A stretch of 64,000 bases of DNA from Beroe forskalii (Eukaryota; Ctenophora; Nuda; Beroida; Beroidae), in the NCBI GenBank assembly GCA_011033025.1, contig WFMF01000112.1:372001-436000 (forward strand), in the 5' to 3' direction. Shown in pieces: positions 1-64,000 of this stretch (the first letter of the stretch is position 1; the number at the start of each line of letters is the position of its first letter). The notes under the pieces were generated by a model. That model had not been told where the DNA came from and did not search any database. It worked only from the letters and a program-made list of their open reading frames with translations. The position numbers and the translations under genes are program-made.

Positions 1-209
1 TGGGAGTAATATTATGGGAGTAATGTGGGGGATTAGGAGATGTTCCAGGGAACAGATAAAGAGCAAATTAGCTACTTTCACTGGCAAAAGTCATGCTCAT
101 CTCATCAAGTGAGTTTGTGAATGTGATACTTTGCCAGTGAAAGTACCATGATCATAAGATCATAGAAGTTAAAAGCACGACTATGATGATGCATACATCA
201 GCGCTTTAT

Positions 210-400
210 TGATCACGCAATACGTTACTGATCACGCAATAAAACGTTACTGATCACGCAATAGTACGTTTCTGATCACGCAATAATGCTTTTCTGATCG
301 CGCAATAATGCGTAACTCCCGCAATAATACGTTACTGGTCACTCATTATGTTACAGATCACGCAATAATGCGATACTGATCACGCAATAGTAACGCGTTA
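210..400. repeat. about 22-bp minisatellite in GMPPB intron
   Basis: Roughly nine imperfect units built on TGATCACGCAATAATGCG run up to the acceptor of the first visible GMPPB exon (AG at 405-406). The core TGATCACGCAATA is well kept and the spacer varies. The first 200 bases of the window are plain intron in which I see nothing else. Confidence 0.85.
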
Positions 401-406
401 TTGCAG

Positions 407-3400
407 GTAACTAAAGTGGAGGAGCCATCACGGTACGGTGTGGTTGTGTACGAAGGCGACGGGAAAATAGACCGGTTTGTGGAGAAACCGTCCACCTTCG
501 TGTCCAACAAGATTAACGCTGGACTTTATCTCTTCAACACGACCATCCTGTCCAGGATTGAGTTGAGGGTTTGAAATGCAACATTTTCAGTGGAATAGAA
601 ATACTAGACATAATTTTCTCTGAGAGATAGTTTTACTTTGGATAGAAAATGTATTGTACTAACTTACTAATTATATGAAGAATTTGCATTTAACTGGCAC
701 TTGTTTTACCAGTCCGTCAGGCAGAAATGTCAAATTTTTAGATATACGGGCCAATAAAGTTATGACCTATGCTATAAAAGCGGTGTTTGCAGTTGAAACC
801 CACAAGTATCGAGAAGAAGGTATTTCCTGAGATGTGTGGAGACGGGGAACTCTTCGCAATGGAACTCCCTGGTAAGGACGAGTTTTAATAATTGGTTTAT
901 TTTATCTCTATGCAGATACATTAATTATAAACTCAATATATTTTATCAGCTATATTATTTTAATTTGTCATGTAAGGGGTAACTACATTATTTATAATGA
1001 TCGTACAGAATTTCGCCTGATTCCAGGATTGAAGCGATGGCAAGCATTAGCTTGAATTGTTGTTCTATGGCATAGTGTGTACTATAAATACAGTGTATTA
1101 AAATACAAAGTACAGTTTGCGTAATTATACACGTATTACATTGCTTGTTGAAATATAAAATTAGATAAATGATTATCAGAAATGAATACTGTGTTGACAA
1201 TATCAATACTTACTTATGATAGTCAAAGGTCAAGATGCATATCCTAGATCCTGAGCCTGATTAATTAACTTAAATTTATTGCCTAGCCGAACTCATTGGA
1301 TATCCTTGCCGTACGACATATTGAAAAGGAATTGAAAAGGAATTATTACAATTGTGGAAATATCCTAGGTTCTATCCCCCATTAAGTAGTTGAAAATAGG
1401 AAATGCTATTATTAACTTTCTTCTTTCCTCCTTATGGCATGTTGCAGGTTATTGGATGGATGTGGGACAGCCCAAGGATTTCGTGATAGGATCCAGTCTG
1501 TACCTGGATCACGTCTCAAAGACTAAGCCTGAGCTGCTCTGCAAACACGAATCTTGTGTCGGTGAGTTGAGCGGGATATTCTCATTGGTAGACTTCAGGA
1601 AAACTGGTTTTTCTATGTTTTGCTGTGACGTAGCTAGAGCAAGGATCGCCTTACGGTATAATCAATAACCTTTTACTTGTTATTACTGCAGCTACTGTGT
1701 CAAATGTTGGTTTATACATGTGTTTATACATGTGTGTTGGCATTTTGTGTATATTAATAATAACCTCAGCTCCTCAGTTTTCTTCGTCTAAATTGAGAAA
1801 TTTCTTCTCAATGCTGTCATATGATACTGTTAAAGTGTTAAGTTTGCCAGTGACCACTGTATTCTGCTACATTACAATAGTGCGGGCACATTAGGTTCAT
1901 TCTGCAGGTACATTAGACATTACTAAATCATGATGTATGCCTCCTTTCAGGACACGTGCTCGTTGACAAGTCGGCTGTTATTGGGAAGAATTGCCAGATC
2001 GGACCAAACGTGGTGATAGGACCAAACTGCGTCATCGAAGATGGTATGTTTTCAACCACTTCGCATTTTGCCATTTTGTGACAAATTGACGAAAAAGTGA
2101 CGTTTTTTGAGAGTGAATATTTCCGCAAAAGTGGAACAACAAAAGTGGAACAAATTGTTACAAAATGTAACCAAGCGTTTCTGTTCACCCACACATTCAG
2201 CTCTCAACGAAAAACACAACACACGAAAATCGTCCGGCTATCAATGTGATTCATTTTACAGCAGCCAACGATGTTACTGTATATCTAACTCATGGGACAG
2301 AAGGTTTGGCAAAATCCTTCTGACGGACCCGTCTCTGTTAGATATACAGCACCACCGATGATTCAACTTGAGAGTCTGAACGAGATTCTAGTGGAGGTAA
2401 ATTCGTGTTCGAGTGTAGGTATAAGTTGTATAGCTGGTCATCACTCATTCACTCGTCAAGGAAGATGTGGCAGCAGAATTTTCTAGGCGCTGGACATCAA
2501 TTTTTAATGTTAAGGAAGGCGTGGTTGGAGTAGGAGAGGCTGGTCATCGCCCAACAGGGAGGGAGTGGTAGAAGTAGGAGGGCTGGTCATCACTCGACAA
2601 GGAAGGCGTGGTAGGAGTCGGAAGGAATGACCATCACTCGTCAAGGAAGGCGTGGTAGGAGTAGGAGACTAGGAGGGGCTGGTCATCACTTGTCAAGGAA
2701 GGCGTGGAAGGAGTAGGAGAGGCTGGTCATCGCCCGACAGGGAGGGAGTGGTAGAAGTAGGAGGGCTGGTCATCACGGGACAAGGAAGGCGTGGTAGGAG
2801 TCGGAAGGAATGACCATCACTCGTCAAGGAAGGTGTGGTAGGAGTAGGAGGGGCTGGTCATCACTCGTCAAGGAAGGCGTGGTAGGAGTAGGAGACTAGG
2901 AGGGGCTGGTCATCACTTGTCAAGGAAGGCGTGGAAGGAGTAGGAGGGGCTGGTCATCACTCGTCAAGGAAGGCGTGGTAGGAGCAGCGGGGGCTGGTCA
3001 TCACTCGTCACGGAAGGCGTGGTAGGAGCAGGAGGGTCTGGTCATCACTCGTCAAGGAAGGCGTGGTAGGAGTAGGAGATGCTGGTCACCACTCGTCAGG
3101 GAAGGCGTGGTAGGAGTAGGATGGGCTGGTCATCACTCGTCAAGGAAGGCGTGGTAGGAGTAGGAGGGTCTGGTCATCACTCATCAAGGAAGGCGTTGTA
3201 GGAGTAGGAGGGCTGGTCATCACTCGTCAAGGATGGCGTTGTAGGAGAGGCTGGTCCTCAATCGTCAAGGAAGGCGTGGTAGGAGTAGAAGGGGCTGGTC
3301 ATCACTCATCACTCGTCAAGGATGTCGTGGTAGGAGTAGGAGACTAGGAGGGGCTGGTCATCACTCGTCAAGGAAGGCGTGGTAGGAGGGGCTGGTCCAC

Positions 3401-6161
3401 AATCGTCAAGGAAGGCGTGATAGGAGTAGGAGGGGCTGGTCATCTCTCGTCAAGGAAGGCGTGGTACATGTAGGAGGGGCTGGTCATCTCTCGTCAAGGA
3501 AGGCGTGGTAGGAGCAGGAGGTGCTGGTCACCACTCGTCCGGGAAGGCGTGGTAGGAGTAGGAGAGGCTGGTCATCACTCGTCAAGGAAGGCGTGGTAGA
3601 AGTAGGAGGGGCTGGTCATCACTCATCAAGGAAGGCGTTGTAGGAGTAGAAGGGGCTGGTCATCACTCGTCAAGGAAGGCGGGGTAGGAGTAGGAGCGGT
3701 CCACAAATGCAATGAATAATGACTCCACCCGGAAGGAGTCGGAAGGAATGACCATCACTCGTCAAGGAAGGTGTGGTAGGAGTAGGAGGGGCTGGTCATC
3801 ACTCGTCAAGGAAGGCGTGGTAGGAGTAGGAGACTAGGAGAGGCTGGTCTGACCAGCCTGGTCATCACTCGTCAAGGAAGGCGTGGTAGGAGTAGGAGGG
3901 GCTGGTCATCACTCGTCAAGGAAGGCGTGGTAGGAGTAGCGGGGGCTGGTCATCACTCGTCACGGAAGGCGTGGTAGGAGCAGGAGGGTCTGGTCATCAC
4001 TCGTCAAGGAAGGCGTGGTAGGAGTAGGAGATGCTGGTCACCACTCGTCAGGGAAGGCGTGGTAGGAGTAGGATGGGCTGGTCATCACTCGTCAAGGAAG
4101 GCGTGGTAGGAGTAGGAGGGTCTGGTCGTCACTCATCAAGGAAGGCGTTGTAGGAGTAGGAAGGCTGGTCATCACTCGTCAAGGAAGGCGTGATAGGAGT
4201 TGGAGGGGCTGGTCATCACTCGTCAAGGATGGCGTTGTAGGAGAGGCTGGTCCTCAATCGTCAAGGAAGGCGTGGTAGGAGTAGGAGGAGCTGGTCATCA
4301 CTCATCACTCGTCAAGGATGTCGTGGTAGGAGTAGGAGACTAGGAGAGGCTGGTCATCACTCGTCAAGGATGGCGTTGTAGGAGGGGCTGGTCCACAATC
4401 GTCAAGGAAGGCGTGATAGGAGTAGGAGGGGCTGGTCATCACTCGTCAAGGATGGCGTTGTAGGAGAGGCTGGTCCTCAATCGTCAAGGAAGGCGTGGTA
4501 GGAGTAGGAGGGGCTGGTCATCACTCATCACTCGTCAAGGATGTCGTGGTAGGAGTAGGAGGGGCTCGTCATCACTCGTCAAGGATGGCGTGGTAGGAGG
4601 GGCTGGTCCTCAATCGTCAAGGAAGACGTGGTAGGAGTAGCAGGGGCTGGTCATCACTCGTCAAGGAAGGCGTGGTACATGTAGGAGGGGCTGGTCATCT
4701 CTCGTCAAGGAAGGCGTGGTAGGAGCAGGAGGTGCTGGTCACCACTCGTCCGGGAAGGCGTGGTAGGAGTAGGAGGGGCTGGTCATCACTCGTCAAGGAA
4801 GGCGGGGTAGGAGTAGGAGCGGTCCACAAATGCAATGAATAATGACTCCACCCGCAATGGGGGCTTTATATATGTGTCTGTTGACACCCAATCAAACATG
4901 ACGAATGCGCGCATTCCACATTCCAGCCATATGACGTTGACACCATTCGTATGCTATGACGTATGACGTATTTTGATTCGTACGCATTCCACATTCCAGC
5001 GCTTATGACGTTGACACCATTCGTATGCTATGACGTATGACGTATTTTGATTCGTACGCATTCCACATTCCAGCGCTTATGACTTTGACACCATTCCTAT
5101 GAGCCTATGCTATGACATTGACGGTATAATTGTTACTGTGAGCTCGTAGGCCGAATAAAGAAGATGAATGGGAAGGTAAAAAGGGTCTGACAGAAGTTTT
5201 CAGAAGTATCTTGAATCTAGAAAGTAGAAACTTAATATCCAATTTTGCACGAAAACGCTGGTTGCATTGTGTGACAATTTGTTCCACTTGTGGCAAAACC
5301 GCAAAACACCATATGTTTTGAAAAACTTTGCGTCGGCCGCATTGCAAGGTTATTATAACGATTCTAACTTTTCATATTCAGTCAATACGCGCGCAACGCG
5401 CGCGCGCGCATTTGCATCCTGTATGTAGTGTGCAGAAATAATTACACGTGTTATTCATTGGACGTTTATCAACAACGTAATTACTAATTAGTAAATTAAT
5501 TAATAATTGAATTCCAAAACCCAAACATTACCTCAGGAGTGTGTTTGCAGAACTCAACGATCATGGCTGAAAGTAAGATCGGTTCGCACACGTGGATAAA
5601 CAACTCTATCGTAGGCTGGAAGTGTACCATCGGGAGATGGGTGAGTGGGTCTTGGTAAATTGGCATTGTTCTTGTGATGTCTTAATTTAATTCCCCTCCC
5701 AACTCGTCTTCGTGGCAAAAGCTGTCAACTGCTTTTATTCGCACCCGTATTTTCGCCCACTACAATTTTTATTCCAAAATTAATCACGAAATCTGGGGAA
5801 AATCCCCATATTTTCGAAGGCCGCAAAGTTAACTGTTTACATATGCCCCGTAAGGGATATGTATATGAACATTTGAGCAATGTTTCTATCTCCACTGCAG
5901 GTTCGTATGGAAGGTGTGAGCGTGTTAGGAGAAGATGTGACGATTAAAGATGAACTTTATATCAACGGTGGTAGGATCTTACCCCACAAAGAAATCGGTT
6001 CGTTCCGAGTCTTAGAATTTAAATGGTTGAATATATACTATTTCACTCAAAATTGGCTCCCGATTATCAGTTGTTTGATACCTGTTGATAAGAATCAAGG
6101 TTTGGATAATACTTCACTCATTTCAGGTGAGTCGGTGCCAAACCCAGCCATCATCATGTGA
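407..6161 (+). CDS. GMPPB: Mannose-1-phosphate guanylyltransferase beta (GDP-mannose pyrophosphorylase), 3' seven exons
   Basis: Cytosolic enzyme making GDP-mannose from mannose-1-phosphate and GTP for glycosylation. Exons: 407-568, 793-871, 1448-1561, 1951-2043, 5537-5640, 5901-5997 and 6127-6161 (TGA at 6159). All phases agree, giving 227 residues, about the C-terminal two thirds of a 360-residue family; the 5' exons lie left of the window. Recognisable segments are [38 protein letters not shown] and [11 protein letters not shown]. Hexapeptide turns of the left-handed beta-helix follow ([17 protein letters not shown]), then [16 protein letters not shown] and the family C-terminus [10 protein letters not shown]. 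At the first junction two residues appear to be added relative to vertebrates (IELRLKPTS), so the donor at 568 is the least certain boundary. The 3.5-kb fourth intron is mostly minisatellite. The last three exons are duplicated at 11956-12619. Confidence 0.95.
2500..4835. repeat. 44-bp minisatellite, about 50 copies, in GMPPB intron 4
   Basis: The unit is about 44 bp (core GGCTGGTCATCACTCGTCAA followed by GGAAGGCGTGGTAGGAGTAG). Units carry point changes and some are lengthened or shortened. Blocks of several units recur in the same order (for example near 2880 and 3800), indicating higher-order duplication inside the array. The flanking 2044-2500 shows no further exon. Confidence 0.95.
4857..5110. 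repeat. Tandem about 80-bp repeat of an interspersed family
   Basis: Three imperfect units contain TATGACGTTGACACCATTCG and GCATTCCACATTCCAG. A TATATA stretch and GTTGACACCCAATCAA precede them. Related sequence recurs at 37415-37640 and 48650-48780, so this is a dispersed family, not a purely local repeat. Confidence 0.75.
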
Positions 6162-9100
6162 GCTGACACCCCACGCACATATCAGATTACATTGGAGAAG
6201 TCCTGGAATTCTTCCTTCAAATCAGAAGTATCATGGCTTTTCTCTCTTGGATGAATATAAAAGTAGTACTCCCTAATTAAATAATTAATCATCAGTTATG
6301 TAATTAGGGTGTGAAGTAGGGTTGTATTTCATGAAGTATCCCTTGCCAGTTAGGCAGCTGTCATGACATAGAGAAACGAGGACCATTCCAATTCCACGTT
6401 TACCTGCGGTAGTTTCGGAATCGTTCTCTGATATCGTGAGGTGTATGTAACGTTCGTCGGTCGATCGAATGGAATTGGTCGATCGATCAACTTCATTTAA
6501 TAGACTGATTTGTTTTTAATAGAAAATCTTTAAGATAGTAGGGAAACAACTAAATATTGCTCATTTAAACACGATTCAAGTCAACAGGGACCATTAAAAA
6601 ACATCATTTGTTCAAATGGAGTTTATCGATCGACCAATTCCATTTGATCGACCGATGAACGTTGCGGGCGCCTGTCACCTCTGGCGAGAGTCTGTTGAAG
6701 ACAGGCTGGATACAGTAGTTACTAAGTTAGACTAGAATATGAAGTTTCAAATCAAAGTAAATTGTTGGATGTTTGATGTTCAAATGCACGTGATTTCTAA
6801 AATTGAATCTTCATGTTTATTATTATGGTTTCTAAATATCAGTACTCTAGCCCTGTGATATATGCAAATGTTATATTTTGGAGAATTTGCTCACTTAGAT
6901 TAAATATCTTTTGTTATGAACTAAGGCCTTAATTATGCCCACCGTTATATTGGTACTAATTTAATTTTTGAAACATCACATTGACTAGAGAAATAGCATG
7001 TTATCACGAGTAAATTTGAAAAAAATTGATTATAGTCACCAATTAATGATTACGTTATGCTTTGTCTTTGAAATTATGATTGAATTTTACGGTACCTGTT
7101 TTAGACAATCTTTCTTTTATTTTCAGTCTGTGATACCGTTAATTAATTGTACAGTTTAGATGTTAAATTCAGTTTTTACCATGTCATTGTGTTGATTGTG
7201 TGATGCTATAGAATATGGCTTTGGTTATTATAAATATACAGGCTGTCAAGCCCGCATATGGCATCCCCAAATTATAGAGATTAGGATATAGACATTGAAC
7301 GTACCTACATCTTAACATAAAGTGTGAAAATTTAAACATCAAATAAATCAGCGTGAATTTGAATTCTCACAAGCCCATCTGCCGTGTAGGTAGTGAATGT
7401 CTGGTCTCCTGGACCCCAGGGATGTGGCTGATGTGTGTGAGAGTGAAAGGGGCAGGGCGGAGGGACTGGTGAGGCAGTTCGAGGACAGATTCGGAGCTAA
7501 ACCGGACTTTCTTGTGAGGTAGGGGAACATATGTTATTGTTTGCATTCTGAGATGTTGAATGTCGCGTGGATAACGAGAGTGTTACAGTATTGAGTATAC
7601 CATGCTTTGGTTATGGAATTACGAATAAAACAAGGTCGATTGTTTGAAATAAGCATTCTCCTCGGTCTTCGGGCTTTCATTCTGGCCGTAGTTTTGCGAC
7701 TGGAATTGACTAAATTACCACACTGTTATTTATTTGAACATCCAAATCTAAAGCTGAAATCCCTTCAGAGCTCCAGGACGAGTGAATCTGATTGGGGAGC
7801 ATGTTGACTACTGTGGCTTTCCCGTGCTTCCCATCTCTATCAGACAGGTAATAGCTTAAAACTTTAAAAAGAAAGCACGGTTCTTTTGGTGGAACAAAAT
7901 GAGTTCTTTAATCTTTGGTTGAAATTACTGCCACATTTGTGAGTTGATGTAAAATACATAGGTACGCGCCTATTGGGTCAATTTTGGTATGCTCCCAAGA
8001 GATGTATCCGGTTTGGGTTCTTTAATTCATACCGTCCCCATTCCCATCCATATATTCTCCAGGACGTGATGATAGCGGGACGGAAGGACCCCGACACACG
8101 GGACATAACAATCACTAATTCCGATGATAAGTTCGAGGAGTTCTCCTGTCCAATAAGAAACATCCAGGTATGTGTACAATGTACATGACGCCGTTAGACT
8201 GGAATCAGAATGATTCTCATTTCTCGAGAAGCTACATTGTATCTAAGTATCAACTCGTTTCGACAGTATAATGTCGCGTTTCCAAAGTCTAAACCGTATT
8301 GATGCTGATATTTGTTGTTGGTTGCAGTTTCGATGAAACATACCGGCCAACATACAAAATCCGACCATTTTAGGGCTAAACGGCCCGCACTTTACTTGGA
8401 GTTTGGAAGCTGCAGTAAATCTGTCAATGAATTCCGACCACCGCTATATTACATCATCTTCAGGCCGTGTCTCAGTGTGTACAAAGTTAATTTGAAACTG
8501 GCAGATGTCAATTTAATCCACTCTACCCAATATACTTTGTGTCTTTGCATTTAACCGGGGATGGTGATATCATTTCACGCACAGATGACAGTCTGTAGAA
8601 AGTGACGTCGTAATCATGATTTAAGGTTGCCAATTGGTGACCTTGCATCGTCTGCTTTTATTCATGGCCTGGATTAATCGCCCGGGCAACTTTTAATTAA
8701 GGGATTTGTCAAATTGGTGGCTGTTAAAGGCCAAAATGGTTATCAAAATCAGGAAATTTTAATCCCGAAACTTTATTCGGGCACTGACCTTAACATCAAG
8801 AGTACATTCTACGTTGGATAAAACATTCCATTCTCAAATATAAAGCCTTATTCTCAAATTCAACACGTTTCATCAGTTTACGGAAGTAAAGTGGTACTGT
8901 ACGTGCTGGCTGATACCAGGCATTGCCGAGAATGAAACACTTTGGCACCAGGTAATAGTAAATTGATTGGTTCACCCTAAAGTGAACAAGAGGAATTATT
9001 CCAGTAGAGAATATAAGCGAAAATGAATAGAATTAAATCACAAGGATAAAGCAAAAGATTATGCCGTGACTAAATCAAACTTTGCCTTGTTTATTAAGCA

Positions 9101-9757
9101 GCCAAACTATACTGTTAATCTTGGTCAGACGGTGTATGAATAATGAACACTTTGGCACCAGGGTTGCAGGTTATGGTGGACGGTTCAGTACCCATGTCAG
9201 CCGGCCTATCCAGCTCCTCTGCTCTGGTTTGCGCGTCAGCCCTCCTAGCTGCCCTGTTCCTCAACGTATGTTATTACTGTGTTGGCATCTAATGTCAAAC
9301 ACAAGAAAATGTCTTTATTCTACGAAGCATATAAACACAATATTTGTCACAGTAGCCTGGTGAACTCAGTGAATGTCCATTGTCCTTGCTACTGAACGGC
9401 ATGAATTGAAACAAGTTTCTCCTTGCTCTCTTGGACCGACAGTATAAATTATAAAAAGTTTAGCTTGGAATCTTCCCATGGTTTAACTCCATCACTATCA
9501 GGATAACTCCCTGTCTCGGGAGAGAATAGCTGAGTTGTGTGCCGGATCAGAGAGATACGTGGGGACTCAGGGTGGCTAGGAAGGCTCTACCTTACGAGAC
9601 ATATTCAAACAGTACGACATTTGGAGATTTTTCGAAAAAATCCCCATATTTCGTTCTCCGCAGAATCTCAATATGACGTCATCATCTCCTGCTCATACCC
9701 CACCTCCTCACAGCTCACTAGCCTCCATTTACTACCCCTCTATCCCACCTCCCCAGG
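5308..9757. repeat. Segmental duplication, copy 1
   Basis: This block aligns from end to end with 11748-17543. Shared sequence starts at CACCATATGTTTTG (5308 and 11748) and ends inside GALK2 exon 7 (about 9757 and 17543). It holds the last three GMPPB exons and the first exons of GALK2. Copy 1 carries a MITE (6439-6673) that copy 2 lacks; copy 2 carries a Helitron array (13550-15042) that copy 1 lacks. Confidence 0.93.
6439..6673. mobile_element. MITE with long terminal inverted repeats
   Basis: A 235-bp element whose ends are about 50-bp imperfect inverted repeats (AACGTTCGTCGGTCGATCGA at the left; its complement with few changes at the right). Outer ends are AGGTG and CGCCT. No coding capacity. 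A close relative lies at 29534-29767. The duplicated segment lacks it near 12880, so insertion followed the duplication (or it was lost there). A clean target-site duplication is not obvious. Confidence 0.88.
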
Positions 9758-9780
9758 CCATCTTCCTTTTTTGAAATCCG
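7397..9780 (+). pseudogene. GALK2: GALK2 5' fragment, decayed duplicate
   Basis: This matches exons 1-6 of the intact gene at 15130. Exon 1 is 7397-7518 and exon 2 is 7769-7847, with the galactokinase motif [15 protein letters not shown]. Exon 3 is 8063-8167 and exon 5 is 9162-9265, with [10 protein letters not shown]. Exon 4 (8877-8951) is 75 nt against 79 in the intact copy and is shifted by several single-base gaps. Exon 6 (from about 9504) runs into TAG immediately after TQGG, so the GGGMDQ segment with the catalytic aspartate and its splice donor are missing. Only the first few bases of exon 7 remain before a satellite array begins. It cannot encode a kinase. Transcription from its own promoter copy is possible. 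Confidence 0.9.
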
Positions 9781-11565
9781 AGATATGACTTGAAATGCAA
9801 GGATATATTTTAATGCGTACAAATTTCGAAAAAGTCGATTTACTCAAAATTTCTCTTACCGATTTTCACCAAACTTTCAGGATATCTTGGGGCACATAAC
9901 TGAGTGTACTGTGTAAGTTTCAAAGAATTTTTGTGCCAAATCCGAGATATGACTTGAAACGCAAGGATATATTTTGAATGCGTACAAATTTCGAAAAAGT
10001 CGATTTACTCAAAATTTTTCTTACCGATTTTCACCAAACTTTCAGGATATCTTGGGGCACATAATTCGAGTGTACTGTGTAAGTTTCAAGGAATTTCTAT
10101 GTGTCAAATCCGAGATATGACTTGAAACGCAAGGATATATTTTGAATGCGTACAAATTTCGAAAAAGTCGATTTACTCAAAATTTCTCTTACCGATTTTC
10201 ACCAAACTTTCAGGATATCTTGGGGCACATAATTGAGTCTACTGTAAGTTTCAAGGAATTTATACCAAATCCGAAATATGACTTGAAACGCAAGGATATA
10301 TTTTGAATGCGTACAAATTTCGAAAAGTCGATTATTCTAAAATTTCTTACCGATTTTCACCAAACTTTCAGGATATCTTGGGGCACATAATTGAGTGTAC
10401 TGTGTAAGTTTCAAGGAATTTGTGTCAAAACAAGATATGACTTGAAACGCAAGGATATATTTTGAATGCGTACAAATTTCGAAAAAGTCGATTTACTCAA
10501 AATTTCTCTTACCGATTTTCACCAAACTTTCAGGATATCTTGGGGCACATAATTGGAGTCTACTGTGTAAGTTTCAAGGAATTTCTATGTACCAAATCCG
10601 AAATATGACTTGAAACGAAAGGATATATTTTGAATGCGTACAAATTTCGAAAAAGTCGATTTACTCAAAATTTCTCTTACCGATTTTCACCAAACTTTCA
10701 GGATATCTTGGGGCACATAACTGGAGTGTACTGTGTAAGTTTCAAGGAATTTCTATGTGCCAAATCCGAGATATGACTTGAAACGCAAGGATATATTTTG
10801 AATGCGTACAAATTTCGAAAAAGTCGATTTACTCAAAATTTCTCTTACCGATTTTCACCAAACTTTCAGGATATCTTGATTTTCACCAAACTTTCAGGAT
10901 ATCTTGGGCACATAACAGGTACTGTAAGTTTATGGCACATAATTGAAAGTCTACTGTGTAAGTTTTACAAAATTTCTCTTACCGGAATTTCTATGTACCA
11001 AATCCGAAATATGACTTGAAACGCAAGGATATATTTTGAATGCGTACAAATTTCGAAAAAGTCGATTTACTCAAAATTTCTCTTACCGATTTTCACCAAA
11101 CTTTCAGGATATCTTGGGGCACATAATTGGAGTGTACTGTGTAAGTTTCAAGGAATTTCTATGTGCCAAATCCGAGATATGACTTGAAACACAAGGATAT
11201 ATTTTGAATGCGTACAAATTTCGAAAAAGTCGATTTACTCAAAATTTCTCTTACCGATTTTCACCAAACTTTCAGGATATCTTGGGGCACATAATTTGAG
11301 TGTACTGTGTAAGTTTCAAGGAATTTCTATGTGCCAAATCCGAGATATGTTTTGAAACGCAAGGATATATTTTGAATGCGTACAAATTTCGAAAAAGTCG
11401 ATTTACTCAAAATTTCTCTTACCGATTTTCACCAAACTTTCAGGATATCTTGGGGCACATAATTGGAGTGTACTGTGTAAGTTTCAAGGAATTTCTATGT
11501 GCCAAATCGACTTTTTCGAAATTTGAACGCATTCAAAATATATCCTTGCGTTTCAAGTCATTTCT
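9770..11565. repeat. 166-bp satellite array ending in an inverted half unit
   Basis: About ten head-to-tail units of roughly 160-170 bp contain GATATGACTTGAAACGCAAG, CGAAAAAGTCGATTTACTC and CACCAAACTTTCAGGATATC. The unit near 10860-10990 is rearranged. The array ends with the same sequence in reverse orientation (11508-11565), giving a long potential hairpin with the preceding unit. Open frames across it are by-products of the repeat. From 11566 to 11747 is unremarkable AT-rich DNA. Confidence 0.93.
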
Positions 11566-11955
11566 CGAGTGTGTCACCCGAAAGCTTGCTAATGGGTTCC
11601 AATTATCGGCCTCATATAATCCTTTTAATTTGGTCCGATTTCATCACATAAACTTCAAAATACAACAACATTAACTTCAAAGTTTTTTTGGAAGATCACA
11701 AATATCGCTGTTCATTGCGTACAATTTTGGGAAAAGTCCTACTGAACACCATATGTTTTGAAAACTTTGCGTCGGCCGCATTGCAAGGTCATCATAACGA
11801 CTCTAACTTTTCATATTCAGTCAATACGCGCGCAGCGCGCGCATTTGCATCCTGTATGTAGTGTGCAGAAATAATTACACGTGTTATTCATTGGATGTTT
11901 ATCAACAACGTGATTAGTAAATTAATTTAATCCCAAAACCCAAACATCGCCTCAG

Positions 11956-12619
11956 GAGTTTGTTTGCAGAACTCAACGATAATGGCTGAAAGTAAGATCG
12001 GTTCGCACACGTGGATTAACAACTCCATTGTGGGTTGGAAATGTACCATCGGGAGATGGGTAAGTGGGTCTTGGTAAATTGACATTGTTCTTGTGATGTC
12101 TTGACACTTAAATTTAATTCTCCTTCCAATTCTTCTTTGTGGCAAAAGCTATCAACTGCTTTTGTTCGCACCCGTATTTTCGAACGAATAAAATTTTGCC
12201 CACTACAATTTTTATCCCAAAATTAATCACGAAATCTGGGGAAAATCCCCATATTTTCGAAGGCCGCAATAGTTAACCGTTTACATATCCCCCGTAAAGG
12301 ATATGTATATGGACATTTGAGCAATGTTCTTTATCTCCACTGCAGGTTCGTATGGAAGGTGTTAGCGTGTTAGGAGAAGATGTGACGATTAAAGATGAAC
12401 TTTACATCAACGGTGGTAGGATCTTACCCCACAAAGAAATCGGTTCGTTCCGAGTCTCAGAATTCAGTTGTTTGACAAAAATGATTGAATATATACTATT
12501 TCACTCAACATTGGCTCCCGATTATCAGTTGCTTGATACCTGTTGATAAGAATCAAAGTTTGGATAATACTTCACTCATTTCAGGTGAGTCGGTGCCAAA
12601 CCCAGCCATCATCATGTGA
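11956..12619 (+). pseudogene. GMPPB: GMPPB 3' fragment (last three exons duplicated)
   Basis: Exons 11956-12059, 12346-12442 and 12585-12619 have exactly the same lengths (104, 97 and 35 nt), phases and splice sites as the last three exons at 5537-6161. The frame stays open to TGA at 12617. Differences are mostly silent. Without upstream exons it cannot make the enzyme. If transcripts from GMPPB read through, these exons could serve as alternative terminal exons, but nothing in the sequence shows that. It is best explained as the leftover of a tandem duplication with a breakpoint inside GMPPB. Confidence 0.9.
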
Positions 12620-13549
12620 GCTGACACCCCACGCACATATCAGATTACATTGGAGAAGTCCTGGAATTCTTCCTTCAAATCAGAAGTATCATGGCTTTTC
12701 TCTCTTGGATAAATATGAAAGTAGTATCACCTAATTAATCATCAGTTATGTAATTAGGGTGTAAGGTAGGGTTGTATTTCATGAAGTATCCCTTGCCAGT
12801 TTGGAATCTGTCGTGACATCGAGAAACGAGAACCATTCCAATTCCACGGACGTTTGGAATCGTTCTCTGATGTTGTGACACCCTTGTTTAGGCATATTGG
12901 CGAGAGTCTGTTGGACACAGGCTGGATACAGTAGTTACTAAGTTAGACTAGAATCTTAAGTTTTAAATCAAAGTTAATTGTTGGATGTTCGCTAATTTGA
13001 TGCACGTGATTTCTAAAATTGAACTTTCATGTTCATTGATTATGGTTTCTTAATATCAGTACTGTAGCCCTGTGGATATGCAAATGAAGCCTGTTAAGTT
13101 GTTATAGTTAGGAGATCTTGCACACTAAGATTAAATAAGTTTTGTTATGAACTAAGGCCCACCGTTATATTGGTACTAATTTAATTTTTGAAGCATCACA
13201 TTGACTAGAGAAATAGCATGCCATTTCGAATAAATTTGAAAAAATTGATTAGTCACCGATTAACGATTATACGTTATGCTTAGCCTTTGAAATTATGATT
13301 GAATTTAACGGTACCTGTTTTAGACAATCTTTCTTTTAATTTCAGTCTGTGATACCGTTAATTAATTGTACAGTTTAGATGTTAAATTCAGTTTTTACCA
13401 TGTCATTGTGTTGATTGTGTGATACAATACAATACAATACAATGCTATCGAATATAAAGCTTAAGTTATTTTAAATCTGCAGGCCTTCAAGCCCGCATAT
13501 GGCATCCCGAAATATAGGAGATAAGGATATGATAGACATCGAACGTATA

Positions 13550-15042
13550 TCTCTTATATAATTTCGCAACCTCTGTTGTTTGTCGTAACGGCGGAAACAT
13601 CTTCGGAACGCGCGCGCATTACGATTTGTGCGGGTAACCATGGTGACACGTGCACGGAGAATTGCGCGCGCGCTCATTTCTGTTAATGGTGTTTTGATTA
13701 CGTTGCTTCGTAACTTTTGAATGGATCAGAGTTTTTTGATGCGGTAAAAAGTATTCAGCTGATCTGAAATTTGCGAACGAGGTGCTGCGTAGCAGCGCCG
13801 AGTGAGCTGTGTATTAGCAGGCCCAACGGGCATTCTAGTCTTACTTATAATTTCGTGCTTTCTGTATGTTTTCTGTACGTCACGCCCCATGGCAACGCGC
13901 GCGCAATGGGGGAAATGCACGTGCAGATTAATTGCGCGCGCGTTCATTTCTGTTTAATGCTGTTTTAATTTCGGAGCTTCGTAACTTTTGATATGATTTG
14001 AATTTTTTGATGCAGTAAAAAGTATTAAGTTGATTTGCATTGTGTGGTTTGAAATTTTCGAACGAGGTGCTGCGTAGCAGCGCCGAGTGAGCTGTGTATT
14101 TGCAGGCCCAACGGGCCTGCTAGTCTCTAATATAATTTGCCATTCTCTGTCGCGTTTTTCGTCCTTTTGTGGACTGTCACGTTTTTAGTCCTTTTGTGGA
14201 CACATTTTAGGGCGTGCGCGTGCAGAATGGATATAGGCGCGCGCGTTGCTATGGTTACATATTGCGCGCGCGTTCATTTCATTTTCTGTTTAATGATGTT
14301 TTGAATACGTTGCTCCGCGTAACTTTTGAGCGGATTGGAATTTTTTGATGCGATAAAAAGTATTTAGTTGATTTGAAATTTGCAAACGAGGTGCTGCGTA
14401 GCAGTGCCGAGTGAGCTGTATATTTGCAGGCCCCATGGGCCTGCTAATCTTACTTATAAAGTCGCAGATTGTGTTTTTTCTTTGTACGTCACGCCCCATG
14501 GCAACGAGCGCGAAATGGGGAAATTGCACGTGCAGATTAACTGCGCGAGTGATCAAATCGGTTTAATGCTGTTTTGATTTCGGAGATTCGTAACTTTTGA
14601 TATGACTGGAATTTTTTGATGCGGTAATTTTTTTTAATCAATTTGAATTTTGTGGTTTGAAATTTGCGAACGAGGTGCTGCGTAGCAGCGCCGAGTGAGC
14701 TGTGAATTTGCAGGCCCAACGGGCCTGCTAGTCTCTAATATAATTTCGCAACCTCTGTATTATTATTATGTACTCCGTCACGTTTTTAGTCCTTTTGTAG
14801 ACACATTTTGAAGCGTGCACGTGCAATTTTGGTATATGCGCGCGCGTTGCTATGGTTTCATATTGAGCGCGCGCGTTCATTTCTGTTCAATGCTGTTTTG
14901 AATACGTTGCTTCGTAACTTTTGAACTGATTGGAATTTTTTGATGCGGTAAAAAGTATTCAGTTGATTGGAATTTTGCGAACGAGGTGCTGCGTAGCAGC
15001 GCCGATTGAGCTGTGTATTAGCAGGCCTAACGGGCCTGCTAG
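13550..15042 (+). mobile_element. Head-to-tail array of five Helitron-like units
   Basis: Units: 13550-13838, 13839-14123, 14124-14447, 14448-14731 and 14732-15042. Each begins TCT and ends with a hairpin (GCAGGCCC, short loop, GGGCCTGC) running into CTAG (CTAA in unit 3). A second hairpin, GTGCTGCGTAGCAGCGCC, lies about 45 bp before the end. The array sits between host A (13549) and T (15043). The duplicated segment has the uninterrupted site at 7309/7310 (CTACA, then TCTTAACATAAAG). These are the marks of Helitrons: 5' TC, 3' hairpin plus CTRR, A/T target, no target duplication. Units 1, 3, 5 and units 2, 4 form two subtypes. No Rep/helicase is encoded, so the elements are non-autonomous. 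Confidence 0.85.
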
Positions 15043-15129
15043 TCTTAACATAAAGTGTGAAAATTTAAACATCAAATAAATCAGCGTGAATTTGAATTCT
15101 CACAAGCAAATCTGCTGTGTAGGTAGTGA

Positions 15130-18100
15130 ATGTCTAGTCTCCTGGACCCCAGGGATGTGGCTGATGTGTGTGAGAGTGAAAGGGGCAGGGCGGAGGGACT
15201 GGTGAGGCAGTTCGAGGACAGATTCGGAGCTAAACCGGACTTTCTTGTGAGGTAGGGGAACATATTATGTTATTGTTTGCATTCTGAGATGTTGAATGTC
15301 GCGTGGATAACGAGAGTGTTACAGTATACCATGCTTTGGTTATGGAATTAGGAATAAAACAAGGTCGATTGTTTGAAATAAGCATTCTCCTCGGTCTTCG
15401 AGCTTTCATTCTGGCCGTAGTTTTGCGACTGGAATTGACTAAATTACCACACTATTATTTATTTGAACATCCAAATATAAGCTGAAATCCTTTCAGAGCC
15501 CCAGGACGAGTGAATCTGATCGGGGAACATGTTGACTACTGTGGCTTTCCCGTCCTTCCCATCTCTATCAGACAGGTAATAGCTTAAAACTTTAAAAGGA
15601 AAGCACGGTTCTTTTGGTGGAAGAAAATGAGTTCTTTAATCTTTGGTTGAAATTACTGCCACATTTGTGAGTTGATGTTAAATACATAGGTACGCGCCTA
15701 TTGGGTCAATTTTGGTATGCTCCCAAGAGATGTATCCGGTTTGGAGTTTTGAATGACATGTGTCCATGTACTATATCAATAGGCACTGAAAACCTCAGTG
15801 GGTTCTTTAATTCATACCGTCCCCATTCCCATCCATATATTCTCCAGGACGTGATGATAGCGGGACGGAAGGACCCCGACACACGGGACATAACCATCAC
15901 TAATTCCGATGATAAGTTCGAGGAGTTTTCCTGTCCAATAAGGAACATCCAGGTATGTGTACAATGTACATGACGCCGTTAGACTGGAATCAGAATGATT
16001 CTCATTTCTCGAGAAGCTACATTGTATCAAAGTATCAACTCGTTTCGACAGTATAATGTCGCGTTTCCAAAGTCTAAACCGTACCTATTGATGCTGATAT
16101 TTGTTGCTGGTTGCAGTTTTGATGAAACATACAGGCCCACATACAAAATCCGACCATTTTAGGGCTAAACGGCCCGCACTTTACTTTGGAGTTTGGAGGC
16201 TGCGGTAAATCTGTCAATGAATTCCGACCACCGCTATATTACATCATCTTCAGACTGTGTCTCAGTGTGTACAAAGTGAATTTGAAACTGGCAGATGTCA
16301 ATTTAATCTACTCAACAGACTATACTTTGTGTCTTTGCATTTGACCCGGGATGGTGATATCATTTAGCGTACAGATGACAGTCTGTTAAAAGTGACGTCG
16401 TTATCATGATTTAAGGTTGCCAATTGGTGACCTTGCATCGTCTGCTTTTATTCATGGCCTGCATTAATCGCCTGAGCAACTTTTAATTAAGGGATTTGTC
16501 AAATTGGTGGCTGTTAGTCTAAAATGGTTATCATTATCAGGAAATTTTAATCCCGAAACTTTACTCGGGCACTGACCTTAACATCTAGAGTATACATTCT
16601 ACGTTGGATAAAACATTCCATTCCTCAAATATGCCCAGTCCTCAAATCTCACAACACGTTTCAACAGTTTACGGAAGTAAAGTGGTACTCGTACGTGCTG
16701 GCTGGATACCAGGGCATTGCCGAGAGAATGAACACTTTGGCACCAGGTAATAGCAAATTGATTGGTTCACCCAAGAGTGAATTATTCCAGTAGAGAATAT
16801 AAGCGAAAATGAATAAAATTAAATCAAAAGGATAAAGCAAAAGATTATGCCGTGACTAAATCAAACTTTGCCTTGTCTAAGCAGCCAAACTATACTGTTA
16901 AACTTGGTCGGACGGTGTATGAATAATGAATATCTGTGTGTCAGGGTTGCAGGTTATGGTGGACGGTTCAGTACCGATGTCAGCCGGCCTATCCAGCTCC
17001 TCTGCCCTGGTTTGCGCGTCAGCCCTCCTAGCTGCCCTCTTCCTTAACGTAAGTCATTACTGTGTTGGCATCTAATGTCAAACAAAATGTCTTTATTCTA
17101 CGAAGCATATAAACACAAACTTTGGTGAACTCAGTGAATGTCCATTGTTCTAGCTACTGAACGGCATGAATTGAAACAAGTTTCTCCTTGCTCTCTTGGA
17201 CCGACAGTATAAATTATGAAAAGTTTAGCTTGGAATCTTCCCATGGTTTAACTCCATCACTATCAGGATACCTCCCTGTCTCGCGAGAGAATAGCTGAGT
17301 TGTGTGCCAGATCGGAGAGATACGTGGGGACCCAGGGTGGCGGCATGGACCAGGTACGTACTACCTTACGAGACGCATTCAAACAGTACGACATTTGGAG
17401 ATTTTTCGAAAAAATCCCCATTTTTCGTTCTCCGCAGAATCTCAATATGACGTCATCATCTCCTGCTCATACTCCACCTCCTCAAAGCTCACTAGCCTCC
17501 ATTTAAACTAGCTCCCCCACTCTTATCCCACCTCCCTCCAGGCGATATCATTCCTTGGTGTGTCCGGCAAAGCCCAGCTGATAAACTTCAACCCTGTCCG
17601 GTGCGAGCCCGTCACCCTTCCTGACTGCGCTACCTTCGTGGTGGCTAACTGTATGGTCAACAAGTGGAAAGCTGACGGAACGGACTTCAACAACAGGGTC
17701 GCTGAGTGCAAGCTCGGAGCTAGGGTAGGTGACCAGGGTGCTTGATTCTAAGTTGTGGAGTCCAGAGTCTTATTTATTTTGTTTTCGGTTCCGGATTTGA
17801 TTGGTTTAAGAAGAGAACATGGTTCATAGATTCCTAGGGGCCAGCATATTTTATTATTTTTTAACTGCTCAATTGACAAAAAATTACCCTGACTTCCTCC
17901 CTTCCCTGGATCAAAGAAATGCGATTAATTCAACTTAAGGTTAACTCAATTGCCCCTCCTGCAGGTTTTGGCAGTAAAGCTGGGTGTGGCCTCATGGCGT
18001 GACCACATCAAGACATACCACGATCTCATGACAGCTCAGGGCATGGAACCGGGCTCACTGCTAGCTGCTGTCAAGGAGCACATCCACCGGGAACACTACA

Positions 18101-21100
18101 CTCAGGAGGAAATCATGGTGAGTTGGAATTAATCGTGTTTTCAACTGCTTTCCTTATTTTTGTTTATTAATTACTTAATTGATAATCATTGTACTTTTAC
18201 TGAAATGAAATGTACTTGTATAATGTACTTGTATAATGTATATCTTTTATCAAATTAAAAATTTCAAATGAAGAAGGTTGACATATTTTCAGGAAATATT
18301 GGAATGTTCTAAAGACGAGTTTGCTGAGATTGTGGGAAAGAGCGATAACGAAGTCTTCCGACTTTATGATAGGTTAGAGAGACTGGAGTAGTGTCAGAGA
18401 CTAAAGAGTGGTGTCAGCAACTATAGGGTGGTGTCAGCAACTATAGAGTGGTGTCAGCAGCTATAGAGTGGTGTCAGTAACTATAGGGTGGTGTCAGCAA
18501 CTATAGAGTGGTGTCAGCACCTATAGGGTGGTGTCAGCAACTATAGAGTGGTGTCAGCAACTATAGGGTGGTGTCAGCAACCATAGAGTGGTGTCAGCAA
18601 CTATAGAGTGGTGTCAACAACTATAGAGTGGTGTCAGCAACTATAGGGTGGTGTCAGCAACTATAGGGTGGTGTCAGCACCTATAGGGTGGTGTCAGCAA
18701 CTATAGAGTGGTGTCAGCAACTATAGAGTGGTGTCAGCAACTATAGAGTGGTGTCATCAACTATAGAGTGGTGTCAGCAACCATAGGGTGGTGTCAGCAA
18801 CTATAAAGTGGTGTCAGTAACTATAGGGTGGTGTCAGCAACTATAGAGCGGTGTCAGCAACTATATAATGGTGTCAGCAACCATAGGGTGGTGTCAGCAA
18901 CTATAGAGTGGTGTCAGCAACTATAGAGTGGTGTCAGCATCTATAGGGTGGTGTCAGCAACTATAGGGTGGTGTCAGCAACTATAGAGTGGTGTCAGCAA
19001 CTATAGAGTGGTGTCAGCAACTATAGGGTGGTGTCAGCAACTATAGAGTGGTGTCAGCAACTATAGAGTGGTGTCAGCATCTATAGAGTGGTGTCAGCAA
19101 CTATAGGGTGGTGTCAGCAACTATAGTGGTGTCAGCAACTATAGGGTGGTGTCAACAACTATAGAGTGGTGTCAGCAACTATAGGGCGGTGTCAACAACT
19201 ATGGAGTGGTGTCAGCAACTATAGGGTGGTGTCAGCAACTATAGAGTGGTGTCAGTAACTATAGGGTGGTGTCAGCAACTATAGGGTGGTGTCAACAACT
19301 AGAGTGGTTTCAGCAACTATAGGGTGGTGTCAACAACTATAGAGTGGTGTCAGCATCTATAGGGTGGTGTCAGCAACTATAGAGTGGTTTCAGCAACTAT
19401 AGAGTGGTGTCAGAAGCTATAGGGTGGTGTCGGAGACTAAAGAGTGGTGTCAGCAACTATAGGGTGGTGTCAGCAACTATAGAGTGGTGTCAGCAACTTT
19501 AGAGTGGTGTCAGCAACTATAGAATGGTGTCAGCAACTATAGAGTGGTGTCAGCAACTATAGGATGGTGTCAGCAACTATAGAGTGGTTTCAGCAACTAT
19601 AGGGTGGTGTCAGCAACTATAGGGTGGTGTCAGCAACTATAGAGTGGTGTCAGCAACTATAGAGTGGTGTCAGTAACTATAGGGTGGTGTCAGTAACCAT
19701 AGGGTGGTGTCAGCAACTATAGGGTGGTGTCAGCAACTATAGAGTGGTGTCAGCAACTATAGGGTGGTGTCAACAACTATAGAGTGGTGTCAGCAACTAT
19801 AGGGCGGTGTCAACAACTATGGAGTGGTGTCAGCAACTATAGGGTGGTGTCAGCAACTATAGGGTGGTGTCAGCAACTATAGAGTGGTGTCAGTAACTAT
19901 AGGGTGGTGTCAGCAACTATAAAGTGGTGTCAGCAACTATAGGGTGGTGTCAGCAACTATAGAGTGGTGTCAGCAACTATAGGGTGGTGTCAGCAACTAT
20001 AGGGTGGTGTCAGCACCTATAGAGTGGTGTCAGCAACTATAGGGTGGTGTCAGCAACTATAGGGTGGTGTCAGCAACCATAGGGTGGTGTCAGCAACTAT
20101 AGAGTGGTGTCAGCAACTATAGGGTGGTGTCAGCAACTATAGAGTGGTGTCAGCAACTGTAGAGTGGTGTCAGCAACCATAGGGTGGTGTCAGCACCTAT
20201 AGAGTGGTGTCAGCAACTATAGAGTGGTGTCAGCAGCTATAGGGTGGTGTCAGCAACTATAGGGTGGTGTCAGCAATTATAGAGTGGTGTCAGTAACTAT
20301 AGGGTGGTGTCAGCAACTATAGGGTGGTGTCAGCAACTATAGAGTGGTGTCTGCAACTATAGAATGGTGTCAGCATCTATAGGGTGGTGTCAGCAACTAT
20401 AGAGTGGTGTCAGCAACTATAGGGTGGTGTCAGCAACTATAGGGTGGTGTCAACAACTATAGAGTGGTGTCAGCAAATATAGGGTGGTGTCAACAACTAT
20501 AGAGTGGTGTCAGCAACTATAGGGTGGTGTCAGCAACTATAGAGTGGTGTCAGCAACTATAGAGTGGTGTCAGCAACTATAGAGTGGTGTCAGCAACTAT
20601 AGAGTGGTGTCAGCACCTATAGAGTGGTGTCAGCAACTATAGAGTGGTGTCAGCAGCTATAGGGTGGTGTCAGCAACTATAGGGTGGTGTCAGCAACTAT
20701 AGGGTGGTGTCAGCAACTATAGAGTGGTGTCAGCAACTATAGAGTGGTGTCAGCAACTATAGAGTGGTGTCAGCAACTATAGGGTGGTGTCAGCAACTAT
20801 AGGGTGGTGTCAGCAACTATAGAGTGGTGTCAGTAACTATAGGGTGGTGTCAGCAACTATAGAGTGGTGTCAGCAACTATAGGGTGGTGTCAGCAACTAT
20901 AGGGTGGTGTCAGCAACTATAGGGTGGTGTCAGCAACTATAGAGTGGTGTCAGCAACTATAGGGTGGTGTCAGCAACTATAGAGTGGTGTCAGCAACTAT
21001 AGGGTGGTGTCAACAACTATAGAGTGGTGTCAGCAACTATAGGGTGGTGTCAACAACTATAGAGTGGTGTCAGCAACTATAGGGTGGTGTCAGCAACTAT

Positions 21101-22346
21101 AGAGTGGTGTCAGCAACTATAGAGTGGTGTCAGTAACTATAGGGTGGTGTCAGCAACCATAGGGTGGTGTCAGCAACTATAGAGTGGTGTCAGCAACTAT
21201 AGGGTGGTGTCAGCAACTATAGAGTGGTGTCAGCAACTATAGAGTGGTGTCAGCAACTATAGAGTGGTGTCAGTAACTATGGAGTGGTTTTAGACACTGA
21301 AGCCTCTTCAGTGTCCGACTCCACATCACTCCCAGCCTCCTTGACATCGCTGCACTTATATCACTGTGACACCGCTCTGTCCCAACACTGTAACACTATC
21401 TTACTACCTCAAAAATCTTGGATATTTTTATTTCATTTCGACATTACCTTCCTCCTTCATACCACTCTAAGCAGTATGAAGGCTTAGTTATGTAAATTGT
21501 AAGTTTTTTTTAGAGAAATCCATCTTATCTGAGTGTCTCCTTCACTTCAGAGCATTGCATATAACCGGGGAGGCTACAAGAGTAGCACGATTCAAAGATA
21601 TCTGTGACCAAGACACACCAGATGTTCAGGAGCTAGGACGGCTTATCAACGAGTCACACATGAGTCTGAAAGACAAGTACAACGTCAGCATCAAGGAACT
21701 GGATGATCTTACCCAGGTGCTTCGCAAAGAATATTGTTAAAACGTACATTCTGTTTAAGAGATTAATTTGCTACAAATGTCAAACAATAATTGATTGGAT
21801 ATATACTTCATTCCTTAGAAAAGTTTTAACTGTAGTTTTTGCATTTGATAAGAACCTGTTTCCTGCTTTCTATTTTCTCTGATAGTACCTTACTATATCT
21901 GAGTACAACCCAGATGAATCTCTCAACTTCTCATTGAACATGCTCTTTCAATCAGATTTGTAGGGACGCTGGTGCACTCGGTTCTAGGCTGGTTGGCGCT
22001 GGGTTCGGGGGTTGCACTATCTCTATGGTTCTCAAGAAAGACGTGAGTAAATTGAAAGCCTTTAAAAATCTGTAAATTTTTGCCGACAATTTTACATTGA
22101 TATTATATTCAAGTCCAATGCAATCATAAGGAGTGAATTCATCGGTCCAATGCTTTGACATTCACATTGCTACATTGGCCCATGTTTTCCTACCCTTTGT
22201 TACAGGTGGAATCCTTCACCAATACGGTATGGCGTGAGTACTACAAGCCCCGGGAGATCTCTCTCCCTGAAGCAACCAAGAAACACCTCTTTGTGTCCTC
22301 CCCTTGCCAAGGCGCCTGTGTCTTGAACATTCCTCACGTGTCTTGA
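15130..22346 (+). CDS. GALK2: N-acetylgalactosamine kinase (GHMP family), complete
   Basis: Cytosolic kinase forming GalNAc-1-phosphate from GalNAc and ATP. Twelve exons: 15130-15251, 15497-15575, 15848-15952, 16668-16746, 16945-17048, 17267-17353, 17542-17724, 17965-18117, 18293-18372, 21551-21716, 21956-22042, 22206-22346. Phases agree throughout and give 461 residues, close to the 458 of human GALK2. Motifs: [12 protein letters not shown] (residues 44-55), the ATP-loop [14 protein letters not shown] (139-152), GGGMDQ with the probable catalytic Asp191, and [13 protein letters not shown] (395-407). The GalNAc-kinase assignment over galactokinase rests on overall similarity to GALK2. The intron after exon 9 holds a 2.9-kb minisatellite starting within about 20 bp of the donor. 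The stop codon lies inside the second unit of another minisatellite. Confidence 0.95.
18380..21290. repeat. 20-bp minisatellite, about 145 copies, in GALK2 intron 9
   Basis: Almost perfectly 20-bp periodic. The unit is GTGTCAGCAACTATAGAGTG, with A/G at one position (AGAGTG or AGGGTG) and occasional CAGTAAC, CAACAAC or CACCTAT variants. It starts just after the exon 9 donor (18372/18373). The variants are mixed, not blocked, which suggests repeated unequal exchange. No spacers, so it is not a CRISPR-like array. Confidence 0.97.
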
Positions 22347-24069
22347 ACATTCCTGACGTGTCTTGAACATCCCTGACGTGTCTTGAACATTCCTGACGTT
22401 TCTTGAACATTCCTGACGTGTCTTGAACATTCCTGACGTGTCTTGAACATTCCTGACGTGTCTTGAACATTCCTGACGTGTCTTGAACATTCCTGACGTG
22501 TCTTGAACATTCCTGACGTGTCTTGAACATTCCTGACCTGTCTTGAACATTCCTGCTGACGTGTCTTGAACATTCCTCCTGACATGTCTTGAACATTCCT
22601 CCTGACGTGTCTTGAACATTCCTGACGTGTCTTGAACGTTCCTGACCTGTCTTGAACATTCCTGACCTGTCTTGAACATTCCTGACATGTCTTGAACATT
22701 CCTGACGTGTCTTGAACGTTCCTGACGTGTCTTGAACATTCCTGACGTGTCGTTGGACTGATTTCGTGAGTTTCTATTATGTTGAAATTTTTAGGATTTA
22801 AATTAGTTTGTAATTGATAAAGCTCCTAAACTTGCAGCTTAAAAGCAAGACCCAATTTTCAAATTTTAATGTTGTTTTTAAGTTTCGTTTTTAATGACGT
22901 TCTATGCAAGATACATGTTTTTATCTGATTCAGAGATTGAATCAATTTGGTAGTACCTTTTATTAAAGTGGGATAACCTTTTTTATTCAAGACTACCGGA
23001 CCATGATTTTGTGTGGTTTTGGTATAATTTCATTATTTTATGCATGATTATGTATGTTTCATTTCAAGCGCCTGTTTTCATAGGTTGTTAAATCCAGTCT
23101 TATTCTCTGTCTGTCATGTCCATATCGGTCTAACATCAAATATCTAAAAAGTTCCTGGGTCCAATGTGAAAATTCGGTTGTGGAAATGAAATCGCCCTTT
23201 CTTCGTCTCTTTTCAAATTGCTGAAAAATGTTATAAAATCTGTCATTTTGACGATGAGGCTCAAATGAATCTTTTCAACCTTGATAGTTCTACAATATGA
23301 AGAACAGAAATAACTGTATCAGTCATAAGATTCTTGATCTTCCCTCCATCTGTACCTCAAATAAATACCCATATAAGGTAAATTTCTTTTATAGAGACAT
23401 TTTATTGACAACCGGCCCTCATTGATGTGCATATAGTTATATTTATACATCGAAAAACAAATCAATATCATTAGGTAACTTATAGCAGTAGCACTCTATA
23501 CCTAGCCTATGAGGAACTGTATCAGAGACTTTATCATGACAGTGTTGCTTTTAAAAGTATCATAGTATCATGTAAAAGTTATAAGTGGCATCGTATACTC
23601 TAGATTGTCCTCAGGCCCTTAATAAAGATTATACCGCCCCCAAAAAGAATAGTCGGTCCATCATCAACTTACCACACCTATCTATGATCGTGTCGTCACT
23701 CACCTACTGCTGCATTTTATTGGTGGTTGATTTATATATTTGGGGCTACACTGATCCTTTTATAATCTATATACTTCAGTCTTCATAAAGCTGATACAGC
23801 ACCTAAAACTTCGTCTATTACTTTGCTTTCCTTTCTTCCATACCAAATCTACCGACCATGCGGATACACATTATAAGGGGTATATTTGTTTGCCCCTCAT
23901 ATAAATTACAAGCCTCTCCAATAAATGCATGAAGTTGTCCTCCTTAATGCAGGAATGTGTCAGGGTTGCTGGGTCACGTGACTTGTCCACGTGGCTATGC
24001 GAGGGGAGATCTCAGTAAGTTGTCTGAGATGACGTGCTGTATGTTAGTGCAGTTTTTCTATAATAAACA
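21767..24069. repeat. Tandem duplication of the GALK2 3' end, copy 1
   Basis: This region is collinear with 24070-26150. It includes GALK2 exons 11-12, the 3' minisatellite and about 1.3 kb of downstream DNA (22760-24069) in which I find no gene. The downstream part is AT-rich and closely alike in both copies. Confidence 0.92.
22319..22752. repeat. 20-bp minisatellite growing from the GALK2 stop region
   Basis: About 21 units of GTCTTGAACATTCCTGACGT, a few with small insertions. The first unit is the C-terminal coding sequence of GALK2 itself (codons for VLNIPHV), and the stop TGA (22344-22346) is in unit two. Reverse-strand open frames here are repeat artefacts. Confidence 0.95.
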
Positions 24070-24283
24070 AATGTCAAACAATAATTGATCGGAATATGTA
24101 CTTCATTCCTTAGAAAAGTTTTAACTGTAGTTTTTGCATTTGATAAGAACCTGTTTCCTGCTTTCTATTTTAGTATTTTCTCTGATAGTACCAGACTATG
24201 TCTGAGTACAAACCAGATGAATCTCTCAACGTCTCACTGAACTTGCTCTACATTATCTTGCTCTTGACTTGCTCTTCTATCAG

Positions 24284-24666
24284 ATTTGTAGGGACGCTGG
24301 TGCACTAGGTTCTAGGTTGGTTGGGGCAGGGTTCGGGGGATGTACTATCTCTATGGTTCTCAAGAAAGACGTGAGTAAATTGAAAGCCTTTAAAAATCTG
24401 TAAATTTTTGCCGACAATTTTACATTGATATTTCATTTAAGTTCAATACAATCATATGGAGTGAATTCATCGGTGCAATGCTTTGACATTCACATTGGCC
24501 CATGTTTTCCTACCCTTTGTTACAGGTGGAATCCTTCATCAATACGGTATGGCGTGAGTACTACAAGCCCCGGGAGATATCCCTCCCTGAAGCAACCAAG
24601 AAACATCTCTTTGTGTCCTCCCCTTGCCAAGGCGCCTGTGTTTTGAGCATTCCTGACGTGTCTTGA
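24284..24666 (+). pseudogene. GALK2: Duplicate of GALK2 exons 11-12 (spare terminal exons)
   Basis: 24284-24370 and 24526-24666 match exons 11 and 12 in length (87 and 141 nt), phase, splice sites and stop position. The GHMP motif [13 protein letters not shown] is kept, and changes are few (FTNT to FINT, NIPHVS to SIPDVS). Both exons are still open and properly spliced on paper. If exon 10 skipped to them, an alternative GALK2 C-terminus would result. Equally they may be inert leftovers. No upstream exons exist for an independent gene. Confidence 0.85.
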
Positions 24667-24826
24667 ACATTCCTGACCTGTCTTGAACATTCCTTACGTG
24701 TCTTGAACGTTCCTGACGTGTCTTGAACGTTCCTGACGTGTCTTGAACATTCCTGACGTGTCTTGAACATTCCTGACGTGTCTTGAACATTCCTGACGTG
24801 TCTTGAACATTCCTGACGTGTCGTTG
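24640..24826. repeat. 20-bp minisatellite, second copy
   Basis: About nine units of the array described at 22319, shorter than the 21-unit partner. The copy number has therefore changed since the duplication. Confidence 0.93.
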
Positions 24827-26553
24827 GACTGATTTCGTGAGTTTCTATTATGTTGAAATTTTTAGGATTTAAATTAGTTTGTAATTGATAAAGCTCCTAA
24901 ACTTGCAGCTTAAAAGCAAGACCCAATTTTCAAATTTTAATGTTGGATAATAAGTTGTTTTTCAGTTTTGTTTTTTAATGACGTTCTATGCTGGATACAT
25001 GTTTTTATCTGATTCAGGGATTATATTGAATCAATTTGGTAGTACCTTTTGTTGATGTGGGATAACCTTTTTTACTGCCGGGCCATGATTTTGTGTGGTA
25101 TTGGTATTATTTCATTATTTTATGCATGATTATGTATGTTTCAGCTTCAGAAATGACTTCATGGTTGTTAAATCCAGTCTTATTCTCTGTCTGTCATGTC
25201 CATATCGGTCTAACATCAAATATCTAAAAAGTTCCTGGGTCCAATGTGAAAATTCGGTTGTGGAAATGAAGTCGCCCTTTCTTCGTCCCTTTTCAAATTG
25301 CTGAAAAATTTTGTCGATATAAAATGTCATTTCGACGATTAGGCTCTAATGAATCTTTTCAACCTTGATAGTTCTACAATATGAAGAACATAGATTGCTG
25401 TATCAGTCATCAGATTCTTGATCTTCCCTCCATCTGTACCTCAAATAAATACCCATATAAGGTAAATTTCTTTTATAGAGACATTTGATTGACAACCGGC
25501 CCTCATGGATGTGCATATAGTTATATTTATACATCGAAAAACAAATCAATATCATTAGGTAACTAATAGTTGTAGCACTCTATACCTAGCCTATAAGGAA
25601 CTGTATCAGAGACTTTATCATGACAGTGTTGCTTTTAAAAGTATCATAGTATCATGTAAAAGTTATAAGTGGCATCGTATACTCTAGATTGTCCTCAGGC
25701 CCTTAATAAAGATTATACCGCCCCCAAAAAGAATAGTCGGTCCATCATCAACTTACCACACCTATCTATGATCGTGTCGTCACTCAACTACTGCTGCATT
25801 TTATTGGTGGTTGATTTATATATTTGGGGCTACACTGATCCTTTTATAATCTATATACTTCAGTCTTCATAAAGCTGATACAGCACCTAAAACTTCGTCT
25901 ATTACTTTGCTTTCCTTTCTTCCATACCAAATCTACCGACCATGCGGATACACATTATAGCTGGGTATTTGTTTGTCCCTCATATAAATTGCAAGCCTCT
26001 CCAATAAATGCATGAAGTTGTCCTCCTTAATGCAGGAATGTGTCAGGGTTGCTTGGTAACGTGACTTGTCCACGTGGCTTTGCGCGGGGAGATCTCAGTA
26101 AGTTGTCTGAGATGACGTGCTGTGTGTTAGTACGAGCAGTGATCTATAATAATCGATAGTATTGAGATGTTTTTGGGTTGAACTGTCAACCCCGGGGTTT
26201 TTCTTTTCTGTTTTCATGGAAAAATCTAGATCCACTCTTGTTGCTGCGTTCTTTTCTCCTTCGTTCTTTGATCATGTTTCTTTTAATTGGGGTGCGCATA
26301 TTAAAGTAAATGAATGTACTCAATATTGCCTAGTTCGCATTTGTCAATGTCAGGAACTATCAGCATTTTTGAATCCAGATAAGAGGTCTTCTGCAAGATA
26401 TGATTGTGTCTTTGACATAGATCTGAAACACGTACCCATCCTGTCTAACCTTACCAAATTATCTTTAATGAGGTCTTTCAATTTCAAGGTTTTCGATGTT
26501 TTGAATTTATTATACAGGATTAAACCAGTCCCCTCAGCTACCACCCCCTCACA

Positions 26554-29500
26554 ATGTACGGCTACGTGTTCAACGCCATCAAGCTGGGTTTCTACAGTGA
26601 CTTTGAGAAGCGGTCCTGGTACATCATCTGTACATCTGCCAATGTGCCAGAGGACTACGATGATTACATTGACTACGAGGACCAGTTATTCCTGGAGCTG
26701 GCTGTTGGTATGTCCATGTCAATTAATGGCTGTTCAATGTTCATGGTATGTCAATTGGGCTGTTGGTATGTCAATATGGGGGACAGAACCTCTGTTAGAT
26801 AGAGCTTTTCGTTAGGGTCCTATTCTCTATCGGGCAGATTGGGCATTACATTTCAGATCTGATAGTGATTTGGAGACGCTGAGGCTTAAAAAACGCTAGT
26901 TGGCTTATCCGAGAGGCTGTTAGTGTTAATATCTGGCCAACCTGTCTGAAGTATTAAAAGCTTATTAGATTAAGACAGTGTTTTATTAATGGATGCGTAT
27001 ATTTGATATCTATTGATAGATTAATCCTTTAAAGTGCATCACAAAGTTTGCGTATATTCTTTGTAGCTATCTTGGTAACTAACTGATCAGGCGTGAGCCA
27101 CAAAGTTAATATATATTCTTTGCAACTAAAGAACTAACTTTGAACTTTGTTATCAACTCAGGCGTAAGCAAGCACACGAAGCTAGACGTTAACAGAGTGG
27201 TGGAAAGGTTTGGCGAGTGGTACATCAAACTCATGATCAAAGAATGGAACATGAAAGTAATTATTGATGAATTGACGATCATTTGATGGGTAGAATGTAT
27301 AACTATAAATGTATAAATACAGTGTACATTGTATATTGTATGGTGTACTATGTATAATGTCCTTCCAATTTCAATCATCATTTTATGTGTACAATGTACA
27401 TTGTATACTGAGTACAATGTACATTGTATACTGAGTACAATGTACATTGTGTACTGTGTATAATGTACATTGTGTACTGTGTATAATGTACATTGTACAT
27501 TGTGCATTGTGTATTGTGTACTACTTATATGACGATAATGAAGTAAAATGTTTTGGAAGTAATTTGAAAGTTCTAAGAGAGAAGAAGAAACTTACAATTC
27601 CATTTCCTCAGTTGTTGGGACGGACTCCGGCGGACTTCTTCCGGACGTGGAGTGATTTCTACGACTACAAGTCCTACGAGTACGCCGGACTCATGTACGA
27701 CTCCTTCATTGTCAGTCACGAGGATGACCAGGGCTTCGACATTGCTATGAGGTGCTGGGCTCCCAACATGGCCTACTTCGGTTTAGGTGGGTAATTTGGT
27801 ACAAACTTAGAACAGTTTCGGACCGAAACTGCCAGCTTCAGACCGAGAATGACTTCATTTTACAATATCCTCGTCATTTTGAGAGAAAATTCTTCAAATT
27901 TTCACATACGCTGTGCTATGCCATAAACTGTATCCATACAAATTTGGACATCCACAAATGGTGTTATGAGATATCATCGAATTCGAAGCCAGTTTGAGAA
28001 TTTAGATCATGTCCATATTATATAGTCAGTTTGAGAATTGAGATCACGTCCATATTAGGCTTCAGTCCAAGAACCTCTTTACACTTCAGGAGTGATCAAG
28101 AACACCCTGAAGATCCTGTTTAACGTTCCTGATGACGGGTTTCAGATCGTGCAGGAACCGCAGCAGATCGACGGTTTTATCTTCCACACCAACTTCAGAC
28201 TTCAGTTCGATAACTCGCAGTGGTTTGAGCCCGAGGATGTTAAGGAACAGATTGATAACACTCTGGATAAGATCATCCCAACATCAGCACTCAACGTACT
28301 GGGTCTCTTCCCTTTCTTTATTTACTTTGACAGGTTTGGTCTAGTTTGTTTAAGAGGATTAATTGCTTTGGTAAAATGGGAGCCTAATTGAGTAATATTT
28401 TGAGAGGCTGGAGCCTGAAACTTCAAAATAAAAATATTATTTAGAATTCAACCGTTAGTATGAAATGTTGAATGTGGGCATGAGTTCACCGACAAAATTT
28501 CTCCCTCTTTCAAATGTCTTCCTTTTCCAATTTGAGATAGGGAGGAATTTGGAAATTCCAAATTCCTCCCTCTCTCAAATTCCCCCCAATTTCTCGGCTG
28601 CAGGTTTAATGAGATCCACTCTGTGGGTCGGACTCTGGAGCAGATCATCCCTAACCTGGTGCGCACTAAGCTCAATAAGAACTTCAACCTGAGGAAGCCA
28701 AGGCTAGGGACTCTCACCTGGAACTACATCAAGAGCAACCAGCACCAGGTAAAAGCTTAAACAACGCCCCCAGACCAACCCAGCCAAAATTTGTCAGGAA
28801 AAATGCTGTCAAGTGTCAATTTGGTCGAATCAGTCAATGCTTTCCATAGGTTTGTGTAATAAGCGGTTACATGTCGAAGTGGTGACCGTATACCGCAACT
28901 TACATGGTCGAGGCGACAGCCGAGACTGTGTAAGTTGGATAATAGACGAGGCGTGCCGAGTTCATTATCGTAGGTATACGGTCACAGCTGAGATCATGGA
29001 ACCGGATTATACCCCGACCGGAAACAGCTGGGACCGACTTTTCTGCGGCCAAACAACAGTATTTCTTCCCACTCGGGTCTGACGACCCTCGTCCGGATTC
29101 ATCGCTTAAGTAGATTTTTCATTGCTTCTTTATAAAATCAAATTTAATTTTAAGCTTTTTTGCACTGTTATTCAGTGGTGACCGTATAACCAAACTTATA
29201 CGGTCGCTAAAAGAAGCTTGGGAGGGGTATAATGCTGATTTCACGGATCGGGTCGTTGAATAATACTGGATCTGCTGTTTTAGGTATTCGAGCTATGCAG
29301 CAAGGCCAGTGAGGGAGCTGTCCAACTCCTCCGAAACGAGGAGACAGTGGTAGACCTCCACATGCGACTGCAGGGCCAGATGATCGTCTTCGAGGAGACG
29401 GGGGACGCCATATTCCTGTGTTCTCCACGGCTGGAGTCCATGCAGGCCTGCAAGTCTGTTTTCTTGGGGGATTACGAGGCTCACGATAGCACCAAGGCCC

Positions 29501-32500
29501 AACTCCTGTCCTCCTCGCTTAGGTTAGATCTTTAGGTGCATGTAACGTTCGTCGGTCGATCGAGTGGAATTGGTCGATCGATCAACTTCATTTGATCGAC
29601 TGATGTGTTTTAATAGAAAATCTTTAAGCTAGTAGGAAAACAACTAAATATTGCTCATTTGAAAACAATTCAAGTCAACAGGGAGCATTAAAACACATCA
29701 TTCATTCAAATGGAGTTGATCGATCGACCAATTCCATTCGATCGACCGACGAATGTTACGGGCGCCTGATGATTTTAAGTCCATAATTTCATGAAAAACA
29801 AAATTTCATGAAAAACAAAACCAAGCAGATTAGAATTTCCTGATTCTTATCAGGAAGTATATCGTAGAATTCCCAGATTCTACTCAGGCCAGTATTCTTA
29901 GAATTCATAGAGTATATTATTGATAATCAGGACAATATATCTTAGAAATTCCAGATTATACTCACGGCAATAATATATCTCGTCCTTGCAGAGTGTACAA
30001 TGTACATGGTTCGTCTCAGGGCAATATATCTCATCCCCTCCCAGAGTGCACCTTAATTCATCTCATTCCCCTGTAGAGTGCACATTGTATCCATCTCATC
30101 CCATCCCCTCTCAGAGTGCATATGGTTCGTCGGCTGCTGGACGAGGAAAGGGAGCAGAGCATCGTACAGAACCAGTACCTGTCCGTACTGAGCACTGAGA
30201 TGAGGATCACAGAGGGACTCATCGAACAGATCATGCCGAAAGATGTCGCTCTACAGGTTAATAATACATAAACCATTTCAGAGAGAAACACGATTTCTGA
30301 TTGAACATTTGAAAATCATGTGGTAACGTTAATGTTAATAAATTCATCATACAATTCTAGATAATATTGTGCTTAATCTACAGAGCATTTTCATCATCAG
30401 ATATAACAATTAACACACTCCCCCCTCAGATTCGCGAGGGAACGCCCTTTGTTAACACGTGTGAGGAGTTTAGTGAAGCTACCGTGCTGTTCAGTGACCT
30501 GGTGGGGTTCACCGAGCTCTGTTCCACCCTCTCACCCATGCAGGTACAATAAACAACGTTATGGGGTTCCATTTCAACCCCAAAACCCGTGGGTATCTGG
30601 GTATCTCAGTATCTCTCCCATGCAGGTATAGTACCAGTAACTGGGGTTTCATTTTCAACCCCCAAACCCATGGGTACAATACCAGTTGGGGTTTCATTTT
30701 CAACCCCAAAACCCGTGGGTATCTCAGTATCTCTCCCATGCAGGTATAGTACCAGTAGCTGGGGTTTCATCTTCAACCCCCAAACCCATGGGTACAATAC
30801 CAGTTGGGGTTTTATTTTCAACCCTAAACTCACGGGTATCTGGTAAAACCCAGAGGGTCAAAACGTTCCCTCTCAAATAATTCGGCGGGTTTTAAACCCG
30901 CCGACTTTGTTAACACGCCGACTCTTGAAAATTATTTGGGAGGGAACGTTTTGACCCAAATGAGGGGGGATGGGAGGGCGCCCTCCCTAAAGGAGGGCAG
31001 TTTGGTAGCTATGTATCTATCTAACAATTAATAACCGCTCAGGTGGCAGGGCTACTGAACAGGATGTACATGGCTTTTGACACTCTCACGGATAGCCACA
31101 CCAACGTCTACAAGGTAAGTTTACAGAACTTTATACATCTTTTTGAAGTGAAATCAGAATGAGACGTACCTATTGAATTCTGAAACGTTTATACTGGATT
31201 TAGTATATCAGCTGATACGTAGATTAAGATCCGTTTAATGACTCTTAGGAATTCAAATATCACAGAGCTGATTGATTCTACTCTTCCCAGGTGGAGACCA
31301 TGGGAGACCAAAGAACTGATAGAAATTCTATTCCTCTCAGGTTGAGACTGTCGGAGACCCCCGCAGAACTGATAGAGATTCTCCTCAGGTTGAGACTATC
31401 GGGGACCTAAGAACTGATTGAGACTCGACTCCTCTCAGGTTGAGACTTGAGACTATCAGAGACCACAGAACTGATTGAGACTCGACTCCTCTCAGGTTGA
31501 GACTTGAGACTATCAGAGACCACAGAACTGATTGAGACTCGACTCCTCTCAGGTTGAGACTTGAGACTATCAGAGACCACAGAACTGATTGAGACTCTAC
31601 TCCTCTCAGGTTGAGGCTATCGGAGACCCCCCAGAACTGATTCTCACTACTCCCAGGTTGAGACTATCGGAGACGCCTACATGTTGGTGAGTGGGCTGCC
31701 TGAGCGGTCGGAGCACCACGCTAAGCACGCTGCTGACATTGCAATGGCCATGATACACGCCATTCAGAAAGTTAAGATCAGCTTCCTGAAGGAACCTCTG
31801 ACTGTCAAACTTGGCATGCACTCCGGGCCTGTAGTGGCAGGTTTGTGAACTGAGGGATGTATGAGCCGGAGCGATGCAAACATCTGTAAAAGAAATTATC
31901 CACACAGTTTTTCCTACTCCTAGTCCTAGGCATGAAGTATCTAAGTCTCCTAAAATTAAAAATTTCGAAAAGTAATGCTATAAAGATTTCGTCTTTTTTC
32001 AATGATAATTCACTGATTGACCCTCTAATTGATTGTCTCTGTATTCGCCAGGAGTGGTGGGATGGAAAGTGCCGCGTTACTGTTTGTTCGGTGACACAGT
32101 AAACACAGCCTCCAGAATGGAGTCTTCTAGTGAAGCTCTCAAGATACACATCAGCGACTCCACCAACGAGTACCTCAAACGATACGGTGAGTGGTTTCAT
32201 CACATTTTATTCAGTGACACCGGTCACCCATAGGATCCCGGAATTGTCTTAAAATATTGACCAATTAGTGCACGAGATAAAGGTTAGGGTTGGAAGAGGG
32301 GATGTGAATAGTGAGTCATCGTCTCTCCGCCCGAACCCAATACCCCTCCCTTCACATCCCTCTCAGTCCCCACCATCCTCTCACATCCCTCTCAGTCCCC
32401 ACCCTCCCTTCACATCCCTCTCAGTCCCCACCCTCCCTTCACATCCCTCTCAGTCCCCATCCTCTCACATCCCTCTCAGTCCCCACCATCCCTTCACATC

Positions 32501-34524
32501 CCTCTCAGTCCCCACCATCCCCTCCCTTCACATCCCTCTCAGTCCCCACCATCCTCTCACATCCCTCTCAGTCCCCACCATCCCTTCACATCCCTCTCAG
32601 TCCCCACCCTCCCTTCACATCCCTCTCAGTCCCCACCCCGCCCTCCCTTCACATCCCTCTCAGTTCCCACCCCGCCCCTCCCTTCACATCCCTCTCAGTC
32701 CCCACCCTCCCTTCACATCCCTCTCAGTCCCCCACCCCTTCACATCCCCCCAGTCCCCACCCTCCTTCACATCCCTCTCAGTTCCCACCCCACCCTCCCT
32801 TCACATCCCTCTCAGTTCCCACCCCTCCCTTCACATCCCTCAGTTCCCAACCCCCCCCCTTCCCCTCTCGGTCCCACCCTCCTTCACATCCCTCTCAGTC
32901 CCCACCCTCCCTTCACATCCTCTCAGTCCCCACCATCCTTCACATCCCTCTCAGTCCTTCACATCCCTCTCAGTCCCCACCTCCCTTCAGTCCCATCCCT
33001 TCACCCCACCATCCCTTCACATCCCTCTCAGTCCCCACCCCACCATCCCTTCACATCCCTCTCAGTCCCCACCATCCCCTCCCTTCACATCCCTCTCAGT
33101 TCCACCCCACCATCCCTTCACATCCCTCTCAGTCAACACCCCACTCTCCCCTCGCCAGTCGCCCCCTTCTAGTAGAAACAGTCCATGGGCAGCTCAATTT
33201 TCGCAGCTTTCTCCTATGTAACTAACTATCTCTACTATTCTTTCGCCTCCCCAGGGAACTACATCACGCGTCAGCGGGGATGGCACACGCACAAAGGGAA
33301 GGGCCAGCTGCCGACCTACTGGCTCTGTGGCCAGGGGGACCTCATCCTGACGTCGTACACCAAGGAGGAGATGATGGAGGAGGAGGCGAAGAAACAGGTC
33401 AACCAGGTCCTCGAGCAGGTACAAACCACAGACACGTGCACTTGTAGTATTGTTGAAGTGTTACAGTGAAAATGACATGGAAATTAATAATAATAACGCC
33501 ACCTTGTTGTGAAATTGAAAGTTTCATCTCAAGTGGAAACTGTCTTGGCTCTTTTGAACCATTTTATTTTATTTGAATCCCCAGCCTTTTGACCCGCAGT
33601 CCCCACTCTATAACCCCCGCCTCTCATCCAAGCCTTTGACCCGCAGTCCCCACTCTATAACCCCCGCCTCTCATCCAAGCCTTTGACCCGCAGTCCCCAC
33701 TCTATAACCCCCGCCTCTCATCCAAGCCTTTGACCCGCAGTCCCCACTCTATAACCCCCGCCTCTCATCCAAGCCTTTGACCCCACTCTATAACCCCGCC
33801 TCTCATCCAAGCCTTTGACCCGTCCCCACTCTATAACCCCGCCTCATCCAAGCCTTTGACCCGCAGTCCCCACTCTATAACCCCCGCCTCATCCAAGCCT
33901 TTGACCCGCAGTCCCCACTCTATAACCCCCGCCTCATCCAAGCCTTTGACCCGCAGTCCCCCCACTCTATAACCCCGCCTCTCATCCAAGCCTTTGTTGC
34001 AGTCCCCACCTATAACCCCGCCTCTCATCCAAGCCTTTGACCCGTGGTCCCCACTCTATAACCCCCGCCTCATCCAAGCCTTTGACCCGCAGTCCCCACT
34101 CTACATAACCCCCCGCCTCTCATCCAAGCCTTTGACCCGCAGTCCCCACTTTATAAAATTCAAAGCCTTTCCCCCACTCTATAACCCCCGCCTCTCATCC
34201 AAGCCTTTTGACCCGCAGTCCCCACTATAACCCCCGCCTCTCATCCAAGCCTTTGACCCGCAGCCCCCACTCTATAACCCCCGCCTCTCCCAGGTCACAG
34301 AAGGGAACATATCTGCCGACGTGCTCAACCAGTTGGGGAACAACCCCGCTTTACAACGCCAGATAAACCCCCTAAAAGGGGTTTCAGCGCTCACCAATAT
34401 TCCAGGGGAGCAGGATTCCGACGGAGATGTGAAAGCTAACCACGTTCCTAACCCCAAGGCTGGCAGTAAGATGCATAGGGGAGAGATCTTCAAGGCTATG
34501 AGTTCTATCTGTAACATTCTTTGA
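26554..34524 (+). CDS. Soluble guanylate cyclase, H-NOX domain without heme-ligand histidine
   Basis: Makes cGMP from GTP. Exons: 26554-26707, 27162-27256, 27612-27786, 28090-28333, 28604-28748, 29284-29522, 30115-30256, 30430-30543, 31043-31114, 31657-31840, 32052-32186, 33255-33418, 34294-34524; phases agree, 697 aa. Domains: H-NOX (1-180), HNOBA (190-345), signalling helix (350-398), cyclase (405-600), then a polar tail unlike the family. Cyclase residues are all present: metal Asp421 (LFSDLVGFT) and Asp466, guanine-selecting Glu462 (VETIGDAY) and Cys532 ([10 protein letters not shown]), Asn539 and Arg543 (NTASRME). One chain thus supplies what alpha and beta normally share, so a homodimer is possible. 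Ungapped alignment with beta1 puts Tyr100 at the proximal His105, and the YxSxR heme motif is absent. NO sensing by heme is therefore doubtful. I chose the start from MYGYV, which matches the beta-subunit MYGFV. Confidence 0.93.
27285..27530. repeat. Palindromic GTACAATGTACATTGT array in cyclase intron 2
   Basis: Repeats of GTACAATGTACATTGTATAC with variants. Each unit is itself nearly self-complementary, so the stretch can fold into serial hairpins. Similar sequence occurs at 40335-40440. Open frames on both strands here are not genes. Confidence 0.8.
28875..29220. mobile_element. MITE-like inverted repeats around GTGACCGTATA
   Basis: GTGGTGACCGTATACC near 28888 is matched by GGTATACGGTCAC near 28983. 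A second small pair, GACCGTATAACC and TATACGGTC, lies at 29177-29213. Part of the sequence between (ACTCGGGTCTGACGACC) occurs in reverse at about 38535-38560, so this is a dispersed family. Boundaries are uncertain. Confidence 0.55.
29534..29767. mobile_element. MITE, second copy of the 6439 family
   Basis: 234 bp, ends AGGTGCATGTAAC and GTTACGGGCGCCT with long inverted repeats carrying GGTCGATCGA, and the same inner sequence (GAAAATCTTTAAG) as 6439-6673. It begins 11 bp past the donor of cyclase exon 6. Confidence 0.88.
29985..30114. repeat. Repeated copies of the cyclase exon 7 acceptor and exon start
   Basis: The true junction is TCTCAG/AGTGCATATGG at 30115. Imperfect copies of CAG-AGTGCAC or CAG-AGTGTACAATG precede it near 29989, 30043 and 30074, so the intron contains several decoy acceptors carrying exon-like sequence. 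Confidence 0.7.
30530..30850. repeat. Repeats derived from the cyclase exon 8 donor
   Basis: Exon 8 ends TCACCCATGCAG/GTACAA. The intron then carries two further CCCATGCAGGTATAG blocks (near 30621 and 30737). These are embedded in an alternating repeat of GGGGTTTCATTTTCAACCCC and CCCATGGGTACAATACCAG, some parts of which are self-complementary. Confidence 0.75.
30854..30957. repeat. Long perfect-like hairpin
   Basis: GGTCAAAACGTTCCCTCTCA at the left is mirrored by GAGGGAACGTTTTGACCC at the right. An inner palindrome (CGGCGGGTTTTAAACCCGCC) is nested between. Looks like a small foldback element; there is no coding potential. Confidence 0.8.
31270..31656. repeat. About 50-bp repeats copying the cyclase exon 10 acceptor
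   Basis: Six or seven units contain CTCTCAGGTTGAGACT followed by ATCGGAGAC or ATCAGAGACC. They match the real junction CCCAG/GTTGAGACTATCGGAG at 31657, which is the start of the VETIGDAY motif. Each unit has an AG acceptor and part of the exon, but the copies go out of frame or lose the aspartate. Confidence 0.85.
32330..33150. repeat. About 29-bp TC-rich minisatellite in cyclase intron 11
   Basis: Nearly 30 units of CCTTCACATCCCTCTCAGTC plus CCCACCCTC. Each carries a pyrimidine tract and CAG, that is, an acceptor-like site about 100 bp or more before the true acceptor (33254). The long Ser/Pro/His frames read through it are artefacts. Confidence 0.93.
33585..34290. repeat. 47-bp minisatellite running into the last cyclase acceptor
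   Basis: About 16 units of CCACTCTATAACCCCCGCCT then CTCATCCAAGCCTTTGACCCGCAGT. The final unit (AACCCCCGCCTCTCCCAG) is itself the acceptor of exon 13 at 34293/34294. Confidence 0.93.
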
Positions 34525-34675
34525 GGGGTCGCAAAAGTGAAGAAATATATTCGGATATAACTCATTAAAGTAAGAGATTTAGATAACAAAATCTGGACTA
34601 AGTAAAGATTGTTTAACTTTAATAGTTTAATGTTTATTCAAGTTGGAATATTATGTGCTATTGTTATTGACGATA

Positions 34676-34681
34676 AATAAA
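34676..34681 (+). terminator. Polyadenylation signal of the guanylate cyclase gene
   Basis: AATAAA about 150 bp after the stop codon (34522-34524). The remaining 330 bp to the convergent gene at 35015 hold nothing recognisable. Confidence 0.55.
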
Positions 34682-35014
34682 AGCCAGTGACACTGCCAAA
34701 GAATTGCTTCAAGTTTATGTTTCTGTGGATTGTAATATTAACCGACCAAATAACAGCCTACGGCTCCATTCCATTATTTCTGAGTTTTTGTTGGAATAAC
34801 GATTTAGATTGAAACTGGGTTTTGGGGCTAATCGTTGCAATATTTGATTACAATCGAAACATTAACTGATTCGTTCCTGTATTAAGCTTAAAACAATACA
34901 AGTTTGTGAGTCTGTGCTAATTAGCTACCAGCGTCTCTTTCAACAACTTCACTTGAATTGTCACGTTCTACATGCCTTGAGCTCTTGATCCATCTCAATT
35001 AATTTGGAATCTGT

Positions 35015-38000
35015 TCATCTCTTGGTCAGCATATCATAAGCGTGATCTTCCTCTTCTTTTGTGTCCCGTGTCATGTGTTCCAACAGCACAGGGTCAAACA
35101 GCCGTGAGTAAACCCCCGGAGCCTCAAAATCTCTAACCCCCAGACCCCCTGCGTTCTGATCAGCACTTCCACCTGATTGCCTCCTCCTCTCATTTTCTAG
35201 CGATACCAAGGCTGCTGATCCACCAATAACATACGAAACGAACGTGGGTTTTGTAAACCGCCGTGTTCGCCGGCGTTTCAGGAGCGTATAATGCCGAGGC
35301 GAGGACACATCAATATCAACCTCCTGGTAAATAACATTAGCACAAGGCTGATCCGAGACGTGTAAATTAGCTGAGTAACTGCTGTGTTTGGACCGGATGT
35401 CCTGTTCCAAGGTCTCGTATAGGAAGGATCTGTCGCAGGACCGTTCAAAGTACGGGTAAATATCAGATGAGGAGGCGGTACTACTCGCAGTGGTGTCCGA
35501 GTAGAAGTAGTCAGATAGGGGTGGAAACTGGTCGGTGTTGTAGGAATCACTGTAGGAATCTCTGTTGCCTTCCTCAGTTATAGGGAGTGGATGCGAGTAG
35601 GATAGTAAGTCTCTGTTTCCATCCTCAACTATAGGGAGTGGATGCGAGTAGGATAGTAAGTCTCTGTTGCCTTCCTCAACTATAGGGAGTGGATGCGAAT
35701 AGGATTGTAAGTCTGATGTACTATCGTGAGGACGAGTGTAATCAGTGTTGTACTCAGGGAATGGCCCTAAATCATCGGATGTTGTTTGCGGTTCTTCAGA
35801 GCCCGTTAATGGAGATGATAGCTTGATTTCTGGAATGGGCAGCTGGTGCATTTGAGCCGTCTCCTCATCAATTGTTGCTATTTTATCAGAAAATCTTCGC
35901 ATTGCGATGATACTGGAAATGATGCTGATCTGGTTTCGTATTGCCACCAGAATGTCAACTGCAAGACGGGATCGGAAGGAGTAGGACCTATCGCCGTGTT
36001 TCATACTTCCCAGCTCCAGAATCACTGTGTCAGGGTCGTGCTTATCTCGGGCAAATCTGAGGGGTGGAAAATAAACAAATCCGCGATGTTTGATGGAACT
36101 TATTTTTGACATGACGATCATTCAATATTGAAAAACGCAACGTTGGCAATGAACATCTCAAATTGATAATGCTTTTGTCCACATTAATCAGTACCAACTC
36201 ACGTTTTGATCTTGGTGTAGGGAATAACTCTGGTTATACAGCACCTCTGTAATGACACAATACTGACGTCAGAAGGGGTAACGACTAGAAGGAACTCTGT
36301 TTCATCGGCATCCACCTGAAATGGGAATTCTCGCATAGTGAAAAGTGATCAATTATTCTTTAGCACTTTCAAATTAACGATTTAAGGGCCGGGAATGAAT
36401 AGAGGCGCAAATTATGCGAGGAAACTTGAATTAAATAGTTGTTTGCACGTGCACTTTTGTAGTTGTTATGAATGGCAACAACAGGCAAAATGGTCATATT
36501 AAGGGTGTTCAATTCTCAAACGTATAGTTTTTCGATTCTTACTTTTTTCAAATAAATAATGACTATTGACCAAATTTGAAACATTTTGTCGTTATTATAC
36601 TCATTCTGACCCATTTCCCAATTCCTAGCACCCTGCGAAAAATTCCGGAATTATCGATGATAAAAAGATTATCGCGCGATAATCTTTCTGAAAAACGATA
36701 ATCGATTAATTAAAAACGATCATCGTGCGATAATCGTTTTCAAATGATAATTGTACCTTGTTAACACTGGATCCTCATTATCAACGTTACCTCATTCACA
36801 ACAGTACCTAATTAACAACGGTACCGTATTAACAACGGTACCTTGTTAACAATGAAACCTTATTAACAACGGTTCCTTGTTAACAACAGTACCTTGTTAA
36901 CAACGGTACCTTGTTAACAACGGTACCTTATTAACAACGGTACCTTATTAACAACGGTACCTTATTAACAACGGTACCTTATTAACAACGGTACCTTATT
37001 AACAACGGTACCTTATCAACAACGGTACCTTGTTAACAACGGTACCTTGTTAACAACGGTACCTTATTAACAACGGTACCTTATCAACAACGGTACCTTG
37101 TTAACAACGGTACCTTGTTAACAACGGTACCTTGTTAACAATGGTACCTTGTTAACAACGGTACCTTGTTAAACAACGGTACCTTATTAACAACGGTACC
37201 TTGTTTACAACGGTACCTTGTTAACAACGGTACCTTGTTAACAACGGTACCTTGTTAACAACGGTACCTTATTAACGACAGTACCTTATTAACAACGGTA
37301 CCTTATTAACAACAATTATTAACAACTATTATTAACAGCGATTATTAACAACGATTAAGCAAGACAACTCTGACAAGAAAATGAAAACTAATGACCAGAC
37401 TGGCAGCACAGGTCCTTATATATGTTGGCTGACACCACTCAGTCATCTATGACGAACGGCGACGTATGCGCATTCCACATACCAACTCTATGACGTTGAC
37501 ACCACTTTGCACCCAATCAAGCATGACGAATAGCGTTACGTGCACATACCGACTCTATGATGTTGACACCACTCAACATCAAATCAAACATGAAGAATGA
37601 AGTTACGCGTACGTTCACATACCAACATCAAATCAAGCGTGATGAATTGCAATGTTACACATTCCACATACCGTTCGATTGCAATGTGCACTATTTACCT
37701 ACCATGACCCTACCTACCAGTGCGACCCTGTTACTGGTACCTTATATAGTGTGAAAACTACCCACCATCCCTGAATCGGATTCGGGAAGGAAAACAGACC
37801 GTTTCAGTTGTTTCAGTCGGACCGATATTTATTTATTTTATGATCAAACTCACGCACAAAACTACGGCTTAGTGATATAATAATCACGTGCAGCGCTGCA
37901 GCCTCTCGTAAATTTTACGCGCGCGTTCCGCAAAACTTGGTTTATTTGCAGAGTGTGGCAATTTGGCTGTCACACTGCTTGTTAGTTCCACTTTTGATGT

Positions 38001-39747
38001 TCCAGGCAAAAATCGTCACGAGAAATCATATTAAGCCACGCGTAAGTCAAAACAGCCGAAATTCAAGACAAACGAACGTGAAAAACAAGATGATAAACAT
38101 GGCCACGATACGCATATGTGCGATGACTAAGCCGGAGGCCAGACTTCCAGTCAACACTTCGACTAACTCTTTTATACAGTAACATACGGTGACTGTGACT
38201 CATCCAAAGGAGTTTTGTCCCTGGCATGGCCGAAAACCAGGTATACTGTCCGTATTTCCGGCTACCATCGGCTCGAATGGGCCTCGTCCCTTGCCTTCGG
38301 TAAGGGACGCAGAAGCCTATTAAGACAGGAGCTTAATTAGATACTTCAATGGTTAGATAAGCCCCTATATCAAGCATTATTACCCTCCCGTGGCTCCAAC
38401 TCCAGTGTGATAATTATCGATATATCACTCCTTTATAGAACCACTGTACAGTGGCGGAACCATAGAGCAGAATATCGTTAATTAGATTGTTGATTTTATG
38501 AAGGAGCACTCGAAAATCTATAAAAACGTTGAATTCAGACGAGGGTCGTCAGACCCGAGTGGGAGGGAGTACTGTTTTGTCGGGTAATAATACAATTAAC
38601 AAACTCATGGATCGTGTGATATCGAAAATTGTCAAACTCGGCTAACGCCTCGTGTGATAATTTTCGATTTCACACTCCCATTCGTTTGTTAATCGTACAA
38701 TGTAACAATAGTACGTGGGAACAGACCTCACCAATGTCAGTACACACGTAGAATAGTCTGTCAAGTTTACAGATGTGGGTGTGGTCAACATGCTCAATAC
38801 ACCTGGGGAGAGGGAGTGTGTCAGTGTTCTACTAATCTACTAATCTACAAACCACAGTACCATTAACAGAGTGAGGAAGAGATCACTGAGACACTGAGAT
38901 GGGATCTGTCGTGGCTTATTGGCTTATTGTAACTTTGTAAGGGAGTAAGGGGGTGGGTATTACGTAGAAATGAGACAGACTCACTATTGGAGTCAATGAT
39001 CGATGCTCCGTTTGGATTAATTGGGTATTATAAGAGTAAAGTTGGATTGCGAAGTAAATGGGATCAGGCCCTATAAGGCAATAACATTCACTTTCCTAAA
39101 TACCCCAGTAAATACACCTAGATATCCTGAATACCAACTTACCTTTTACTCTGTATGAGTTTAACCAATCCCTCACTCTGGCCTCCCCTCAAATTAACCA
39201 CGTAGTCCTCATTGGCCAGCAGAAACCACTCTCCTGTCGCTTCACGACTCCTTGAGTCGTACATGAAGTGGGCAGCTGTCCGTACCCCCACTACACAACA
39301 CTTAGCGCTGAACGACACTTCGAATAGAAATCTGGAGGGGTCTTGTGAAGTGGTAGTTTCTGATGCCACATTTTCATAATATTTCAGGTTTGCCTTATCG
39401 GTCTCAGCCAGGTCCCATTCCGTGTCAGAATTGGTTTCATCGTTAGCAGTGCCGTCAAGTTCGTTAGAGTCATCAAGTCCACTGTAGCTGGTTTCATTAA
39501 GTTTCTCAATCGTGTCATCATTTGCGACATTTATTACTTGATAAGGGGCGGTATTGGTAGCCTCAGACGTCTCACTCAACACAAAACTATCCCTTTTCCA
39601 CTCCCAAAACTGCACCTTGTAATCGGACTTATTACAAGTCTTATCTTGGATTAAGTACGCTTGACACCACGACCATGTGCCCAGTTCGTTATTGACACAC
39701 ATTTCAAGAGTGCAGCAGTACAGTGTAGTAGTAGAGGTGGTATCCAT
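35015..39747 (-). CDS. Adaptor-like protein with IRS/Dok-type PTB region
   Basis: Four exons in order: 39747-39143, 38802-38727, 36315-36203, 36056-35015; phases agree, 611 aa. The second exon was found by needing a phase-2 acceptor; it ends GAG/GTCTGT. Residues about 205-285 (CIEHVDHTHICKL, RVIPYTKIKTFARDKHDPD, LELGSMKHGDRSYSF, AVDILVAIRNQ) resemble the second half of IRS-type PTB domains (hydrophobic-Pro-x-IRRF-RD, EAG, GxFxF, final helix). The N-terminal exon, rich in Trp, may hold a PH-like part, not certain. The long tail has three 17-residue repeats with SYSHPLP and many other Tyr, as expected of a docking protein phosphorylated by a tyrosine kinase. ACCATGG at 39747 is a good start context, but the frame is open further upstream to an acceptor near 39793, so an earlier exon is possible. 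Family assignment is tentative. Confidence 0.6.
35559..35711 (-). repeat. Three 51-bp coding repeats
   Basis: Three near-identical 51-bp units in the last exon of the PTB gene encode SYSHPLPIVEEGNRDL-like segments. They differ by a few bases (IVEE, IVED, ITEE). The frame is preserved, and each repeat carries one tyrosine. Confidence 0.95.
36755..37325. repeat. 17-bp minisatellite GGTACCTTRTTAACAAC
   Basis: About 33 units in the long third-to-second exon intron of the PTB gene, with A/G variation (TTATTAAC or TTGTTAAC). Each unit has a GGTACC and mostly a GTTAAC palindrome. Just upstream, 36655-36745 has several nested palindromes (GATTATCGCGCGATAATC). Confidence 0.95.
37415..37640. repeat. 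Interspersed repeat family (GTTGACACCAC)
   Basis: Contains CTGACACCACTCAGTCATC, GCATTCCACATACCAAC and TATGACGTTGACACCAC in imperfect tandem. It is the same family as 4857-5110 and 48650-48780. Confidence 0.7.
38200..38720. other. Intronic hairpin-rich stretch
   Basis: Contains a stem GTCCCTTGCC...GGTAAGGGAC (near 38298), a palindrome around 38408-38432 and a foldback AATTGTCAAACTCGGC/ATTTTCGATTTCACACTC near 38625-38690. A block related in reverse to 29060-29095 lies at 38535-38560. It resembles old MITE debris. I could not make a tRNA or snRNA from it. Confidence 0.4.
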
Positions 39748-41757
39748 GGTAATATTACTGGCGTTGTCAAGAGCTGCTGCAATATTAGGAATCTATAACA
39801 GGAGTCAAGTTATTAGCGTTGTCGTTTCAGTGTTGCCATGGTGACTTAAAATATCTTGAATTATTCGTCTCCTGCTGTCTAGGATAGTGCCTACTAGAAT
39901 ACATTACATATTTACAAGACGCTAAGAATAGTAAGTTCTTGACGAACTGTCTCATGACTATTCCGTCTCAGTGATTATAAATTATTAATATTAAAACTAT
40001 CGAATGCAGAAGTATAAACGCTATTATTTATTACTCATCGCATAATATATGCCGTAAAAACGATCCAGAACCGCCAGGAAGACGACAGTTGTTCCTGCTT
40101 GAGAGAGATTTAAAACAAGACCAGCTCAAGTAAACTCAACAATCAAAATATAAAAAAGAAATACAGTATTGTGGTGGCGTGAAATCAGGTTTTAATAAAC
40201 TCGTTATCAACATGATTGTCTCGTGTTACAGAAGTATGTTTTATGAAATTATACGATTCAAGTCTTAAGTCTAAAGAAGTGCACGGAGACACAAAATACA
40301 GTGTGTTCCTTATCAGTGTAATCGATAGTCTGAGGAAATTGTGTACATTGTACATTGGATGAGTACATTGTAAATTGTACATCGGATGAGTACATTGAAC
40401 ATTGTGTGGGTATACATTGTGTTGGTACAAAATATACATATTAAATGCAATACACGGTAACTCACTCATTCATTGTACGCTGCTAACTCTGAAATGTGAA
40501 CGAAACTCTGAACTTCTCATGAACTTGTAAAGCAATAATGTGAATTGTTAACAACCCTGCCTCTCCATCACTCAATCGGAGACAGAAGCGTTGATCATTC
40601 ACTCAAATTTATACCATGTCAATAAATATATTCCTTCATGAATCATGCCCGACTTTGTGAATCTACCGTTACCGATTTACATGCTTGTTAATAGCAATCT
40701 ATTGCTACTTCGCATGAGTTTGAGTCGAGGATTACCTATGTACATGAGCATTGATGACGTGTATAATTGCAATATGCATGAGTGTTATAATACACACACA
40801 TGGCTTTTCTATGCGTGGGAGAACCCTACCGAAATGGAGCTTCATTCTTCAGAGACGTGGATTTAGAGAGGTGATTTAAGCGGGTTTCAGACGTAAATGG
40901 TTGAACATAATATGGTCACCTGAGTGGAAGCGAGCAATGAGCATGCATAAAACATAGCAGATGCATTATGCATGCGTGGCTGGATTCCCCAGTTATTCAC
41001 AATACACACCTATCCCTCACCCTAAGCCACCGCAAAAGGCCAAGACTCCAAGAGTTTAAAATTTTTCTCCAAAGCTCCAATCCATAGTCTCATATTTACA
41101 TATTTCGTCATTAACCCAAAAGTGAAAACGAAAACAAAATTTCAGTTGATGGAAATAAGTCAAACTTGGCTAATCAATATCATAATATCATATACAAATT
41201 ACAACATTACAAAAAAGGAAATATTTTTCAGCCGTCAAATCGTATCATTAAACTCTTGATGAATAATTATTGAATGGTAACTATAATGAGGATCCTCCCG
41301 TACAAATAAAAGTTTAAGGTCCTATTGTTCTAGACCTAGAGACATGAAAGGTATTTCAAATTATGAAACTGATGCCTGAACTCATGAAAAAGGAAATGGT
41401 TCTTTCAACTCCAAGTTAAGTTCCTTATTAACCTCCGGACAGATTTCTCACTTTCACACAAAATATATCATCACAATCAGTTATTATCGACAGCTTATTT
41501 GCGTACCCATAAGTCTCTTTGATTTGGCCAATAAGCGCGCGAATTTACGGTCAACTCGCACACTGACTGGCCAAGGTCAATTTCACAATCCTATGGGTAA
41601 GCTAATATGCCCCTGATAACAGTCTCCAATAAACTTAAATCAATACAAATCCGAATATCTACACAAATAAAACATAGTATTTTACAAGTATATCCTGATC
41701 TACAGGCAACACGTTCTATGGTGCTATAACAATGAAGTATCGACGGTCAATTACGGT

Positions 41758-41883
41758 GGCGTGTCGAACTCATATGTGCGCGGTGTAATCGTGCGCGGCT
41801 TACTGCCTGTAATTAACGGGCAGTGAGCCACGCACGATTACGCCGCGCTCGAAAAAGCCGCGCACATATGAGTTCGACACGCC
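41758..41883. mobile_element. Palindromic foldback element, GGCGTGTCGAACTC ends
   Basis: Ends GGCGTGTCGAACTCATATG and CATATGAGTTCGACACGCC are perfect inverted repeats. An inner pair (AATCGTGCGCGG, CCACGCACGATT) and GCCCGTTAATTAC-type loop sequence lie between. Relatives at 45912-46020 and 60465-60582 share ends and inner CGTGCGCGG motifs. Confidence 0.8.
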
Positions 41884-41914
41884 CCTGTTAGTTCACCCGT
41901 AGGAACCTGGATTT

Positions 41915-41985
41915 GTTATGACATTGACCAATCGGTGTGCAAGATTACGTTCAGCTTGCACAGTGATTGGTCAATGGCAAATGGA
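41915..41985. repeat. Foldback with paired CCAAT boxes
   Basis: CATTGACCAATCGGTGTGCA is mirrored by TGCACAGTGATTGGTCAATG, giving a long imperfect stem with a 15-bp loop. A weaker, similar arrangement (GGCCAATAAG...CTGGCCAAGG) lies near 41525-41575. Confidence 0.65.
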
Positions 41986-44329
41986 TCCGAGGGTAAGCTA
42001 ACATGCCGTCAATCAATAATAGTACCTACACAATACACAAAATATACAATAATGTACAGCATTGTATACAAAATTTATACATGCAATCTCATATTAGCAA
42101 AACATTTTACACACAGCTCCAATGGAGAGATGATATGAACCTACACTGCGGCTGAAGCTGCGGAATACTGCCATCAAATTTTCAACTAGATCAAAATATG
42201 CAAGCTCAAAGTTTCGCAGACTTATCCGACAATCCGTAGTACCAAATTTAAAAATACACTCCATTTTTAAGTGACATCTTCCCTATTTTTCATTCCGGTC
42301 ATAAAATAAATTTCTGGCTCTATTCCCAAAATGGAACACGTTGTTCACAAGGTCGAATATTTTTATACATCATCATTAGTTGCGTTGTCAACAGATGATT
42401 TAAAGTTTTTTCAGAATGGTCTTCAGCACCGATTTTCATACTTCGCAGTATTCCACAGGAGCACAGTATTCCACAGTTTTAGATCATTGAATAATCTAAT
42501 AACTTAATGATGATCATCAATTGATAGGTTATCAATTAACTAACGTATTCTTATCTACTAACCACAGTACAGAAGTGCTGTACTCTGATCAGCCATGTCC
42601 GTAAAAGTATGAGACCTTAATGGTCTTGAAAAAATTCTGGATAATTCCATTCCCGATTAATACTTTAATATAAGCTTTTTAATCGTTTTACAGTTGAATT
42701 TTAGGTCACATTTACAGCAGCTTGCAGAAAGTTTAAAATCTAAAATAAATCTTCAAAAGTACGTTAAAAAATCTCAGTACCGTGTTATTGAAATAGAATT
42801 AAAATTAAAGATTTTCATGCACCCAAAATCTTGATAAAAAGCAAAACGCATTTTTTCATCCACCACTTTATAACTCATTTATAAACAATTTTTGCAATTG
42901 TTGGAATAACGTTCCGAGAGAATTATTTATTCAAGAGCTGAAGTTTTTTTTAATGTTTAGCATTTAAACTTTTAAATCAGTAAATTATTGACTATTGATT
43001 TAAAGTGGATCAATCGAAGAAATCAGAATTTCAAATAGTTACGAATTGGTAAATATAATTAAGCAGCGTCATTATGACGATGCTTAGTGCTTTCAATTCT
43101 GATATCAAATCAGGATTCAGCTGTTCAGAACCAATATAACCACCAATTGCAATATATGATGAATAGGCATCGTTTGTTGCTTGCTGTATTTCAAATACAC
43201 TTCCATATTACAATAGCCAGTAAATGATACATCATACATATTGTTTTGCAACGTAAGCTACAAGACGTGGTCTTTAATAATTGTTAAATGTAGAGTACAA
43301 TTGCTTGGAAACGCCACACAACATATCGCATGTCTTATGTTTAGAAGTTATCATGATATTTATTATTACTAATTTATTTCAGTCCGTCCAATACAGTGAT
43401 GCATGATGAAAATGGTAGGTAAATAACAATACAGCAATGATTTCACCTATTCATAAGAAGCCACCAAATTCAACCAATCAATTGCGTGTACTGTATTGTC
43501 AAGTTTTTTACGAGACAAATAGCCGCCGAAAGGCAAATAATTTCCTTCGAAACCACCTGACACTCCCATTTAATATTTAATGTCCTCCAAACGTTATATA
43601 GTTATATCATGTCTCTCTTGCACAATGCAAACAGACGAGCTCTCAATAACCAAAACCAATCAATGCTGTGATCTTGGCGTCGATTTAACTATTTAATAAA
43701 CCTTCGCTCATTACTGATTTACCAGTTTACCATAGTAAGCATAATCACAAATCACAAAGTTATAGGGTTATAAATTGTAACTGTACCTAAGGAAATGCTT
43801 TAATAACAGCTCAGTGAATGTCGAATACTTCATTAATGATAGGAAATGATTTATTATTATGGGTTCGATTTGGATATTCTGTTTAATGATGACACTTGGG
43901 GAAATGGGGAACGTACTGTATTATCTTATTAATGTGTGACTTATTTCAAATGAGGGTTTAAATTTAACTAAATACTGTCACAGCATCAGTCCATAAGCTC
44001 CATTTAGAAGCCCTTCGCGGTGCCCTTCGAAGTTTTCAATCATAACTATAGAACTATAGAAATGACCAGAACAATACCTATGTGAGTAAATTTTAAATCT
44101 ATAGGAAAAACATGTCAGCTTGGAGCATAAAAGTTGGCAAGCAAAGCCAGGGACTCAGGAAACCATCAGAATGTCCGCTGAGAATTGAAGAACCTATCGA
44201 CCCATTTTCCATAGGGTATGGCAAATGGCACCAGCCATGGAACCATAGTATATCCTATATCAGTGTGGAGCCTTGAAGCGGGGCCTGGATTCCTAACAAT
44301 CTGAGTTCTAGGAAATTTGTGCAATGTAA

Positions 44330-44790
44330 TTTCTGGAGATCTTCTAGAGTTAGGAGATGGATGCTAGTAGGTCGTTGACTTTCTATATTATAGCCAGGGA
44401 CTGGATATATTCTATAGCTCGGAGGTCGTTGACTTTCTGTATAGGCAGGGACTGGTGATCTTCTAGAGCTAGGATATAGAGGCGAGTAGGGCGTTTACTT
44501 TCTGTATAGCCAAGGACTGGATATCTTCTAGAGTTAGGAGATTGTGGTGAGTAGGCCATTGACTTTCTATATAGGCAGGGACTGGTGATCTTCTAGAGCT
44601 ATGAGATGGAGGCTAGTAGGTCGTTTACTTTCTGTATAGCCAGGGACTGGATATCTTCTAGAGCTAGGATATAGAGGCTAGTAGGTCGTTTACTTTCTGT
44701 ATAGCCAGGGACTGGATATCTTCTAGAGCTAGGATATAGAGGCTAGTAGGTCGTTTACTTTCTGTATAGCCAGGGACTGTAGCGGAGAAT
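44330..44790. repeat. About 60-bp minisatellite at the 3' end of the minus-strand gene
   Basis: About eight units of GCCAGGGACTGGATATCTTC plus TAGAGCTAGGATATAGAGG and TAGTAGGTCGTTTACTTTC. On the minus strand each unit repeats the end of the last coding exon (SLAIQKVNDLLAS and the stop), so the array grew from that exon. Confidence 0.9.
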
Positions 44791-46181
44791 AGCGGATAAT
44801 TCGGAGCTCTGGGTTGGCGCAGTAATACCTGGAGAAGAAGCTTTGTGTTAGGGCCTATTATGACGAATTACAAAGGGGTAAAGACGAATTGGTTTGGAGT
44901 CATAGCTCAAGAAAGCGCAGTAATTGCTTAATTGGGTCTATAAATGATTGGTCAAGTATATGTATGCAAGTATATGTATGCAATTAGAGAATAAAGGAAA
45001 GCGATAAATTTTTGCCCCCTGAATTAATTTATTAGGGCAAGACCGTTTAAATATGATCTGTACAGGTTAGTGAATAGTTAATTTATTAGTTAATTAGGAT
45101 ACCTAACGGTGACAGTTCGAACTGCAGTTTTTTGCGCGCGGCGTCAGTTTGCTCGGCCTAAAGAGTTGAAGGCATGTAAATTTAAACATGTCTGTACGCC
45201 GCACAATCATACGCCGCGCACACAAAACTGCAGTTCGAACTGTCACTGTAATTGGCTAATCAGCTACATCCCCAGCACCCTCACCTAATATCCTCCAGAT
45301 GGTTGGATTTGAGGACCTCATTACACACCCTACTCCCTCGTGACAGGGCTTCCACCACGTAAAACAAGGTGTAGACAAGGAGAGTAGCGTTAGCAGACAC
45401 AGTGCGGGATATCACGCTCAAACCCCGGTCTATTATCTTGCTGTACAGTGGCATCTGAAACAAGATATCACACTTAGACCCCGGTCTATTATCTTCGAAA
45501 AAACAGAATAATGCTGAATCCGTATTCAGTAGCTATTTACACTGTAGTATTTCAATATTTCAGTTCGACTGAAGAACTCACAAAGTTGGCAGCACAGTTT
45601 TCCACAAATCTGGACACGTGGGAGAGGGTCAGATCACTGCCGAATGTCGGGTGTTCGGATGCTGTGAGTAGGATCTCAAAGAGCAGACTGGTGGTGGTTT
45701 CGAGGAGCTCATCAACCAACCCTTCCATCTGGGTTAAGGTTAGGTTTAGAGAGAGTGGGGTAACAGGGAAAGGGTTTAAGGGGGTGGGGGTTATAGGTTT
45801 ATAGACTTTATTAAGACTTAATAAAGGGTTTTTGGTCAGGCGAGAGGGTCCGGAGGGGTTTGGGGGTTAGCACTAGAGAAAGAAGCAGGGGAGGGATTAG
45901 AGAGTTACAATGGCGTGTCGAACTCCTACGTGCGCGGCTTTTCCATGCGCGGTACAATCGTGCACAGCTCACTGGCTGTTAGTGACAAGCAGCGAGCCGC
46001 ACATGGAGTTCGACACGCTCCTGTTAGAGGGAGTGAGGGTGATAGTAGAGAGTAGAGAGTAGAAAGGGCTATAGGCTTACAGGGGACCCAGGACGAATAC
46101 CAACCACCCAATTGTCACCCAGATAATCAATCAAACAGCAAAATTCCTGAGCCCACCACACCTTCATCAGAATCACAACGC
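44729..46181 (-). CDS. Unrecognised helical protein, 3' exons (copy A)
   Basis: Exons in order: 46181-46108 (putative), 45728-45582, 45454-45285, 44828-44729 (stop TAG at 44729). Phases agree and give about 163 residues: VVILMKVWWAQEFCCLIDYL, MEGLVDELLETTTSLLFEIL, CAANFMPLYSKIIDRGLSV, VYTLFYVVEALSRGSR and YYCANPELRIIRYSPLQSL. The last three exons have good splice sites and are kept in copy B; the first rests on frame and weaker sites. Predicted to be alpha-helical, perhaps HEAT/armadillo-like, but I do not recognise the family. The 5' end must lie between 46181 and 48977, so the gene is probably head to head with the transglutaminase-like gene. ATG at 45728 could instead be the start. Confidence 0.6.
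45109..45248. mobile_element. Palindromic foldback element, GACAGTTCGAACTGCAG ends
   Basis: GACAGTTCGAACTGCAGTTT at the left is mirrored by AAACTGCAGTTCGAACTGTC at the right, with GCGCGGCG/CGCCGCGC inside. The copy at 58375-58505 has lost part of its right arm. It lies in the intron between the last two exons of the minus-strand gene. Confidence 0.8.
45912..46020. mobile_element. Palindromic foldback element, GGCGTGTCGAACTC family
   Basis: Starts GGCGTGTCGAACTCC and ends GGAGTTCGACACGCTCC, with CGTGCGCGGCTTTTCCATGC inside. A relative of 41758-41883, also present in copy B at 60465-60582. Confidence 0.78.
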
Positions 46182-48086
46182 CTAGATATTTTGAACACTG
46201 AACAGTAATCAGTAATCATTGGCAGAATGATGGTGAGAATAGGTGACAGCTGAGAATTGAGAAGGGCCCTCTTAATAATAGTTCATTGAAATCATTATCC
46301 TCTGTACCATCCATAGCTTAAAGGAGTTTCTTCGTACCTGGTACCTGCCTTCCTTTAAAATAATGCTCCCTTGAAATTATTCATAATCTTTTATGAATGA
46401 CTTTTGATTTGCTGATTTAGCCGATTTCAAAGTTTTGGAAATTTATTGATTTATTATTTATAACGATATAGCAGGCTATCATTTTTCAAGAGGCAAAAAA
46501 CCGCATGAGTTTACATAACCTATGCCCTTTATTAAAAGCTTGAAGGAAAGGCCACTGTACTGAACTGCAAGTTATCATGCACACCATGACTTTAATTCAA
46601 ATTACAAAACTTCATTACGAGATGAAGCAAACAATGGTCATGTATTGTACTCGGGTAACGAATAGACGTGTATTAATTGTTCTTATTGTCACATAAAGTT
46701 GCACCAACAATATTCACTGCTAACAAGATGTGTCGGTTGTGATGTATTCAGCGTTCTTTCATTTTCGTTTCACCTTGTAACATACCTTTTCAGCTTTTGA
46801 CACAGTCTTTTGTCTTCTGGATGTTGCCACTACCAGAGCCATTATAAAGAAAATTTATCGAAACATATTTTCAATGTTCAGTATGTTAGTACTGATTGCT
46901 GAATGTTCCAATGTTCTGTTGTTATGAAGCTACCCATTAATTACGTAATTTCCTTGCTGCTAATTGCGTTTTGGGAATGCAGTCTTAGTAAGTTATTAGC
47001 ATTACTGGTTAAGTGTATCATAACAGAGTGATACAGTGAAACCGCTCTCTTCTAGGGGCCAAGTTGTAGTAGCAAAAGAGAAATCATCGTTTAGTTTGTA
47101 TTCATCACGAGGATTTCAAACTATCTAATTATCAGATAATTGTTTCTTTTGTTCCCATTCTTCTTTTCGCCCAGGACTAAATTACGGTGAGGTAACATGA
47201 ACACATTGTTCATTGGAACAACAAGTTTGTTTATTATGGTACGAAGTGCGTGTTATGGATTCTATAGTTTTATTTAGTTCTTCCCGAATAACGTTAGCAC
47301 CGGCTTCTCTTGCCACATAGGTACTTTTGACTTTTCTAATTTTTGTAGTTTTGGACTTGATGCTTAATAGATTTCCAAGGAAAATTTTGCTTATTATTAA
47401 AAATCCTAAATTAGTCTCAATGCCAATAGTAATCATTAATCAATAATCATGAATCATACGAATCAATCCATACGATATGAAAATATTTAGAGTCCTGCAT
47501 CATCATAGCGTAACCCTACCTGTTGAAGTATCCAAATTCTAATCGCACCAGTATAGAAATAGTTATGTAACCTATACAAGGCAGGTATATCGCTACCAAG
47601 GAATTTCCTTCCGTCAGATTATCAGATAGCACCAACAGTTGCGAATACCACACAAATTAATTATTATATATCACCAGATATCATATTCTTATATAATTAC
47701 TATTCCTATTACTTTATTCTTGATTTAAAGTTACAATTTACGAAATATTGGAGAAGCAAAGCTGTGAGCTACGATAATGTACACAAGTTATTTAGCCTTG
47801 TGTTTCCAAACTTGTTTAGAACATACTGACGTCTTTGCGCCTAATAATTAATTACCAAATACTAACTTATTTATCACTTTTATAATATGCACGCATGACA
47901 ATATTATGAAATGCAGTGCAATAATCTGAAATTTTAATTTGACTTGTTATTTTCTGATTTTGCTAAAGCTCAGACTTGAGAACTTGAGTATTGTATCCAC
48001 CAAAGATTCATTCCGCAGATTTTTTTCGTGATTCTAACGATTTTTTGTTTGACAGTGCTCTAGCATTATAGTACGTTATACTGTAA
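46182..48086. other. Non-coding stretch between divergent genes, copy A
   Basis: AT-rich, closely similar to 60721-62640. Short open frames exist but are broken by indels in the other copy, which argues against coding. It must contain the start of the minus-strand gene and the promoter of the gene at 48977; I cannot place them. Confidence 0.5.
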
Positions 48087-48518
48087 CTAGCAGGCCCGTT
48101 CGGCGCTGCTACGCACCATCACACCCGCAAATTAATGAAAAACTTTTTTAAAGCATTGAAAAATTCGAATCAGAACTAAAGTTGTTGAGTGGAGTAGCGT
48201 ATCAAAACCAACAAAGCAAGAAATGAAATTCACACACTATACATGTTACCATAGCAACGCAAGCATTTCCCACTATCTGCACGTGCATGCCGACACAAAC
48301 CCATACTCACATCGACACAGTGCCCATACACACGGTTTTCCCATTCTAATCTATGATGCCGACACAATGGCCCATACACACGCCGACACAAAATCCACAC
48401 ACACGCCGACACAGTGTCCATACACACGGTTTTCCCATTCTAATCTATGATGCCGACACAATAATCCACACACACGCCGACACAAAATCCATACACACTT
48501 ACCAAATTATAATTAAGA
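48087..48518 (-). mobile_element. Helitron-like element (minus orientation)
   Basis: Read on the minus strand it starts TCTTAATTATAATTTGG at 48518, after host A, and ends AACGGGCCTGCTAG at 48087, before host T. It belongs to the 13550-15042 family, although most of its interior is a short repeat (ACACACGCCGACACA and CATACACACGGTTTTCCC). The paralogous site near 62635 lacks it. Confidence 0.8.
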
Positions 48519-48540
48519 TTATAGTAGGTATTCTTCGTCA

Positions 48541-48921
48541 TCTTACTACTTATAATTCTTCCTCATATATAAATATATAAATAAATAAATAAATAAATAA
48601 ATAAATATATATCTGTCTGTCCGGTTTATGATTTCTGTCTGTCCGGTGGCTTATATATAGCCACAGATTTTTCTGACACCACTCAGTACCCAATCAAGCA
48701 TGCCGATTGCCGATGATCGGAATGTTCATACCAGAGTACCAGTGACGTTTGACACCACCTGAAGACCTGACATATAGACATCACATAGAGGAGTAGGCAC
48801 ACCCGATTAAAATATGACCTCATCACTGATAAGAACTACAGTACTGAATTATACTGTACCAAATCCAATTGCTGAAGCGAAAAAATTGTGAACGATGGCC
48901 GGAGGCCATGGGTTCTGCTAG
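48541..48921 (+). mobile_element. Helitron-like element (plus orientation)
   Basis: Starts TCTTACTACTTATAATTC after host A (48540) and ends GGCCATGGGTTCTGCTAG before T (48922). The paralog in copy B reads straight through CGTCA/TTAATA at 62672/62673, an exact A/T empty site. The interior contains an AAAT microsatellite, CTGTCTGTCCGG repeats and the GACACCACTCAG interspersed family. No coding capacity. Confidence 0.82.
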
Positions 48922-48976
48922 TTAATATAGTAGTTCACTAAATTCTCATTTAACCCAGTTTGCCAGAACACCAACC

Positions 48977-50975
48977 ATGTTCAAAAGAGAACAGGAATCT
49001 CTCAAAGCTCGACTCCGAAACATCCGTACAGCTGACGAGATGACAAACTTCATAGCATCAGAAGAAGTTGGAATGTTTGCTATGCGAAGCACGATCATCG
49101 AGCAGTGTCAGAGAGAAAAATCAGTGGACACTCTAACCGAAAATCTGATAGAAATTTCGATAGACACTCCAACTTTAAAAACGAATCTCAACAAACAGCA
49201 CAACAGTTCGTCTTACAACCCTGAATTCCTCAACCGGATCTTGAGTAACAGGGAAATGATGGAGCTCCTTGTGTTCAGCGGTGAATGCGCGAGTATGAGC
49301 AATGCTCTGAACATCTTGGAGGACATCTTGACGCGGCAGGAGGGTGGCGACATCATGCCGCACTGGAAGCTGAATCTGGCGGTGGCGGTGGCGCTGGAGT
49401 TCTGCACGGAGGTTCGGAAACCGCCGCCTTTCGTGGGTCAGGGCCACTACGCCTCCTGGGCGGCGGGGAGAAATGTGCCGGTTATCAGCGGTATGGCGCG
49501 GTATGCCAGCTTTGTGGGGATGGCGGAGCAGGGGCGGCTCTTTGAGGAGTTCTACGAGCTGTCAGCCTGGCACATGAGACACGTGGTGGGTGCCAGGGTG
49601 GGCGAGGAGGAGCTGAGGTGGGCGTACGCTAACTGCCGGCCCACCTACGCCAAGGTGGGCAAGATAGGGTACATCCCGACCAACATGGTAAAGCACCGGC
49701 GGGAGAGGTTGGGGGTGTGGTACGAGGACGTGGAGAGGTACTACCACACCCGGGACATCACCCTCAAGATGATCGCCATGGTGGGGGGTGCCACTGGTGC
49801 CTTGGCACACTTCGGAACAGCGATGTGTCAGGCGCGCGGCGCACCGGCTGTCGTGCTTTTCAACCCCAAGACGTCCAAAGTGTCCCATGCGTGGTGCAGG
49901 GGTGGATCGGGTTGGATTCTTGCAAGCAAACGGGCAGGAGATTGGGATGACCTGTGCATACTTCCAGGGTACGTCTGCCAGTGTCCCCGAGTAGCAGGAC
50001 AGGGTAAAGGACAGGGAACGGGACAGAACAAAGGACAAATCAAAGGACAGAGCATGTCCTGCATTCTCCACGCCCCTAACAACTACAAGAAGCTCCACCT
50101 AATCCCCGCCATTAGCCTCATTGACATGAGCAGGAAACAAGCCCAGCCATCCCTCTGGAGGCTAACCCACAACGCCATGTACATAGCCAGTCTGAAACGG
50201 GACGAGTGGGAATTGGACGAACACTTCCCCGGGTTCGCTAACTTGTTCACCTCCTTCTACCCCGGCACTATCTACGGGACCAGCAAAATCCTGGGCGATA
50301 ACCCAAAGTTTACCGTAGCTGAAGCTCTGGACTGTATACCCCCGGAACGGACCACTAACAAACACTACCCCCGACAATTGCTGCCCGTCAAGCAGTGCAC
50401 GGTAGGGCACCTCACAGTGGACCTACGCCTGGAACACATGAGTGAGGTGAAGCAGATAGAGCTGATCTGGCACCAGAGGAAAGTAACTCCCTCGCTGATA
50501 GAGGTGGTCTACAAAGCTGACGGAGTTACGGTTCTAAAGACCAAGGACAGAGAGGTTTGTCGGGCAGAAACTCACGGTGGGGCTGGCAATGTGCCAAAAC
50601 GGCAAGACCCTTATTTAGTTATTTACGATATCATGAATTCAACATAAATTCCCTTTAACAAAACCTAAATTCTCTTTCACATATAAATTCCCTTTCACAA
50701 ATAAATTCCCTTTCCCCCGACATGAATTCCCTCCCACAAAACACTCCCCTTTCCCTCAGGTGGTCCCCAGCACGATGGTGGACGGAGTTAGCATTTCCTT
50801 CACCTATTCAGAGGAATACGAGTGTTTTAACTTCTTCAAGATGTTACGGCTTTGTCTCTACGGAGTGGCCTATGAAAGGGATGAGATGTTGGGCATGATA
50901 ATCCAGGGGAAGGTCAAGGAGCCGGGTAGGACTTGTCTTAGTCTCATACATAACAATCTCTATCATGATAAGTGA
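48977..50975 (+). CDS. Transglutaminase-like domain protein with F5/8-type C-terminal region
   Basis: Two exons, 48977-50554 and 50760-50975; 597 residues. Context AACCATGT at the start; the duplicate at 62732 conserves the same ATG. Residues about 175-310 follow the pattern of a transglutaminase-like family known from bacteria and non-vertebrate eukaryotes: RYASFVGMAEQGRLFEEFYE, WHMRHVVGARVGEEELRWAY, then GGATGALAHFGTAMCQARGA and SHAW. The active members read GGVCG here; this protein has Thr273 where the nucleophilic Cys is expected, while His304 is kept. It may be a pseudoenzyme, or Cys284 may substitute. Residues 341-360 are a GQGKGQ-type low-complexity insert coded by short tandem repeats. 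The C-terminus (VKQIELIWHQRKVTPS, YECFNFFKMLRLCLYG) resembles a discoidin/F5-8 beta-sandwich. No signal peptide. Function unknown. Confidence 0.7.
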
Positions 50976-51393
50976 GACAAGGGACAGATATATAGGTGCA
51001 ATATATACTTATATAGTGCCATCCAGCAGCAGTTCGGAAATCAAGACAAATCAGACAATTTTCAATATCTACATTTATGACTTTAAATTTACAAGTTTAC
51101 ATCGAAGATTTCGGACGTTTATATTTTATGGATAGTTCGTTCTGTTGCAGTCCGAAAATGGAAGAGAGACTCGAGAGTTAATTATACAATTATGAATTCA
51201 TAATTAACTGCCAATTATGCTATAAGAAATGACTTGTTTTTCTCTAGCATTTTTCTCTGCGAATGGTTATTGCACCACCATTCTCTCGTATCGGTTAAAT
51301 CGTTTAAACTTCAATCTCCTGAGCACCATTTGATACCTACTCCCCCACAATGACGTCAAAAAATAAATATGTGGTAATATTCTAATAGTGGTA

Positions 51394-54249
51394 TTTTTTT
51401 TTTTTTGGTACATCGAGCAAACGCGCCTCCGAAGTCCTGGTGGACTTTTTGGCAAGGTGCTTGGTTATGGAATACTCTCCTTGTATTGTCAAACGTTGTT
51501 TTTCCCCAGCGAGGGGGTCAGACAACGTCGGACAATCTTTGTACCCCCTTTTATTTCCCAATTTGTTTCCCCATTCCCCCGTTGGTTCCCCCATATTGAA
51601 ATACTTCATAAATTAGGTTTCTAAATTTAAGAACATTTGCTGGTCTAAGAGTGTATTCTATTACGATACACTAGCGTCTAAGCGCCCATTACATCTATTA
51701 TATGTATCCCTACAGTCAGCAAAAATTCCACCCATTACATCGGTTCCCTTCCCTTTTCTTGCGCCTTGCGCCCAGTGTTGACTTTTAGGAGTGTTATCCA
51801 ATGCCGGAAAGGAGAACCAATTACCTGGAGAGTCGCCACACTCTCTAGACTGGCAGACAGTCTCTGATTACGATGAAGCTGGAACAAGAGAACGAGTTCC
51901 TGGTCGAATAGGAAGCTGTTAACATACCAATACTAGGAAAACCAACGTAAAAAGGCATTTATTAGGTGATAGTGATGATCATGTTGAGAGTAAGGAGGGC
52001 CACATAAAATAATGAGGAGGCCTATCATGACAGTGCACTAATTATAAAAGAATGCCATAAGTCCAGGACATAATCTAAATAAACCCCCACTACTTCAATC
52101 TATTTCAAGATGGGCCGCGAACTCACGAGAAACCCAGTGTATTATGAGAATTCTAGAAGAAATAGGCACCTTACGTAGCTATAAAGGTACTTAACGTAGC
52201 AATAAAGCTCAAATCAATAACAGACGACCAAAACTGTGTTGATTTGTGCTTTTGTTTATGTTTTGATTTGTGTTTTTGTTTTTTTCCACTGTATTTCCTT
52301 AATTTCTTTTTGGTATACTCGTTGAAACTGGTAGTCTTAGCTATCAGTGCGATTTTTCTTCTTCGAGGCTTCAATTGTAAACTGAGGTCAATGCTTCTAT
52401 GATGTCTAAGAGAATCAATCTGGTCCTTCGTTGTTTTTTTGTTTTGTTTCATTTCAAAGTTCCAAGACCGACCGTAGCATATTTTCTCAAGCTACTGTGG
52501 GTGCCCATTCGTCATTCATGTTCAGGCACATCCAATGGGAGACTACCAGTATAGTTTTCTGTCGTGTTATTATAATTCTGAAATGTTTTTCGAAAAATCT
52601 TCTGAATTAATTGGAAAATACTACCAATTTGACTTGGCTAGTCGATTGAAAAAGATAAGTAGGCAAAGCTGGTTTAGAATACTAGAATATCAACACCAAT
52701 GGAACCCCTGCATATCTTTATCAAGAAGTTGCTGATAAAAAACGCTATAAATGCCCAATATAGTTAATCAATGAAATACTGCGCCATTGCGCCCATCATG
52801 AGAAGTATCGGAACAGATTAATGAGCAATGCTAGTTGAAAATAAATTGGCAAAACTAGTCGGGAAAAAGGCTGCACCTGCATATATCTTCATCATAAGGA
52901 ATATTATGAATGACAGAGCTATTTGAGATAAAGTACCCTTCCAGTTCCCTACTAACCTACCCGTACGCCCATAATCATGTAGAATGGAGGATTGTTGAAG
53001 AGATAATTAAAATTAGCCTGCCAAAAAGAAATACTGCACCAATGTGCCCATCGTGAAGAGTATTCTTAAGGTTAAGATAATAATAATTGTCATAAGTAGT
53101 CATGTTATGATACTGTAACAGTGCACCTAAAATGGTGATGATTTAAATACAAGATACTTTAAACGTAGCGAGCCATGAGATATAGTGTTGCGTCGATGCG
53201 ATAATCTTGAGAATAAAGAATTATGGCTGATTATAAAAATAATCAGCTAGTAAAATGCGCTTATACACCTGTTACGGGAGGATTGTACTGGATTAAAAGA
53301 AATTAACTATCCTGAGTGAGAGTCTAAAACAAATAGGAATGAATAGCTTTGGTTGTTCGGACAAGAAAAATGAGTGAATAGACGATTTTATTGCCTGATG
53401 TAATGAATACTTTTTAGTCTATTAGCTTATTCCTAATAAGTAAGAAGAGCTAGTGTGAATTAATGCACCCGTCATGAAAATCTAATAAATATATTATTAT
53501 AGAAGATAGACAAAACGAGTCAACAAATGATACATCGGCACCTAGTGGCAAAAGTGGATACTCTAATTCAAATAGAAAACTGGTATGTTAACAGGAAAGC
53601 AGGAAGGAGTTGATTCGTTACTACTCGTTGTACTTGTCATCTGAAACCGTCCTCAAATTTGATTGTACCCAGTTGAGTTGTGAGTGGTAAAATAACATAA
53701 AATATCTAACGCTGTATTTGAAGAGTTAGGTAATTGCGTGCATGGCACAAATTAGACGAATCTTCATCTCTGCTAACCCATCCCAATTTTATTTATTCTG
53801 TAGTTAGGGAAAAGTGGTAATTTCCGTCCTGGCAAGGACGGCCCTCACTTTAAGTGAGTTCTAAGTACATAGAGAAAAAAAATAAAAAGTAGAAAATAAA
53901 AATAAGTTACAACACTCATCTTAGTAACTTGACAACCTTAATTTCATGTATTAAGGTATATAGTATAGCCCATGATAAAACACATTAGAATAAAGTATGG
54001 AGAATTGAAAGTTGGAATAAAACTGGGAATAAAGACACTTATCCATTCCATAGTAGGGATCTTTTGGGCTTTTATCTTCTTTGATTATTCCGAGTTGAGT
54101 ATAATCCCAGCAATCCAGCAATGAGCGAGGGAACAAAGTCTCGAATGTCAATATATGACAAAAGACGTAATTCGAAAGAAGTGTGCGTCGTAGAATATGT
54201 AAAAGATGATAATAATAACCCTCAGTTAGTTAATTTAATTTGACATCTG
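51394..54249. other. 2.9-kb unmatched stretch, T-run at its left edge
   Basis: It separates the transglutaminase-like gene from its 3' duplicate. It starts with 13 T at 51394, exactly where similarity with 55481 ends, suggesting a minus-strand poly(A) retroposon insertion. The first 230 bp have an open frame on both strands, but I cannot identify a protein. The rest is AT-rich, including a stem GTCCTGGCAAGGAC and CTCACTTTAAGTGAG near 53830. No gene supported. Confidence 0.5.
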
Positions 54250-55066
54250 ACAGTGGACCTACGCCTGGAACATATGAGTGAGGTGAAGCAGATTGAGCTG
54301 ATCTGGCACCAGAGGAAAGTAACTCCCTCTCTGATAGAGGTGGTCTACAAAGCTGACGGAGTTACGGTCCTCAAGACAAAGGACACAGAGGTTTGTTTGT
54401 ACAGAAACTCACGGTGGGGCTGGCAATGTGCCAAAACGGCAAGACCCTTATTTAGTTATTTACGATATCATGAATTCAACATAAATTCCCTTTAACAAAA
54501 CCTAAATTCTCTTTCACATATAAATTCCCCTTCACAAATAAATTCCCTTTCCCCCCCCCCCATGAATTCCCTCCCCCAACATGAATTCCTTCTCACAAAA
54601 CACTCCCCTTCCCCCAACATGGATTCCCCCACACCAAACACTCCCCTTTCCCCAGTTGGTTCCCCCTAACACTCCCCTTTCCCAGGTGGTTCCTCCCACA
54701 AAACACTCCCCTTTTCCCAGGTGGTTCCCCCTCACTCTCCCTTTTTCGCAAGTTGTTCCCTCTTACAAAACACTCCTCTTTTCCCCACCATGAATTCCCT
54801 CTAACACCCCCCTTTTCCAGGATGTTCCCCTTCACACTCCCTTTTCCCAGGTGGTCCCCAGCACGATGGTGGACGGAGTTAGTATTTCCTTCACTTATTC
54901 CGAGGAGTACGAGTGTTTTAATTTCTTCAAGATGTTACGTCTCTGTATCTATGGAGTGGCATACGAGAGAGATGAGATGTTGGGTATGATAATCCAGGGG
55001 AAGGTCAAGGAGCCTGGTAGGACATGCCTCAGTCTCATACACAACAATCTCTATCATGATAAGTGA
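54250..55066 (+). pseudogene. 3' fragment of the transglutaminase-like gene
   Basis: 54250-54390 repeats the last 47 codons of exon 1 (TVDLRLEHMSEVKQIELIWH onward) and 54851-55066 repeats exon 2 in full, in frame to TGA. Substitutions are few and mainly silent. The intron is longer (460 bp against 205). Downstream similarity continues to 55481. With no start or catalytic-domain exon it cannot make the protein alone. Confidence 0.88.
54480..54850. repeat. CT-rich repeats copying the exon 2 acceptor
   Basis: Units of ACACTCCCCTTTTCCCAGG plus TGGTTCCCCCT resemble the true junction TTTTCCCAG/GTGGTCCCC at 54850/54851. At least four decoy acceptors precede it. The intact gene (50640-50759) has a short version made of AAATTCCCTTTCACA units. 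Confidence 0.85.
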
Positions 55067-57026
55067 GGTAAGGGACAGCGTATATAGAACATATTATGAT
55101 GGAAAAGTCTCATCCGGCGGCAGCTCAGGAATCAAGACAAATCAGACAATTTTCAATATTTACACTTATGACTTTATTACAAGTTAACATCGAAGATTTC
55201 GGACGTTTATTATTTGATGGATTATAGTCCATACAGTTCGTTCTCTTGCAGTCCGAAAATGGAACAGAGATTCGAGATTAAATTATACAAGCTTTGAATT
55301 TATAATTAACTGACAATTATGTTATAAGAAATTACTTGTTTTCTCTGCGAATGATTATTGCACCATTATTCTCTCGTATCAGTTATATCGTTTAAACTTC
55401 AATCTCTTGAGCACCATTTGATACCTACTCCCCCACAATGACGTCAAAAAATAAACATGTGGTAATATTCTAATAGTGGTAACTCCTCAACCAAATTACA
55501 CCCTGCTGAGAAAAGTAAGAAATTCGATATGTGTATGTTTTTATGACGCATGTGGATTATGAAATGTGGTAGGGAGTAACGATATTATCGTGGTTTTAAT
55601 AAAGTTTTAAGAGGCCCGTTGGGAAATATTTGTCACTTTTTGATTACATACACGTGATGTGATCAGTGATGAATGTGACAGGGTGTGAAAGCGCCCAAAC
55701 AAAGTGCTCTAAGACCACTTTAAATGTTCTGAGTTAAAAAAACAGTGTTGACGTAAACCCACATTTATTTCGATTGTTGAACATGGTGCTAACTGCTAGC
55801 ACGTGTCAGAGCAGTGGAATGGTGACGTGAGATAAATCCTTTAAAACTTCAATCGTATGAACACCGCTTTTTGATAACACCTACTCAAACCAGAAAATTC
55901 TTTTACCTCCTTTTTTTGATTTTTACAGGGAACGGTCATGTGGTCTTTTTTATTCAAACAAAACAACAAAAAGCAAGAAGTATTGATATTATCTGAATTC
56001 TGAAGACCGGTCAGAACAAGAGAGAGCAATAGCTAACATTATCTGAAGATCGGTCTGATAATAACCATAGCATCACACTCTAGCAACCCACTATAGCAAC
56101 CCACTCTAGCAACCCACCCTAACAACCAACCCTAGCAACCAACCCTAGCAACCCACCCTAGCAACCCACCCTAACAACCAACCCTAGCAACCAACCCTAG
56201 CAACCCACCTCTGCGTTTCCAGAAAGGTGGTTAGGAATGTGGGGTAGAAGAGAAGTGTTCTCAACCAGCAGTCGCAACATGTCGTGACTGAAAGGAACAT
56301 TGGGGGTTAGTTTTTAATACGTTAGTTGTTTCATCTTGTTTTGATGGAAAATTTGATTGATTACTCGATTGGGTATAGTATGGAAATTGAATAGATAATT
56401 GATATAATAGATCATCGATAATCATACTTGTATAGGTACTTTAGGGATCTCATGCTAGAAAAACACGGTTTTAGCACCAAATTTCCGATCGAGAATATAG
56501 ATCATAATATGTTAGGCATATCATGGCTGCTATTATTATATGATATCTTCGACTATAATATTTTCAGATATCATCCCGATATGTGACATTAGAAAACCAC
56601 TCATTCAAACGGTAGATTTATTAAAAGCTTTTTGAATGCACGAATCAGTCTCAAGCAATACGTGATGAGCCGAATACCACACGAAGGCCTGATTGACGTT
56701 CAAAGTGTAATAATTGGTTCAAAATGTGTGAAAATAAATGCGGATAATATATGTTATTAATATATCCAGATAAGTATCTTGTGATAGCGGTGTCATGGGA
56801 AGCAATTTAGTCTACTATCAAGTAAATTAATATCCATCATTACTTTTTAAAGCAGAAACCAACAAAGTATCATAATTATCGATGTTAACTATTACATACG
56901 GAAAGTAAACACTTATTTGAACGGGCCGGATTGAGTTAATTTAATTATTTATTAAAGATGGGGTTAATAAGTTGCTTACTTAATTTTATCGTTCGCATGT
57001 AATTAATATCTGAGAATATTGCGACT
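55067..57026. other. Non-coding stretch between duplication copies
   Basis: 55067-55481 matches the 3' flank of the intact gene. The rest is AT-rich. It includes a CCCTAGCAACCCAC/CCTAACAACCAA repeat of about 9-18 bp at 56078-56215. I see no exon. Confidence 0.55.
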
Positions 57027-57834
57027 AAATTCAACCAATCAATTGCGTGTATAATAGCGAGTTTTTGACGAGACAAATTGGCGCCGAAAGGCGAATAATT
57101 TCCTTCAAAACCACTTGACACTTCCATTTAATATTTAATTTCCCTCCAAACGTGATATCATGTCTCTCTTGTACAACGCAAACAGACAGGCTCTCAATAA
57201 CCAAAACCAATCAATGCTGTGATCTTGGCGTCGATTTAAGCATTTAATAAACCTTCAGTCATTTACTGATTTACCATAGTGAGCATAATCACAAATCACA
57301 AAGTTATAAGGTTATAAATTGTAACTGTCTAACTGTGCAGGAAGTCCTCAGCGAATGTCGAATACATCTTAATTATAGGAGAATGGTTTATTTAAGGGTT
57401 GATTAGAATGTTTATTGTTTTGTTTAATTATTACAAGATTACACTTCCATGGCGAACATATTGTATTATCTTATGGTGTGACATATTTTAAATGATGGTT
57501 TAAAGTAAAGTGAATACTGTCACAGCAACAGTCAATAAGTAGAAAACTGTAGAAATGACCAGAACAATACCTATGTGAGTTAATTTTAAATCTAGGGAAT
57601 ACATGTCAGCTTGGAGCATTAAAGCATTAACGTATTAGCAGTTGACAAGCAAAGCCAGGGACTCAGGAAATCACCAGAATGTCCGCTGAGAATTGTGATC
57701 CTATATTCCGCAAGGTATGGCAAATGGCACCAACCATGGAACTTTATGACATCAGTGTAAAGCCTTGAAAGCTTGAAGGGGGTCTGGATTCCTAACAATC
57801 AGAGTTCTAAGAAATGTTGACAATGTGGTTTCTG

Positions 57835-58040
57835 GAGATCTTCTACTCTTTACTCTGATATCTAGCTAGGAGATGGAGGCTAGTAGGTCTTTGACTTTCT
57901 GTATAGCCAGGGACTGGAGATCTAAACTTAGGAGATGGTGGCTAGTAGGGCGTTGACTTTCTGTATAGCCAGGGACTGGATATCTTCTAGAGTTAGGAGA
58001 TGGTGGCTAGTAGGTCGTTTACTTTCTGTATAGCTAGAGA
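57835..58040. repeat. Minisatellite at the minus-strand gene 3' end, copy B
   Basis: About three units of the repeat at 44330-44790 (GCCAGGGACTGGATATCTTC), much shorter than in copy A. Confidence 0.88.
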
Positions 58041-58374
58041 CTGTAGCGGAGAATAGCGGATAATTCGGAGCTCTGGGTTCGCGCAATAATACCTGGTGAA
58101 GAAGCTTTGTGTTATTAAGGTCTATTATGACGAATTACAAAGGGGTAAAGACGAATTGGTTTGGAGTCATAGCTCAAGAAAGCGCAGTAATTGCTTAATT
58201 GGGTCTATAAATGATTGGTCAAGTATTATTAAGGAGGATGTATGCAATTAGAGAATAAAGGAAAACGATAAATTTTTGCCCCCTGAATTAATTTATAAGG
58301 GCAAGAACGTTTAAATATGATCTGTACAGGTTAGTGAATAGTTAATTTATAAGTTAATTAGGATACCTAACGAT

Positions 58375-58505
58375 GACAGTTCGAACTGCAGTTTTTTGTG
58401 CGCGGCGTCAGTTTGCTCGGCTTAAAGAGTTGAAGGCAAGTAAATTTAAACATGTCTGTACGCCGCACAATCATACGCCGCGCACACAAAACTGCAGTTA
58501 TTGTC
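58375..58505. mobile_element. Palindromic foldback element, copy B
   Basis: Duplicate of 45109-45248; left arm GACAGTTCGAACTGCAG is complete, the right arm is shortened to CTGCAGTTATTGTC. Confidence 0.75.
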
Positions 58506-58669
58506 ACTGTAATTACAACTAATCAGCTACATCCTCCTCACCTAATATCCTCAGATGGTTGGACTTGAGGGATATAATTACACACCTACTCCCTCGTGAT
58601 GTGGCTTCACCACGTAAAACAGTGTGTAGACAAGAAGAGTAGCGTTAGCAGACACAGTGCGGGATATCA

Positions 58670-58880
58670 CACTTAGACCCCGGTCTATTATCTTGCTGTA
58701 CAGCGGCATCTGAAACAAGGTATCACACTTAGACCCCGGTCTATCATCTTACTGTACAGCGGCATCTGAAACAAGATATCATACTTAGACCCCGGTCTTT
58801 TATCTTACTGTACAGCGGCATCTGAAACAAGATATCACACTTAGACCCCGGTCTATTATCTTACTGTACAGCGGCATCTG
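58670..58880. repeat. About 56-bp repeats copying an exon start and its acceptor
   Basis: Four units contain AGACCCCGGTCTATTATC, TTACTGTACAGCGGCATC and TGAAACAAGATATCACACT. On the minus strand this is the acceptor TTTCAG followed by the first 45 bases of the third exon (ATGCCGCTGTACAGC). Copy A has only a little more than one unit. Confidence 0.88.
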
Positions 58881-59016
58881 AAATGAACCCGGGAGTTTTA
58901 TTACCTAAGTACCTATTTCCATGGGGAGAAGGGAAAGAAGAAGTTTCAGATGCAAATTGCCAGACACCCACTTATCTTTCTCTTATTATTTAGTTTTACC
59001 TCAAAATCTCCCTTTA

Positions 59017-60014
59017 CTAGCAGGCCCGTTGGGCCTGCAAGCACACAGCTCACTCGGCGCTGCTACGCAGCACCTCGATCGCAAATTTTAGACATGACCA
59101 TTCAGATAGATTGTACACGTTTATAAACCTTAAATTGCTCTTAACGGTTACAATTGTTATCACCGACTAAGTGCTGATAATCGGCCGACCTTTGCCACAA
59201 TTTTATGAAAACTATCCATCTGGAATATCCTCCGTTATTCAAGTAATGTCCATTCTCCATTGCAAAATCTCGAATTTGAAATTAAGAGGTTCAAAAACTA
59301 CAGCACAGCATTTAACAGTAGTAGCGTAATAGAAAGCGCTCTCAAAGAATATAATAATCTGCACGTGCACAAAATTTAGTTTCCATAGCAACGGCACCAT
59401 TTAGCCTTCATTTCTCTTGATAATCTCTTGGCAAGGTCAAAAAAATTTACAGCGAAGGGGAAAAAACGCGAAACTTCACTTTATATATTATAAGACTAGC
59501 AGGCCCGTTGGGCCTGCAAATACACAGCTCACTCGCAAAGTTCAAATCAACTAAATACTTTATACCGCATCAAAAAATTCCAACCACATCAAAAGTTATG
59601 AAGCTCCGAAATCAAAACAGCATCTAACAGAAATGAACGCGCGCGCAGTTAATATGCACGTGCAATTTCCTCAATTGCGCGCGCGTTGCCATGGGGCGTG
59701 ACGTACAGAGAACATACAGAATTTGCGACTTTATAAGTAAGACTAGCAGGCCCATTGGGCCTGCAAATACACAGCTCACTCGGCGCTGCTACGCAGCACC
59801 TCCTTCGCAAATTTAAAATCAACTAAATACTTTTTACCGGATCAAAAATTTCCGGCCACACCAAAAGTTATGAAGCTCCGAAATTAAAACAGCATTAAAC
59901 AGAAATGAACGCGCGCACAATTAATCTGCACGTGCAATTTCCCCCATTGCGCGCGCGTTGCAATGGGGCGTGACGTACGGAGAACATACAGAATTTGCAA
60001 CTTTATAAGTAAGA
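59017..60014 (-). mobile_element. Head-to-tail array of three Helitron-like units (minus orientation)
   Basis: Minus-strand units: 60014-59743, 59742-59496, 59495-59017. Each starts TCTTA and ends with hairpin GCAGGCCCAACGGGCCTGC (one with AAT loop) into CTAG. The host bases are A before the first TC and T after the last CTAG. Same family as 13550-15042. The second unit lacks the GTGCTGCGTAGCAGC hairpin; the third is longer and more diverged. The corresponding place in copy A, near 45495, has no such element. Confidence 0.83.
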
Positions 60015-60464
60015 TTAATTTTAAGAGGTTCCTATCAACTTATTGAGTTATAAAACTTCAAAACAGAATAATGCTGAATCCGTATTCAGTAGCTATTTAC
60101 ACTGTAGTATTTCAGTATTTCAGTTGAAGTGAAGAACTCACGAAGTTGGCAGCACTGTTTTCCACAAATCTGGACACGTGGGAGAGGGTCAGATCACTGC
60201 CGAATGTCGGGTGTTCAGATGCTGTGAGCAGGATCTCAAAGAGCAAACTGGTGGTGGTGTCGAGGAGCTCATCAACCAACCCTTCCATCTGGGGTAAGGT
60301 AAGGGTTAAAGGGGGTGGGGGTTATAGGTTTATAGAATTTATTAAGCCTTTATGAAGGGTTGTGGGTCAGGTGTGAGGGTTCGGAAAGGTTTGGGGGTTA
60401 GAGGTTAGCTCTAGACTTCTAGAGAAAGAACTAAAGAAGCAGAGGAGGGATTAGAGTGTTACAA

Positions 60465-60582
60465 TGGAGTGTCGAACTCCTACGTGCGCGGCTTTTCCAT
60501 GCGCGGTACAATTGTGCGCGGCTCACTGGCTGTTAATGACAAGCAGCGAGCAGCGCATGGAGTTCAACAGTCAACACGCTCC
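60465..60582. mobile_element. Palindromic foldback element, copy B of 45912
   Basis: Starts TGGAGTGTCGAACTCC, ends with a diverged right arm containing GGAGTTCAACAG; inner CGTGCGCGGCTTTTCC conserved. Confidence 0.7.
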
Positions 60583-60720
60583 TGTTAAAGGGAGTGAGGA
60601 TGAGAGTAGAGAGTAGAAAGGGGGACCCAGGAGGAATACCAACCACCCAAATGTCACCCAGATAATCAATCAAACAGCAAAATTCCTGAGCGCACCACAC
60701 CTTCATCAGAATCACAACGC

Positions 60721-62731
60721 CTAGATATTTTGAACACTGAACAGTAATCAGTAATCATTAACAGGAATGATGGCGATAGAATAGTGACAACTAAAAGAAT
60801 TGAGAAGGGCCCTCTTAATAATAGTTCATTGAAATCATTATCCTCTGTACCATCCATAGCTTAATAAAGGAGTTGCTCCGTACCTGGTACCTGCCTTCCA
60901 TCAAAATAATGCTCCCTTGAAATTATTCATAATATTTTATGAATGACTTTTGATTCTTTGATTTGTATTGATTTTAAAGTTTTGGAAATTTATTGATTTA
61001 TTATTTATAACATGATATAGCAGGTTATCATTTTCAAGAGGCAAAAAACCGCATGAGTTTGCTATAACCTATGCCCTTTAATTAAAAAGCTTGAAAGGAA
61101 AGGCCACTGTACTGAACTTCAAGTTATCATGCCCACCATGACTTTAATTCAAATTACAAAACTTCATTATGAGGATAGAAGCAAACAATGGTCATGTATT
61201 GTACTCGGGTAACGAATAGACATGTATTAATTGTTCTTATTGTCACATAAAGTTGCCTACAATATTCACTGCTAACAAGATGTGTCGTTGTGATGTATTC
61301 AGCGTTCTTTCATTTTCGTTTCACCTTGTAACCTACCTTTTCAGCTTTTGACACAGTCTTTTGTCTTCTGGATGTTGCCACTACCAGAGCCATTATTTAA
61401 ACAAAATTTATCGAAACATATTTTCAATGTTTAGTATGTTAGTACTGTATGCTGAATGTTCCAATGTTCCGTTGTTATGAAGCTACCCATTAATTACGTA
61501 ATTTCCTTGCTGCTAATTGCGTTTCGGCAATGCAGTCTTAAGATATCAACGTTACTGGTTAAGTGTATCATAACACAGTGATAGAGTGAAACCGCTCTCT
61601 TCTAGGGGCCAAGTTGTAGTAGCAAAAGAGAATCATCATTTGGTTGTGGTTCATCACAAGGATTTCAAACTATCCAATTATCAGATAATTGTTTCTTTTG
61701 TTCCCATTCTTCTTTTCGCCCAGACTAAACATGATGAAAATATGACACATTGTTCATTGGAACAACAAGTTTGTTTATTATGGTACGAACTTTAATTTGC
61801 GGTTATGGATTTTATTTAGTTCTTCCCGAATTACGTTAGCACCGGCTTCTCTTGCCACATAGGGTACTTTTTTTAGTTTTCTAGTTTTGTAGTTTGGGAC
61901 TTGATGTAATGAATTTCAAGGAAAATTTTTGCTTATTATTAAAATCCTAAATTAGTCTCAATGCCAATAGTAATCATTAATCAATAATCATGAATCCTTA
62001 CAGATCTCCATACGATATGAAAAATATTTAGAGTCCTATCATCATCTGTAATAACCTACGAAGTATCCAAATTCTCATCGTACCAGTGTAGAAATAGTTA
62101 TGTAAGGTATACAAGGCAGTTATACCGCTACCAAGGAATTTCCTTCCCCCATATTACCAGCTTATAGCACCAACTGTTGCAAATACCACACAAACTAATT
62201 ATTATATATCACCAGATATCATATTCGTATATATTATTACTATTCTTATTACGTTATTCCTGATTTAAAGTTACAATTTACGAAATATTGGAGAAGCAAA
62301 GCTGTGAGCTACGATGTTGTACACAAGTTATTTAGCCTTGTGTTTCCGAACTTGTTTAGAACATACTGACGTCTTTGCGCCCTATAATTAATTACCAAAT
62401 ACTAGCTTATTTATCACTTTTATAATATGCACGCATGACGATATTATGAAATGCAGCAATAATCTGAAATTTTAATTTGACTTGTTATTTTCTGATTTCG
62501 CTAAAGCCCAGACTTGAGAACTTGAGTATTGTATCTATCAAAGATTCATTCCGCAGATTTTTCTTCGTGATTCTAACGATTTTTGTTTGGCAGTGCTCTA
62601 ACATTATAGTACGCTTAACGCTATAGAGTTAACGCTATAGTAGGTATTCTTAACTTCTTAATAACTTCGTCATTAATAGCAGATCTGTATTCTGTAAATT
62701 CTCATCTTACCCAGTTGCCAGAACACCAACC
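60721..62731. other. Non-coding stretch between divergent genes, copy B
   Basis: Matches 46182-48976 without the two Helitron-like insertions. The empty site of the second insertion is at 62672/62673. It probably carries the promoter of the gene at 62732. No exon is supported. Confidence 0.55.
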
Positions 62732-64000
62732 ATGTTCAAAAGAGAACAAGAATCTCTCAAAGCTCGACTCCGAAACATCCGTACAGCTGACGAGATGACA
62801 AACTTCATAGCATCGGAAGAAGTTGGAATGTTCGCTATGCGAAGCACAATCATCGAACAGTGCCAGAGAGAAAAATCAGTGGACACTCTAACCGAAAATC
62901 TGATAGAAATTTCGATAGACACTTCAACTTCTAAAACGAATCTCCACAAACAAAACAACAGCACTTCTTACAACCCTGATTTCCTCAACCGGATCTTGAG
63001 CAACAGGGAAATGATGGAGCTCCTTGTGTTCAGCGGTGAATGCGCGAGTATGAGCAATGCTCTGAACATCTTGGAGGACATCTTGACGCGGCAGGAGGGT
63101 GGCGACATCATGCCGCACTGGAAGCTGAATCTGGCGGTGGCGGTGGCGCTGGAGTTCTGCACGGAGGTTCGGAAACCGCCGCCCTTCGTGGGACAGGGCC
63201 ACTACGCCGCCTGGGCGGCGGGGAGGAACGTGCCAGTTATTGGCGGTATGGCGCGGTATGCCAGCTTTGTGGGGATGGCAGAGCAGGGGCGACTCTTTGA
63301 GGAGTTCTACGAGCTGTCAGCCTGGCACATGAGACACGTGGTTAGTGCTCGGGTGGGCGAGGAGGAGCTGAGGTGGGCATATGCCAACTGCCGGCCCACC
63401 TACGCCAAAGTGGGCAAGATAGGGTACATCCCAACCAACATGGTAAAGCACCGGCGGGAGAGGTTGGGGGTGTGGTATGAGGACGTGGAGAGGTACTACC
63501 ACACCCGGGATATCACCCTCAAGATGATCGCCATGGTGGGGGGTGCCACTGGTGCCTTGGCACACTTCGGAACAGCGATGTGCCAGGCGCGTGGCGCACC
63601 AGCTGTCCTGCTCTTTAACCCCAAGACTTCCAAAGTGTCCCATGCGTGGTGCAGGGGTGGATCGGGTTGGATTCTTGCCAGTAAACGGGCAGGAGATTGG
63701 GATGACCTGTACATACTCCCAGGGTACGTCTGTCAGTGTCCCAGAGTAGCAGGACAGGGTAAAGGACAGGGAACGGGACAGAACAAAGGACAAATCAAAG
63801 GACAGAGTATGTCCTGTATACTCCACGCCCCTAACAACTACAAGAAGCTCCACCTAATCCCCGCCATTAGCCTCATTGACATGAGCAGAAAACAAGCTCA
63901 ACCCTCGCTCTGGAGGCTAACCCACAACGCCATGTACATAGCCGGTCTGAAACGGGACGAGTGGGAACTAGACGAACACTTCCCCGGGTTCGCTAACTTG
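62732..64000 (+). CDS. Transglutaminase-like domain protein, copy B (partial)
   Basis: 423 codons from the conserved ATG to the window end. The frame is intact and has exactly the same length as the matching part of the gene at 48977, without a single net indel. Most changes are silent or conservative (SFVGM and the SHAW motif kept). The GGATG segment with Thr in place of the expected catalytic Cys and the GQ-rich insert are both conserved, so these are not accidents of one copy. A preserved frame with silent drift suggests selection on both copies. Exon 2 should lie about 760 bp beyond the window. Confidence 0.75.
   Translation, partial: MFKREQESLKARLRNIRTADEMTNFIASEEVGMFAMRSTIIEQCQREKSVDTLTENLIEISIDTSTSKTNLHKQNNSTSYNPDFLNRILSNREMMELLVFSGECASMSNALNILEDILTRQEGGDIMPHWKLNLAVAVALEFCTEVRKPPPFVGQGHYAAWAAGRNVPVIGGMARYASFVGMAEQGRLFEEFYELSAWHMRHVVSARVGEEELRWAYANCRPTYAKVGKIGYIPTNMVKHRRERLGVWYEDVERYYHTRDITLKMIAMVGGATGALAHFGTAMCQARGAPAVLLFNPKTSKVSHAWCRGGSGWILASKRAGDWDDLYILPGYVCQCPRVAGQGKGQGTGQNKGQIKGQSMSCILHAPNNYKKLHLIPAISLIDMSRKQAQPSLWRLTHNAMYIAGLKRDEWELDEHFPGFANL

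Follow-up and report, generated by a model that had tools for sequence, protein, structure and literature searches.

Arrays of short Helitrons in the genome of the ctenophore Beroe forskalii appear to have grown mainly by serial insertion at the 5' ends of resident copies, a reading to which a probability of roughly 70% is given. Under this reading the transposase would strongly prefer the site directly before the first T of a resident copy, a newcomer would be added head to tail in front of the resident, and the array would grow unit by unit – the attraction would come from the transposase recognising the 5' end of its own element or nicking the DNA at that end. Sequence comparison establishes the ends of the elements, their targets between A and T (written A/T below, the slash marking the point of insertion), a motif common to these targets and to the elements' own 5' ends, and neighbours with, as it seems, mostly separate histories. 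Tandem Helitrons have been taken as evidence of rolling-circle read-through or of circular concatemers; if most junctions go back to separate insertions, an array junction does not by itself prove that a concatemeric intermediate existed, and the family would show how rows resembling satellites can start from dispersed elements. The choice of targets by Helitrons would also become testable, with a stated motif and with the element's own 5' end as the predicted best target.

The window array and its empty site

The window is a stretch of 64,000 nucleotides, and its features are collected in the table. A sequence-only reading had proposed five tandem units lying between an A and a T, with an exact empty site in the same window. 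Unit coordinates read from the sequence and a direct-repeat search agree on the same five head-to-tail copies, 284–324 bp long; the array is preceded by A and followed by T, as proposed. The further proposal that every unit runs from TC to a hairpin and CTAG stands for the TC in all five units, but not for the CTAG of U3, whose CTAA is still within CTRR (the other four units end in CTAG), nor for the hairpin of U1, whose 3' end is GCAGGCCCAACGGGCATTCTAG. The calculated energy of the 3' hairpin is −10.1 to −10.6 kcal/mol in U2–U5 and −3.3 kcal/mol in U1.

Table. Features of the Helitron family in the window (positions are those of the window)
Feature	Position	Strand	Description
U1	13550-13838	+	alpha-type; TC start, CTAG end, terminal hairpin broken (GCAGGCCC/GGGCATTC)
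U2	13839-14123	+	beta-type; hairpin intact; CTAG end
U3	14124-14447	+	gamma-type; hairpin intact; CTAA end
U4	14448-14731	+	beta-type; hairpin intact; CTAG end; 13.4% from U2
U5	14732-15042	+	gamma-type; hairpin intact; CTAG end; 16.1% from U3
Right target flank TCTTAACATAAAG	15043-15055	+	ATA at +8
Empty A/T target site in the segmental duplicate	7309..7310	.	uninterrupted duplicate sequence
Segmental duplicate without the array	5305-9761	+	matches 11745-17546 in four blocks, 83-96% identity
Second family array	59017-60014	-	beta 59743-60014, beta 59496-59742, delta 59017-59495; A before, T after

The filled site reads ...GTATA/TCTC...CTAG/TCTTAACATAAAG..., while the duplicate runs through unbroken as ...CTACA/TCTTAACATAAAG..., which confirms the empty site. 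The aligned flanks of the two duplicates are 3.2% different on the right (1,283 columns; 7310–8600 against 15043–16400) and 12.6% different on the left (652 columns, 134 gap columns; 6600–7309 against 12820–13549), an inequality perhaps due to local gene conversion. Taken alone, the window site is also compatible with a 3-base TCT target duplication, since the unit and the right flank both start with TCT; this was rejected on the wider sample, where C does not follow T in 50 of the 100 right flanks listed of the 920 described below. A cut-and-paste element was rejected as well, the two ends as read from the sequence not being inverted copies of one another, and so was a duplicated beta-gamma dimer (609-base spacing), U2/U4 and U3/U5 being 13–16% apart. 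An Rfam search of the window gave no match at gathering scores. The minus strand at 48100–48290 carries the decayed remnant of another family unit, with 68% identity to U5.

The family, its ends and its targets

The genome searched comprises 216 Mb in 1,134 contigs. The 3' ends are not a matter of chance, as a 57-base 3' end gave 1,018 matches with at most 3 mismatches and its reversed control none. The family's 19-base 3' end has at least 920 matches, the 20-base 5' end of the alpha and gamma subfamilies at least 274, and an alpha-specific 38-mer 332 with at most 3 mismatches. The end-pattern searches (the 920 and 274 above, and the 40 alpha ends, 173 and 3 given below) bar G at one flanking position, so their counts are lower bounds, and flank statistics come from the matches listed, about 100 per search, on low-numbered contigs. 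Loci fetched from the genome, skewed toward arrays and toward the first contigs, yielded 101 distinct complete units in three groups: 19 alpha units resembling U1, 48 beta units resembling U2 and U4, and 34 gamma units resembling U3 and U5. Longer relatives of about 480–780 bp with the same kind of ends form a fourth type, delta. The subfamilies are mixed within the arrays of these loci, and the last ~110 bases are identical in the beta and gamma consensus and nearly so in alpha. Overlapping loci (L001, L010, L011, L017, L022, L025, L029, L033, L035 and L038, also L065 and L066) were left out, unit statistics were taken without the RepHel loci L039–L062, and L063 and L064 were left out of the junction comparison and of the test of hairpin against stacking.

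A T directly follows the 3' CTAG in all 100 of the matches listed of the 920 (CTAG being part of the search pattern), in 40 of 40 alpha ends with a broken stem arm, and in 99 of the 100 listed of the 173 ends with the alternative stem GAAGGCCC/GGGCCTTC, where one flank starts otherwise. Of 100 listed 5' ends out of 274, 64 come directly after ...TAG, and on reading all of these preceding sequences except one resemble a unit end; each of the other 36 is preceded by A. In the fetched loci an A stands before 18 of the 25 starts not called internal; the other seven were read as lying behind decayed unit ends or as shifted starts. The units thus begin with TC after A, as Helitron1 elements do, and end in CTRR before T with no target duplication, U3 ending in CTAA; they differ from Helentrons and their HINE derivatives, which insert at TT and have no TC or CTRR. 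No target duplications or other ends, which would have spoken against the family's identity, appear among the flanks listed, save the single flank without T. Together with RepHel loci that carry a like 3' hairpin, these features support the assignment of the units to the Helitrons as non-autonomous members.

The targets share a positioned motif. Among 92 external right flanks, defined as those not starting with TC (41 from the search with the 19-base 3' end, where 8 of 49 were dropped because they probably derive from 5' ends of the family itself, and 51 from the GAAGGCCC/GGGCCTTC search), 84 have ATA starting at +6 to +9, compared with 10.3% of the A/T sites in the window and 20.5% in an AT-rich background. 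The longer ATAA is found in 62 of the 92, as against 3.5% of window A/T sites. On a score over positions +3 to +13, the 5' ends of the elements themselves fall in the top 1.8–7.2% of A/T sites, and real targets have a median rank of 3.4%; the empty site of the window is a middling target at 11.7%, with ~12% of A/T sites its equal. Under a strict pattern, the 5' end of another element directly follows 41 of the 100 3' ends listed. Extrapolation from the window gives about 3.7 million A/T sites with the ATA motif in the genome, and the excess of stacking over such sites is ~1,300- to 260-fold for an assumed 2,000 to 10,000 resident 5' ends. The motif is therefore far too common to explain the preference, which suggests that binding to the resident 5' end, or a nick there, draws the newcomer. 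On the minus strand of contig C303 (282815–282849) a unit starts right after the opening seven bases of a second unit, as from an insertion a few bases inside a resident 5' end.

In its TC...CTAG ends, its insertion between A and T without target duplication and the Rep and PIF1-type helicase of its candidate partner, the family resembles the animal Helitron1 represented by Helraiser/Helibat1. A preference for AT-rich DNA, strongest next to the 3' end of the transposon, is also known from Helraiser, in the part of its description consulted (PMC4778049); the positioned ATA is sharper than the AT-richness described there. Like HINE/DINE-1, which are non-autonomous Helentrons, the units are short and non-autonomous, presumably move by rolling circle and carry a palindrome at the 3' end; HINE/DINE-1 differ in their insertion at TT, their subterminal inverted repeats and their want of TC and CTRR, according to the section of PMC4067079 concerned with them.

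A candidate autonomous partner was found among 20 genome matches to the Helitron_like_N domain. One of them belongs to a RepHel element of 9,770 bp on contig C802 (1503828–1513597), which begins A/TCTTACTTATAATTTCGCAG, like a beta unit, and ends CTAGAAGGCCCAACGGGCCTTCTAG/TCTAGCTATAATA. It has Pfam Rep and PIF1 domains, an HUH motif and a two-tyrosine motif, and its Rep-bearing part matches the solved Helraiser chain 7lcc_A with an E value of 2.7e-163. The frame stops after 1,160 codons, within what we take to be the helicase from the usual layout of the family, while that of a copy on contig C256 has 1,340 open codons. Helentron RepHel proteins carry an added endonuclease domain, which Pfam did not find in the C802 frames; as the frame stops early, a later domain could be missed. 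The C256 copy has the C802 hairpin but for one loop base, followed by TATAGTATATAATA, and on contig C244 the hairpin follows Rep, in the same orientation, at a distance of about 4.1 kb. With 173 such ends in 432 Mb of strand, 0.002 would be expected within 5 kb of a given place. In all, the hairpin lies downstream of Rep at three of six related RepHel loci (on C802, C256 and C244); it is absent among the matches listed from the C199 locus and the second C256 copy, and the 3' side of the second C802 copy fell outside the reading. Matching 5' ends 4.3–4.8 kb before Rep belong to the two C802 copies only: one was read through to Rep, and the other, a divergent copy, has a similar 5' end at 4.3 kb, its middle lying outside the stretch read. 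These two copies (in L076, C802:1502200–1507200, and in L040 and L042) have divergent orientations, with 5' ends ~1.3 kb apart and Rep regions 89% alike. Loci L047 and L050–L054 were read within 1.5 kb of the match.

An autonomous partner with identical termini had been suggested as something to look for. It can be recognized by its 3' hairpin at three loci, and the 5' end is probably shared with the short units as well, judging from C802. In appearance, a short unit combines the 5' region of the autonomous element (its first few hundred bases) with the 3' hairpin, and the units presumably are moved by the RepHel enzyme. The RepHel families of L059–L062 were rejected as partners, there being no matching 3' end in 10 kb of each. 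That of L059 (C1099:10500–20499) is another family, with a frame of more than 2,600 codons and Rep, PIF1, DUF6570 and Ulp1-type protease domains.

How the arrays arose

Tandem Helitrons of bat and silkworm are thought to be due to bypass of the terminator (PMC4067079), those of plants and bats have been taken as a sign of rolling-circle replication (PMC5876387), and others are known from Drosophila, rice and maize (PMC5148889). The Beroe arrays are like these in being head-to-tail with direct junctions (PMC4067079, PMC5148889, PMC5876387). They are unlike them in that those arrays are ascribed, in the passages cited, to terminator bypass or circles, while the mixed and separately related units of Beroe point to serial insertion. 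Closer parallels come from fungi: three tandem copies in Metarhizium have been read as two insertions into a 5' end or as rolling-circle replication of a circle, and in Fusarium a FoHeli4 copy sits 2 bp before the 5' end of a second one (PMC5148889). As presented in that source these are single cases with non-canonical ends, whereas the Beroe family offers hundreds of junctions. In those parts of the open-licence literature on tandem, nested or self-inserting Helitrons that were consulted, no analysis of many junctions separating serial insertion from read-through was found. What is new here is a family in which both readings can be compared on many junctions, with a positioned target motif and a spacerless hairpin.

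In the usual explanation (PMC4067079, PMC5876387, in the portions consulted), the 3' terminator is bypassed, a circular intermediate forms and all units are inserted in one event; the sequence-only reading had likewise put forward repeated read-through of the terminator. The broken terminator hairpin of U1 would fit this, as would an adjacent gamma pair in L069 only 4.4% apart and an alpha pair in L072 at 3.1%. One circle should, however, give identical units. The window array is made of three subfamilies in the order alpha-beta-gamma-beta-gamma, not of one unit five times; its same-type units are as far apart as the table gives, and neighbours among 55 abutting junctions in the fetched loci are largely not closest relatives, the signs of a common history being weak there. 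A read-through concatemer is accordingly improbable. The other option of that reading, insertion into a preferred end, is favoured by the mixed subfamilies, the separate histories, the ATA motif and the 41 stacked ends per 100 listed.

The divergence of same-type units in the window exceeds that of either duplicate flank; with the left flank at 12.6%, this timing argument is supportive, not decisive. At the 55 junctions, same-type neighbours differ on average by 9.0% in beta (n=12) and 8.4% in gamma (n=15), slightly closer than units of different arrays (10.2% and 10.7%). Like junctions were compared with each other in 263 pairings: left units below 5% were combined with right units above 7% in 28 of them, the reverse was found in 6, and both were below 5% in 2. 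This asymmetry is to be read with the caveat that units recur from one comparison to another and that alpha-beta junctions weigh heavily in it. Once alpha is set aside, nearest-relative distances favour neither side (left younger in 19 of 41, right younger in 21 of 41). Left and right divergence are correlated at 0.18, a value equalled in 29 of 300 shuffles with a mean of 0.08. This correlation and the slightly closer same-type neighbours make some co-movement likely. Nine young alphas, 1.4–6.5% apart, mostly stand before betas that are about as unlike as other betas. Over 11 alpha-beta pairs the alphas average 7.1% apart and the beta followers 9.1%, with other betas at 10.4%; some followers are closer to one another (in L002, L004, L013 and both of L070), so part of the alpha-beta pairs may have moved together.

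Such joint movement is the core of a second alternative, in which a ready-made mixed array, or part of one, was copied from elsewhere, the copying having started at the 5' end of the first unit and read through as far as a later terminator. Helraiser is able to bypass its own 3' end, as its description states in the part concerned (PMC4778049), and L002 has the type order of the window array; an alpha-beta pair is common to L002 and L004 (4.8% and 2.9%), and positions 619–2256 of L070 repeat an alpha-beta-beta block whose first two units are 2.4% and 2.2% apart, likely through joint movement or block duplication. For the pentamer as a whole, joint movement was rejected, because its identities to L002 are uneven by unit (95, 90, 80, 78 and 88%). 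The best listed genome match over the full 1,493 bases is 84% (40 of 1,864 candidates scored), and where left units are closely related, the units to their right are mostly distant. The window array is thus unlikely to have arrived ready-made, although older events of this kind may lie behind U2–U5.

A third alternative would have single insertions followed by unequal crossing-over or gene conversion between residents, which enlarged the arrays. The near-identical last ~110 bases of beta, gamma and alpha make recombination possible, and the repeated block in L070 could be its product; but adjacent same-type units are barely more alike than those of different arrays, and crossing-over alone does not yield mixed arrays at A/T sites in otherwise unrelated flanks. 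It is very improbable as the main source of the arrays. Under serial insertion, most junctions are likely to be single insertions before residents, with some joint movement or block duplication besides.

The 3' hairpin and the alpha subfamily

Canonical Helitrons have a palindrome about 11 nt from the 3' end (PMC4067079, PMC4778049, in the sections that treat it), of 16–20 nt in Helitron1. The stem is present in the Beroe family, 16–22 nt long, and what sets it apart is its position, ending 0–3 nt before the 3' end, where the palindrome of Helraiser stands 11 nt before it (PMC4778049). The form GCAGGCCC/GGGCCTGC is that of the beta and gamma consensus, its 3' arm lying within the 920 matches, and the form GAAGGCCC/GGGCCTTC has at least 173; the mixed form GCAGGCCC/GGGCCTTC has 3, again a lower bound. 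Two common paired forms and a rare mixed one show that pairing has been kept through paired changes, as would be expected of a working terminator. Loss of the hairpin in Helraiser lowered transposition without abolishing it and raised bypass, according to the passage on this mutant (PMC4778049).

Alpha ends with the broken arm GGGCATTC are followed by TC in 39 of 40 cases and by a recognisable 5' end in 36 of 40. After intact hairpins TC is less frequent, at 50 of 100 listed ends for one form and 48 of 100 for the other (p = 1e-8 and 4e-9 against alpha). Under a loose pattern, every one of the 21 alpha ends in the fetched loci is directly followed by a 5' end (one case, in L021, being doubtful), and the stem is broken in 18 of these 21; of the 86 beta and gamma units, 19 have a broken stem and 67 are stacked. 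A broken hairpin and stacking showed no link over 107 non-focal units, the focal matches being left out (odds ratio 0.85, p = 1), so the alpha pattern is not attributable to the hairpin alone. A neighbour's 5' end acting as substitute terminator for alpha would fit these counts, with hairpin and subfamily confounded and with three stacked alphas that have intact stems. A bolder proposal, offered tentatively and with the odds against it, joins two ideas: that the specificity for insertion targets is the specificity for nicking the element's own 5' end, so that a resident 5' end would be the best target in the genome and the arrays would record it, and that alpha would have specialised, having lost its own 3' terminator hairpin and being released and integrated only beside another element's 5' end as substitute terminator. 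If this is true, alpha would be a parasite of other Helitrons' front ends.

The window also holds three tandem repeats: about 145 copies of a 20-base unit at 18386–21288, about 51 copies of a 44-base unit at 2512–4818, and a repeat with a unit of about 168 bases at 9774–11508.
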